A stretch of DNA of 64,000 nt from Anaspis maculata (taxonomy: Eukaryota > Arthropoda > Insecta > Coleoptera > Scraptiidae): assembly GCA_949128115.1 (NCBI GenBank), contig OX421965.1, forward strand, positions 5,385,253-5,449,252, given 5' to 3'. The translations under genes were made by a program, and so were the position numbers. Shown here in pieces: positions 1-64,000 of this stretch; position 1 is the first letter of the stretch; each line of letters begins with the position of its first letter. The notes beneath the pieces were generated by a model that was not told the origin of the DNA, ran no database searches, and worked only from the letters and a program-made list of their open reading frames with translations.

Positions 1-1128
1 TGCCAACATTTCCCAAACTTGAAGGAGGAATCTGAATAGAATATATTCCAAAATACATTGCGGCATCAAAATTTATAAGGTTCTCTCCATTATTAGTGTT
101 GCCCTACCGCATAATTTGTTCGCTTCCTACCTACAGCAAGATAGTCTTTCATGTTCTTCTTACATCACATGAGTACATCCTGTGCCAGTTTTTTTAAAAC
201 CTATACTGAAGAATGCACTTTTTCCTAATAATTCAGCATAAATTTATCAAAATTCCATGGAGGATCTTTTCCCAATGACCTAAGAAATGACCCAGAAACC
301 TCGTGATTTTCTGTTTTTTTTTCATGAAAAATCGACACTATTTTATTTAAATAGCTGCTAAAACCGAACCGCTGAACTAATGGCTATGAATCTTGGTAGA
401 CAACCTGAAGAATGATCAAGGGTCGTAATCACGGTGTTCAATTACTTGCAATGGCTCGATGGCTAGCAGTGGATCCTCTAGTTCTGAGGAATCCGATAAA
501 ATCCGTGCATCATCTTTCATTCAGCAAAAATGGTATGATGGTCCATCCAAGGTGATCTTTCACATGATAGAGTAATGGCATGGTACTAGCCTAATGACTA
601 TCAGTCACTTTTTCGGTCATCAGCTTGATATTCACAAAACAAGATGGCGGCTCCCCTCCAAAAAAGTTGACTGTCTTATTTAGGAAAATAGTAGGCCTAG
701 AAAAGAACTGCAGCTGTTATCCATTCATGACGTCTTTTATGCAGGCAATACCAAATTTCATTCTGATATCTTTAAAAATAAGCGATATAATAAAGATAAT
801 GTTTTTTTGACAGATCTCTGTTTTTTTGGAGTATCTCAAAAACGGTAATTAATGTTTGAAAATGGTTTAGTGTACCTCAACAACCATCAAATTGCGCATC
901 ATATGACATGCCCTGCAATACTCTACCTTTGTCCGTTCAAAAGATGCAATTTTTTAAAATTGTTTTTCTTCTTCACCCTGTATACAGGATCTGAACTAAA
1001 ATTTGGCTTGCGGCGATGGACAGAATTGTTCAGACATGTTCTAAGGACATGTGTGCCAAAGGGCATTGCAACTCAGAAATGCAGCGAACAGGACTTTTTC
1101 CGAACGTGCCGACTCCACTATAGGACAA
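1..1128 (+). repeat. 1.1-kb dispersed repeat, copy A
   Basis: This stretch recurs as an inverted copy at 34492-35614 and as a shorter direct copy at 35783-36693, with long runs of identical bases throughout. The shared sequence ends near 1128, shortly after a CACCCTGTATACAGG segment. The left end runs off the window, so the true start is unseen. Short ORFs inside are not conserved between copies in a way that suggests coding. No terminal repeats or target duplication can be shown, so the element class is unknown. Confidence 0.85.
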
Positions 1129-1995
1129 GAACGAGAGACCTTAATGTATTCAGAATGAATTATTTATTCGAAAGAAGCGTGGCTATTAGCAAATTCTTTT
1201 CCTAAACGGGCTGTTGACGGCGTTTGAAATTTGGGCCACATTTTATCAAGCCCTTGGCTCTGAATGTTTGTCTTAAGTCAATTCTGATCCTCAGGTCTTT
1301 TTACCTATAGTTTTAGCTTCAATATGAGCCCCAAATTTTTGAAATCGATCAACAGAAAAAAAAGTTATCCATGCAAAACTAGAGAGATGATTTTGTGTGC
1401 TCACCCTGTAAATATAGGAGATAAGCAGAGAATTCGAACACTACCCTGTACTTTGAGGCCTAGCCAGTCTTCTTTATGATAAAAATTAAAGAGGAAAAAA
1501 TTCTTTTTCGGACGGGAGCTTCTTGACGATTCAGAAATTTGGCACTGTCCTATTGAACACCTGTAGAAAATTTATGTGAATTATCAAGTATCTTGCAAAA
1601 CATCGAAACTATGTCAATATCTAGTTGCTATTGTGCTTAAGGATGGCATTTCCTAGCATAAAAAATGGCTGAAACAGACTGCGGATTAGCTGCAGAGCGA
1701 AAGAGAAACAGATAGATTCTTGTGGAGTGAGTTTCTGCCAAATCTGAGCAGCTAAAAATGTGACAAAAAAATAAGTTACTCAAATTTGGACTGGCAAGAG
1801 AATGAGGGACTTTTTTTGAAAAAAAAATTGAAATTTAGAAAAAAAATCGAGTTTTTTGAATTTTGAAATTTTGAAATATATTTTTCATTCTAGATTTTAG
1901 ATTACTCTTCTTTTTTTCAAGTCTCTTACTCCACTGGTTCTCATGAAATCACGGTTAAAGAAAAAACACAAGGAAATGCCGTCCTTAAAACAATA
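1129..1995. other. Intergenic, AT-rich, with a repeat scrap
   Basis: No gene seen. About 1317-1412 (AGCTTCAATATGAGC through TCACCCTGTAA) resembles the segment at 48420-48525 and its inverted partner at 47685-47790 inside the TA-flanked foldback element, so it is probably a scrap of the same repeat family. The part around 1790-1930 is low-complexity A/T. Confidence 0.5.
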
Positions 1996-3400
1996 TTGAG
2001 CAGTGTCGCTTTTTATATCAATAAATATTTAATATATCGACTTTTCCAAATGACTCTCAAGAGCATATCACCCCGGCATCGATACTTAATTTGGAATTTT
2101 TCGAAGCCCATTCGGAATTACCGCCGGCCGTCTGCGGGCCATTATCGAGACTCTCGTGGTAATTCTACTGATATTGTTTCCGGTAAATTTCGTTCTCGAT
2201 TTTGGATCCGGCAAAGCACGAGATATGCAATCTACTGCGCTCTGCACTACACAACCGACCTTAATCGTCCACGAAATTACTGCCACAATATGGTGCTGCA
2301 TTTCATTGTCTCCCCTAATCTGTGCGCCGTAATGGAATTTTCTGCCTCGCATAAGCCCGGCGTTATATTCCCGTTGAAACTAATTGATTTTTTACGAGAG
2401 AAAGTGTGTGTGTGTGTGTACGTTGATGGATTTTTGCAATATTTACGCATTTTTCCGGACGGAATTATGGCTGGTCGAGTGGTCGTGCGTAGTTTTTGAA
2501 TCCAGAACACTTTTTTGTAGTACTCCCACCTATCTGGTGCTTTACTTACTAGTACTATTATAGGGACCGTGTATGATGCCATGTGGCGCCGTGTAGTGAG
2601 CGAGGTTGACAACAACTACCCTCCATTTGACAGCGACAGTTGACGCTTGATATCACGCGCCACGCGGCAAGCAAACAACATCCAAAACACCAGGCGAAAA
2701 CAACCGCACCGCACTAGAAGATTTGTAGGCTAGGCTAGGCTAGGTTACCACATCCAACCGCTCGCCTACGATATTGGATCTCTGGATCAGTCGCAATTTT
2801 CGTTGCCTATTATCCCCCGCTATTCCGAAAGCAGTCACAACTCCACTTCGGTCGACAATGCCCCCTCAGGTCCGTCATCTTGCCACATCGGCGGCCTCAA
2901 GTCTAGGACGAACACTGCGAAGTCGATCCCATTCTCCATGACTCCACCCTCGACAAGCCTGGATGCGCGAAGGTTGATCTTGCTTCTTTCTTCTTGTCAC
3001 ATCGTCTGGTTCCGTTGTCGTTTTGTCCACTGCGAGGTTCTCTGGTTTTGTCACAGTGATTCCAACGCAATTTTAGGTTGATAAGGACAACCGTTGCCGT
3101 AGGCTAGCGGCTGGAGGCTCCAGTCCTCCTTCGTGCACGGTCCCTGTGCCGATGCAGCCAGCAATACATCAATCCACAGATGTTTGTATTGTTAGTTGCC
3201 AAAATATATGTCTTGTTATGTGTTCACATTTTTTTCCATTTATTTTGTATCGAACAACACAACCTACAGGATAGATTAGATCAGAGGTGGTCGTTTGGTC
3301 TCGGAGGATCTTTTCTGCACTGCGACCTATAAGATCTTTTGTGCGCAACCTACAGGGTGAAAAACACTTTATTCGTTTCATTCTTTTTTTGGGGTGGAAT
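1996..3400. other. GC-richer unassigned stretch
   Basis: Several overlapping ORFs of 70-167 codons occur on both strands (for example 1996-2499 plus and 2277-2615 minus), but none resembles a known family and they overlap each other. A short GT run lies at 2404-2420 and a short GGCTA tandem at 2726-2745. The higher GC and CpG content would fit a host exon or promoter region, but no splice pattern could be assigned. Confidence 0.3.
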
Positions 3401-3520
3401 CAATTCAGGTAATAATCTTATCTGATTCAATGGAAAGCTCACAGTTCTGCGCAAGCCAAAGTACTCAACAAAATAACTGTCACCCTGCAAAATTTGACCC
3501 AATTTTGAAACTCGACAACT

Positions 3521-4612
3521 TTGAAATGCTATAAAGGATTCAATCAATTTTCAGACCGTTCGCTAGCCCAGTTTGACATGCTCCCCCCAAAGGTCAATAC
3601 AATTGCAATCGTGAATCAGCTGGAATATTTGGAAAGAAAATTTGTCAAAGTTCAGTTTAATTCCACAACAGTCGATTTGCAGCTTGACACGGGCGCAGAC
3701 ATTACGGTCGTTTCCGAGGACACCTGGTTTAAGATCGGTCAGTCACCAGGAGTCGTACCCGAGCAGAAAGCAAGAAATGCCTCGGGAAGCGAGCTTTAAC
3801 TTCAGTTGCAGTTCAGCTGTGAAGTTACTATTGGTCGAGTGTCAAGAGTCGTGGAATGTTTCGTCACCTCACAATCTAACCTCAACGTGCTTAAACTGGA
3901 TTGAATTCATGTTTTTAATCTGGGAGATCAGACAATCAATCATTTGTGCAATAATGTGACAAAATTGACTTCTAAGGAACAGAATATTTTGAATCAATTT
4001 TCAGACATCTTTAAGCCTGATATGGGACTATGTACAAAAACCAAAGCTTCTCTGGTGTTGAAGCCAGATAGTTACCCAGTTTTCCGACCTAGACGTCCTG
4101 TCCCATATGCCGTGCTGCCGCAGCTGGATAAAGAGTTCCGGAGACTGGAAGAAACAGGCATAATTGAGAAGGTCGAGTACGCTGGATGGGCGGCACCGAT
4201 AGTGGTTGTGAAGAGAAAAAGCGGCAAGATTAGGGTGTGCGCCGATTTCTCCACCGCCTTGAACAACGCACTCGAATTACACAGACACCCATTATCCCTG
4301 CCGGGAGTCATATTAGCAGGAATGACTAACTGCTCCATCTTTAGTCAGATTGACCTGTCCGATGCATACTTACAGGTAGAGATCGAATCTGAATCCAGAA
4401 AATACGTCACCATCATCAACACCCACAGGGGTTTATATCAATTCACGAGACTTCCAGCAGGAATCAAGTCGGCACCAGGAATATCTCAACAGATTATGGA
4501 CTCCAAGACGGCAGGATTGTCGAAGACATATGCGTACATGGATGATATCATTGTACAAAATGGTTATGTACCTATGCAAGCAGATCTTGGTGTGTTTTCT
4601 TGTATCGTTTAA
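3521..4612 (+). pseudogene. Mag-like Ty3/gypsy pol fragment (protease and reverse transcriptase)
   Basis: One reading frame carries an aspartic protease motif (LDTGADITVVSE at about 3686-3721) and then a reverse transcriptase: a WAAPIVVVKRKSGK stretch, CADFSTALNNAL, the SQIDLSDAYLQVEIE motif, RLPAGIKSAPGISQQIM, and the catalytic YMDDI box near 4535-4549. This order and wording are typical of the Mag/K02A2.6-like branch of Ty3/gypsy elements. The frame is broken by stops at 3797-3799 and 3902-3904 and ends before the thumb, RNase H and integrase. No LTRs or gag are visible nearby. It is a dead internal fragment. Assignment to gypsy is secure; the branch is less so. Confidence 0.85.
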
Positions 4613-5414
4613 GATAACAGTGCGCTCCGGTCTTTTGTGTCTTGAGGTATCGTTTATTTGGGGCTCTGTGAACACCTTTGTCGTTTCTGTAGCTTCAGCA
4701 ACTCCAGTACCTATGCCCATCCCGCTGGCGTATACCTACCTACGTTCAAGCTTCAATGTATGCAGTTCCCTTGTATGATTCGGTACTAGGGCTCCATGGT
4801 GTCTTTTAGTCGTTCAAAGCCCTGATGGGGCCCCCACCTGTGACTATCAGATTTTTCCGCTTCAGGCCAAAGCGACGCCGTTGTGTCTTCTTGGGTTGGT
4901 TGGAGCCCTATAGGTTCCCTGTTGTCTACGGATGTCTCTTGGAGTCCCACTGAGCCCTCCTCTTATTTTTTAGTCTTTAGAACTATTGTGCCGTCAGATG
5001 TCGTCTGGACCTACCCTTCTTCTAGACTCCTTATGTCAGAAGTGATCCTCCGCACATCCTCTGCGATGAACAAAATTTGTTATTTCAGGGAGCCCCCATT
5101 GCAAAATTGACAGCTCTACCTTGTCTCCCGACAGGCGCATCATTCTGACAGTAGCGACATCATGATCAACAGGCTTCAGTTATTCAGAAATGGCATCAAA
5201 CATGAATCGATAGCAGTGTTTAGTGCTTGCAGCAAAAAATACTCATGTCACCCTTGTACCCCTCAACCCGGGGTACCGAGTCGCGGACCAGCAGGAGGTA
5301 ATCGAAAAGAACAGCGGGCCGAACTATTCATTTATATCATTGGTTCTAGGAACAATCATGCCGAAGCTCTTGTTTGTATCACAAAATGCAGGATTTTTTT
5401 GAGTACCGCAAGCA
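4613..5414. other. Intergenic, possible decayed coding on minus strand
   Basis: No ORF can be assigned. On the minus strand between about 5075 and 4785 a frame with only a few stops reads as a hydrophilic, glutamate- and threonine-rich protein, which could be an old gag-like or host fragment. I do not recognise it. Confidence 0.25.
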
Positions 5415-5665
5415 CTTCAGCACTGCATTTTTTTTATTCACGAAATGTGCAAGTTTCATTTTGAACAAATCACTGTCGGGAAACTGAAACCGTGTCGAGT
5501 CTGAAAATAGGCCTACACAACGCCCAATGCAATCTACTTTCGATATCAGTTGGAATTTTTTGAAAAAACCTGATGTAAAAGCAGAAAAGAACAAATTGAG
5601 TAGAGTCCTGCACCAAACGCGGGTATTCTTAGTCAAAGTTAGGGTGAGCGGCCGTCTCGGGTAGT
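5415..5665 (+). repeat. Dispersed repeat, copy 1 of 2
   Basis: This 250-bp stretch is repeated in the same orientation at about 62930-63180. Shared landmarks are ACGAAATGTGCAA / ACGGAATGTGCAA, CCCAATGCAATCTACTTTCG / CCCAGTTCAATCTACTTCCG and the GGGTGAG...AACGGC end. A related tail also occurs near 30910-30960. The element class is unknown. Confidence 0.7.
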
Positions 5666-5794
5666 AACGGCCAGGAAAAAGACGTTTTTGTGTAGAGGCA
5701 TGCGAACAGCGTTTAATGGATATGATTCTTCACACGTAACGTAACGAATTTCTCTTGTTTCTTCTTCAAGATTGAAAAAGAATTATTCAAATAT

Positions 5795-6310
5795 ATAGAA
5801 AAATTCAAAAGTTATTTACATCTCAACACCTACCTTACACACAAGACTTACCCACTCCTATCTCCTTTCTCGTCAAGATCCCCCAAACTGTCCTACATGC
5901 AACAATCCTACCAGACTAAATCTACACCACATCTTGAACATCTGCCTACATTTTCATCTTGCCAGAATGTCACATCAGATTACAGAATCAACAAGAACCC
6001 TTATCGACCCTACATCATTCCCAAATGTTCTCTCTTTTCTCAGAGAAATTCAACTATTTGACCAAATCTAATCCAAGCTTCCCAGTGTCCCAGCGTCCCA
6101 GCTGCTAATAATCCACCTTGAGAATCTCTAGATTTTCTTCAAAAAGCTGACCTCTTCGACAAAATTTGACACCAAACCCAAATACAAATCACAGTATGAC
6201 TGACCAACTCTGCTCAGAGAAATATGCAAATAACTAGCATTAAAGTCAGTCGATACAAACACAGTGAAGACGCTAATAACTCTTAGCAGTTGATGCGTCT
6301 TTGCACATCA
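5795..6310 (+). pseudogene. LINE ORF2 C-terminus and 3' tail
   Basis: A frame open from about 5795 to the stop at 6067-6069 reads RLTHSYLLSRQDPPNCPTC followed by an LHHILNIC zinc-binding end. It matches the end of ORF2 of the large LINE in this window, which has KLTHSYLLEKTNPPTCSSC in the same place. The sequence after the stop also resembles that LINE's 3' UTR: both carry a TCTGCTCAGAGAA block and end in a GACGCTAAT...AGCAGT...GCGTC tail. So this is a 5'-truncated copy of a related LINE. Confidence 0.8.
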
Positions 6311-6592
6311 AAAAAGGAAAAAAAATCGGAAGATTCTGAAAGACCAAGTGACATGAAGATAGGCAACATGTGATCAATTATTGAAATTAGAAGCAAAAAT
6401 AGGACAATATTCCTGAAAACCACGTAGCCTTTTCCAAATAATATCATTGTAAAAATCGTCAGTTGTTGAAGCTTCATTCAGTTTTATCATTTGAGTCCGG
6501 TTCCGATAAGCTAGGCCAGTTCTGCAATTTCTCGTGGAAAGGAAACCCCTCGGAAAATTGAGAGAATTTTGACAGAAATTGTCAGGAAATGT
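6311..6592. other. Intergenic
   Basis: Nothing recognised; a 64-codon minus-strand ORF here (6283-6477) has no family resemblance. Confidence 0.3.
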
Positions 6593-9500
6593 TCAAGAAC
6601 CAGTAACGCACACATCTACATCTACCCTAGCTCCGTTCTCCAAAAGCACCAGAACCATTTCGTGATACCGGCGTTCGACCGCCAAAAACAAAGGTGTTCT
6701 GAACAAGTCGTCGACATTGACATCGTAAATTTTCAGCAGTTTTGGCCTGAATCTCAAAGCGTTGTTTTCGACAGCCAGGAAGAGCAGATTACGTTCATCA
6801 AGGAATGCACCGTTCGGTACTGTTTCTATTCTACTGAACAGAGTTCCGTAATTAAACTTTATGCTGTAGTAGCACAGGGTCAGTTCGTCGCAATGCGTCA
6901 GTTTGTTGAGGTTAAAGTCGAACTTCCGTGATATGACCTCGAGCGAAGACGATGATAGCGATTTGTCGGCATAGTTAATGGAGTCCCATTGGTGTATCGA
7001 ATCGACGGCGAATGGATCGTTGTGTTCCAGAAGACACTCGAGTATTTCCAAGTGTTTGGGATCTTCTTCAGCTGCTGTACGGCTGATGAAGTACTCTGGC
7101 ATAGAAGGCTTTATGAGTTCACGAGTCACACCCCATGACGCTGCTATGTGTAACGGGCTGCGTCCTCCTGCGTCTTTACAAGTAAAATCTTCGCATTTGC
7201 TTAGAAGCTGCGAGTTTTTGTAAAGAACCGCCAGGTGTGCCCCACTGTTTTTTGCTAGGATCACATCAAACGAACACCGTTGAGTTTTTCTTTGAGAACA
7301 TTTAGATGTGTTGTAGATTTCGTGAAAACCAAGAACTTCGCCAAGAACTCTGCGTAGGTCCTGTGCGCAAACACGGCCATTCCTATGCCGTTGACTTTGA
7401 ACACTCTGACTATCAGTTCTAAGGTGTCATCTTCGCCTTTGAAGTCGTCTGACAGTTCAGTACAGTCAAGCTTCAGTTCGTTGAAGTCAATCCTGTCCAA
7501 ACAAGCTTGTAACGCGGCAATTTCGTAAAACTTCAAGCGCGACCTTTCAATGGCTTTGCGAATGTTCGGATGAGTGTTTGCATTTCCCACTTTCTTGAAG
7601 TAGTGATCAAATTTACTTTCTATGAAGCTACGGTAAATATTTGTCACAATCACAATCTTCCCCTGCAAAATTTCTCCGGGATTCTCACAAAATATTTCCG
7701 TCAACATGTACGCTTGAAGCGGGACTCCTGCGTCGAATCCAAACATTGCAATGTTCTTGTACATTTTTTCCAGTACCATTTCAAACTCTTCAGGATCGCA
7801 TTTGTCCTTGAGCTTTTGATTTATGAAGTTTCTCAGATCGGCATGGCGAAAGTGGGTCAAGGTTGAAACGAACGTGTCGGAAGGCGTCTTGTAACATTCC
7901 TGAACAGTAAAAACGACACGCGATCAGTTGTCTGAAGCCGTGTTTTTGGAATTTGCCAACTGCTTCTATGACTGCTCGTGCTACGTCTTCGGAAAGTTCA
8001 TCAAAACCATCCCACAATACAACAACACGATTGGCGCTTGCAAAGCTTTGTGCAACTTTTTTGTCAAAATCATTGGTTACTGCCGAAAAGTACGTGAACA
8101 GGTCAGTATCAACGTCATTTTCGAATAGTTCGAAGTGTTCGAACTATCGACTATCGATTTTGATAGAGCAGTAGCTTTCAGGTGTGTTCACTTCGAGGAA
8201 GTCCAGCATGACTGACTTACCCATTCCAGGGTCTGCGCAGAGTATGTTTAAATTATTTGTAAAATGGCTATCGATTTCTCTATCGCTGACTAAGTGCTCA
8301 TTTTCGTTTTTGCGAAATGGCATCAGCTCATTAATTTTTCCTTTGCTCCTTATCCATTCCAAGCGGCTCTGGTCGGTGAAACGTAGATGATGGATCACGT
8401 TTTCTGAAGAACCCGATATTAGTTGATCGAACTTGGCTTGCTCATTGCAGAATACAATAAGATTTTTGGGCAAATTCCGTTGTTCCAAATAATGGCTCGA
8501 AGGTTTCACACCTGTGAGAATCAAATATTCGTCAATGTGTACAACGGTCACTGATTTATTGTGTTTTCTTAGTGTTGCAATGTCTGATGCTTCTATGACA
8601 AATAATCCGTCACAATGCACGACATCCATCTTAAACAATACTTTCTGTACTGTTCTACCAACGTAATATTTAGGCAAACGCGATTTCAGTTCACCAACAA
8701 GTAGTGTAGCATCAACCACATCCGTAACAGTTCTGTAGCTATGATATCCAAGGAATCATCCAAAGCCACCAAGTCTTTGATTGGAAGTCTTGCGATTTTG
8801 AAGTTTTCAGCAATACGATCGTATAAATGTTTTGGAACATCAACTAAAGTGTTGAAGACCTTCCAGTTCTCGCTCAGTCCATGACTGCTGCCATCCAACA
8901 AGAATTTCTTGCGTTGACCTTGAGTCTTGAGTTGCACAATTCCATTGCTTTTCTTACCGTGTCATTGTATCGGACGGCTAAAAGAACCAAATTCAAATAC
9001 CACGATTTCAACAAATTTTGGCTCGGGAGCAACCCAAATTTAGTCAACAAATCAGAATCTTCCACGGCTGCATCGCTTATAACGCCAACGTTTAGATTTT
9101 CAATAACAGTGATCTCGGAACATTTGACGGCGTCTTCGGACAACTCTCCATTGGCAGTCCTCTTTGTGCCCAGAGGAAAATTCAAAATATATGGGTTCAA
9201 AATCAGTTCCGCTAGTTTAACTCTGACATCATATTTGCTAAATTTGTGAAAACCATAATCGCCTCGACACCAGTTTTTGAAGTACACTAGCACGTGAGCA
9301 CCTCACGAATTTCTGTTTCCACATCTCTAGCGTGCATTTGGTTGGTGAACAGGGCGAACTTTTCTGAAAACTCGGGATCGATTTTACCACCTCGGAATTT
9401 GTACATTGAGTTCACGCCATTGCTTGTGTCAAACAAACACATGGCATCTTTTCTTGTCATCGCTCCAATGCTCTTCGCCACGGTGATTTGCGAATTTGGC

Positions 9501-10060
9501 ATCAACATTTCGTCGACTTGAATCTCTTGCTTGCCACAGCGTTGCACCAAGGCCGGCAAAAACGAATTGGTGTAGAGTACGAAACGAAAATTGTCAAAGT
9601 TGTTGGGGTTGTTGGTTTTGATCCTCAAGAAATCGTTGCTGTGACGTTTCAAGCTAAAGTTACCGCTACTACCTGACATAGACGCCAACGAAATGCTCCT
9701 TGAACTGAAATGGTGTTTCAGCTGCAAGGTATAGACACGGCTGACTTGGTTCGGTAGTTCGAGCTCCACGACGACGTCATCGAAATCGCCGAAGTCCTTG
9801 TTGTTTGTCGACAGGAGGAAGTCGATTACTGAATCGTCCAAAGCGAACTTGACGGCGTAGTAGGCGGCGACGAGGAACTCGTAGTCTTTTCCATAGTCGA
9901 TGACGCCGTCTCTGATAGGGAAAGACTACAAAACAGTGTTTGTTTTTTGAACAGTTCAATTCGTAATTTGAGTCGGTTTAGTTAATACTCACTCTTTGCC
10001 GTACTTTGGCAAAGTAATGTATTCGCGAATTGGGCCAAAAACCGTCGGTTGATAACGCAC
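6593..10060 (-). pseudogene. NACHT-ankyrin repeat protein pseudogene
   Basis: Reading down the minus strand, a 5' exon ending at 9992 encodes VRYQPTVFGPIREYITLPKY. An 80-bp intron (9912-9991) with a GTGAGT donor and a pyrimidine-rich CTATCAG acceptor follows. The next exon has VVELELPNQ and LQLKHHF. A NACHT ATPase follows, with Walker A CADPGMGKSVMLD near 8200-8240 and a Walker B-type VVVLWDGFDELSED near 7990-8020. Ankyrin repeats end it (GGRSPLHIAASWG near 7150; TPLFLAVERRYHEM near 6670). Such proteins are intracellular STAND-type ATPases and form large families in some hemipterans. The frame shifts near 9290, 8930, 8710, 7860 and 7262, and has a TAG near 8142. No start codon is seen upstream, so it is a pseudogene that also lacks its 5' end. 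Confidence 0.85.
9912..9991 (-). other. Intron of the NACHT-ankyrin pseudogene
   Basis: The donor AAAGA/GTGAGT and acceptor CTTTCCCTATCAG/AGACGG join the reading frame cleanly (GK E DGVIDYGKDYEF). This makes the pseudogene a genomic, not a retroposed, copy. Confidence 0.7.
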
Positions 10061-10379
10061 GCGAGTTCTGGTGCTCTCGGTTATACCGTTTTGGTAGCAG
10101 TTTCCCGTTAGTGAGTGCCCACGAGTTTGTCACTAAACTGTGATCCTACATGATAAGGATTACCTTCCAGTTTTCCAGCTCCCAAATGTCGGCAGTTTTC
10201 CGCAGATAAGTAATTTTATATTCAATATCTATTTAAAACACGCCAAAACCTTATCAGTGACCGGCTGGCCACAAAAAGCCAACCTTTTTCCGCAGTGCGG
10301 GAGCACTGTAGAATGGAATTTATTGAGATTACCATAACAATTTAATTATTTAACATCTCAATCAAATTTCTCCCCGGAT
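10061..10379. other. Region between NACHT pseudogene and LINE
   Basis: The missing 5' end of the NACHT pseudogene and the 5' UTR of the LINE must meet here. I cannot place the junction. No target duplication for the LINE was found. Confidence 0.35.
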
Positions 10380-10423
10380 AAGACACCTGAAACAGGTGCT
10401 CTTCATATCCACCAAACACCAAA

Positions 10424-11756
10424 ATGAGTGAAACCCCAAATGTAAGCACAAATCAAAGTACACCCACCCAACATATAAACAAACCGAACATCTCTTACTC
10501 CAACGTCGCGAAAGCATCTCTGTTTCCAAAAAAAGAGTTTGCTATCGTACTCGATGTGGTCGACAATCTAAAATTAGGCGAATATGTAATACCAGTTGGG
10601 AAAATTGTCGGACCCAAAAACATAACTTTTGCTTCATGAATTTCACGAAACCGAGTCTGTATCTACATATCTACTGCTCAACTAGTAGAAGAAATCATTT
10701 CTCACCATAAAACCACTATTATCGACGGGAAAAATGTTACGATCCGCCGTCTAATTACTCCGGCACAACGGTTGATCCTCTCGAACGTCTGTCCCTCAAT
10801 CCCTCATGACATCCTTGAGAATGCTCTGAGGAACATGGGCTTCAATACCGTATCGAACATGTCCTTTGTCCGAGCTGGACTGGAGGGAGAAGAGTACTCG
10901 CACATTCTCAGCTTCAGAAGACAGATCTTTGTCCACCCCTAAGAAAATCTTGAACACCCCCAATCAATTGTAATAACCCAGGACAACACTGAGTACAGAA
11001 TTTTCATGGGAACCGGTGAGATTACATGTTTTTTATGTAAAACACAAGGACATAAAGCTGACCAATGTCCAAACCAGAACACTGCACGAACTGAAGAAAA
11101 TATTGATGATTTTTCCCCTTCACAGGATGATGCACAGTCCAATGAAATTCAAACAGAAGTTGAAATACACCAACAACCAACTGAAAAAACCAAGAGCCCC
11201 ATACACAAAATACCCGCCGAAAAAAGACCTTCACCCTCAGACACCATAGAATCAGCCGAGAGCTCCCCAAAAATTCTTGATACTCCAAACGACCCAGACT
11301 TGAAAAAAATTTGAATTTAAAAAGCCAAAAAACAAAAGAAATGCTAACAACAAATCACTGACAAAAAAAGCAAGATACTCAAAATCTGATGAAGACCTAA
11401 CTAATACTGTCATCAACACCCTCGAACCAGCTGAAAAAACCATCAATGAAGATCCTTCCAGATATATCATATCCTTTCCTGATTTTCAGAGTTTCCTTCG
11501 GGAAAGCCTCAATAGTAAAGATCCCCTAACAGCAGCAAAAAAGTATACAAACAACATCACGGCATTAATTGAGATGATTGAAGACATCTACCTGGAAGTG
11601 ACAAATCGTGCTATAAAAAATAAGTTAACTAGAATTTGCAAGAAACTAAATAGTGAAACAGATAACAGCGAAGTTGATATTTCGAGCATGGTAAGCTACT
11701 CCTCACAAGAATCTCTCGTTTCTCAACAATCTGATTTTGACACTGACGAATTCTAA
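10424..11756 (+). pseudogene. LINE ORF1 (gag-like RNA-binding protein), degraded
   Basis: It starts with ATG at 10424 (MSETPNVSTNQS). The N-terminal part includes FAIVLDVVDNLKLGEYVIP. A CCHC zinc knuckle (CFLCKTQGHKADQC) follows at about 11028-11069, as in many I- and jockey-type ORF1 proteins that coat the element RNA. A Lys/Pro/Ser-rich stretch and an acidic end (SDFDTDEF, stop 11754-11756) complete it. In-frame stops fall at 10637-10639 (probably CGA to TGA) and near 10940, and a frameshift lies near 11315. ORF2 begins about 31 bases after this stop. Confidence 0.8.
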
Positions 11757-11787
11757 AACAACAACACATAACCAAATAACATACGAG

Positions 11788-14700
11788 ATGGCTAATCTGA
11801 TACAGTGGAACTGCAATGGCTACTATCCCAGATTAGAACGCATCCAACAGCTAGTTTCTGAACACTGTCCATCAATCCTCTGCTTACAAGAAACAAACCT
11901 AAAAGACAACAACCAGAATCCAAACATATCAGGGTACCACACCTATTTCAAAAATAGGAAAACTCACTTGATTGCTAGCGGAGGAGTCTCAATTTCCATA
12001 AAAAATGATCTACATCAACAAGAGGTACAAATCAACACCAATCTTGAAGCAATCGCTGTATCGGGTCTGGTGGCCAAACAAAATCACAATATGTAATTTA
12101 TACCTACCTCCTAATCTGAATTTTGAACCCAATGACCTAAAAAATCTACTAGTACAAATCCCTTCTCCATTTATACTTGTTGGAGATTTTAATGCCCACA
12201 ATCAGTTATGAGGATCCAAAGTTACCAACAACAAAGGGAAGTCCATAGAGAACATCATTAACAACAGCCCACTTCTATTTCTCCTAAACACGGATAGTCC
12301 AACCCACTTTAATAGACCTATTCGGTGAAAACGAGAGAGACAGACTTATACAGAAATCTGTGTGAGAAAAAAGACACAAAGTGAGTTGCGCGCGCATCTG
12401 AACGACCATCTAGGGAAATTCAGCATGGGGTTTGCGCTCCTGATATTCCCTGTAAGTTTCATTTTTGACAGAGCATGTGGATTAAGACTTCAACTGCCGT
12501 CATTTTGACGTTTACGCTAGTGAGAATTCACTGCTGAATGATGAGGTGACCTCCACTCAACATGGAACAAGATGTGTGCCAGGGCTACCCCTCTAAAGGA
12601 AGGAGAGGCAGAGACCGTGTAACCGCAAAACATACAGGTCAGCAGCATTCCCACCTATTACAGAACATGTATTCCGGGTCAACCTCATGGAAGAAGCTTT
12701 GCATCCTTTGTCACCGACAGCAACTCTTCGAGGGCCTAGAGAACTACGACTGTGACCTATAAATGCTCCCAGAAGGTGACAGTAGCCAAAGACAGGCCGA
12801 CCTGTAAGAATTTGTCACACTATCGCGGATAAAAACACTCGAAGGAACTGGGGGTCTGGGAGCTAGTTACTAGCTACGGTCCGTGGTCCGTGTTTTCCGC
12901 GATCGGGGACTTCTAACCACATCTTGTTGCTTTTAACCACTCTTCTTTCAAGGTGATGTTTGCAGGGATCACGCGTATATACCGTACACCTATCACTTTG
13001 ACTGTCTGACACTTTGACTTTGATTTTTCTAAGGATGTCATTTTTCACCATTTCACCTGCACCGTTATCATGGCACCGAGTCGTGCAGATGCGCGCGCAG
13101 ACCAGGTAAAACTGAATGGGTCTATTGTTCAACGGGAGGTTTTTCATGCATCGATCTAAGTTTCTGTGACCCGCGCATCGGTCCCTCACTTACATGGGAA
13201 GTGCCATCAGACCTACATGATAGCGACCATTTCCCAATCGTAATTAGCCCTAACAAAACCTTCGGTAATCAACGAGACTTTACACCTTTGGAAAAGTGGA
13301 GGAATGCCAAAGAAACAGACTGGGTCAAATTCCAAACTAGTGTCGACGAAAAACTGACAAATTTTCACATAGAAGGAAATACCAACGTCACGGTCGCTGC
13401 TTTCACTAACATACTAACAAAAGCTGCTGAACAATGCATTGGAAAAAAACAAATCACTCACAAACGGAATCCTGTTCCATGGTGAGATAATGAATGCAGT
13501 TTAACCACCAAACAATCAAAAACTGCCTTTAACAGATACAAAAAACACCCAACCATTGACAATCTAATAGAATACAAAAAATCACGCTTAAAAACCAGAT
13601 TAACTATAAAAAATTCCAAAAGACAGTCCTGGCAAGACTATGTATCATCAATTACCCCTACCATCCCTCTGAAAGAAGTATGGACCAAAATTAACAAAAT
13701 AAAAGGACAACATAACTTACCTTATCAAATTCCAGCACTAACTAATGAAAACGGTGAGATCACTACATCTAAAGACGAAATATTTAGTTAGCATCTTAGG
13801 GAACCACTTCTTCAAAACTTCCAGTGACCTACATTACAGTCCTGAATTTCTAAAGATCAAAAAGAAACAAGAAAAAGTCCCTCTGCAATCTGAGCCAACA
13901 GACAAACATGAAATAAACAACCCATTGTCCATAAAAGAACTTGATAATGCCCTAAACGATGTAAAAAATACCTCTCCGGGACCTGACCTGATCCCTTTCT
14001 CTTCTATAAAGAATCTCTTACAACAAGCACAACAAACTCTGCTAGACATATACAACAAAATATGGCTGAAACAAACCTTGCCTACTGCATGGAGAGAGTC
14101 CATAATATCTCCCATCCTAAAACCTAATAAACTTCAAACAGACCCTACTAGCTAGAGACCCATTTCGTTGACATGCACAATGTGCAAACTACTCGAAAAA
14201 ATCATAAGCAATAGATTAAGATGATACCTTGAGGCTGAGGGATATCTGTCACCCAATCAAAGCGGATCCAGGAAAAATTGCTCAACGATAGACAATCTGG
14301 TCAACTTGCAAAATGAAATTCTCGATGCCTTCGCTACTGGTCAAAAACTAGGTGCGGTTTTCTTTGACATAGAGAAGGCGTATGATACCACATGGAGATA
14401 CAGAATTCTTCAGGAACTACTCGAATGGAAGGTTCAGGGCAATATGTTTTCATTCATACAAAACTTCTTGACCGATAGAACCTTCCAAGTTCGAAAGAAC
14501 ACCACATCATCTCAATACATTCTCCATAATGGCATCCCTCAAGGATCAGTACTTAGTTGCTTACTCTTTCTAATAGCAATCAATGATGTGATCTCAGCAG
14601 TTGAACTCCCGATCAGGGGATCATTATATGCGGATGACTTGATGATCTGTTACAAAAACTCAAAGAATAAATGTCTTCAAGATGGTCTACAAAGAGCTCT

Positions 14701-16286
14701 GTCAAGGATTGAATCTTGGGCAATAGGATCCGGTTTCAAATTCTCTTCCTCAAAGTCCAAAATGATAGTTTTCTCAAGGAAAAATAACACACAATCATTA
14801 GTCCCTCTGAAAATGTATGGTTCTAACATACCACAGGTGAATAAGGTAACTTTCCTGGGGATGATATGGGATCAAAAACTGAACTGGGATATACATGTCA
14901 GGTCACTGAAAACTGAATGTTCCAGAAGACTAAACATATTGAAATGCCTTGCTCACCACCACTGGGGAGCTCGAAAAGATCAGCTACTCATGGTATACAA
15001 AGCACTCTTGAGATCTAAACTGGATTATGGCGCCATAATATACTCCTCTGCCTCGAAAACCACCCTAAAAAGACTTGACGCTATCAACAACTCAGCGATG
15101 AGACTGGTCACCGGTGTCTTTAGAACTACCCCAATTGAGTGCCTATTACAGGTCGCTGACGAACATACCCTCGAAATCCATCGAGAACATCAAATGGTCA
15201 ATTACGCATCCAAAATGTCATCCCTACCGGGTAGTTTTGCTTATCGATCTATGTTTACCAGAAAATACCACAACATCTACCACAAGAAACAAAGATTGTA
15301 CCAGCCCTATCATTACAGATTAACCAAAACTCTCAACTCAATGAATCTAGAAGCAACACACCCCAGCATGACCTTTTACAACTTATCTCTTAACTCTTAT
15401 CCAAAGGAATCAACTCCCACGATACTCTATCAAAACCTACATAAATGCATCATAGAACAATATCCTAAAACTCACACCCTATATACTGATGCTTCAAAAG
15501 GCACCAATGGGAATGGAGTGGCTGTTGTGACTTCAACAAGTACATACAAATATTATCTACCTGCAGATTTCAGTATATTCTCGGCTGAACTTTTTGGAAT
15601 AGTACAAGCTGCAGAAATCATTGACCAGAACACGGACAATAAGCACTTTACACTATTCACCGACTCGCTAAGCTCAATTCAAGCAATGCAACAACTCTAT
15701 ACTGACAACCCACTAGTATCAAGTATACAAAACACTTTATCAAAAGCAATCGGAACGGGTAAGCACGTTGAGATCGTTTGGTGCCCATCACACGTTGGTA
15801 TTCTTGGGAATGATAACGCAGATCTAAGCGCCAAAGAAGCTTCAAATACCACAGCGACAGGAAGCCAACCCAACATCATTTTCACAAATTACGACTTGAA
15901 AAACAATTACAAAAAGGCAATATCTGACAAGTGGAATCGCATAAAATCTGAATATAGACCACTTACTATATCCAGGCCCAACAAAACAAAAAATATTCAA
16001 TTATCCAGAAGAGAGGAGGTGGTCATTAACCGACTACTGACTGGACACTCAAAACTGACTCACTCGTATCTGCTTGAAAAAACTAATCCCCCAACTTGCT
16101 CTTCCTGTGCAGGACACCAGATCACGATAGGTACCTCACATTCTGTATCAGTGCATCAAGTATAAAAGCCACAGAGAGACAGCTGGATTCCACGATCGCA
16201 CCTCTCTAACAAAACTAATCGAAGAACACAGTTACAGACCATTGTTGAAATACATAAAAGACATCTCCCTCTATACAGAAGTCTGA
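11788..16286 (+). pseudogene. LINE ORF2: endonuclease, reverse transcriptase, RNase H
   Basis: AP endonuclease: MANLIQWNCNGY start at 11788, LCLQETNL, FILVGDFNAHNQL, and SDHFPIV after the insertion at 12313-13125. Reverse transcriptase: GPDLIPF, the palm motif FFDIEKAYDTTW, NGIPQGSVLSCLLF and catalytic YADD near 14627-14638. RNase H: LYTDASKG, SAELFGIVQA, FTDSLSSI and VWCPSHVGILGNDNADLSA. The C-terminal CSSC motif is followed by a frameshift near 16130, after which the other frame carries the rest of the zinc motif and runs to a stop at 16284-16286. Other damage: a frameshift near 12090; TGA for Trp near 12209, 13484 and 14221; a frameshift near 13790; TAG near 14154. The RT-RNase H part alone is open for 619 codons (14306-16165). 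The element cannot move by itself. Confidence 0.88.
12313..13125. mobile_element. 0.8-kb inverted-repeat element inside LINE ORF2
   Basis: The endonuclease frame stops at a THFN block near 12312 and resumes at STGGFSCIDL near 13127. The insert has imperfect terminal inverted repeats (TAGACCTATTCGG on the left, TAGACCCATTCAG on the right read inward) and subterminal inverted GCGCGCGCATCTG blocks near 12388 and 13090. No transposase is present. The target duplication is unclear, so the superfamily is unassigned. Confidence 0.7.
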
Positions 16287-16588
16287 ACTGCAAATTCAAA
16301 TAAGTACACGTCCGACCCACCTTTGAACGATCTAATAACTAGTCTACGGACTCTACCTATCTCATATTACAATGAGGCAGACTGTAGCGCGATGAGCGAG
16401 ATTACTCTCTGCTCAGAGAAGTTCGCCCCAGAATGAAGCGAATGGTCCGCTTGATCCACCTATAGATGCCTCATTTCACCACTGCAACAAATAATCAAAA
16501 TACACAAAACTATTGAGATACGGCCGGCGCTAATGACCACAGCAGTCGAAGCGTCGTGAAAAAAACTTGAGAAAAAAAAAAGTTATCG
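16287..16588 (+). other. LINE 3' UTR
   Basis: It contains the block TCTGCTCAGAGAAGTTCGC shared in part with the truncated copy at 6.2 kb, then GGCGCTAATGACC...AGCAGTCGAAGCGTC, which can form a stem and probably serves as the RT recognition end, then A-rich sequence to 16582. Confidence 0.6.
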
Positions 16589-16592
16589 ATAA

Positions 16593-16614
16593 TGTTACGA
16601 TATTTCGCGTACGG
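16593..16614. repeat. Solo gypsy-type LTR, left piece
   Basis: It begins TGTTACGATATTTCGCG and is preceded by ATAA (16589-16592). The rest of this LTR lies at 29954-30440, beyond the errantivirus-like element that split it. Confidence 0.75.
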
Positions 16615-17933
16615 TTTTACGTGTTTGTTTTTGAAAAAGCCTTTTTAAAAAATATTAACTTTATTAAACTGTGAAATAATTTAATTCGTACAAGTTTTAG
16701 AACGTAATAACGGATCGACAATTTATGCGTGCGACGTGCACTCGGTCATGATACAGAAAATTGTGTTGTTCGCTAACTGCATGAAGTCGTATATACCGGG
16801 TGATCATTTAAAAACTATCCACCTGCAATATCTCCCGATTCCTAGTGGAAATGTCTTTGAGCAAAAACAGGTCGATTTTTATATCGAGGGGGACATCTAA
16901 AACATAAATTGGAGAATTTATATCTTGGGCCCCCTCGCCCCCACTCACCCCAACTTTGAAATTTCAAATGACACCACCTACCTTGCGATACGTCAAATTA
17001 AAGAGAATGAAATTCTCTCTCTAAATAAATATTTTCAAATTTTTCAACCTCACCCCCTGTTTTTCCTAAAATTCTCTGAGTGTCCAAGTTAATATTCTTG
17101 ACCTCCATTTCCCTTCATTACAGTAAACGTCATCCTGCACAGCATCGAAAATAAAGATTTTCTATAAAAAAAGTGCCACCCAAATTTACCCCTTCGCTCC
17201 CCCCACCTGACCTCAAAAATTTAAAATGTCAATACCCACTTTGTAATACATCAAATTGAAGAAAATTGAATTCTCTTCCTGAAAAAGATTTTTTCACAAT
17301 TTTTAAAGCTTCCCATCTCCCCCCTAGAATACTCCAGATGGCCAATTTATTGAGGGAGAGGTAGAAAATTTCGAAAAAATTATTTTCGGAAAGAGAATTC
17401 AATTTCCTTTAATTTGATGTATCACAAAGTAGGTGGTGTTTTGTTAAATTTGGGAGTTGAGGTGGGGGAAAGCAAAGGGGGGAATTTGGGTAGCACTTTT
17501 TCCACCAAAAATTTTCTTCTTCGATGCTATCTAGGATGATGCCGACTAAATTGAGAAAAAAATAAGGGGTCCAGAATATAAAATGGGACAGTCAGAGAAT
17601 TTTTAGGGAAAAGGGGGTGGGGCTAAAAAAATTTGAAATATTTTGTCAGAAAGAAAATTCAATTTCCTTCAATTTGATGTATCGCAAGGCAGGTAATGTC
17701 ATTTGAAATTTCAAAGTTGGGGTGAGTGGGGGCAAGGGGGATGAATATAGAAATTTGCCAATATATGTTTTGGTTGTCCCCCTCGATATAAAAATCGACC
17801 TGTTTTTGCTCGAAAAAATACTCACTAAGAATCGGGAGTTATTGCAGGTGGATAGTTTTCAAATGATCACCCGGTATAAACAGCAGGGTGCTAAGTAAGC
17901 AAAACTAATCTTATTCATGACGGGGTCGTAACA
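16615..17933 (-). repeat. 3' LTR of the errantivirus-like element, interrupted
   Basis: Its two parts (16615-16795 and 17877-17933, plus a duplicated TA) rebuild the same 238-bp LTR as 29712-29949. A foldback element sits between them. Confidence 0.9.
16796..17874. mobile_element. Foldback element in the 3' LTR (TA target)
   Basis: It starts CCGGGTGATCATTTAAAAAC and ends with its inverted copy, flanked by TA (16794-16795, 17875-17876). The 5' LTR shows the empty site. Both halves are long imperfect inverted arms meeting near 17335, with internally repeated blocks such as CAATTTCCTT(C/T)AATTTGATG. No ORF is present. TA targets and terminal inverted repeats suggest a non-autonomous Tc1/mariner-group element. 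Confidence 0.88.
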
Positions 17934-17948
17934 CCTCCCCCTTTTAGA
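17934..17948 (-). promoter_or_regulatory. Polypurine tract
   Basis: The minus strand reads TAAAAGGGGGAGG immediately before the 3' LTR start TGTTACGAC, the standard position for plus-strand priming. Confidence 0.85.
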
Positions 17949-18187
17949 TAGAATTTTATAAAATTAACTGAAAATAAAAATAGAGGTAAATTTTTTAAAA
18001 TTCTAAAAATATAAAATTATTGACATAAAAGGTAAGTAAGCTAAAAACTGAAATAACAAAATCGTTAAGTACTAAAGACTTAAAATTAAAAGATTAAAAA
18101 TTAAAAGAAAGTGTCTTTTAGGGTCACGAGCACTTTTCACTTCGTATAAGCTCTGCTTTTAAACACTTCGCGCACTGCAAAGTTTGT
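17949..18187 (-). other. Env-PPT spacer
   Basis: An A-rich 3' untranslated stretch between env and the polypurine tract; no feature seen. Confidence 0.5.
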
Positions 18188-20140
18188 TCACAAGGCTTTT
18201 CTTCGCTGCCTCGTTTTTCTTGAGACGGCTGCTGCTTCCAGAGGCGTCTCTTCAGTTTGTAGTTCGAGTGTCGGTTGCAACTCGATGTTCCACTTGTGAA
18301 TAGATGTTCTACGGTGTGGTTTTGGATTGATATTGCAAAAGTTATAGATTTTTGCACAGCAACCCCTGTCGTCAGGTCTGGGGTTGTTAGAAGGTAAACT
18401 TTTCATGTAGCCAATGAAGTGGCGGCAACAGCCACATTTACAGCAGATGACTGTTACAATTATTATAACAAAGATGGTCAGGGTCCAGATGGTGGATGCG
18501 CTGAGGTACTTTGTTGCGAAGGGCTCTTGATTTAACGTTTTGAGTTCTTCTTCAAGCTCGCCAAGTTTGTGAGCGGCGACATTTAAGTCGTCCAAGTTGA
18601 ACTGGTTGATTTTAAGTGGTTTTAAATGGAACTCTTCTTTTGATGTTTGTTCCTCGCAGCATTCGAATGGAATTTGAGGGATGAAGTTCTCTTCTGTATA
18701 GTTGGAAGTTTGTTCTTCTTTAGCATATAGTTGATAAATGCCAGTATATGCATTACACCGTTTTTGTAACGTGATGAGTTTGTTGCCCTCCAGAAGTTTG
18801 GTGGTTGTACCTTGATTAGGGCAGGTGTAGGTAATTGCCAACTTTGATGGTAGGACTAGTAACCATTGGTTCTTGCCGATGTACTGAATGTTATGGTTGA
18901 TTACATTCATAATTAGTGGCTTGCATTTGTCGGAGTTTTGGAGTGTCGTGATGAGGATGACCTCACATGGTCCTTGGGTCGAGTCAAGAGGAATTAAATC
19001 TTGACACATGGCGGTTCTGTCGTCCATTTCTTGGCAAGTGTCGAGGTCATGGATCTTGATGTAAGTTCTCTTATCTTTTGATAATGCTATCATCTTTGAT
19101 TCGGGGATGATAGTATGGAAAAGGTTTGTAGAAGGATCTTTGGTTGGTACAGAGTAGAGATGGTAAAGGTCGAAGGTATCCTGATTTATTAAAGGTATTA
19201 TTATTACAAATATTAACCTGTTTTTTGTCTGAAATGCTTGAAGTTTAAAAAGATTTAATAACTGGGGAAGATTTTCCAAAGTGGGTTTGAATGGTAAGTT
19301 ATTTCGCGTTAGATGTCTATTGATGTCTATCAATTCGCTGAGTAAATTTCTAGGTTTAATTATCGATGGGTGGATTATTTTTAATTTCGCAAAGGTTAAA
19401 CTATTGACTATATCAGTAAGTTCTTCTGAAATTAATGTGAATGATTCTAGAAGTTGTTCACAATTATTCATCAATTTTAATTGATGCTCAAAATATTTTT
19501 GACTCCCAAAAAGGGTTTTAATTTCGTTTTCTATTACTTTCATATCTTCGTTGAATGTTTGTTCGTCAATTTGTAATTTTCTAATCGTTTCGTTAAAATT
19601 TCGAATGGTACTTGTTGTGACTTTAATTTGGTCTTTAATTAAGTTTTGAATTTCTGAATCGTCTCTTTCTAATTTGTCTATACATTTGCTAAAATATTCT
19701 CCGTCGGAGGCATCTAGATTTCCTGTTATAAATTTCCATACGGTTCCAACACCGTTTGCAAGTCCTCGTCTTACTCGGATTGTTTCGAATTTAATTTCTG
19801 TTAACATATTATCGATTTTATTTGAAATCGCTTTTAGAATATCAAGATGGGGTTTTATCGTAAGGGAAAAAGTTCGAAATCTTACATTTTCATCGTGTTC
19901 ATCTTTCAAAAGTACAGTTGTTAGGGTATTTAAAATTTGCAAATTATGTTCGTACGTTTCTTGTAAGTGATTAATGTCTTTATACACTACTAGTTTCAAA
20001 ATATCTGAAGTTATTTTTATTTCTCTCTCTTTTTCGTAAAATAGTCCTATGGTATTGTTTAGGTCTTTGATTTGGATATTGGAATAAGAAAAATTAATAA
20101 GGAATAGGAAAATAAAGATTTTAGATGGAGTCTTGTCCAT
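18188..20140 (-). CDS. env: Env-like protein (baculovirus F-like) of the errantivirus-like element
   Basis: This is a complete 650-residue ORF. A hydrophobic signal peptide spans residues 1-20. A furin-type site (RVRR, 122-125) is followed by the glycine-rich fusion-peptide-like region and the LDASDG motif (142-147) shared by errantivirus Env and baculovirus F proteins. A helix-rich region comes next, then many cysteines in the C-terminal half. A transmembrane segment lies at about 549-567, followed by a Cys-rich, then basic tail of about 80 residues. Such proteins sit in the envelope and mediate membrane fusion in relatives. It is the only ORF of this element with no visible break, while gag and integrase are broken and RT is gone. 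Whether it is expressed cannot be seen. Confidence 0.9.
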   Translation of the reverse strand: MDKTPSKIFIFLFLINFSYSNIQIKDLNNTIGLFYEKEREIKITSDILKLVVYKDINHLQETYEHNLQILNTLTTVLLKDEHDENVRFRTFSLTIKPHLDILKAISNKIDNMLTEIKFETIRVRRGLANGVGTVWKFITGNLDASDGEYFSKCIDKLERDDSEIQNLIKDQIKVTTSTIRNFNETIRKLQIDEQTFNEDMKVIENEIKTLFGSQKYFEHQLKLMNNCEQLLESFTLISEELTDIVNSLTFAKLKIIHPSIIKPRNLLSELIDINRHLTRNNLPFKPTLENLPQLLNLFKLQAFQTKNRLIFVIIIPLINQDTFDLYHLYSVPTKDPSTNLFHTIIPESKMIALSKDKRTYIKIHDLDTCQEMDDRTAMCQDLIPLDSTQGPCEVILITTLQNSDKCKPLIMNVINHNIQYIGKNQWLLVLPSKLAITYTCPNQGTTTKLLEGNKLITLQKRCNAYTGIYQLYAKEEQTSNYTEENFIPQIPFECCEEQTSKEEFHLKPLKINQFNLDDLNVAAHKLGELEEELKTLNQEPFATKYLSASTIWTLTIFVIIIVTVICCKCGCCRHFIGYMKSLPSNNPRPDDRGCCAKIYNFCNINPKPHRRTSIHKWNIELQPTLELQTEETPLEAAAVSRKTRQRRKAL

Positions 20141-20661
20141 GATTGATCTGTAACAATTATTTGTTCACAGATGACTAGATAAAACAATAAAGTTCTCAAT
20201 TATGAAATTAGCTGATACGATAAACCAACCTAGGAATTATCGCTAACACTACTAAATTCGTACTATAATTGAATTTTCGGTAAAGCCGAAGGATTTTACA
20301 GTCTGAATCCTAAGATGTTATTCAGATGACAGGGACAATTTGGTGACTTCCAAAATTGTATATCAGGGCAAATCTGAATTTGACCGCAATAAAAAAAATT
20401 AAAATGTTTTCCGTGAGGCGGGGGTTTGGCGGTTAATAAACCCAGCAGTTTTACAGGGAATAGAATTATGTGTATATAATCATAATTATGGGGAAAAAGG
20501 TGTTCTTTGAACATAATGGTTGACGTCTGCCAAACGTCGTCAGAGTTTTTCAAAAATTCTTGTATTGAGTCCTATTTAGTCGCCTTTTACGACACGCATT
20601 TGGATTTACGTCTGCTTTATTCTTAAAGGTCCCAAAACAGCAGGGATTATTTGTTAAATAC
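20141..20661 (-). other. Integrase-env spacer
   Basis: No gene is seen. On the minus strand near 20575-20605 it contains ATGCGTGTCGTAAAAGGCGA, a short block that recurs in many insect repeats. An env splice acceptor might lie here, but I cannot point to one. Confidence 0.4.
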
Positions 20662-21933
20662 CTAGTCTGAGGTATTTGGGTCTTGGTCTTCGTCTGATTC
20701 TATATTTGACGGTTTTATCCGGTCAAAGTTGACAGTCATATATTTATTATTGGAAGTTAGTAGCTCTACGCAATTCGGAGGTAAGAGTCTGGTTATTTTG
20801 TAGGGACCAAGATATGTGGGGGACAATTTGGATTGTCTTGATGGTTTTCTTAAAAACACTGATTGACCAAGTTTGTACTGAGGTCTATTTTCTTTTACAT
20901 GTTTGTCAAAACGTTCCTTTGATTTTTGTTTGGAACTATCGATATTGGAAATGACTTTTTTGTTAACATATTGTGCGTAATTTCTCATGAGTCTCTGGTA
21001 ATCATCTTGAAGTTCTGCTTCATTGGTAAAAATATTATCTCTAGATGGATCAATATGTCCAAAAACAATTTCCTGAGGGGTGAATTTGGTTGAAGCTGAC
21101 TTGCTAAGGTTATATGTTTTTATAGCGAAAGGTAGTGCGTCAACTACAGGTTTATGAGGATAATCGATGTGGAAACTTCTAGTAGAATCCATCAATGTGG
21201 CGTGAAAACGTTCCACTTGCCCATTAGATTGGGGATGATCAGTGGGACTGACAGTTAGTCTAATGTCGTACAATTCGATTAGATTTTTGAACGATTGGTT
21301 CATAAATTCGCTTCCGGCATCTACATGAATTTGTTGTGGTACAGGGTAGTGTTGGAAGTACAATAATAATTTATCAGTAACGCTTCTTGCTTGTTTGTTA
21401 GGAATTGGATAAGCCTGTGCATATTTTGAAAAGTTATCAACAATTGTCAGAAGATGTAACTGGGGATGTACGTCTAGTGTGTCCATGTTTATGTGTTGAA
21501 ATGGTCGTTCTGGTGTTTTTGTAATTACGAGGGGAAAATCTGTGTTTAGCCTATTAATCTTCTATTGATTACAAGTCTGACACCGTTTTACAAATTCTTC
21601 TATATCTGTTTTCATATTGGGCCATAAATGTTGTTCACGTATTCTTCGAAATGTTTCATTGATACCTTTATGTAAATTATTCTTTGAGGAATGTCATTTC
21701 GACATTATTTCGTTCTTTTCTTCAGGCGTTAGGTCTTTTTGCAATTTGATTATATCATGGCAAATATGGAATTTGAAAGTATCAGCGTTGAATAAATGAC
21801 TCAAAATTCTTTTCAATGGTAGGTGATTGACCTTGTTCAAATGATATTCTTTAGGTTCTAAATTTTCTTTGATCTCGTAGAGAAGTCTGAATAAATCTTT
21901 TTGAGAAAGTCTTGATAAATTGTCTACGGGCAA
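20662..21933 (-). pseudogene. Integrase of the errantivirus-like element, two stops
   Basis: All in one frame: a linker (PVDNLSRLSQKDLF) before the zinc-binding region, an HHCC-like domain (LHKGINETF, WPNMKTDIEEFVKRCQTC), then the catalytic core with D in INMDTLD, D in HVDAGSEF and E in NGQVERFH. The last two are 35 residues apart (DD35E). A C-terminal GPY-type module (YLGPYKITRL, FDRIKPSN) follows. Two in-frame stops interrupt it: a TGA near 21701 and a TAG near 21559. The longest open part is 20662-21486 (274 codons). Integrase would insert the cDNA into chromosomes; this copy is broken. The upstream side is cut off by the CACTA-like element at 21950. Confidence 0.85.
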
Positions 21934-22755
21934 TTTGATGAAATATGTACACGGTATAAAATCGGATAAAAGGAATATCTAATAAAAGTTAGATACATCA
22001 TTTTTAGTTACATTTATCTTAATAACCTAGATGAATTATCTTTTTAGTGATTAGTTGATTTCGATAATCTTTCTGTTATAGTTAATTTACCTAATTTTTA
22101 GATAACTCCCATGAATTTGTCTAAATATTCAAATGATTATATTTTACCATATTAAAAAGATAAAGTTACCTCGGAGTTTCGTGAGTCCCTCTCAATTTTT
22201 AGTGTTTTATCTTAAGTAATAAGATGAAATACCTGTTCTATTTATTTAGATAATTTATTTATTTTCTCAAGACAAATAACTAACGAGTTAGAGAAACTGA
22301 TTTCTGTACTTTGATAAATTCCTCTACAGATTTTGATAAATCATCTAAAGTATTAGAGAGTTTTTCGCAGAAATTAGATGCATCCTGTTTTCGGCAACTT
22401 CCGAGTGGTCGAACACGTCTTCGGTTCCGCCTTCCCGTTCCCGCTCATTAGTCTCATTACTCTGATGAGACGATGACCACATATTTGCAGACGCAGACGG
22501 TTTGACGCCACCCTCAACGGAGCAGCGCCAGCGGTGAAAAAGTGCAGTTGTCTTTGTGTGTTTCTCTATGGAGTACTTCTTCGGCAATACCGGCGAAGCC
22601 GACGCCACCGTCACCGAGATTGGAACGACGACCGTTTGTGCCACCGCGCCGCCAACATCATCGGCATCATTGTTGCCCTCCGCTTCCGCGTTGTATTTGA
22701 CGGCAAGATTGTCATTTAAAGCAAGAGGTCTCATCTGGCAAAAATTAAAAGTGCC

Positions 22756-23475
22756 TTTCGACACGGAGGAACTAAAAATCCACGGAGTGTATGGACATTA
22801 TTTTTTCGAGGAGAATTTCGTTCGGTATGGCAAATCAATTAAAACATTTAATTAAAGAACATCATAGATTACTAATGGATTTGTTTGATTTTAATCTAAC
22901 TCCTAAACATCACTTGCTGCTACATTACTCTTTGATAATTCGAACGATGGGTCCTCTTGTAGATTTATGGACGATGCGCTTCGAAGGTAAACATGGCTAT
23001 TTTAAAAATTTAGTTCATAAATTTAGGAACTTTAGAAATGTTGCAAAATTGCTAGCTGTTCAACATCAAAAACACTTTTTTATCACGTGGTCACAAAAAT
23101 TTTTAGAAGAAATTGAAATTACCGTTGGTCCTGTTTTACACATTAACAAAAAAAACCCGCACTGAAATATTAAGTAGTTTCAGTTTAGTTCAAAATCGTA
23201 AGGAATTAGTTTTTGTTAAATGGGTTGATGTAAATGGTACAAATTTTTGCAGAAATAGATTTATCTCTTCTTTTGACGATAACAGTGTCTTACCGGTTTT
23301 TTTTGAAATTAAATATATTTTTCTGTTAAATAGTACGCCTTATGCTGTTTGTTTGTCATGGGATACACTTTGTTTTATGGAACATTTACATTCGTACCAT
23401 ATTTCCAACCAATTAAAATCAAGTAACAGTTATTTTAATCTGACATCATTAGACAACATGCACCATCGTTTTTGA
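22756..23475 (+). pseudogene. CACTA-like transposase C-terminal region
   Basis: Overlapping frames read TEELKIHGVYGHYFFEENF, then KEHHRLLMDLFDFNLTPKHH, GPLVDLWTMRFEGKHGYFK, then after a frameshift near 23155 VKWVDVNGTNFCRNRF and a FFEIKYIFLLN end. The LTPKHH...H, GPL...W.MRFE.KH pattern is what I recall from EnSpm/CACTA-type transposon proteins of animals, in their C-terminal half. The catalytic N-terminal half is not present; upstream 22370-22750 is a GC-rich stretch with no matching frame. The ORF cannot be functional. Family assignment rests on memory of the pattern and on the element's ends. Confidence 0.55.
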
Positions 23476-23796
23476 AAAGCATAATCCATTCGATGAAAAT
23501 ATCGACCTAATTGTTTCTAAACAATCGTTATTTCCTAAGTTATAATATTATAGTAGCAGAGTTTTTGAATGATTTTTTTTTTCAATAAAATAAGTTATGT
23601 ATATTCAAAGCAATTTATCTTTCTATATACCTACCTATAATTTTAATTTTTATATATACAACCATTTGTCTAATTACTTAAGTAATCGTGCGTCAGCTAA
23701 AACTTTTCCTTAAAAAATGCAAATCTGAATTTGAGGTTATCCTATCTTTTCGTCTGTTTCATAGGTAATGTATAATAATGACTGTGGTCTTTTTCA

Positions 23797-23845
23797 GGTA
23801 TGCAGACAAGTTTGTTCCTAGGTTTAACAAACTTGTCTGCATACC
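23797..23845. other. Perfect 20-bp hairpin in the CACTA-like element
   Basis: GGTATGCAGACAAGTTTGTT (23797-23816) is followed by a 9-base loop and its exact reverse complement (23826-23845). Pairing extends a few bases outside (CTTTTTCA / CGAAAAG). Confidence 0.85.
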
Positions 23846-25362
23846 CGAAAAGAAATATACCTTCATATGAATCTTAAGGACGGCGTCACCCTAGAGGCAG
23901 ACTTATTCAGAAAGTGGTGGAGTGAGGGAGACGGAAGCTTTTGGACTTATTCGTACGCCAAAAAATGTAAGAAAAATTATAGACGCTTAAAATGTGAATA
24001 GCTAACAAGAGAAATGTTTGTTTGTTGTCAATGTCAATTTTTATTTTCAAAAATCGTACGAATTCCAACGTCTATAACGTTTCATGCTTTTCCTAATAAT
24101 ATTTTAGAAATGTATGACTGTTTTCACAATCTTTTTATTCATTGGTTTTGCTAGAAGCTTGCGCTAGAGTTTTCCTTGTTTTTGAGGTTAGGAAACTACA
24201 ACCTTAATAAACTAAATCCTATTTATCTCATGGGAGTAGGAGGGACTTTGTTATAGGGTGGGCCAAATTCAAATGATTTAATGATTTATCACGGAAAAAG
24301 AAAATCGGGGCCCGCAAGAGGTCTAAAGCCCCCCCCCCCCCCCGGTAGTGCTCCGTGGAATTCGTGGAAACATTGTTCAGGTAAGTGTGAGAGAACTTTT
24401 AGAAAAACTGTACTTCCCGTCAACCACAAGTATTTCTTGTATTACGAATTTTGAAACCCCAGATTAGGAACGTAGGAATTCAGGGACGTAGGTCGTAGGA
24501 AATTCCAAAATAATGCAATCTCTTTATTAAAGTCAAGTGGGTAAAAAACTACTTATCATTCTTTTGAAAATCCGGGTCCTTGAAAAATTCCAGATTCTCG
24601 ATTAGTAAGTATGAATAAAATTTCATTCGTTCATTTTGGACTAGGTTTTTTTTATAGGGCCCACTACATTCTAGGGTAAGCCCCCCCCCTCCACTTCACT
24701 TCCTCCACTTCCTTCACATCCTACGCCCTAGGTTTTCTAGGGTGAGCCAACTACATTCTAGGGTAAGCCGGGCCCCCTGCCCCCCCCCCCACTTTCTACG
24801 CCCATGAATTATCTAATAACCGTAGCTGATAGTATTTAATTACGTGGACGAATCATCTACTTACCTTTAGTACTCATATCTAAAACTATTAGTTAATGGT
24901 ATCTAAACAGATAGACGAATCAACTATTTATTAGTGAGGCAATGTATCTAATGTTATTTGGCAATTCATCTATACTGCATATTAAAAGTAACATTATGTG
25001 TTAGTTGATTCATCTATATTTTAAGATACATTGACATTGAGAATTATCTGTGTAATTCACTTTAAAATTAGGTAAATCATCTATTTTGTTATGGTGAAAA
25101 ATCATCTTAAAGAAAAGATAAAAGTGTAACTATTAAAAATTAGAGAAAATCATCTGAAAAAATTAATGGACCTATATGAACTATTTTTTTAGATGATTTT
25201 CATCTAAAATTTTACACCGTGTAGTATTTTCGATTAGTGACCTTTAAGCTGTTTTTGATAGTCAATGTTTCAGTTAGATTCAAATTTCTTTCTGTAGTAC
25301 ATGTATCTGCGACATAGGTTGCAATATGGGGTGTATCCTCATTTTCATTATTGGGAATGAAT

Positions 25363-26810
25363 CATAGACAAGGACAAAAGTAGAAGAGGCAAGATACCTG
25401 CGCGGCTGTGTAATTTGTAGGCCGGCCATTTTGATTACATAACGGTTTTTCCTGGCGGCAATTTTAATTATGACAGGTGGGTGACAGTACTGACAGTGTA
25501 CTTGATGACAGCTACGAAGTTTTAGGTTAGATTGATTTGTTGTGATCGAACTTTCCTCGGCGCTTAAATTTGGTTTTGTGTAAAACATAACAATAGAATT
25601 CAATGTTGAGTGTTATTCAATGTTCGTTTCCACGAATTCTACTTTTTGACCGGATATTATTTATATTCCTGGGATGCATTGCATTATTAATGCATTGTCG
25701 AGTGCATTGTACTTGATGACTTTTTGTTAAGAAAGTGAAGCAAGAAAGCCGCTATGGAAGTATGGAGAATGGGGTCCGCAGTTCAATCTCCACTTAGAAG
25801 CTGTGAAACAGATATCGAGGCCTCTGTGTGAAGTGTTCGTTTGGCGTTTTTGTCTGTGTAATAAGTTTGATCGAACCTGATCGAACTCAGCTAATGCATC
25901 AATACAGGATGTCTTGTTATACCTATCGAAATTTGCAAGAATATCAAGCGATTGATGAACCCAGAGATGGGAAGATATCCTTTCCTTTCATACGTAACAC
26001 TGAATTTAAATAATCAAATTTCACTCCGGTAACTAAGTTTTGTTTTTAGTTTTCCACGGGGTGATGGGTTTCGATTGTGGCTCGAGGCAATTGGAATGAT
26101 GAAGGAATAACTTGGAAACGTCTTAAAAGAAAGGCTCGGTGCTGCTGATTTGTTCGAGGCATTTCGAAGTAATGTGAACAAAATTTTCTCCAGACTCCCA
26201 GGACCCGATTCAGAACCTCGTTTCGGACAATGATATTTTGAAACAAACAATTCTATCTTAATTGAAAGAACTGTAAGATGCTATTTGAAAATAAGATTAG
26301 GTGCACAATCTAGCCAAAACGTAAAGCGAAGAGCTGATTCAGTGTGATGTTCAACGAACACTTTCAAACTTGTATTATTTTATCACAAGTAAAACATTGA
26401 ATATTTTTCTTGAAATTTTATTCTGTAGCTCAAATTAAGCACATATCGTGGGCCTTATGCCCATACGTGTATGGCCCATACTCGCAGTCGGTCTCCGATT
26501 GTCCCAAGGACTTGAGACATGCGAAGTCGGAGATCGAGCGAAGTATTGACTATGAGTATGAGGATTAGTCAAGGCCGTGAGCAGAAATTCTTGAGTTATT
26601 TGTTTCATTTACAAAGTATAGCCTACAAATTGTCTCATGACTGTCATCTGTTTTGACGTCTGTCTATGGTTTTGACTCGCGCGTACTCCCCCCATTTGAA
26701 TTGCCGCCTTGGAAAAACCGTTATGACCTAAAAATGGCGGACCCCATGCGATATCGGCTGAAATGGATGCGCAGTGGTTCTTCCTTCTTCTACTTTTGTC
26801 CTTGTCTATG
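25363..26810 (+). mobile_element. 1.45-kb element with 8-bp target duplication, copy 1
   Basis: Inverted ends CATAGACAAGGACAAAAGTA are flanked by GAATGAAT (25355-25362, 26811-26818). It sits inside the pol ORF of the retroelement and supplies its present stop codon. It is closely similar to 39006-40485 in opposite orientation. The small ORFs (25280-25603 minus, 26014-26250 minus) look non-functional. An 8-bp duplication with ends starting CA points to a non-autonomous P- or hAT-group element. Confidence 0.88.
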
Positions 26811-28404
26811 GAATGAATGCTATTATATTTTTGTGGTGAGCAAGTGTCACATAGTCGTTTGTCTCTTTTATATAATCAAAATTTATTGAAGGTTGTTCGT
26901 TAATAAATCTGTCATATTCGATTTCGAATTCGTAGTCTGGATTTGCATCAAAATCAATTAAGTCTGGTGTCTCGTTACGATTGATTATTGACTCGTCTTC
27001 TTCATCTGAAGATAAAAATGGATTTGCTGTGATTGGATTTATTCTGATACGCGAAAGTGCATCAGCATTTTTGTTTGAGAATGAATTTATTTTTACTGGT
27101 AGTTGAACTACCTCGATCGTTCTAGGCGATATATGAAAAATTTTCTTCAAAGTAGTATTTGGTTCTTCGAACTCATAGATATAAATTTTAATCCGACTAT
27201 TATTAAAAATTCCTTTTATCATAGAAAGAACGTGCTTCCAGTTTAAGTTATCAAGACCGCATCCGAGCTTTGGCAGTGCTAATTCAGCGATTTGATTTTC
27301 TTCGCATATAACCCGCAAGTTCATTAATGCTGTGTTGATAGAATCGTACGTGGGTTCATCTTGAAAGCGTTCCTTCGTGATAAGGTGAAAAATTTCTCGC
27401 GTTTCATTTACGCTCGAGAAAAAGGAATAAGCAACTTGTCCTACTATCTTTTGCTGAGCTAGCAACCCGTCGGTATTGTGTGGATATTTTATTGCAATTT
27501 TTCTTGCTAAACCTTGGCTCATTTTAAAATCTTGAGACACTGCGTGCCCAATTGGAATGTTATTGGGTGCATCTAAAATGTCACCTCTTATGAATTCGAT
27601 TGAAAATTGATTAGAAAATCCATTTATTGGATTATTATTAGAGAGACTCACGGCGGAGCTCGAAGAATTCCCGAAGGAAGTATTTAAATGATTCTTATCT
27701 GAATCGACCCTAAGGCTATTATTTGCCTCGGAAATATTTTTTCTTTGATTCTCTACTTTGAGAGAAGTATTTTTATTAGAAGATTTATTTATAGGATTAT
27801 TATTAGAGAGACTCACGGCGGAGCTCGAATGGTTCCCGAAGGAAGTATTTGATTTTTTAAATGAATTAGTATCGACTTGGATTGAACACTTTGGTTCTAT
27901 TGCTTTTTTAGCAATTCTAAGATCCACAGAGGGAGTATGAAATTGTCGATTTTCTTCGTTGATTATACGCGGTTTATGTACCGGGTTTCTTGTATTATTT
28001 TTATTAATGGATTCACAATGATTTAAAGTAGTGAGAGAAGTATCACCGTTCCTTGCATAGGAAAATAATTGAATTTCAGGATAGTCTTGAATTGAACAAA
28101 ATAGTTTTCTTTTAGGAAAATCGATAACACAATTGAAATTTAAAATAAAATCCATACCCAAAATTCCGTCGAATAATCCAAAGTCGATAGGTGCAACATG
28201 CATTGTGTGCGAATTGAATTTACCGACTTGGTATTCGTAAACATGATTGGAAAGTACGGGAATATTTTCAATTCCGGTTATATGAATATCTTTGCTTTGG
28301 ATTTTACTTTCGGGTGAAATAATATTTGGGTGAATCAAACTGATAGAGGCACCACTGTCTAAAAGAAGTTTAAAATTATTTTTTGTGTCTAGAATATAAA
28401 ACAT
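26806..28404 (-). CDS. Protease-macro domain pol fragment (RT and RNase H missing)
   Basis: This is a 532-residue ORF. Residues 12-26 hold a retropepsin active site (LLLDSGASISLIHP) and 81-86 the ILGMDF motif of the protease core. Residues 110-265 are a Ser/Asn-rich linker with a duplicated SAVSLSNNNPIN block (195-206 and 250-261). Residues 267-411 are a macro domain closest to TARG1/OARD1: RGDIL (273-277), SQDFKMSQGLA (290-300), LITKERF with the catalytic-type Lys344, and GCGLDNL with the catalytic-type Asp385. TARG1 enzymes remove ADP-ribose from glutamate and reverse terminal ADP-ribosylation. Residues 446-453 read NADALSRI, the motif that normally closes RNase H. So the RT-RNase H block is missing with the frame kept. 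The C-terminal stop lies in the 25363-26810 insert; the frame continues beyond it at 25354. Confidence 0.88.
   Translation of the reverse strand: MFYILDTKNNFKLLLDSGASISLIHPNIISPESKIQSKDIHITGIENIPVLSNHVYEYQVGKFNSHTMHVAPIDFGLFDGILGMDFILNFNCVIDFPKRKLFCSIQDYPEIQLFSYARNGDTSLTTLNHCESINKNNTRNPVHKPRIINEENRQFHTPSVDLRIAKKAIEPKCSIQVDTNSFKKSNTSFGNHSSSAVSLSNNNPINKSSNKNTSLKVENQRKNISEANNSLRVDSDKNHLNTSFGNSSSSAVSLSNNNPINGFSNQFSIEFIRGDILDAPNNIPIGHAVSQDFKMSQGLARKIAIKYPHNTDGLLAQQKIVGQVAYSFFSSVNETREIFHLITKERFQDEPTYDSINTALMNLRVICEENQIAELALPKLGCGLDNLNWKHVLSMIKGIFNNSRIKIYIYEFEEPNTTLKKIFHISPRTIEVVQLPVKINSFSNKNADALSRIRINPITANPFLSSDEEDESIINRNETPDLIDFDANPDYEFEIEYDRFINEQPSINFDYIKETNDYVTLAHHKNIIAFIP
27172..27606 (-). other. 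TARG1/OARD1-type macro domain
   Basis: This is the domain part of the ORF at 26806-28404 (residues 267-411). Length, motif order and both active-site residues agree with the TARG1 family of ADP-ribosyl hydrolases; the 1''-phosphatase Poa1 group is a more distant alternative. I know of no errantivirus with this domain, so either the element captured a host gene or a host gene became fused by rearrangement. Confidence 0.85.
27618..27860 (-). repeat. Internal duplication in the protease-macro linker
   Basis: Two nearly identical stretches of about 65 bp (27620-27685 and 27785-27850) contain ATTATTAGAGAGACTCACGG and encode the repeated SAVSLSNNNPIN block. The near identity at DNA level implies a recent duplication, in frame. 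Confidence 0.75.
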
Positions 28405-28439
28405 TTTGTGTTGGCTATCATTGGACTTTGCATTTAAAA

Positions 28440-29404
28440 TTACATTTCGGACTCGCTCGCGTGCGTCTGGGTTACAGGAGACTGGACGTCCGAGGAATCC
28501 AGCTCCGCATCTTCGTTTTTTAAATAATTTACGCGAGGAGCGGGATTGTTTGTGAAATTATTGTTTGGTCGATTTTGAAAATTACTTTGACCTGAAAAAT
28601 TTCTATTTTGAGGATTTGCATTATTGTGACTCGAATTATTTATTCTTCTGAAGCAATTTACTATTAAATGACCAGGTTTTTTGCAGTAATTGCAGAATTT
28701 CGCGTCTGGTCGTGGATTTGGATTACGAGCATAATTGCTCGGTCCTGCTTGAGGTGAAACATGTTGGTTATGGTAATTCTGCCGTGGAAAGCTTTTAAAT
28801 GTTTTCGTATTGTTTTGACTGCTGCGCGTTGATCTGAGGTATGCAATATTTTCTTCCTCAAGTATGAGTTGGGCGGCTTCGCTAATGGATAATGGTTTTT
28901 GTGCTCTTATTAATTGACCTAAGGGGTCATTTAATCCGGCTAATAAAGTTTTCAGTCCGATCTTTTCGTGTGACTCGATTAAAGTGTTTTATGTAATGGG
29001 TCAATTTCGTCGTCGAGTCGAACACTCGACCTTAATTTTGTTAATAAATTTTCTATTTTTGTTACGAAGCTTCGCGCTGTTTCAGTCGTTTTTTGGAAAG
29101 AATTTGTGAGGTCTCTGACGAGAGCTTCGGTATCCCTACAATCGCCAAAGTGGCCTATTAAAAGGGGCCTTATTGCTTCCCAGGTTGTTAGATTCCTCGA
29201 GGATATGAAAGTTTTAGCTTTTCCAGTTAGTTTGGATTTAATTAGGAAAACAAGGACATTTTCTTGTCCTTCTTCGATGTTTTCCGTTGCAAAATTACAT
29301 GCTTCTATAAAATCATTCAGTAAGGCTTGTTCGCCATCGAATGAGGGAATTAAATCTTTAAGATCTCTCAAAGAGAGTTGAATTACGTTATCACCTTCAG
29401 CCAT
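28440..29404 (-). pseudogene. gag of the errantivirus-like element, frameshifted
   Basis: The first frame runs from ATG at 29404 to a stop at 28979 (141 codons, starting MAEGDNVIQLSLRDL, with a capsid-like TGKAKTFIS and a helix-rich middle). The protein then continues in another frame (IESHEKIGLKTLLAG) to 28440 and includes a CCHC zinc knuckle, CNYCKKPGHLIVNC, at 28653-28694. The two halves fit together as a normal gag with matrix/capsid-like and nucleocapsid parts, broken by one small indel near 28980. Gag would form the particle and package RNA. The shift is not at an obvious slippery site, so I read it as damage rather than programmed frameshifting. Confidence 0.8.
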
Positions 29405-29692
29405 TTCGAATTATCACAGGTAAATAATATAATATCAATACACTAAACAAGATAAAAAGGATATAAAATGGAAAGGGGAATACCCCGAAACAAACAATGA
29501 TGATTATAAAAATAAGTAGACTTACTACTTGATGGAAATTGTTGCCGTCGGAGAACTTCAGGACAGGTTCCGCTGGAGCTTCCTTGGTTTGATTACAGAT
29601 GTAGGCTGCTAGGCTGAAGTGCTGGAGCACACCACTTAACACTTTTTTACGTATAAAATTTTCAAAAATTATTTGTGTGAAATGGGCCTAAC

Positions 29693-29710
29693 ATCCTACC
29701 GACTGCGCCA
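29693..29710 (-). promoter_or_regulatory. Primer binding site, tRNA-Ser type
   Basis: Read on the minus strand it is TGGCGCAGTCGGTAGGAT, directly after the 5' LTR. This fits the 3' end of insect tRNA-Ser (ending ...CTGCGCCA), the primer used by 17.6/297-type errantiviruses. Confidence 0.85.
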
Positions 29711-29711
29711 T

Positions 29712-29949
29712 TTTTACGTGTTTGTTTTTGAAAAAGCCTTTTTAAAAAATATTAACTTTATTAAACTGTGAAATAATTCAATTCGTACAAGTTTTAGAAC
29801 GTAATAACGGATCGACAATTTATGCGTGCGACGTGCACTCGGTCATGATACAGAAAATTGTGTTGTTCGCTAACTGCATGAAGTCGTATATATAAACAGC
29901 AGGGTGCTAAGTAAGCAAAACTAATCTTATTCATGACAAGGTCGTAACA
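29712..29949 (-). repeat. 5' LTR of the errantivirus-like element
   Basis: It is 238 bp, starting TGTTACGACC (minus strand) and ending ACGTAAAA just before the primer binding site. It aligns to 16615-17933 once the 1.08-kb insert there is removed. Confidence 0.9.
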
Positions 29950-29953
29950 ACGG

Positions 29954-30440
29954 GTTCGAATATAATTGAGACGATTGTTTCAAAACAAACACTGTTTATT
30001 TCTGCGTACTACTACAATAAATGCCAACAATTATCGCTTGGAATTATATCGCAGATACTTCGCTTGTTAACACTCGCTATCTAATTCACTACTGCCGCGA
30101 GCTGCCGGCTGACGCCTTATATAAGGCCTCCGAATAATGTTCCCGAAGTTTCTGTCTGCTTCCAGCAAATTCCATGGTGGTCTGGCACATGCGGTTTCTA
30201 GATCATTCCTGAATAATCGCACACGTTACCCGTATGCTTTCCATGTGTTCTGGAATCTGCGCCTCCGCCAAAGTGGACTGATGTGCCTTGATCGAACGTT
30301 CAAGTCTCCATTGGAAATTACATACAAGAACGCTCTGGAATGCACGAGATCGCTCCAGACTTCTACACTGCGATCTAATGGTGGAAAGATCCAGAAACAT
30401 CGAGTGTTTACCTATATGTGCGAGATCGCCGCTCGTAACA
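29954..30440. repeat. Solo gypsy-type LTR, right piece
   Basis: It ends ...GCCGCTCGTAACA at 30440 and is followed by ATAA (30441-30444), matching the ATAA before the left piece. Joined without the nested element the LTR would be about 509 bp with TGTTACGA/TCGTAACA ends. It holds a TATATAA box inside the palindrome GCCTTATATAAGGC near 30113-30126. No internal gypsy sequence remains on either side, so it is a solo LTR. Confidence 0.75.
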
Positions 30441-30969
30441 ATAATTTTTGTCACTTGGTCGCCATCTTTAATCCGCCATTTTGAATTTCTCTGAAAGTGG
30501 TCCGACTTGAGTGAAATTTGCAGGCGATGTGAATTCCAATTAGATACATACAATTTTTGACAAATAATGCCCCGCCGCCATCTTGTATTCTCCATATTGA
30601 ACATGTTTCAAAGTGATAGAACTAGGAGAATCATGCCTCAACGAAAAAATATATTGATGTGGTGCAAACGCCAATCGAATGCGTACGTGACCACTATATA
30701 AAGTTGACCAATAATTTTTGTCACTTGGCCGCCATCTTTGATCCGCCATTTTGAATTTCTCTGAAAGTGGTCCGATTTGAGTGAAATTCACAGGAGATGT
30801 AAACTTCATCAAAATACATCCGATTTTGAACAAATGACAACTTAAAATTTTCGAATCAGATTTGTTGTAAAATTGGGACCTGTTGAAATGTCTTCGTATT
30901 ATACCAGAAGGCAAGATCATGCATCAATGGCGAGTCGTTCTGGTCAAAATTCTGGCGAGAGGCCCCCTT
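30441..30969. repeat. Partly duplicated dispersed repeat
   Basis: The block starting AATAATTTTTGTCACTTGG at about 30442-30540 recurs at about 30706-30835 (shared: CCGCCATTTTGAATTTCTCT, GGTCCGA, GAGTGAAATT). The tail near 30920-30960 (GGCGAGTCGTTCTGG) resembles the end of the repeat at 63130-63160. No coding is seen. Confidence 0.6.
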
Positions 30970-30970
30970 A

Positions 30971-31136
30971 GGGTGGGTTCAGTCAGCTTATTTAGCCGCA
31001 AGTTTCAGTTTCAGCCGTAAGCGCTGCATCGCTTATTGGCTGTTCTGAGGAGGCTGGTTCATAAGAGCCAATGGGCGTCGCTGCACTTGCAACTAAAATT
31101 TAAACTTGCGGCTAAATTAGCTGACTAAACCCACCC
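30971..31136. mobile_element. PIF/Harbinger-like MITE, 166 bp
   Basis: The ends GGGTGGGTTCAGTCAGCT and, inverted, GGGTGGGTTTAGTCAGCT are followed by AATTTAGCCGCAAGTTT-type extension on both sides. It is flanked by TTA (30968-30970, 31137-31139). A 3-bp TWA duplication and GG-rich ends are typical of PIF/Harbinger MITEs. Confidence 0.85.
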
Positions 31137-31139
31137 TTA

Positions 31140-34100
31140 GACTAGGATCATTTTCTCAAAAATCGAATGCAAAAAGCATTCCATGTAACAGTTGGGCAAC
31201 AAGACTTCTTGGGGTATTCGGACCTTGCTGAATACGAAAATCGCGGTTGCCAAGTCAAATTTTGACAGAAACCTCCAATCGGGAAGGGGGGAGGGTTAAA
31301 AAATTGACCATTTAAATAGCATGCGTGAAATCTATCCCTCACTTTGGTTCAAATAGATATTCAATAGATGCAGTAAGACCACACATCACCTCAATGAGGC
31401 GTCATGTGTCCATAATTCAAAAGGGGGGGCGCTGACAGGGGGTCATTCCAAGAATTGGGGGTATTTTTTTTTCTGTCAATATTCGATCAATTTTGACAAG
31501 TGTGCGGTGTCGTTTTTGACTAAGTTTGAACTTTCGAGCTCAATAGAAATGCTAACTAATCGATATAAACAAGTTTAGTCTAGTTTCACTGGAAAAAAGA
31601 CCGTTTTTAGGGACTTATTTTCAGTTGAGGCTTTTTCTTGCGCAAGAGACTTGCAATGTTTTCTCTTTTATTTCAGTAGAATAATATATCCTGCATAATT
31701 GAGTATAAAAATAATGCATCTGATGCATTGATTGCTTTTCCAAGGTCAGAAAATAAAATTGCTGCAAGAGGTGTTCTACGTGAATTTTTCAACTTGAAAC
31801 TCACGCATGCTTGCCGTAAAAATAGTGGAGCACCTACATTATAGCTTCATTTTGACTTTACTTCACTGTGGATTATACAGATATGATCAATGTTTCTGGT
31901 AGTTTGAAATTCAAAGGGCACGTGAACTTTATTTGATCACTACATAATTTTTACTGTGAGTATGTGTGAATTTTCCAGTAGAAAATTTTCATACTTTCTC
32001 ATGAACTAAATAAAAATTAACATTACAAGTCTTTTGAGAAAAAAGTCCACTTGGGTTGAAAATGGCAAAAAAAGCTTTAAAAAAATTCGGGATTTCTCGT
32101 TCAAGACCAGCATGAACTTGTTTTGATTGCTAAGTTGGTGTTTTGGTTGGAATCAGAGTATGAAATTTTGTCAAGAACGATTTTTCCCCTACTAAACATA
32201 AAATTGCAGAAACTGCAACGTAACTTTGAACTTGACTTTTGAGCCATGAGCACAGCCATATGGGATAACGTACAAAGGGCCCGTGCGAATTAAGACTCTC
32301 GCAGAGTATATCGTGTCCAACCGCAGCGTGGAAAGTTTCAAAGGAAAAGTTGTAATACGACCGCGAGCTTGATGACTGAGCGCGCTCTGGCCCTGCACGC
32401 CAGCACCATGTAAAGTTAAATATGCACAAACGCGAGCTACGTAATTAATATAGTCAGGTATAACGCCCGCTATATTAATTGAGTGCTCCGGCACTAGATG
32501 CACCCTCTGCTAATAGTAGAGGGAACCGCGATGAATAAATCCTGTGATATTGCCGCGCTAGCCCCCATTATCACTATATCACTAATTTATGCCGTACTAA
32601 AAGGTCCACGCGAGACATCGACCCGCAGCCTGTTCCCTTGTTCCCTCTATACCAGATCTCTGGAACGGGAGCTTTTCAACACTTTGAAACATGCTGCTGG
32701 AACCGAAGCTCACTGCAATGATCTTACATACGAGGCGTGTATTACCGTGTTTGATTCGTGAGTCGTGAAATTATTTCAGGACTGGCAATGATGTGACAAA
32801 ACTCTTTGATAACTGCACTTCCAGAAGTCAAAATGACTAACGTAGTTGGTTGAAAATTTTCTCCTGAAGGTGAGCAGTCGGTGGATACGCGGCAGGGCTC
32901 CAGTGAGAATATGGCGATTCTGGTACACCCCTCAGAGGAAAAATTCGACTGAGCAATCTCCATTTCTGTTTGAGTCACTTTGGTGAATGCGTGTACCAAT
33001 AGCCCAGGCAAAACAGGTTTTAACCCGGAATAAATTAAGGAAAATCTGAAAATTTGAAGATCCCTTCAGAATTTGATGGGGAACAACATACTAAAAGTCC
33101 CCATCTGTCCGAGGCTTGACTTTTTTTCTGTTGGAGGTCGAAGGAACAAGAAGTTACCATTTTTGAAATCGTTTCTCTTTTCATACTTTTTTTTATTGGA
33201 ACTTATATTTTCAAAGTCGAGGAACCCCATGGAATAAGTTTCCAGAAAGTTTAATGCACCAGTGGCGTACCAGACGACTGCGAAGAGACCGAGGTGCAAC
33301 TTTTGACAAAGTCTTATGGTAGTAGTCTTACTTTTGAAGTTTCATGAATAAATAATTTAAGTCGGAAATTTTCGGGTTTGAAAGTCGGAATTTCTAATTT
33401 TTAAAAATACAAGTTTCTCGTGAATGAAAGCAGAAATTTCAAGATCAAAGTCGGAGTAGGTACTTCGTGTTCAATAGTCTGAACGCCGTCCTCTCGTCTT
33501 TGTTGACGAAACTTCGACAGGATTTTGATAACAGCATTGGAGCAAGACAAAACGATTAACATAATAAGGAATCATCCGGTAGGATCGAATCGGGGTACTT
33601 GGCAGGCCAAGCTTGGGGCCACCTCGACCTATTCTACCCTAATGAACTGGCTCTCATCTGTAGACAGAATTTGGGCAATCTTCCTTTGGTGACCGAAAAT
33701 CTATGTGGTAGCCTCCTGCACTTGTTGGATGTGGTAAGGATGAAGAATGAAGATGTTATTCGTTCTTGTTAAAGTACCTTGGATACTGTTGTGTTAGGCT
33801 ACGGTAATTTTTTTCAAAATGAACTAGGTACCTGCCTGTTGAGGAAAGTGTTACGTTACATTTTTGGCGGTAGCTCAACTTACCCCATAAATCAAGAGAG
33901 TGATCCCAAAATCGGTCATCTCGCCTCTTTCGATACCCCCTCGTATACTTCCAGAAGGTAAACAAACATTGACAGGTATGTCAATGGACCAGGCCATTAA
34001 TTTGCTTTACCCTGAGAGGAACGTTTTTATCAAAGGTGATAAGGAACAATTTATGGAAAAGTCCATTCTTTGGCATTTTACCTGGCTTGACTGAGCATCA

Positions 34101-34491
34101 ATTTATAACGGACCTTTCGCTGGGGGCTTAGAGGAGGAAACGAGGAGTTTCCAGGTTTTGGATTTGTTCCTCGAGAACCCCCACGTCCGACAGTCGCCGC
34201 CGTCTGAAAATAAGCCCCACTCGGGAAGCCCGCCAACATCTGGGTATGTCGAGGTTTCCTTTCTTTTTCATCTCCATCTTATTGGGTAACTATCAACTAG
34301 GCTTTTTCCGTACACCACCTTGTTGGACCCAAGTCCAGCCCTTAGTCTAGCCCTCTATTCGTGGCACAGCAAGATATCCGTCGAGGAGCATCCCACGCAT
34401 CACGGATATCGATACGAAAGTTTGAGACAACGGCCAACACAATTGGACACACCAGCGATTGCAGTGTGACACCAGCCCGGACCCACCCCCC
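31140..34491. other. Intergenic, unassigned
   Basis: No recognisable gene. ORFs such as 32498-32761 (plus, 87 codons, ending at a GTGAGT-like site) and 33900-34094 (plus) have no family resemblance. A block GATGTTGGCGGGCTTC (minus) near 34220-34245 also occurs near 55290-55310, followed by similar sequence, perhaps a shared repeat scrap. Confidence 0.35.
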
Positions 34492-35614
34492 TTTAGTGGA
34501 GTCGGCACGTTCGGAAAAAGTCCTGTTCGCTGCATTTTTGAGTAATGCAATGCCCTTTGGCACACATGTCTTTGGAACCTATCTGAACAATTCTGTCCAT
34601 CGCCGCAAGCAAAATTTCAGTTCAGATCCTGTATACAGGGTGAAGAAGGAAAACAATTTGAAAAAATTGCATCTTTTGAACGGACAAAGGTAGAATATTG
34701 CAGGGCATGTCATATGATGCGCAATTTGATGGTTGTTGAGGTACATCAAACCATTTTAAAACATTAATTACCGTTTTTGAGATATTCTATAAAAACTGAG
34801 ACCTGTCAAAAAAAACATTATCGTCATTTTATCGCTAATTTTTGAAGATATCAGAATGAAATTTGGTATTTACCTTACAAAAGACGTTATAAATGGATAA
34901 CAGCTGCAGTTATTTTCTAGGCCTACTATTTTCCTGAATAAGACAGTCAACTTTTTTGGAGGGGAGCCGCCATCTGGTTTTGTGAATATCAAGCTGATGA
35001 CCAAAAAAATGAATGATAGTCATTGGGCTAGTATCGTGCCATTACTCTATCATGTGAAAGATCACCTTGGATGGACCATCATACCATTTTTGCTGAAAAA
35101 AAGATGATGCACGGATTTTATCGGATTCCTCAGAACTAGAGGATCTTCTGCTAGCCATCGAGCCACTGCAAGTAATTGAACACCGCGATTATGACCCTTG
35201 ATCATTCTTTAGGTTGTCTAGCAAGATTCATAGCCATAAGTTTAGCGGTTCGGTTTTAGCAGCTATTTAAATAAAATAGTGTCGATTTTTCATGAAAAAA
35301 ACAGAAAATCACGAGGTCTCTGGGTCATTTCTTAGGTCATTGGAAAGAGATCCTCCATGGAATTTTGATAAATTTATGCTGAATTATTAGAAAAAAGTGC
35401 ATTCTTCAGTATAGGTTTTAAAAAACTGGCACAGGATGTACTCATGTGATGTAGGAAGAACATGAAAGACTATCTTGCAGTAGGTAGAGAGCGAACAAAT
35501 TGTGTGGTAGGGCAACACTAATAATGGATAGAACCTTATAAATTTTGATGCCGCAATGTATTTTAGAATAATTTCTATTCAGACTCCTTCTTCAACTTTG
35601 GGAAATGTTGGCAT
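34492..35614 (-). repeat. 1.1-kb dispersed repeat, copy B
   Basis: This is the reverse complement of 1-1128, including the TGCCAACATTTCCCAAAGTT start at 35614-35595. With copy C at 35783-36693 it forms an inverted pair separated by about 170 bp. Confidence 0.9.
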
Positions 35615-35782
35615 GATGGCGATCTATGCAGATGACATCACAGGGTGATAAGAAATTGAACAATTTCATCCCATCATCTAAATAGGCTGAAGGCATGATA
35701 ATCGCCAAAAAGATCCATAATTTAACGCTTCAACAAGACAAAAGAAACCGTTTTGAACAATTTTCAGCCGTTTCTTCAAACC

Positions 35783-36693
35783 TATGCTATAGAATGCACT
35801 TTTTTCTAATAATTCAGCATAAATTTATCAACATTCCGTCGAGGATATATTTCCAATGACCTGAGAATTGACCCAGAGACCTCGTAATTTTCTGTTTTTT
35901 TCACGGAAAGGCAACACTACTTAATTCAAACATTTGCTAAAACCAAACCGCTGCACTTATGGCTATAAATCTTGGTGAGCAACCTGAGAAATGATCAGGG
36001 GTCATAATTGCGGTGTTAAATTACTTGCAATGGCTCGATGGCTGGAAGTAGGTCCTCTAGTTCTGAGAACCCGATAAAATAAGTGCGTCATGTTTATTTC
36101 AGCAAAAATGGTATGATGGTTCATCCAAGGTGATCTTCCACAATATAGAGTGATGGCATGATACTAGCCTGATGACCATCAGTCATTTTTTCGGTCATCA
36201 GCTTGATATTCACAAAACAAGATGGGCGGCTCCCCCCCAAAAAAGTTGACTGTCTTATTCAGGAAAATAGTAGGCCTAGAAAATAACTGCAGCTGTTATT
36301 CATTCATGACGTCTTTTATAAAGCAAATACCAAATTTCATTCCGATATCTTCAAAAATGAGCGATATAATGGAGATAATGTTTTTTTTGACAGATCTCAG
36401 TTTTTTTTAAATATCTCGAAAACGGTTAATAATGTATCAAAATGGTTTGGTGTACCTCAACAATCATCAAATTCCGCATCATTTGACATGCCCTGCAATA
36501 CTCTACCTTTGTCCGTTCAAAAGATGCATTTTTTTTAAATTGTTTTTCTTCTTCACCCTGTATACAGGATCTGAACTGAAATTTCGCTTGCGGCGATGGA
36601 CAAAATTGTTCAAACAGGTTCTAAGAACATGTGTGCCGAAAGACATTGCATTACTCAAAAATGCAGCGTATAATACTGTACCGACCCCACTAC
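35783..36693 (+). repeat. 1.1-kb dispersed repeat, copy C (5' shortened)
   Basis: It matches positions about 205-1128 of copy A in the same orientation, with more differences than copy B. It lacks the first about 200 bp. Confidence 0.85.
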
Positions 36694-37090
36694 TTGGCCG
36701 TTCTGGTCCCACCGTACAGCGACAGCACGGACAACAGCACCGAGAACTCTGACAACTCGACATCGGCTTCGCTTCTCCAGCAAAGGTCGAGGCCGGCTCT
36801 TCTGTCATTTGCCACTGGGGGCCGAGGGCTCTTCTTGTATTCGTACGGTAGGTTGCAGTGGTACATCCAGCGGCAATACGCGGCACACAACTGAGGTAAG
36901 TCGTTCCCGAAACTTAAAGTGAGCTCACAGTAGGTTAGGTTCGATACGCGCTCAGTTCAGGTGCAAGTCTCGGAGACTTTGGTACCCTGCAGCATTGCGG
37001 TGCGCCGGCAGGAGGGTCTGAGGACCATTCGGTGTTTCTTTCAGCACTACGCCGGATCTCGACTTGCTCCGGAGGCGTGGACGGTGTCGA
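36694..37090 (+). other. Possible host exon(s), unidentified
   Basis: This stretch is GC-rich, unlike its surroundings. A frame open to 36894 reads PPYSDSTDNSTENSDNS and RGLFLYSYGRLQWYIQRQYA; a second frame is also open and leads into a good donor (GAG/GTAAGT at 36896). A further open segment (about 36958-37090, starting VQVSETLVPCSIAV) lies between a CAGTTCAG acceptor and a GTGAGT donor. Two exons in the second frame would join in phase. I do not recognise a protein family, and both frames being open argues for caution. Confidence 0.3.
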
Positions 37091-37470
37091 AGTGAGTCTT
37101 GAAAGAGAACGGAACAAGCCTCTTTCAGGTGACGCAATTCCATCCGGCGCTACTCACCCCACTTACGAGCCACTCTTTTCGCAATTAATAGTGTATCAAT
37201 CTCAACGCCTTCAAGTAAATTACACCAGGAGTAATTGCATTGAGTTTCATTCCTTTTTCCAATTCTTTCTAACTTCACATCGATGACAAGTGACATTGAC
37301 AGGTGCTGGTTTCCGCTTCGCTGACGTGGGGACTTTTGGTCTATTCAAGGATTGGTAAGACTGGGAAACGTTTCAAAAGAAAACGGTAATCAGAGGGAGC
37401 CGCGATACTCCAACATTGATTATTCTCGTCAAGGTTAGGTGGGATCACCAGAGCCGTGAGGTGGCTGCCA
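37091..37470. other. Intergenic
   Basis: Nothing recognised. Confidence 0.3.
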
Positions 37471-37602
37471 GAATTCAGGCTATCGGGATTTAGGCTGTCG
37501 AAATCTCGTATACTTGTCTGGATTTCCGACTTGTCTGGATTTTAAGGTGTCGGGCTTTAGTCCGTCGAGATTTTGTAATATCCGGATTCAGACTGTCGGG
37601 AC
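37471..37602. repeat. Degenerate minisatellite
   Basis: Loose tandem copies of a 17-25-bp unit built on TCGGGATTTAGGCTGTCG / TGTCTGGATTTC. Neighbouring units differ at several places, so it is old. Confidence 0.6.
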
Positions 37603-38782
37603 CGTGACCGGCACCCAGTTGGGCTGCACTTTGTTCCGCCCCTGCTTCATTTATTTATTCGGTTTCTTTGTTGACGGGTGATGTATGCAACCAACAATGC
37701 ATCCTCGCATTCCTTCTTTTCCTATGCCTAACCTCCATTAGACCCAAGGCGTTTGACAGAAAAGAACGCCCCCAGCGCCATAGTTCCACGCTTCGCCCGT
37801 CTTTCTGTTTCCGGCGAGGAGAACAAGCAAGAAAGATGGTGGTTGAAGTAAAAAGCGTTTGTTGAGGGTTGGTTAGAAACAGCCTCATTTTTTCCTGTTG
37901 GTGTTCGTACGCCGTTTCGCCGGGAACGATCGCGTCGTTGAGTCAGTCATCCGTGGCCAATACGCATCACCCAGCACCCCGCAATTCATCATCATTCAGC
38001 GGAGCCTTGACCGCTCCGGAGATGTTCGCATCGCCGTCTCCAGCCCCCGTGGAAACCTCAGGCTGCATCGCTCCGAACGGCCTCATGTGAGTACCGCCTT
38101 GCCCGTTTTCCATTTGTTTCCGCCTTTGTCCCGTGCAGTGCTCGTCAACTTCGACATGCTGCAACAGTTCAGCAGTCCCTAACATTCCGCCGCTCAAAAA
38201 AACAATGTTTTTGTAAGAATTCTTGAAAACCAGCATACCTACTGAATTCAGAGTGAGCATGAATGCAAGAAGGGCTTCAGATGCATATTTTTGCTGCCGA
38301 TCCAAACAATCTCTAAGCGCTAACTGCATCCTGTTTCCGCATCGACGAGCTGCTACCTCATCATTTTTCGACGAGTCACTGATACGAATTCTGCAAAATC
38401 CAACCCTGCGATGTACCAATAACGAACGATGCCGCTCCGTCTTTTGCCATACCGCCATACTATCAACAATCCGCGATAATTACTACTCGCCTTGCGTATA
38501 CCCCCATAAAAACAATTAAAACTGTAAACTCGGCACTGGGCAAACAAGCCGAAGCGCTTTCTCCCGCCCGCCTTCTTTGTCGCAAGATTGATGGCTGTAA
38601 TAAGGGCAACCCTTAATTGCTGAAGCGCTGATGCCGACCGACCGTCTTTCTTAATAAGAGTAGTAAATGTCTGAGGTCCGTCTGTGCTCTTTGCTCATCA
38701 TGTTACTAATGAAACTCTTTCTCTCGGTGTTGCAAATTCTCCGTGGAACAACCATCATTGAAAAAATCTGCAGGAGCCGAGG
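37603..38782 (+). other. Possible host exon in unassigned stretch
   Basis: Around 37869-38090 a GC-rich frame reads SLSQSSVANTHHPAPRN and PSPAPVETSGCIAPNG and ends at CAT/GTGAGT, a good donor. It looks like a low-complexity Ser/Pro/Ala-rich exon, but the overlapping frame (37898-38182) is also open. The rest of the interval shows nothing. Confidence 0.25.
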
Positions 38783-39005
38783 TTTTTGACCACTTTGAAT
38801 CGAATGACGTTGGCAGAGATTTTCCAGGCCTTCTAGATTTCGAGTTATGATAGTCAACTTTTTTTTCACTTATAGACGCCATATTGGATTTTTGCACAAT
38901 AAGATAGACAAAAAAAATTAGCTTTCCGAATCAGTAACCAACATGTCTTTTTTATCACATTTTTAGAGTCAAATTTCGAAATTTTCGTAAATTATTGGTA
39001 AAATC

Positions 39006-40485
39006 CATGGACAAGGACAAAAGTAGAAGAAGGAAGAACCACTGCGCATCCATTTCAGCCGATATCGCATGGGGTCCGCCATTTTTAGGTCATAACGGCT
39101 TTCCCAAGGCGGCAATTCAAATGGGGAGAGTACGCGCGAGTCAAAACTATAGACAGACGTCAAAACAGATGACAGTCATGAGACGATTTGTAGGCTATAC
39201 TTTGTAAATGAAACAAATAACTCAAGAATTTCTGCTCACGGCCTTGACTAATCCTCATACTCATAGTCAATACTTCGCTCGATCTCCGACTTCGCATGTC
39301 TCAAGTCCTTGGGACAATTATGACAATTGTTGCCTTAGTCGGATTGTGCTTAAATCGGAGACCGACTGCGAGTATGGGACATAGGCGTATGGGCATAAGG
39401 CCCACGATATGTGCTTAATTTGAGCTACAGAATAAAATTTCAAGAAAAATATTCAATGTTTTACTTGTGATAAAATAATACAAGTTTGGAAAGTGTTCGT
39501 TGAACATCACACTGAATCAGCTCTTCGTTGTACGTTTTGGCTAGATTGTGCACCTAATCTTATTTTCAAATAGCATCTTACAGCACTTTCCATTAAGATA
39601 AAATTGTGTGTTCCAAAATATCATTGTCCGAAACGAGGTTCTGAATCGGGTCCTGGGAGTCTGGAGAAAATTTTGTTCACATTACTTCGAAATGCCTCAA
39701 ACAAATCAGCAGCACTGAGCCTTTCTCATAAGACGTTTCCAAGTTATTCCTTCATCATTCCAATTGCCTTGAGCCACAATCGAAACCCATCACCCCGTGG
39801 AAAACGAAAAACAAAACTTAGTTACCGGAGTGAATTTGATTATTTAAATTCAGTGTTACGTATGGAAGGATATCTTCTCATCTCTGGGTTCATCAATCGC
39901 TTGATATTTTTGCAAATTTCGATAGGTATAACAAGACATCCTGTATTGATGCATTTGCTGAGTTCGATCAGGTTTGATCAAACTTATTACACAGGGAAAA
40001 TCGCCAAACGAACACTTCACACAGAGGCCTCGATATCTGTTTCACAGCTTCTAAGTGGCGATTGAACTGCGGACCCCATTCTCCATACTTCCATAGCGGC
40101 TTTCTTGCTTCACTTTCTTAACAAAAAGTCATCAAGTACAATGCACTCGACAATGCATTAATAATGCAATGCATCCCAGGAATATAAATAATATCCGGTC
40201 ATAAAGTAGAATTCATGGAAACGAACATTGAATAACACTCTACATTCAATTCTATCGTTATGTTTCACACAAAACCAAATATCGGCGCCGAGGAAAGTTC
40301 GATCACAACAAATCAATCTAACCTAAAACTTCGTAGCTGTCATCGAGTACACTGTCAGTACTGTCACCCACCTGTCATAATTAAAATTGCCGCTAGGAAA
40401 AACCGTTATGTAATCAAAATGGCCGGCCTACAAATTACATAGCCGCGCAGGTATCTTGCCTCTTCTACTTTTGTCCTTGTCTATG
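39006..40485 (-). mobile_element. 1.48-kb element with 8-bp target duplication, copy 2
   Basis: The inverted ends (C)ATGGACAAGGACAAAAGTAG are flanked by GTAAAATC (38998-39005, 40486-40493). It is nearly the reverse complement of 25363-26810, with an extra block of about 30 bp near 39320-39350. It carries no transposase. Confidence 0.9.
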
Positions 40486-40493
40486 GTAAAATC

Positions 40494-40825
40494 GGGCATG
40501 CTTTGAAAAACAATTGAAATATTATCAATAGCAACCACAGAAAAATGACAGATTGTATGCAATTGACTCATCTAACTTCTTATTTCTGTTTTGTGTTTGT
40601 CAACATGTTCACCGATTAAGAAAAGCTACATAGGTTAGAGGTAGATACAATGTTTACATTCGCAGCAATAGAAATTCTGTTTTGGAGTCTCAAAATTACG
40701 CAAATTTGCACCCAGAAAGACAGCAAGACCACGGAGCCATGTTTGCTGAAATTGCAAGTAATTTGGCTTTTGCTGGTGGATTTAGAATGGCACGAGGGCC
40801 GCAAATCTAGAACGAAATGTGGCAC
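40494..40825 (+). repeat. Inner left arm with inverted transposase 5' end
   Basis: It mirrors the right side, including sequence that encodes the transposase start (NVYIR..NRNSVLESQNYANL in a plus frame from about 40650). The helix-turn-helix coding region is therefore present twice, in opposite directions. Confidence 0.75.
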
Positions 40826-40984
40826 TTGTTTTGAATAAAGTCCGTTTTAACCAAAACGTATGAACAGATTTTATTGCCAATTTTTGTCATTGAAAATATT
40901 GCTCACAATTTATTGGTTCAACAATAACGGGATCGATACCTAGGTGCTTATAACAAATTCATAAAAACTATTAATAACATTAGA

Positions 40985-42031
40985 TAACCTTATAAAACTA
41001 TTTTATGCGCTCAAAGTGCGCGCCGTTATTTCTGATGCAAAGATTAGTTCGCAAATCCATTTCATTAACTGCTTTTTGGACGGTCCTCCTTGGAATTTGA
41101 AGGCATTTTAGATTTTTTGACGAAGATGATCCACATTTTCGGTTGGGGTTGCATAGGCAACTTCCTTCACATAGCTCCACCAAAAATAATCTAACGGCGT
41201 CAAGCATGGTGATCTTGGAGGCCAACGAACAGGACCAAATGTTCCAAGCCATGAATTTGTAAAGCGTGTATCTAGATAGTCCCGTACAATGCGGGCGTTG
41301 TGAGGACCAGCTCCATCGTGCTGATACCATCAAGGTTTTGAACCGTTTGTAATGGCAATTCGTCAAGCATATTTTCCAAATTTGTTTCTAAAAAGTTCAA
41401 ATATCCAGCTCCATTCAAATGCCCTTCAATGAAAAATGGGCCCAGAACCGCATGATTCAACAGACCGGCCCATACATTCAAGGAATACCGAACTTGCGGC
41501 CTAGTTTCTCTTGAAAGATGGGGGTTCTCCGTCGCATAGTGGTGGAGATTTCTTCTATTAAACATCCCTGAGTTGGTGAATAAAGACTCGTCAGTCCACA
41601 GTATTCTTCTGGAGAAATATTGATCTTGTCCCAGTTTTTGACGGAACCAATTACAAAACTCCACTCTTCTGTCATAATCACCAGGATGGAGGGTTTGGAC
41701 GGGTTGAAACTTATAATCACAGTACTTGTTTTTTTTTTTATAATTTTTTTCACAGTAGAATCGTGAATACCGCATCCTTCAGCAACTCTTCGACTGGAAG
41801 TTTCTGGGTTTATTGCTAATTGAGCCAAGACATTTACGTCATTAACTCTATCTCGTTCTCGATGCGGTCCTCGTGCCATTCTAAACCCGCTAGCAAAAGC
41901 CAAATTCCTTGCAATTCTAGAAAATATGGTCCGGTGGGGTTGCAATCTTTCTGGATACAAATTAGCGTAATTTTGAGAGGCCAAAGCCGAATTTCTATTA
42001 TTGCGGATGTAAACATTGTACACGTCTTGCA
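40985..42031 (-). pseudogene. Tc1/mariner-type DDE transposase, frameshifted
   Basis: The N-terminal helix-turn-helix region (VYIRNNRNSALASQNYANLY, then ETSSRRVAEGCGIHDSTVKK) is of the kind found in insect IS630/Tc1-mariner proteins annotated with DUF4817 and DDE_3. After a frameshift in the A-rich run near 41735 the catalytic domain follows: TDES (first Asp), NVWAGLLNHAVLGPFF, then after another shift near 41330 HDGAGPHNARIV (second Asp) and WPPRSPCLTPLDYFWW. The last motif normally reads SPDL; here Cys replaces the third catalytic Asp. A TAA follows near 41110. The protein would bind the ends and cut the DNA; this copy cannot. Confidence 0.85.
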
Positions 42032-42041
42032 TTTCTTCATC

Positions 42042-43247
42042 ATGAGATGAATTCCTCATGAATTTGTCATGAGATTGTTCACATCAGTAGTGGTTCCGAC
42101 GTTCACTTATGGGGCAGGGCTGTGGGCTTTGAGGTACTTGGAACAAACAGAAAGGTTTCAAAATGATTTCTTCAAAAAAGTTCTCTACTTACAACGATCA
42201 ACACCAGGATTTATGTAATCAGGTCAGAGACAAAAACACCTAAGGCCGGCTGTTACATGGTAAAACTTGCACTGCGTTATTTGATAAAAGTAAGGGGACA
42301 GAGTGAGTCGCGTTACACATCAAAAGCTCTCAAGCGATTAGTGGAATTAGACGCATGTAGCACTAATTATGACAAGACTAACTGGTACAGCGTTCTTGAA
42401 GATTTTCTCCTGAAGAATCTGCACATAGACCTCGTCGACTTTGATCTGAATCGCGACAGCGTGAGGGGCCTTCTTGACGCGTATAATTCTGATAACAACA
42501 TGCAGGACTGGAATAGGGTCTTGTTGAACACATACTGTCCGTATTATGAGAATTACCACTCTGCCGATCCCTTTGTTGATTCGAGTGAGTACTACCTGAA
42601 CATTGACCTACCTTTGAAGATGAAAAGAGTTATCGCGCAGATCAGAACATCGAACAGACTGACTTTGACTATGTATTTGGATGCAGTTTCTTACTCGATA
42701 GGGGTGTCGGAATTGTGCTCACTGTGTAATCTGCAGCGCGCGGAGGATGTTAATCATATTTTGTTCGAGTGCCCGCTCTATTCGGCATATCGGGGTGGGT
42801 TTCAGTGCACAGGGGATGTTTCCGAGAATTTGAATAGTTTAACGTTGAGAGAAGCTAGGGAAATCTCTAGGTAGGTATATGGCAGGTGCCATGAAGATGA
42901 GATCCTTTGCCAGGAACGAGTAGGTCTTTTAATACGTTGCTCCTCATTCATCAGTGATATCTAGATACCTAATTTTTCGCATTAAGATGTTTTACTTGTA
43001 AGATTCATTCGTAATTCGTCATTCGTCATTCGTAAGATTTGTACCTGTGCTTGTTGGAGTTATTATGATCATTATTTTTGCCTTTTGACGTTCCTCTTTT
43101 GTTGCAACTGGCACTGTTGGTATTTTTTAATTGTTTTATTTTGTACTTGTATGTGATGTACCTATTTATATTTATGCCATACTCCTGCCACAAATTTCAT
43201 TATGTAAATTTTAAAGGCAATAAAGCGAATTTGAATTTGAATTTGCC
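42042..43247 (+). mobile_element. 5'-truncated LINE with target duplication
   Basis: It is flanked by TTTCTTCATC (42032-42041 and 43248-43257). It carries the end of an ORF2 and a 3' UTR ending in AATAAAG and a short TGAATT tandem, a common LINE tail. It lies in the right arm of the Tc1/mariner-type transposon; the left arm shows the site without it. Confidence 0.85.
42060..42874 (+). pseudogene. LINE ORF2 C-terminal fragment
   Basis: Before 42257 a decayed stretch reads VVPTFTYGAGLWALRYLEQ, the usual post-RT region, broken by a TAA near 42219. From 42257 a 205-codon open frame continues to 42874 with LALRYLIKVRGQSESRY, a long helical part and the end motif LCNLQRAEDVNHILFECPLY (Cys/His knuckle typical of LINE ORF2 C-termini). 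It has no reverse transcriptase core. It differs in sequence from the I-like LINE at 10-16 kb, so it is a second LINE family. Confidence 0.8.
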
Positions 43248-43598
43248 TTTCTTCATCGGTGAACATGTCAACAAGCACAAAACACGATTAAGAAGTTGGA
43301 AACATCAACTGCACACAATCTTGTCACTTTGTGGTTGCTATTGATAATATTTCAATTATTTTTCAGTTTTTCAAAGCATTCCCGATTTTATCAATAATCT
43401 ACGCAAATTTCGAAATTTGATGCTAAAAATGTAATAAAGAGTTGGTCACTAATTCAGAGAGCAAATTTTTTTCTCTATCTATTAGTGCAAAAATCCAATA
43501 TGGCGGCCATAAGAAAAAAATAATCGATTATCATGGCTTGAAATCTAGAAGGCCTGGAAAATTTCTGTCGACGTCATTCGACTCGGAGTGGTCAAAAA

Positions 43599-43960
43599 TA
43601 TAAAACTACCAAATTTGATTGAAATGTCTTGAATCGTTTGGAAGATGAAAATTAATTTCTGGAATCACAATTTCCAGTTTTTTCGTGATAAATCGAGAAC
43701 CAATCAAAAGATTTGAAGTTTCTTTTCAGATTCTTGATCAACCTGAAAATGCGCAGCTTTTCTCCAATTCAACCGACATCGTATCTCCCACCGTTTCCAA
43801 GATACCAATGGTGAGCATCGAAATTTTCACCACCCTGTAAACCTCATTGGATTTTTATGGTTGTAGAAAGCTTTGAAACTAACTCTCTTACCTCGGGTTC
43901 CAATAATATTGGTTCCCATACTGGGTCAAATAGGCACACAAAAAAGGCTCTGCAGTGCAA
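43599..43960. other. Intergenic
   Basis: No gene seen; contains a CACCACCCTGTAAACC scrap near 43830-43845. Confidence 0.35.
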
Positions 43961-43964
43961 CAAG

Positions 43965-44185
43965 GCATACGCTGGTTTACTTGAGCTTTTCATTTGTTGA
44001 GTGTTCCATGAGTTTTGAAAAAGGTAATTTCTTATTCAATTAAGAACTGGACAAAGGCACACGTCGCGTCGCAGAGAATACCATCAAATCATTTGGAGGT
44101 GGATAAATGTATTATAGTCTTGGTTCACTTACTTGTGCAACAGTATTTTCTATTTTGGATTGTCTTCTGCTCGAAAATTTCCAAA
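43965..44185 (+). repeat. Dispersed repeat, copy 1 of 2
   Basis: It matches 58937-59172 in the same orientation (shared: GAGCTTTTCATTTGTT, GGCACACGTCGCGTCG, ACTTGTGCAACAGTATTTTC, GGATTGTCTTCTGCT). The 44-kb copy runs on into a reverse transcriptase scrap, so the repeat is probably LINE-derived. Confidence 0.8.
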
Positions 44186-44372
44186 GATTTGGCTTCTCCG
44201 ATTCTCTGGTGCAACTGGTGGGGTCTTATCTTAGTGGCAGACAGCAATTTGTTCAACATAATAGCTATAGATCTGCCTGTTATTCACAGACGTCGGGAGT
44301 GCACCAGGGATCTGTCCTTGGTCCATTTTTCTTTGACATCTTTATTGACGATATTATCAAGGGTAAGCGTTT
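44107..44372 (+). pseudogene. LINE reverse transcriptase scrap
   Basis: The frame reads LLLENFQRFGFSDSLVQLVG, SYLSGRQQFV, then TSGVHQGSVLGPFFFDIFID and DI, the palm region that comes just before the catalytic YADD box in jockey/CR1-type LINEs. It breaks off before that box. The usual SGVPQGS has become SGVHQGS. This is a third LINE type in the window. Confidence 0.8.
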
Positions 44373-45268
44373 GGGCTCCCTTGTGACCGTTGTCTGTCCG
44401 CTGGGGCCAAAGGGTTTGGTGCCTTTGGTTTTGGGGGTCGTAGCTTGGCTCTGAGCCGGTAGGTTCTAAGTCCGAGGTACATGGTACAATGTCTTCCCTA
44501 GGAGATGACTAGAAGGGCTCGAGTTCACCAGGAATAATCGACACAGTTTTCGTAACACGAATTTGTTGTTATTAATCCTATTTCAGCAGGGCCTTTTGAT
44601 GGTCTCACATTTCTTATTTTCTTGACATTTGCCGGCTGCACGGGAGTGAGGTTTAATTTGGTGAAGTGCTTAGTGTAGTTGTTCAACTATATACAGAACT
44701 TTTTTCTATTTCATTTTTTACAAAGTTTTTCTGTTATTTTTACAGTTACCTTTCCACAATGTTCTATTCATTTATACTCGATTTGTATTGTTTACATTTG
44801 TTGTTAACTTTGCAGGCTCGGTCTAAAGATTTGGTGGTAAAATACGGGGAACTGTTTTAAGGTCCGGTGAGACGTGATACACCGCCGACGCCTAAGCAAG
44901 TTCCGTTTTCTTTAGCCAAAATGCTACTCTTTTTATATCATGATTTGTGTATCGAATATTGAAAAAAGTCAGGTTCGATAATGCTACGGTGCATTAGCCT
45001 CGCGTGTTTGAACGTTCTCGCCTTTTGACAAAATTGTGGTGTTCGGCCCGCGAGTTTTTCCTTGTGTTTTTTGGATAGCGTCCTGGATGATCCACTGAAG
45101 GGATAGATCGCCTTCCCATCATTCACGATCTACCGGAAAAACGGCCGAGTCCAATTTATTTTTCAAAACTTGCATGAATTCGTTATAAGCAGGCACATTA
45201 TTATCTTTATCTACTCCTATTAAATAACTCAGACATTAACTATGCGCTTCTGATTTATTTATGACATT
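44373..45268. other. Intergenic
   Basis: Nothing recognised. A 62-codon minus ORF (44938-45126) has no family resemblance. Confidence 0.3.
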
Positions 45269-45305
45269 CATAACCCACTGCCTAAGCCCCGCCCCGTGGA
45301 TTATG
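45269..45305. other. Hairpin CATAACCCAC/GTGGATTATG
   Basis: Inverted 10-bp arms around a C-rich loop. The same stem design (ATAATCCAC/GTGGATTAT) recurs at 46265-46331. Confidence 0.6.
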
Positions 45306-45474
45306 GGCTCATAACCCAATGGCTCCAACCAACCGCAAAGCGACAATTTCCGTAAATGTGAAATATCAAGGAGGCTTATGAGATAACTTGATTTTTAGTA
45401 AAATGTCAAATAAAATTCATCAGATACCTACCCTGTCACTGTGAATTTTTATTTTGCATCATTCAAGAACTAAA

Positions 45475-45597
45475 ATGAATTCCTACGAAAACACAGACTA
45501 CGAGCCCCCCGAAATCTTAGAAGCGGCAAGATCAGTAGCCCTGAATCCTCTGCCAGAAAAGTCCCGACACAAGTACGAAGTCATTTATGAACTGTGA
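45475..45597 (+). pseudogene. Crypton-like tyrosine recombinase, N-terminal scrap
   Basis: A 40-residue frame (ATG 45475, stop 45595-45597) reads EPPEILEAARSVALNPLPEK then SRHKYEVIYEL. This is the start of the DNA-binding N-terminal domain in Crypton/KIAA1958-like tyrosine recombinases, where PEKS..RYE..Y is the hallmark. The core and the catalytic Arg-His-Arg-Tyr domain are absent. The same domain occurs on the minus strand at 46600-46850. Confidence 0.6.
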
Positions 45598-46264
45598 CTT
45601 CTCCTTATGAACTATTAGGCAATCACTCCATTGCATAACAAACTGAAAGAATCATGATCAGATTGTTTATGTCTTGACCTCGTTTTTGTTCATTTACCTT
45701 CCTGCATAGGCATTCCAGAAATTATTAGATACATTTTAACCTCACTTTTGGCTGCAGACTGCATGCACCTGTGAGCGTGTGTTCCGTTCCAGTCCCGAAT
45801 CCAGGGGTATGGTCTGAAAATGGGCTCATTTTATAAATGCATAAAATCAGTTTCCAGTATGATTTACCTCAGTGTCGATGGAGTATCAGAACCTAGTTGG
45901 CCGTGACTAGCTGCTTGTTTGAGTTCTTGCTTTTTTTTGTTCTGCAATGACATCCGAATAACACAATAACACTGACACTGTTGATATTTCAACACTGCCC
46001 TTGGCTGGCTTCTTTGGCGGGTTGTCGTTCACCATACATCCACCACCGCGGTGCGTGCTGCACACTTATGCAGCCGCAGTGGCAAAATCACTAGGTACTT
46101 GTCTGTCAGGTAGTCAATAGTCATTCATTCAGTGTCCTGCCGCGTCTCAATCATTGAACAGTTTACATAATAGAAATCTCATAATTAGACAAAATAATAA
46201 TCGCTCATTCAACAAATTTATTGTTATTCTTGAACTGTCGTAGATAAAGCATAGTATTCTACTT
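45598..46264. other. Spacer between the two recombinase scraps
   Basis: No gene seen. It lies between the facing Crypton-like fragments and may be the relic interior of an element. Confidence 0.35.
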
Positions 46265-46331
46265 GCATATAATGGTTATAATCCACTCGGGTGTTTTACG
46301 ACACCCTCCGTGGATTATAACTATCATATGC
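46265..46331. other. Hairpin with 22-bp arms
   Basis: GCATATAATGGTTATAATCC is matched by an inverted copy ending at 46331, with an inner TCGGGTGT/ACACCCTCC pairing. This is a strong, nearly perfect cruciform candidate. Confidence 0.75.
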
Positions 46332-46599
46332 TCGTTGAATAATAGACTATTATCTGATCCTCATTTGTAAACACGAACTTATCAAGTGACTATATTCACC
46401 TTGGAAACACCTCGTAACTGGCTAGCCAGTTATAGACGTCACAGTTCTTAGTTCTTCACGTTAGTTCTTTTGCCTGAAAACTAGTGCTGAAAAACGATCA
46501 GAAATGCACAAAAATTTTGTTGAATCACTTTATTAGAATTGATAAGGTATCAATCATTATAAATTATTATTAACATTTGAAAACTCTGTTTTATTACTA

Positions 46600-46850
46600 T
46601 CATAGATATTGACCATATAGAATTTGCACTGAACCTCGCAGACAGCTGGTTTAAATAAGCCAGAAGGACGTCTTCAGTCACACTCGTTACCTCGCTTCTT
46701 TGCTGCCACTTCTTGAAGTCTTCGTATTCTCGCTCGTACCGCGCAGAGGATTTCTGCGGCAACAAATTCGCCACAACTGCGGTAGCTTCGTTTCGTATGG
46801 CTTCAGGTATGACGCTCATTTCACTTTCGGTATTTCTGTGACTTTTTATT
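46600..46850 (-). pseudogene. Crypton-like tyrosine recombinase, N-terminal domain fragment
   Basis: The minus-strand frame reads IPEAIRNEATAVVANLLPQK, SSARYEREYEDFKKW, then VTEDVLLAYLNQLSARFSAN and SIWSI. This is the SAM-like core-binding domain of Crypton/KIAA1958-like tyrosine recombinases, which join DNA through a tyrosine. The frame decays after this and the catalytic domain is missing. It faces the related scrap at 45475-45597 across a hairpin. Confidence 0.75.
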
Positions 46851-47009
46851 TTGCAAAAATAATAAACAATAAAATAAACGACATGCGCCGTTGTCATTGT
46901 CATGATTTCAAAGGTAACGAAAATTTTTTAAAAAAATGAAAGAACGCAGGATATTTCTATTTCATGAGTTTTCGGCTTATTTACAAATGAAAAACAAATA
47001 ACATATTAT

Positions 47010-47122
47010 ACAAGACACGCCAGGTAACCGTTTTTACTGGCTTTAGGATGTGACAGGCTCGTCTAACGGCTCGCCGGTCATCCTCATCCTATCACCAGTA
47101 AAAACTGTTTCACCTGGCTTGT
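47010..47122. other. Imperfect foldback, ~110 bp
   Basis: CCAGGTAACCGTTTTTACTGG at 47020-47040 pairs with CCAGTAAAAACTGTTTCACC at 47095-47114, extended by AGGATG/CATCCT on the inside. Confidence 0.75.
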
Positions 47123-47145
47123 AATGTAAAATACTATATCGAACC

Positions 47146-47209
47146 GACAACAAAAAGGCCGCTTCTTCCTATAGTGCTTTTTGCGCTATAGGAATGGACT
47201 GTTGTTGTT
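47146..47209. other. Hairpin CCTATAGTGC/GCGCTATAGG
   Basis: A 10-bp stem (one wobble) around TTTTT at 47168-47192, with a further ACAACA/TGTTGT pairing outside. No coding role seen. Confidence 0.6.
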
Positions 47210-47354
47210 TATATACACGAAAACTATTTCCTATTCTTGTTGATTGAACAAATCTTCAATCAAAACTAAGGCCCTGGTCACAGGAGCCAAAAATTCAAAA
47301 TGTCACAACCCCAAAATAGAAATAACTCCCAACAAAACTCAAATTCATCAAATA

Positions 47355-48848
47355 CAGTGCTCAACAATTGAAGTGGAACACCTGAAAATTTTGGTCAAAT
47401 TAAAATGGTCGTATTTTATCAAGAAAAATCTGAATTGCAATGAGCTTTTTCTCTTGGACAGCTTATGTCTTAGACTACAGCATGATATAATTCTTTCTTG
47501 TTACAAGCTTTTCATATTATTTATACAGGGTGTAGTAGTGAGGTACTGCAAAAAATGTAAAGTTTGCAGCCCTCCCGATCCGCGAAAACATTTTTTTGAA
47601 TTTTTCCAACTCGTACTGGGGAAACATTGAGCCCATACCTCGGAAGGGTTTTTTGGGTTTTCGTTTATCTTTGTTAATTACAGGGTGATCTCAAAAAAGT
47701 GATATTTTAGACTTTCAATGGTAACTTCTGTCATTGTTGTCCGATTTTAAACTTCTTTGGCTCATATTGAAGCTGAAACTTCAGGCGAGAACGGTGTGAG
47801 GTCAAAACTTACTGAAGACAACAATTCAATACAAGGGGACGTATCAAAAGTGACCCAAATGCAAAACAGCTTCCGACTTTTCGTTTAATAACAGATAAAA
47901 ACAAATTAAAACGTGTCTTCAAAAGGTCCGCTAATTCGGATCATTTTGTTCTGTATTCAACTTTAGTTGTCCAAGAAATGTCCGTGGTAGAACCGAAACT
48001 TGACTGCGTGTTTTCGCGAAAAAATCGCATCCCTTATTTACCTGTAGGCGGCCGTAGCCCAAGTTACAAAACTCAGAACTGGCAGGTATACGTGTTTTAT
48101 TGTCAAGGAGAATTTTTGGCATTGTTGTGAATTTTGTAACTTGGGTTACGGTCGCCTTCAGGTAAATAAGAGATGCGATTTTTTCGCGAAAACACGCAGT
48201 CAAGTTTTGATCCTACCACGGAAATTTCTTAGACAACTAAAGCGAGAAGCAGATCAAAATGGTCCAAATTAGCGGATCTTCTGAGGACAAGTTTCAATTT
48301 GTTTTTGTCTTTCATCAAACAGATACTCGGAAGCTGTTTCGCATTCGGGTCACTTCTGATACGTCTCCTTATATTGAATTATTGTTTTCAATAAGTTTTG
48401 ACCTCACAACGTTCTCGCCCGAAGTATCAGCTTCAATATGAGCTAAAGATGTTCAAAATCTGATAACAATGAAAGAAGTTATCAATGAAAGTCCAAACTA
48501 TCACTTTTTTGAGATCACCCTGTAATTAACACAGCTAGACAAAAACCCAAAAAACCGTTTCGAGGTATGGGCTCAATGTTTTCCCAGAACGAGTTGAAAA
48601 CATTCAAAAAATTTTTTTCGCGGATCGGGAGAGGTGCAAACTTTACATTTTTTGCAGTACCTCACTACTACACCCTGTATAAATAATATGACAAGCTTGC
48701 AACAAGAAAGAATTCTATCATGCTGTAGTCTAAGACATTAGCTGTTCAGAAGAAAAAGCTCATTGCAATTCGGTTTTTTCTTAAGAAAATACGACCATTT
48801 TAATTTGATCAAAATTTCCAGGTGTTCCACTTCAATTGTTGAGCACTG
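47355..48848. mobile_element. 1.5-kb TA-flanked foldback element (Tc1/mariner group)
   Basis: It starts CAGTGCTCAACAATTGAAGT and ends with its reverse complement, flanked by TA (47353-47354, 48849-48850). The arms are about 720 bp each, around a loop of about 50 bp near 48075-48125; arm identity is high. Internal landmarks are TATACAGGGTGTAGTAGTG and CAGGGTGATCTCAAAAAAGT. There is no transposase. CAGTGCT... ends at TA sites are typical of Tc1-group elements. Confidence 0.92.
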
Positions 48849-48850
48849 TA

Positions 48851-49070
48851 AAAACCTATCGTACTCTAGCGTAGCTTCAATACATGGAGGTTAGAGAGAA
48901 GGAGACTGAACGACATTGGTTTCTGTCATAAAAAATGGCACTATTTTATGTCGCAAAAATGCAGTTCAAAAATTATACACTATGTCGCTGGAATCTGGGG
49001 ACGGCTTACAGGAAACTGTAATTTTGCTCAAAAGATAGAACTCTGTAATTATTCATGGTTTAGATCTGAG
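48851..49070. other. Spacer between two palindromes
   Basis: Nothing recognised. Confidence 0.35.
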
Positions 49071-49951
49071 CAGGGATCACGCGAGATACGCAACTGGATT
49101 GTTTATTGGATTCCGACTGGCCACGCCCACCCACCTGTTAAAGTAGTGTTTGCGATCGTTTATAGATGGCGCCACTGGCGCTACGACCGCGAAATTTGAA
49201 AAATTAGGTGGATAAATTTAGCCGAATATTGTGGGAAATTCAGCCCGATTCAGTTCGTGAAATGTTGGCTAGCAATCATGTTCATAAGCAAGTTCCTATA
49301 ATGCAGAGTCCTTTGTTTTAGGCGGCTGCAATTATATTTTGCTCATCAACAAATTAGTATAGCCAACATTTTACAAACATAATAGAGCTGAATATTCTAC
49401 GTTCGTATTTTTCTACATTTTTGAAAAATATAATATTGCAATACTTGTCCAAAACATTGAAAAAGACAAGAGGTAAAATACACGTAGAATGTAAAATGAC
49501 TTGGTAGTGAATACAATATTTCAAACTTGAGATTGTAGTACTTTTGTATTTTTTAAGAAAACTGAAATAATTACGTTACAGTGCATTTACAATAGAAACG
49601 CCATGTCATACAAGTACTTCAAGAAGTAGTATTGATTGTACATGACAATACATAATACAATAAAATACATAGGAAGATATGGTGAATTCTGCAAATTTTT
49701 TTGGCTCTTTGGCCATTAGGCCTCTTCCAAATTACAAACAGAACAGTAACAAAATTCTCGATTCTATTTCTAACGGACGTGGAGACGGTGAGAGGAGAAA
49801 TTTCTATGGCAGTAACTCTCTGATGAGGATCAGGATGACGAATAGCTCCCACGTAACAGTCATCACTTGATTTTTGGCTGGTAAGGACAGGGACGCCAAA
49901 AAGGAGTTCCGCTGAAGTAAGCCAGGGTGTTTCAGAGGGAGGAAAACCATG

Positions 49952-50242
49952 CAGTAGGAGTTGCTGTTATGTCAATCAGCCCAGGAAGGTTTGGAGCTGG
50001 TCAAGAGAAGTGGTGGAAATCCTCATGGAAATCAACAATATCAAACCAGTGCTCTTCTAGCTGCTCTGTCAGGTGAACTGCCTGAAAGGAAGAAAAAAAC
50101 TGATTTAGCTTGTTTTTTTGTGTCTGGATCAGTATTTTCAAGCATTTTCGAAAGTCTTCAACATGCTGTATCATTTGACAATACAGAAAATATAAATCAT
50201 GGTTTAAGTGCGGAAGATTTATTGGACCCCTTTCTGCAGTAG
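49952..50242 (+). other. Unidentified decayed ORF in the left palindrome arm
   Basis: A 93-codon frame (from 49961) reads LLAALSGELPERKKKTDLAC and LLDPFLQ at the end. Its mirror at 52370-52620 is broken in several places. No family is recognised. Confidence 0.3.
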
Positions 50243-50292
50243 GTATAACAACCTAATTAAGAGAGTGTTTTGGTCCATATTGCGCATCATGA

Positions 50293-50499
50293 TTGTCAAA
50301 GCTGGTTTCAAAATGCACAGTCGACGAAATGGGACCTGAGCTCTCGCGATATGGACGCGAATTACCCTCAGCCGAATTTCGGTTGGTTAAACCCCTTATT
50401 GAGAAGAGGGTCCAATCTACTATTCGTATACCTCTCGGTATACCTACTAATCCCATTCACGATCACGATGTGAATTCAGTACCTAATGCTACTTTTTGA
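50293..50499 (+). other. Unidentified conserved-looking ORF, left arm
   Basis: The frame reads VDEMGPELSRYGRELPSAEF and RIPLGIPTNPIHDHDVNSVP. The mirrored part at 52100-52320 keeps LGIPTN..HDHDVNSVPNAT with a changed upstream frame. It may be an exon of an unknown element protein. Confidence 0.3.
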
Positions 50500-50678
50500 G
50501 CTGATCGTGAGCTCTTGCGTGGAGGGATGCGATAGCCGCAACCTATTTTTCTGGAAGTCCAGTAAAAGTTGTGTTAGAGGAAACCTGATACAATAAAATA
50601 CCTTATCTCTCAAGATCGCACAATCAGTTCAAAAAATGAGGTACTGAATTCACATGTGAATGGGATATAATGTGCTTT

Positions 50679-50918
50679 TTATGTAGGACCAAAGTACTTA
50701 CTAAATTCTTCGTCATCTTCATGCCTGAACTGTATGGTAGGCATTGAGTCCTTTTTGAAGTCGGCTTTCCAATGGAGTAGCAAGATATTGGCTCCCCACA
50801 AAATATATAGGGCACAGTGTTGAGCATCCACGGGCAAAAGGAAGGCCATTCTCTCATCGCGCTCGTCTAAAATTAGGTATTTCATGAACTGTCCAAACCC
50901 ACATGATGTGAACTGCAA
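50679..50918 (-). other. Unidentified ORF pair at the inner arms
   Basis: Minus frame QFMKYLILDERDERMAFLLP, VDAQHCALYILWGANILLL. The mirror copy 51667-51879 (plus) reads the same protein with a 12-base duplication (CALDCALYILWGAN). The frame being kept in both arms hints at a once-coding segment. No family is recognised. Confidence 0.35.
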
Positions 50919-53527
50919 CTCACCTCAGGATATATAAGGACCAATCCGAACAGTTTGGAGACAGCTTGTCTGATGCAAACATTGAGGCTCATCTTTTATC
51001 GATGGCGTTATTATTGCACTTTTTGACACTTTAAAACTTTGGAATTTTGATTCACAGAAACTGACGCATTGTTATTGGTCGTTATTAGTTACCTACTGTT
51101 GCCACATCGATAAAACAGGCCGTTCAATCCCCGCTTTGAAGATTCCTAGTAAAAAAAAGCAACAGCTCCATCTATAAACGATCGCAAGCAGCTTCCTGGC
51201 ACCGGACAAAATTTCCCGGCCAGTTGCATGGGCCCGGATCTGAGGCCCGCCTCATAAAACTACAAACGGCATGACACATTACATACAAATGACAAATTAC
51301 AAATGTATAACCTTGACGACAAATTGTTGCAGTAATGGGTAACCAAGACCAGGCCCATGCAACTGGCCGGGAAATTTTGTCCGGTGCCAGGAAGCTGCTT
51401 GCGATCGTTTATAGATGGAGCATTGGAGCTGTTGCTTTTTTGACTAGGAATCTTTAAAGCGGAGATTGAACGGCCTGTTTTATCGATGTGGCAACAGTAG
51501 GTAACTAATAACGACCAATAACAATGCGTCAGTTTCTGTGAATCAAAATTTCAAAGTGTCAAAAACTGCAATAATAACGCCGTCGATAAAAGATTAGCCT
51601 CAATGTTTGCATCAGACGAGCAGCCTCCAAAGTGTTCGGATTGGTCCTTAGATATCCTGAGGTGAGTTGCAGTTCACATATTGTGGGTTTGGACAGTTTA
51701 TGAAATACCTAATTTTAGACGAGTGCGATGAGAGAATGGCCCTCCCTTTGCCCGTGGATGCTCAACGCTGTGCCCTCGACTGTGCCCTATATATTTTGTG
51801 GGGAGCTAACATCTTTCCACTCCATTGGAAAGCCCACTTCAAAAAAGGACTCAATGCCTACCATAGAGCTCAGGCATGAAGTTGACGAAGAATTTAGTAA
51901 GTACTCAAGTCCCACATAAAAAGCACATTATATCCCATTCACATGTGAATTCAGTAACCTCATTTTTTTCAACTGATCCTGCGATCTTAAGAGACAATGT
52001 ATTTGATTGTATCAGGTTTCCTCCAACACATCTTTTACTGGACTTCCAGTAAAATGGGTTGCGGCTATCGCATCCCTCCACGTAAGAGCTCACGATCAGC
52101 TCAAAAAGTGGCATTTGGTACTGAATTTACATCGTGATCGTGAACAAGATTAGTAGGTATACCGAGAGGTATACGAATAGTAAATTTGACCATCTTCTCA
52201 ATAGGGTTCAACTAACCGAAATTCGGCTGAGGGTAATTCGCGTCCATATTGCGAGTCCTCAGGTCCCATTTCGTCGACTGTGCATTTTGAAACCAAGCTT
52301 TTGACAATCATGATGCGCAATATGGACCAAAACACCCTCAGAGAAAAATTAGGCTGTTACCTACTGCAGAAAGGGGTGCAATGAGTCTTCGACTTGGACC
52401 ATGATTTATATTTTCTGTATTGTCAAATGATACAGCATGTTGATGACTTTACAAAATTCTTGAAAATACTAATCCAGACACAAAGAACAGAGCTAAATCA
52501 GTTTTTTCCTTTCAGGCAGTTCACCTGGCAGAGCAGCTGGAAGAGCACTGGCTTGATATTGTTGGTTTCCACCACTTCTCTTGTCCAGCTCCAAACCTTC
52601 CTGGGCTGATCGACAAAACAGCAACTCCTACTGCATGGTTTTTCTCCTTCTGAAACACCCTGGCCTACTTCAGCGAAACTCCTTTTTGGCGTCCCTGTCC
52701 TAATCAGCCAAAAATCAAGTGATGGCTGTTATGCGGGAGCTATTCGTCATCCTGATCTTCACAAAAGAGTTACTGCCATAGAAATTTCTCTTCTTACCGC
52801 CTCCACGTCCGTTAGAAATAGAATCGAGAACTTTGTTACTGTTCCGTTTGTAATTTGGAAGAGGCCTAATGGCCAAATAGCCAGAAAACTTTTGGAGAAT
52901 TCACCATACCTTCCTATGTATTGTATTGTAATGTATTGTACAATCAATACTACTTATTGAAGTACTTGTATGACATGACGTTTCTATTTCTTGTGAATGT
53001 ACTGTAACGTAATTGTTTCAGTTTTCTTTTTAAAAAATACAAAAGTACTACCATCTCAAGTTCAAAATATTGTATTCATTACCAAGTGCTGCAGCTGTTC
53101 ATTTTACATTCTACGTGTATTTTACCTTCTGTTTTTTTCAATGTTTTTGGCAAGTATTGCAATATTATATTTCTCAAAAATGTAGAAAAATACGAACATA
53201 GAATATTCAGCCCTATTCTGTTTGTGAAATGTTGGCTTTACCAATTTGTTGATGAGCAAAATATAATTGCAGCCGCCTAAAACAAAGGACTCTGCAGTAA
53301 GAACTTGCTTATGAACATGATTGCTATAGCCAACATTTCACGAACAGTATCGGGCTGAATTTCCCACAATATTCGGCAAAATCTATCCTCCTGATTTTTC
53401 AAATTTCGCGGTTGTAGCGCCAGTGGCGCCATCTATAAACGATCGCAAACACTACTTTAACAAGTGGGTGGGCGTGGCCAGTCGGAATCCAATAAACAAT
53501 CCAGTTGCGTATCTCGCGTGATCCCTG

Positions 53528-53859
53528 ACCAAGACTACACACTTGTAAATTGTCGTTTGAACTTTCATGAAACGGCCTGATGATGCTTTTATGCCATGCT
53601 CTCTGCATGGACTTTTATGTGAACGAGGTGTAACGGAAACGATCATATATTTGTATTTTTTCTAAGAAACATCGATACATAATTATACCAAAAGGAAAAG
53701 GTAATGGTAGAACCATTTGAAAATATCTACTATCGATATGGCAAGCATGTAAATCCAATTTTGCCACGAATTTTGCACGAAAACCAATACTCTGATGGGA
53801 GGGAAATTTGCATCGAATTTCTTCGTCCGTAATAAGCATTGGTCGATGTTCAGTTGCGT
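53528..53859. other. Intergenic
   Basis: Nothing recognised. Confidence 0.3.
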
Positions 53860-53862
53860 TTA

Positions 53863-54539
53863 TGTCTTCGATCGTGGGTATCTGTCAATGAGCAGGTGAG
53901 GTGAAACATGGCTGTCAATGGGGCTTCGCTTGTCTGCAGGCTGTCTGAGCACGATCTTCTCAGCTCCAGTCTCATTCGTTTTCCTTATCTTTGATGGAAC
54001 CTCCACCTCCCTTTGGTCAAACGGTTCATGCTGTTTAAAAAAGTGGTGAGAACTACATTCTCCTTCCATTTTGGAATGCTCCTCCTAATCACCTGGAAGA
54101 CTGTTCCATCCGAAAGCTCTGTTGTGAAACAGATACCGTTCAATGTCATCATCTCTAAAATGTAGTTCGCAACAGGGATCACCTTTATAAACCTTTTCTC
54201 TCGATGTCAGGGGTCTACCTTGCCTCCTGATGGCATTCCTCCATTCACAAGCCATTTCGTCCTTCAACAAGGCAAAACGTTAAACAGATACTATTATAAT
54301 AAGAATAAATATATCCTAGAGGAACCAAGAGAGTCGGATCGGAACCCCACGTATAGTAGGTACTAAGTTTATACAGTTGAACTTACTGCGTGAGGTCGGA
54401 ACATGCTCCGGCATTTTTGGCCACTTTTCCTCAACCGGGCCTTCTCATTTTCATTGGAGCTTGTGCACCCTGGCGCACAGCAAGACACGGTGAAGGAATA
54501 AAGAAAGAATTTACCTGCTCCTAGTTTTGTTACTGTCAT
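53863..54539 (-). pseudogene. THAP-domain gene fragment, two exons, frameshifted
   Basis: Exon 1 (54539-54387, 51 codons) starts MTVTKLGAGKFF and carries CCAPGCTSSNE, the first zinc cysteines. It ends at GCA/GTAAGT in phase 0. After a 125-bp intron with a TTGTTGAAG acceptor, exon 2 (from 54261) gives DEMACEWRNAIRRQGRPLTS and CCELHFRDDDIE, the Trp and the Cys-His pair of the THAP C2CH zinc finger. A small indel near 54130 moves the continuation (FTTELSDGTVF, WKENVVLTTF, the place of the AVPTIF box) to another frame; the original frame resumes near 54069 (SSHHFFKQHEP) to a stop at about 53860. THAP domains bind DNA in host regulators and in P-element transposases. No transposase core is seen. 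Confidence 0.75.
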
Positions 54540-54699
54540 CACAAGCAAATTGAATCAGTCACTTTGACAAATAATGACTAATTCCAAAATTTGCCACACG
54601 AGCGCAAGCAACAGTGGACGGCTCCCGGAATTTTCACGACATAAAAGTAGCACACATTTGAATGCCTCGATCAGTCTCCTTACCTGTAACCTCCATGCT
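54540..54699. other. Spacer
   Basis: Nothing recognised. Confidence 0.3.
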
Positions 54700-54775
54700 T
54701 CAATAAATACAATGTTTCCAAGCAACGACTTGGCCATAGTCCTTGACGTTGTAGATAAACTCAAGTTAAGAGACT
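54700..54775 (+). pseudogene. LINE ORF1 scrap
   Basis: FPSNDLAIVLDVVDKLKLRD matches FPKKEFAIVLDVVDNLKLGE of the I-like LINE ORF1 near 10524-10590. The similarity ends soon after. It is a short remnant of a related element. Confidence 0.75.
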
Positions 54776-54894
54776 ATACGTTGTTTCAGATTGATTGCTA
54801 TCTCAGTAGGCATTGGGAGTATATGGTGAAAGTCGCTTTAGCTTTGTCTAGTTCTAAAACGTTTACTGTTGTTACACAGAAAATTACCCAATAA

Positions 54895-55370
54895 CAACAC
54901 ACAGTTTCTCCGGCTGGGACTCGTCTTTATTAATAATTTTCTCTCTTCGCTTCACAATACTTTCTCTTTTCACTTTCCGCATTTTCTTCTAAATCTTCGT
55001 GGTCTACCTTCTTGGTTAGGGGTTTGTTTACCTTGATGACGTGAAGGCCTACGTGATCTCTAGAGAAATCTAGAAGAAGGGGAAAAAAAGAGATAGTGAT
55101 AACAATTTTCTTCTTGGTAGCCATCTTACCATCCTAAGGAGTAGAAACGCTTTTCCAAGCCCAAGTACGGCAATTCGACATTTTCTCCGTTTCTCTCGTC
55201 GTCTGTGCTGGTGTGTAGTGCTCCACGTCTTCCGCGAAGACCAGCACTAATTCTTGAGGCAAGAAAGATTGTTCGTCCACCCACGTTTACGAAGCCCGCC
55301 AACATCAAGGGTATGTCCCATGCCGCTCTGTGTGTTGTTCCCCCTAATTTTTGTCCCTCCATATTTTGTT
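54895..55370 (-). other. Possible decayed gene with splice-like signals
   Basis: The minus strand holds an open stretch ending in ELPYLGLEKRFYSLG at a GGATG/GTAAGA donor-like site (about 55132). A strong pyrimidine tract with acceptor CCCCTTCTTCTAG follows near 55070, then NKPLTKKVDHEDLEENAESE to a stop near 54930. The pieces could be exons of one gene, but no family is recognised and frames are uncertain. Confidence 0.25.
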
Positions 55371-56471
55371 AGGCTTCTGGTTTTACCCTGGGGCCTATAT
55401 TGCTAGCAATTGTGACCCACATTTCGAAGACTCGGCCACATCGACAACATCAGGTAGCCGAGCCAGGAAGTCGAGTCCCCAGGTTTGGATTTGGTTCGTT
55501 GTCGTCCGCCACACGAACCCAAACTCTTCCACAATAGACAGCCGGGCTGGTGTCTTGTTTTCTCGCGACGGCAAGGAGTCCAAATCCACCACGACCACCT
55601 GAGGCTGACTCCTCCAACACCGGTAGCGCCCACAGCCACGTTCCATCTCCGCCAACGCCGACACCATCTACGTAGCGACCCAGTGGACGGCAAGGGGCAC
55701 CAGCTTGCATCGGAGGCGTGAGTTTTCCCCCGAATGCAACGGACGTTGCGGTGGTGTTGTTCCATGTTATTTGGTTGCGTGTTAATCGTCGTATCTAGGT
55801 TAATTGAGCTCAATTAGTTTAGGCCCTACGACCCGCTTTATTAACTCACCTGACACCTTGACATCGGCGTCAAACCACCCCACTACCACAGCTCCTGGGT
55901 TATTCGACCAGGGGAAAATTGCACGAGTAACCTCAGCGTCAAAAATTAGCGGTCCCCCCTGCAGTCTTATGTTGTTGTTTCACACACAACGGCATAATAG
56001 TATCCATTCGATTCGTATTGTTGAATACCTACAAACTATTGGCGAATAATACACCCTTCCAACAAAGCGTCTGTGGTTCTGTTACTTACTGCTTTCTTTT
56101 TGGTATAGTCACATTACCCCTTCACCCCAATCACTGTCTTGCTGGGTCTAGTGTGACTGTCAAGGCCAACGAACAGCTGATTGGTCTGGCCGCCACCAGC
56201 AGGATGAGCCGAAGCTAACACTGTTTTAGTCCCAAGTTAGTGTGACATGTCAATCAAAATCAGCTGGGAAGTTTTTCACTGTCGTCCAAACTGTCATGTT
56301 TCTGTCCACCTGGGATAGCTTTTGGAAAGAAAATCGTAATAAGCAGCTATCAACGCAAGTTTCACGTGTTACTTATACAGTTACTGTTGTTACGTTATAC
56401 CCAAGGAGGTTATAATTATAGCAGGAGGGAACATGAGCTCAAAAAAAGTGAAGCCGTGTGACGTCACGTTC
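55371..56471. other. GC-rich unassigned stretch
   Basis: 55350-55730 is GC- and CpG-rich with ORFs open on both strands at once, for example 55485-55721 plus, ending at GGC/GTGAGT, and 55403-55813 minus. That pattern usually reflects composition, not genes. 55800-56470 shows nothing. Confidence 0.3.
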
Positions 56472-56561
56472 TGAGTATGCAACCCGTAAGTTATGAACCA
56501 CACGAAGGCACACGACCACGAGTCACAGAGGTCCATCCCACAGAATCATGAATCTGTCACT

Positions 56562-56587
56562 ACGAATAGCGTAGTGACAGAATCAGT
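56562..56587. other. Hairpin CTGTCACTACG/GCGTAGTGACAG
   Basis: An 11-bp stem with a 4-5-base loop, just inside the left inverted end of the 2.9-kb element. Confidence 0.6.
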
Positions 56588-56699
56588 CAGTTTTTGTGTT
56601 TGTGTTTTTCGTTTGCCAATTTCTCATTTTCATAATGGCGGAATCAGTCGCTTTCATGGCTTTTGGATGCCGAGACCACCAGCGGTCACCGCTCGGAAA

Positions 56700-57197
56700 C
56701 AAATTTTTCGAGCAGAAAAAGCAGAAGGGCATAGCGTAGCAGAAATGGAAAGCAGAACAGAAGAAACAGAGACGAACAGAAGCAGGTGCAGATAAACAAG
56801 ATACAAGACTCTAGATATGCCAAACCAAAAATACAAAGAGCTACAAGGCAAAGTGCCTAGATGCACGCTTAATCCAAACGTGAAGGCTGGAAGCAGCGAT
56901 TTGCAAGGTTGTGGTGTGGTGATGGGGTACAGACGAGTAGCTACTGGAAGCTACCAGGGTATATCGTGTTGTGGAAGGGAGTGAGACGATGGAGCACATA
57001 TGGAGCACTTTAGGTCATGTCAGGAATCGCTGGAGGAGGGCAGAACTCTGAGGCAATTGTTGGGAGAGGACGAAAAGGGGCTGAAATGGATGACACAGAT
57101 TGAAAGAAAACAGAAGAGGTTCAACACTGATGATGACAAGATGTGGCAGTCAAATTTTGTTTTATATTTATCAACATCCTTCTATTTCGCGGCGTAG
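56700..57197 (+). pseudogene. LINE ORF2 C-terminal scrap
   Basis: Shifting frames read RFARLWCGDGVQTSSYWKLP, VVEGSETMEHIWS, and QLLGEDEKGLKWMTQIERKQ with a stop at 57197. The ETMEHIWS and LLGEDEKG..WM..IE patterns are those at the end of LINE ORF2 proteins often annotated as endonuclease-reverse transcriptase in insects. Several frameshifts and no RT core. Confidence 0.6.
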
Positions 57198-57785
57198 TGT
57201 GGATAATACAAATAAAAATGTAACATTCTCATAAAATATCAACAATAAAACTCAGTTCTTTCTCGACATTATCAAATTTTTCTTGATGTATGAACTTCTC
57301 ATCGTCTCTTGTCTTCAGCGAGCGTTCTTCCTTTATTCCAGCTCAGTCAATTTTCTGTTACTATTGCGTTGCGTCCCATGCTTCTTTTTGTCTTCCCTGA
57401 TTTCTTATCCCTGTCATTCTCGCTTATCGTTCTACTGGTCTATCCTCGTTCATGCTCTCTAGGCGTCCTCAGCAACTCAGTTGTCTCTTATCTACAAATT
57501 TTGTTGCAGGCTTCATCTTAGCTCTTTTCTTACTCGGGGTTACGAATTGTGTCTCCTCAGTATTTTTTTTACTCTGCAGGTGCATACTTCATTCCCGTTG
57601 CTTCACGCTCTGCATTCTCTTAGGTAAGACCTCCGTGTCTCACCTGTGAGTCATCAGTCAGTAGGTACTGATCTGAAAATTGTTTTATACTTTCAGCTTG
57701 GTCTTCTTTGTTACTTCTTTTTGATATATTAGTGTCTTAGTAGTACATATTACTGGTGGTATACTTGTACAGACTTTTTATAGCA
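57198..57785. other. Intergenic, T-rich
   Basis: No assignable gene. Two plus ORFs of 65-70 codons are hydrophobic because of T-rich composition. Confidence 0.3.
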
Positions 57786-58300
57786 CTAGTTAGTTTCTTT
57801 TTCACTCCTCGTTGCTCTTTGAATTATTTGATGGACTATGAAGATGAGGCTTTGCACGCTACCTTTTTTTCGAAGTCCACTTGAGTGTTCAGCAACGTTG
57901 GTTCTGTTGTCTTTTTCAGTTTCTTTCTCAGTAGTTGTCATTTTCATTGGCATGTTTAACAAGGTGATGCATCTATGGTTTGCACACTCGTTAAGAACCC
58001 CCTCTTCTTTCCTATGCTTTATATTGTAGATTTTCAGCAGCAATCTTTTTCCCTCTTCTCCCAAAGCTATTTATTATCTCTGATGTAAATTTATCATGTC
58101 CAGGAGCTTTGCCATTTTTCAGTTCCAGGAATGCTTTTGTTCTTTCAGGTCTTCTGTTAGCGTCCCTTCATTTCTGTCTTCAATCGTATTTTCTTTGTTA
58201 ATGAACTTCATCAGTCTATCTTGGTTGTGCACTCAGTAACTCTTTGAAATATTCACTCCATCTTTTCATTACTTCTTCAGAGACCACCAGTAGTGCTTGA
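57786..58300 (-). pseudogene. LINE reverse transcriptase scrap
   Basis: On the minus strand, in drifting frames: VMKRWSEYFKELLS (about 58275), LKNGKAPGHDKFTSEIIN (about 58120), ITLLNMPMKM (about 57970), and GLRKKGSVQSLIFIVHQIIQ (about 57870). These are the fingers/palm landmarks GKAPG.D, CNYRGITLLN and GFRK.RS...LIF of LINE RT, in order. The catalytic box is absent. It is old and on the opposite strand to the scrap at 56700. Confidence 0.7.
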
Positions 58301-58936
58301 TCCTTCCTTATTGATTATGGAATGTTCTGGTGAGGTTCGGAGATCTTGAATATGGAAAAGTTATTCTCAATTGTAAATTTTCAAAGAGATTTACTCAAGT
58401 TTCAATAATAATTCTTAGGCCAAGCAGTATCGTTCTTCTGTTTCATCATTATTCTGTGGTTTTTTAATGTCTTCCATCATGGTGCTCTAAACTAAGATTC
58501 TAGGCCTTCTAAAGCTAAGCCTCACATCATATCCATTTCATCAAATCATCACCTATGCACGAAAGAACTTGAAGGTGGACTGGGCCGAGGCGCTCATACT
58601 TCAAGTGACTTTTTTTCTTTGTTCACTTTCTTCTTGAGTAAAAGGCAGTATCTTCTCTCCGATCGTGCATGTGAAATCTAAAAATAGGCATCCTTAAATT
58701 TGGAAATATAAAACCAATAATATCAAAATTTTGTGGCATTTTTGACTCTTAATTAGTAATTACCTATTTGACTTGCTTCCATTTTATTATTATGAATTAT
58801 CCAGTGTATGTGCACACTAGTACAACACACACGTATAGGTCCGTGTCCGTACGCACAATATTGGTAACTGTACTAGGTTAAATAGGTAGGTACACAGCAG
58901 CAGTAGCAGTGCACTGGGCAGTGCAGGAGGCATACT
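58301..58936. other. Intergenic
   Basis: Nothing recognised beyond continuing decayed LINE-like sequence at the left edge. Confidence 0.3.
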
Positions 58937-59172
58937 TTGGCTTGCTCGAGCTTTTCATTTGTTTGGTCTTCCATGAGTTTGCAAGGCGGTTATGTCCTTT
59001 TTAATTCGGCACTGGACAAGGGCACACGTCGCGTCGTAGAGGATAGGTACAATCGAATCATTTGGAGCTGCAAATCTTGAATTGGGCATATTCGTAACTT
59101 CAAAATTCATTGTTCTAGGTTCACTCACTTGTGCAACAGTATTTTCTAGTTAGGATTGTCTTCTGCTTGGAA
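58937..59172 (+). repeat. Dispersed repeat, copy 2 of 2
   Basis: It matches 43965-44185 in the same orientation with moderate divergence and one extra segment of about 35 bp near 59075-59110. Confidence 0.8.
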
Positions 59173-59383
59173 AAACTGTCTCTGAACGGCGATCGCTGTG
59201 GTTTTCACATTCGAGAACCTCAAAGCGATTGAAAATGCCACATTGAAGAGCGAAACTGACAAATGAAAAAATTTAACCACCAAAACGAATGATATGCTGT
59301 CACTTTGCTGTATAATTCTGTGGGATAGACTTCTGTGATTCGTGTGCCTTCGGGTGGTTCATAACTTACGGGTTGCATACTCA

Positions 59384-60109
59384 AATCCATGATTTCCCCT
59401 CACCCCGTTCCGCATCAAATTTCCTCGCCTACAAGCTGGGTTACGTTCCCTCCTTATATTCTAACCTCCTTGCGTTATACCTATTGTTACTGTTGTGTTG
59501 TTCCTTCATAGGTTTTGATTACCTAATAATTTTCACGCCATGTGTGGGGATCCACCTCGTTTATCTGTAAAAGAACGTGAAATACTTTGCCGCTGTTACG
59601 TAGAAAACTTCAGAGATTCCAACTTTGCTTTTGCTTTCGCTTTCTAACTGCTTTGATCTTTAGTAACGTTCTGCACGGTCAAACGCATACTGGCTAAAAG
59701 AATCCAAGGTGTGTCACTGCAACCAAAAAGTGGCCGTGGATCCCTGAGCCCAGTCGAGAAAAAAAGCTGCCAGGCGCCTGTGCTCAATCAAAAGAGTAGG
59801 TATACAGTCTGTAGTGCCATCCTACCAGATTCCATGCTTCTGTCACCATGTGCAGGCACGCGGGCCGCGTAAAGGCATTGTTTACTATTGTACAACACAG
59901 CACCGAGCTGTAGCGCAGTAAGCAATGGCCAAAGTCACGCAGCTTTTTCTTCGGCAAACCTTACCACGGTACAACACCGCAACGCCTTGTAGTGGAGTAA
60001 GCATTGACTTTCGATTTCAAGTATTTTCATTGGACATTCCTTATTTCACTCCAACTAAAATCTAATACAGAAAATGCTTACTATTTATTCGTTCTACTGT
60101 GATGGAGCC
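59384..60109. other. Intergenic with a short tandem-like repeat
   Basis: GTACAACAC.GC..CG...TGTAG.G.AGTAAGCA occurs twice (about 59891-59935 and 59970-60008). No coding is seen. Confidence 0.4.
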
Positions 60110-60180
60110 GGGATTGAACCCCATTCACAATTATGACCTACCTACTGACTGAACTTGAAACAAGGGAATCATTTGAATTA
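60110..60180 (-). repeat. tRNA-like sequence, probably a SINE head
   Basis: On the minus strand GGGTTCAATCCCGGCTCCA has a good Pol III box B, preceded about 35 bp upstream by a weak box A-like AGTTCAGTCAGTAGG and a GGTCATAAT stretch. It does not fold into a complete cloverleaf by eye and has no clear CCA-proximal stem, so I read it as a decayed tRNA-derived SINE or tRNA pseudogene. Confidence 0.45.
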
Positions 60181-61640
60181 GCTGAACCAACCAAGGAATC
60201 ATTAGAATTGATCTGAATCAAAGAAGCATTTTAATTAGCTCTGGCCTTCTGTTGGGCATCGTGGGTTCGCTTGTCAGGAAAACAAATGGAAACAAAATAA
60301 AATATCTATTGAGTAACAAAGAAGAGAAATATACAAAAGGGGTGAATAAAAATAAAGACTAAAGGCAATTTAGACAAAACTTGGTACTTATGGAAACAAT
60401 AACAATCATAATAATAATTCTACAAACACCATACGAAGAGACTAATTCAGTTCAATTTTCAGGTTAAAAGGGTGGAGTGTACAAGTACATACCAAAGTGC
60501 GAGATGGTTCGAGGCACATTTTCGGTACTGTCACTACTTGTTCCTACCGCCATAGGCGGCAGGAACTATTAGCTTCTTATCGGTCTTGGTTGTTGCTGTA
60601 CTCTGATGGTCTGATATACTACTTCTCCCGCACTCAAACTGCTCTCGATGTCGGTGCTCTACTCTTGATTGTCTACTAGCTATTGTCTTCTGTCTTGGTT
60701 TTTGGGGGGTTTTTATATCCGCCCATTTTTTTGGTGGGTGGTCCATCGCGTGAGATTTTTTCTACTGGTGTGCGTCAGAACCATTAAACTTGTCAGTTTG
60801 TATAAACAACTGTCAAGCGGTATTTGATTTATTTAGATTTTTATTTATCGCTCTTTTGCCGCGAAATGTTTCAGTTAACACCTCGCTTGACACTTGTTTA
60901 TATGTGGGTTTGATTGTTTATATTTAAATGTTGCGCTTCGCGTCTTTTCTCACGGATTGAGTTTCCTTTGTGTTGGATGGCACGTGCGTGCACTTCAAGT
61001 ATGCGTCATTCTGTTCTTTGAAAAACGTCGCTTCCCTGGTCGCTCTCTATGTCTAATCATTATAATTTTTTCGTGGCTTCGTTGTAAAAATAATGCTTTT
61101 CTTGACGTCTAAAACCTGAAGGGCTATGTGATAACTTCCAATTGCAACTAAAGCAAATTCTAATAAAGGAAATTATTTAGATAATTTTTGTGACTACTCA
61201 TTAGATTATTAAAACTATTTTCTCTCCCTGGGCACCACACTACCTTTGGCAAGCTAGTTTTACTACGAAATTGAACAGATGAATAAATTTATTGCAACGA
61301 AATGCAAAACAATTGGAATTTACTTATGTAAGGACTAAATTCATAGTAGCTGTGATAATAAAATGGCAGGTGGCATTCTCATCCATTTATAAACTATAGT
61401 TACTAGGTGAAGATAATGGTACTTTCCTGAAATTTTCATTTTGGACGTAAAATAAGACCCAATAAACTTCTATTCTCTTACTGAATTGCCGTAGGTGACG
61501 TTTCGTTTGTTTCGCACAAACTTCTCCAATGGCAAATTAGTAGGCACTGTATGATAATTTCAAGTTTAAAACTGAGACGACAAAGAAAGTTGTCGGTTAA
61601 AAAATTAATTTACGAGACGAGTACATTTATAAATTACCTG
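60181..61640. other. Intergenic
   Basis: Nothing secure. A 70-codon minus ORF at 60534-60746 is hydrophilic and unrecognised; 60750-61600 is AT-rich. Confidence 0.3.
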
Positions 61641-62229
61641 AATGATTCCCTCGTACATAAAAAAAATGCGATATTTCTCATGGAAATGTCCAAAATTAAT
61701 GAGCGATAATTGCACTGAAAGGAGTGAACGGTCGAAAAATTATAGGCGAATATTGCACTGGAACGTCAAAAAATTGTCGCCATCGATTCAACTGAAATGT
61801 CAACATTCGGTTCTTCGGAATAGGTACAACTCTTGTAGTATTGCTACAAGAGTAGTATTTCGAAAAATATTTATATATATTTATTTCCTGAAAAATTCTC
61901 AGAACGATAGTTTTATTCAAGAAAAAATCTGTTGTGGGGCGACACAAAACTTTCCCGGCGGTATCCAGAGACCTCAGTGATGATTTTGGGCTAAGCGTCC
62001 CTTCGGGAAGGTGAGATTTAATTAGGACGTTGATGAAAAAGTTCTACATAGTCAGTTGAGCGTTAAGCGGGCATCCTGCATCCATTGTTGGGCCGACAGA
62101 AAAAGTTACAGGTTAGGTTAGTTTTCCAAGGTGATGAAATAATCCAAAAGGTAGAACTAGGTAGCTAACTGTTGTGATATCTCAAAAATGCAATGCTGGT
62201 TCCTTATTGAAATTCTTGTTCCTACTTTA
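61641..62229. other. Intergenic with short repeats and a hairpin
   Basis: A motif GCGA.AATTGCACTG.AA occurs twice (61703-61722, 61747-61765) and again inverted near 63705-63728. A perfect hairpin CTCTTGTAG/CTACAAGAG lies at 61831-61853. No coding is assignable. Confidence 0.45.
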
Positions 62230-62368
62230 TAGCGTTTTCGAGTCGCTAGAGCCGAGCCGGTTCGGCTCTAAAATCAGAGGATTTGATTGGTTCTCAAAAA
62301 TCCCTGGCCAATCAGTGATAGCGATTTTCGACCTGAACTGGCTCGGCTCTGGTGACTCGAAAACGCTA
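62230..62368. mobile_element. 139-bp MITE with TTA flanks
   Basis: Inverted ends TAGCGTTTTCGAGTCGCTAG / TAGCGTTTTCGAGTCACCAG continue through AGCCGAGCC and are flanked by TTA (62227-62229, 62369-62371). Non-coding. A 3-bp TTA duplication would suit PIF/Harbinger; a TA duplication reading cannot be excluded. Confidence 0.85.
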
Positions 62369-62929
62369 TTAGACATGATGATGAAATTACACAAACTTGA
62401 TTGAAAACTTTTACTGCATCTGTGTGCCAAATTTCAACTCTATATTTTCAATTCAGAGCTTGGACAGACAAGCCCAGACCCAATGTGCCACCTGAGGGCT
62501 TCCGATCAAAATCTCAAAATCATCTACCCAAAGTCTAATCAGATCATTCCAGGCTGAACTTATGCTTTCGTACCTGATTTCGATTTGATCGGATCAATAA
62601 TTCGGTTATTATCGTGGCAGAACCGCCTAATTTGCACGATCGCATAAGCGGTTTTATATTTTCAGTTGGGAAAATTTCCGGGAAATTGAAGAGAAATTAT
62701 TGGAAAATGTTCAAGAACCAGTTATCTATTCTTCAAAAACAAATGGTAGAAATCTGTTCACGGAATAAAAAGTTGGAAAATTTCCAGTTTTTCCAGAGAG
62801 GAAAACCGTTGGTCCGATTTTGAAATTTTTTTCAAAAAAAATTAATTCAGTCTTTTCTCCAACTTTCATTTGCAGCATGTCTGCACCTAAAATGAATATT
62901 TTGTGTGGCTCACCGCATGTTGAAGTTTA
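62369..62929. other. Intergenic
   Basis: Nothing recognised. Confidence 0.3.
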
Positions 62930-63180
62930 CGCTGCAGTTTTTTCAAATTCACGGAATGTGCAAATTTGTTATTGAAAAAATTACCTTCGGAAAAACGAAG
63001 CTGTGTCGATTTTAAAAATAGATCTACAAGACGCCCAGTTCAATCTACTTCCGATATCAGTCGAAATTTTTCGAAAAAAGTCGATCCTCGAGCAGGAATG
63101 AATTGTTGAGTGGAGTGCTGCATCAAAAGCGAGTCATCCTGGTGGAAATCCGGGTGAGTCGTTCTCTCAGGTGACAACGG
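62930..63180 (+). repeat. Dispersed repeat, copy 2 of 2
   Basis: It matches 5415-5665 in the same orientation. Confidence 0.7.
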
Positions 63181-64000
63181 CTAGGAGAAATTTTGAAAAT
63201 TCATAACGCCCGACGGGAAAATGGTGGAAAATTGCAACTGCAGACTTAATTTGACTCTTATGTTTTGTTGCTTCCTGCCAAATTTGGTCCCAATTCATCG
63301 GATAGATTTTGAATAATTGAATGGTAAAGTCTTGAACTTTGACATTTTTTATTTTTTTGACAGATGACAGATAGGGCAATATGTTTAACCATTATGTATA
63401 CAGTTTTTCATGGGCTTTCAAACGGCATTTTGCAAAACAAGTTCTGTGAGATATAGCTTCTGTCATTTTTTGATAGTGATACTTCCGTTTGACAGATGAC
63501 AACCAAAAACTAATCAGCTCATTTAACAGCAAGACCCTGTCTGTATACCAAATTTCAAGTCGATCAGACTATCGGTTCGGCAGCTATCGTGTCAGAACGT
63601 TTTTCCTGCATCCTGCATCATTACATAACTTTCCCTTGGACGGGCCGGGAAAGTAAAATTCCAACGTGATGACACCCTTATTAAATCGCCGGAGATAATT
63701 TTTTGACGATTCAGTGCAATTATCGGGTATAGCTTAGGGGGAATCCATAAGAATCGTGCACTTTGTGCCAAGTCTTTGAAATTTGGTATGGTCTTAGGTA
63801 TAGTCTCAAGGTTTTAGGAAACCATCGCAAGCAACTTGTGCGCGACCTCTAGTGGCTTGTTTGCGTTAAATCCAATATGGCCGTTATCTGTACTTTTACT
63901 AGCTTCTATTAGACACAAAATCTTGAGTAATACCACTTTTTATAGGTTTCAAGATGTGAGAGGTCCATTTCTCAGGTCTTATTTGTGTTAAAAAATCAAT
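63181..64000. other. Intergenic
   Basis: No gene seen. It includes the inverted GCACTGAATCGTCAAAAAAT copy (63690-63725) of the short motif at 61.7 kb. Confidence 0.35.

What the first reader, a model, noticed from the sequence alone, without database searches (positions are those of the whole stretch)
26806..28404. TARG1-type macro domain built into an errantivirus pol frame
One open frame runs from a retropepsin (DSGAS, ILGMDF) through a Ser/Asn linker into a macro domain with the Lys (LITK) and Asp (GCGLD) that TARG1/OARD1 uses for catalysis, then straight into ADALSRI and the integrase linker. ADP-ribosylation is an antiviral mark in animals, and macro domains are used by several RNA viruses to remove it. 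A retroelement carrying such an enzyme, perhaps released by its own protease, could counter host silencing or immunity. I know of no description of this in errantiviruses.
Basis: partly seen in the sequence, partly recalled or inferred. Interest (0 to 1): 0.93.

Follow-up and report, generated by a model that had tools for sequence, protein, structure and literature searches.

The report
Retrovirus-like elements carrying ADP-ribose eraser
Many virus-like jumping elements in this animal genome have built a copy of TARG1, an enzyme that strips ADP-ribose marks, into their replication protein, which suggests that this chemical mark matters in the contest between such elements and their host.

Summary

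The direct joint to ADALSRI is not the family's layout: RT and most of RNase H are deleted here between two 9-bp repeats, and four other loci share that junction. Longer copies read protease-macro-RT-RNase H-integrase-env.

Macro hits number 220 rows at 217 places. Five families were read, with three positions in Pol: before protease (D), protease/RT (A, the window's), RNase H/integrase (B, C, E). One public pol, P0122, has the third layout. The domain is constrained about like protease and RT; the linkers less so. D's RT is an outgroup to the others but its macro domain is not, so D gained it separately or by exchange.

Best reading: a TARG1-type de-ADP-ribosylase carried in Gag-Pol, recruited more than once, that undoes host ADP-ribosylation early in the element's cycle. 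Activity, packaging and target are untested; the number of captures is unresolved.

The parts
29711..29949 (-). 5' LTR of the window provirus
   Evidence: 95.4% to the 240-bp LTR of a longer copy, L031:3385-3624; flanked by 4-bp target duplication CCGT
28405..29410 (-). gag region, frame broken
   Evidence: L023:1-1500 maps to 29903-28405 at 98.1%; the start is inferred from the gag frame at L023:494; fragment 28979-29404 has Retrotrans_gag 19.6 bits, under its cut-off of 24.1
28102..28380 (-). retropepsin (DSGAS ... ILGMDF)
   Evidence: Pfam gag-asp_proteas 19 bits, RVP_2 14.6 bits, under cut-offs; motifs in the translation
27607..28101 (-). Ser/Asn-rich linker
   Evidence: translation; pN/pS 0.80 in family A; partly doubled in four copies
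27172..27606 (-). TARG1-type macro domain
27061..27069 (-). 9-bp AATGCTGAT at the deletion junction that removed RT and most of RNase H
   Evidence: alignment of window with both parental stretches; identical junction in five places including the window
26810..27076 (-). end of RNase H (ADALSR) and linker towards integrase
   Evidence: 96.3% to L032:386-652
25222..25362 (-). further piece of the RNase H-integrase linker, between two nested insertions
   Evidence: 100% to L032:644-784
20451..21945 (-). integrase part of pol
   Evidence: 99.1% to L032:783-2277; rve 45.1 bits in ORF 20662-21486
18188..20140 (-). env, 650 aa, open
   Evidence: Baculo_F 157.7 bits
17875..17934 (-). 3' LTR, first part
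   Evidence: 98.3% to the family LTR
16615..16795 (-). 3' LTR, second part, after a 1079-bp insertion
   Evidence: 96.2% to the family LTR; 3' flank CCGT

Best explanation
The window holds a defective copy of an errantivirus-like family (A) whose Pol carries a TARG1-class ADP-ribosyl hydrolase as a fixed domain. Shown by sequence: fold and class, the catalytic pair, a conserved place in each family, constraint similar to protease and RT, spread over many copies, and use of the domain by several retroelement lineages at three positions, always inside Pol. Inferred: because it is made as part of Gag-Pol it is packaged in the particle, stays tethered or is freed by the protease at the flexible linkers, and enters the next cell or nucleus with RT and integrase. 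There it removes ADP-ribose that host enzymes put on element proteins, on chromatin near the integration site, or on the ends of element RNA or cDNA; all three substrate kinds are within what is reported for TARG1. The gain is escape from a PARP-dependent block to reverse transcription, integration or expression.
Against: No activity, expression, packaging or cleavage data. The window copy itself is defective (RT deleted, frame broken, four insertions). One of 50 family A loci has lost the Asp, and three of five family B loci compared have a stop inside the macro domain, as expected of decayed copies but also of relaxed constraint. P0122 has an altered loop around the Asp. Variant counts are small. 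Copies with stops or gaps in a segment were left out, which biases all segments towards constraint. Pfam scores for A, D and E are near or under the cut-off. The macro tree neither shows nor rejects one origin (p-AU 0.167).
Confidence: 0.55

Rival explanations
1. The domain is a reader, not an eraser: it binds ADP-ribose or PAR and tethers the integration complex to PARylated chromatin, as a targeting module beside integrase.
For: In three of five families it sits next to integrase; macro domains of the same ALC1-like class include readers (passage of PMC7050489).
Against: The catalytic Lys and Asp are kept in all five families, which a pure reader would not need; in A and D the domain is far from integrase.
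Confidence: 0.2
2. The domain protects nucleic acid only: it clears ADP-ribose from the ends of the element's RNA or cDNA so that reverse transcription and integration can go on.
For: TARG1 and others reverse ADP-ribosylation of 3' and 5' phosphate ends, and the authors suggest such marks could flag transposon or viral RNAs (passage of PMC7050489); thymidine-linked ADPr is a TARG1/DarG substrate (passages of PMC9411070).
Against: No evidence here separates this from protein substrates; animal enzymes marking element cDNA are not shown.
Confidence: 0.15
3. The domain is a passenger captured with host RNA and kept by hitch-hiking, without a selected function.
For: Capture of host sequence by retroelements is common (general knowledge); the window copy is dead; stops occur in some copies.
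Against: Constraint like protease and RT, above linkers; presence in all 40 scored family A places; same class of domain in five families and three positions.
Confidence: 0.07
4. A host gene joined to a protease ORF by assembly error or local rearrangement.
For: ADALSRI directly behind the macro domain looked odd, and the window copy is rearranged.
Against: Many copies on different contigs; intact target duplication CCGT and near-identical LTRs around the window element.
Confidence: 0.01

Closest known systems
Human TARG1 / OARD1 / C6orf130 (ALC1-like macrodomain class)
   Different: TARG1 is a free-standing cellular enzyme; here it is one domain of a retroelement polyprotein, 34% identical
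Errantiviruses (gypsy-like endogenous retroviruses with a baculovirus F-type env)
   Same: LTRs, gag, protease, RT, RNase H, integrase and a Baculo_F env
   Different: An added macro domain in Pol; reference errantiviruses were not aligned here, and I recall none with such a domain
Fish epsilon-like endogenous retroviruses with macro-domain ORFs (Basta et al. 2009, cited in PMC4977317)
   Same: A retroelement that carries a macro domain
   Different: Described in one sentence as additional open reading frames, in vertebrate retroviruses; class of macro domain not stated there; the original paper is not held
Macrodomains of positive-strand RNA viruses (coronaviruses, alphaviruses, hepeviruses)
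   Different: These are MacroD-type (passage of PMC7050489); here TARG1-type, in a retroelement
Kadipiro virus VP8 and thrips-associated virga/negev-like proteins
   Same: Best structural matches among predicted viral proteins, E 3.1e-16 for VP8, 35% identity
   Different: RNA viruses, not reverse-transcribing; not studied further here

Membership tests
TARG1/OARD1-type macrodomain (ALC1-like class) | Sequence closest to TARG1 among solved macrodomains | tested here: met
   Six distinct PDB sequences at E<=1e-3: five are C6orf130 (E 3e-24 to 4.2e-24), the sixth DarG-like at 7.1e-7
TARG1/OARD1-type macrodomain (ALC1-like class) | Fold | tested here: met
TARG1/OARD1-type macrodomain (ALC1-like class) | Catalytic Lys and Asp dyad | tested here: met
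   Both in all five families; 49 of 50 A loci and 6 of 6 B loci
TARG1/OARD1-type macrodomain (ALC1-like class) | ADP-ribosyl hydrolase activity | not testable with these tools
   needs biochemistry
Errantivirus | LTRs bounding gag, pol and env | tested here: met
   LTR pairs 240 bp (98.75%), 191 bp (100%) and 209 bp (100%) for one copy each of A, B and C; two other copies gave no pair in the fetched flanks, nor did the two flanks fetched of the window copy
Errantivirus | Baculovirus F-type env | tested here: met
   A 165 bits, B 124.6 bits, C 40.7 bits in a 359-aa piece; window 157.7 bits; D and E not examined (the env search never ran, see Tried and rejected)
Errantivirus | 4-bp target duplication | tested here: met
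   CCGT in the window, TACA in B and CACT in C; not seen at the A copy L031/L032
Errantivirus | RT groups with errantivirus RTs | not tested
   No reference RTs were aligned
Errantivirus | Families D and E belong | tested here: inconclusive
   D RT is only 27-32% identical to A, B, C and P0122; E RNase H 51-54%; env unknown

The most novel reading that the evidence does not exclude
A class of retroelement counter-defence: particle-borne TARG1-type erasers taken up repeatedly, at different places in Pol, by distinct Ty3/gypsy lineages within one animal lineage, implying that ADP-ribosylation of particles, chromatin or element nucleic acids is a general brake on retroelements in that host.
Probability: 0.42. 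Interest if true: 0.92.

Novelty: new variant of a known kind. Interest (0 to 1): 0.82.

Why it matters
Viral macrodomains are known mainly from RNA viruses, where they counter ADP-ribosylation. A catalytically equipped TARG1-type domain built into Pol of env-bearing retroelements, held under constraint and gained more than once, points to ADP-ribosylation as a pressure on retroelements in animals, perhaps where interferon-type PARPs are lacking. It makes that question testable: the enzyme can be expressed alone, and macro-bearing and macro-less families live side by side or can be compared between genomes.

Tried and rejected
Assembly artefact or host-gene fusion: rejected. Domain order macro-ADALSRI as the architecture: rejected, deletion. 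A recent gag- or env-linked capture: not seen in A, B or C, where the domain is inside the pol frame.

The window macro alone as a query to the 5.8-billion-protein database found nothing (8 candidates, none at E<=1e-3). A five-family profile did. A pol-based query scored on the B macro domain found one protein, P0122, among 57 candidates; the tool's sensitivity is limited, so this says little about how widespread the layout is.

Virus collection: 71 IMG/VR loci with a related macro domain; none of the 71 encodes a match to the RT or integrase of A or B by tblastn at E<=1e-3.

Origin of the domain: the tree of 58 rows, then 54 after dropping three long viral rows and P0089, places B with C firmly (98/88) and E next to them weakly (79/87); A and D are long branches; one clade of all six retroelement rows is not rejected (p-AU 0.167), a test of A with D did not finish. 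The host's own TARG1 was not recognised: all 150 scored rows (of 482 candidates) for a limpet OARD1 query are non-A places, many with pol-sized frames; a split host gene could be hidden below. Two host macro genes, which I read as MacroD-like (L001) and GDAP2-like (L002; names from my own knowledge), do exist.

Pfam scans of small ORFs near the element gave nothing. No tRNA in the window, so the primer-binding site was not matched to a tRNA. Planned but never run because the machine was busy: an env (PF12259) search of the genome and a telomere-repeat search to name the host group.

Full report

The window copy. Mapping pieces of a longer copy onto the window shows a provirus from 29949 down to 16615: 5' LTR, broken gag, protease-macro, end of RNase H, integrase, an open 650-aa env (Baculo_F 157.7 bits), 3' LTR. 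The LTRs agree at 237 of 240 aligned positions and both flanks show CCGT. Four stretches of 1447, 3276, 262 and 1079 bp interrupt it. RT does not match anywhere in the window. The joint of macro linker to ADALSRI falls on a 9-bp repeat AATGCTGAT that both parental stretches share; four other loci on other contigs or far away carry the same joint at 98.7-100% over 150 bases. A sixth place with the same extent (C7:4224834) matches only 69 bases of that joint. So this is a deletion form that has itself been copied.

The family and its relatives. With the window ORF as DNA query, 40 of 40 scored places (113 candidates) have the macro part at 96-100%. With protease-macro-RT-RNase H of L023 as query, 27 of 40 scored places (177 candidates) match over all 3000 bases at 97-100%; four others have part of the linker doubled and nine are truncated, but all include the macro part. 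Protein searches gave 70 family A rows among 150 scored (411 candidates) and 150 further rows with a limpet OARD1 query (482 candidates): 220 rows at 217 places more than 12 kb apart. Letters were read for about 50 loci of A (some overlapping the same place), six of B, one of C (macro region), one of D and one of E; the context of the other places was not read, only that many lie in open frames of the same lengths (1341, 1437, 1482 aa).

Three positions. A: protease-macro-RT-RNase H-integrase, then env (Pfam; translation). B and C: RNase H (NADALSR)-macro-integrase, env. E: RNase H-macro-integrase zinc finger in one frame. D: the pol frame opens with macro, followed by protease (37.5 bits) and an RT with YIDD. 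P0122, a 1208-aa protein from a 7227-bp public contig, has RT, RNase H, macro and integrase in the B/C order, 41% identical to the B macro domain. One copy each of A, B and C has LTR pairs at 98.75%, 100% and 100% identity; two other copies showed no pair in the fetched flanks, nor did the two window-copy flanks compared in that call.

Constraint. Among family A loci, pN/pS is 0.35 in protease (21 distinct intact segments), 0.38 in macro (30), 0.31 in RT (13), 0.80 and 0.50 in the flanking linkers (26 and 12) (segments with stops or gaps were left out, 47 of 50 loci kept for macro). In family B, L003-L007 against L008, dN/dS of macro is 0.13-0.51 and of the linker 0.51-0.88 with one undefined; three of the five have a stop in the macro domain. 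The dyad is kept in 49 of 50 A loci and 6 of 6 B loci.

How often gained. Between A, B, C and P0122 the RT is more alike than the macro domain (RT 50-70%, macro 33-54%). For D the order is reversed: RT 27-32%, macro 36-44%. D is an outgroup to the four in RT in 1999 of 2000 bootstraps and in the macro domain in 0 of 2000. So the D macro domain did not come down with its RT: a separate capture or an exchange. For E the RNase H is 51-54% and the macro domain 41-51% identical to the others, a weaker hint of the same. The macro tree itself does not settle the number: one origin of all six is not rejected (p-AU 0.167).

How it most likely works. Shown: class, dyad, constraint, place in Pol. Inferred: as part of Gag-Pol it would be packaged and act early, on element or host proteins or on nucleic-acid ends. 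Passages of PMC7050489 give TARG1 activity on acyl esters, modified proteins and ADP-ribose at nucleic-acid ends, and suggest that RNA ADP-ribosylation may flag transposon or viral RNA. PMC4245714 (section 3.3 and passages) reports TARG1 as patchy in invertebrates, lost in honey bee, and TARG1-like homologues in many viral genomes with few keeping all needed residues; the elements here keep the dyad. I put about 0.97 on TARG1-class identity, 0.8 on catalytic competence, 0.55 on the full statement.

Known or new. Ten paper searches listed no errantivirus or Ty3/gypsy element with a macro domain; a 2025 paper on insect endogenous retroviruses (PMC12992720) has no occurrence of 'macro' or 'ADP-ribos' at a word start in its main text. 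One passage of PMC4977317 reports macro-domain ORFs in fish epsilon-like retroviruses, citing Basta et al. 2009, which is not held. Hence a new variant of a known kind rather than categorically new.

Limits. D and E were seen only around the macro domain. Everything functional is inference.

Noticed in passing
window 25363-26809, 21946-25221, 20189-20450, 16796-17874: Four insertions within the provirus (1447, 3276, 262, 1079 bp). The first has ATTCATTCC on both sides and ends ATAGA/TCTAT, and the last has ends CCGGG/CCCGG, like DNA transposons.
   Followed up: partly
C6:37399235, C2:96194912, C3:77892910, C6:69179589 (genome G000): Four family A copies have part of the protease-macro linker twice (query 1-951 then 708-3000), two of them with 1653-aa frames.
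   Followed up: no
window 14306-16165 (+), 3944-4612 (+), 42257-42874 (+): LINE-like pieces: RVT_1 81.6 bits with RNase_H 38.7 bits; RVT_1 45.3 bits; zf-RVT 25.9 bits.
   Followed up: no
window 6593-7264 (-): Ankyrin-repeat ORF, Ank_2 47.6 bits.
   Followed up: no
P0089 (251 aa, 1011-bp JGI contig): Integrase H2C2 zinc finger followed by a TARG1-like macro domain, a further arrangement, on a contig too short to judge.
   Followed up: partly
BFVD A0A8E0KJF2 and thrips-associated virus entries: Kadipiro virus VP8 and several arthropod virga/negev-like proteins are the nearest predicted viral structures to the window macro domain; TARG1-like domains may be common in arthropod RNA viruses.
   Followed up: no
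L008 after the macro domain: Family B has a run of acidic Pro-rich repeats (EPDDPLP) between macro domain and integrase, which varies by gaps among copies.
   Followed up: no
P0002 (Mytilus coruscus OARD1): This mussel OARD1 protein contains part of a second TARG1 unit in tandem.
   Followed up: no
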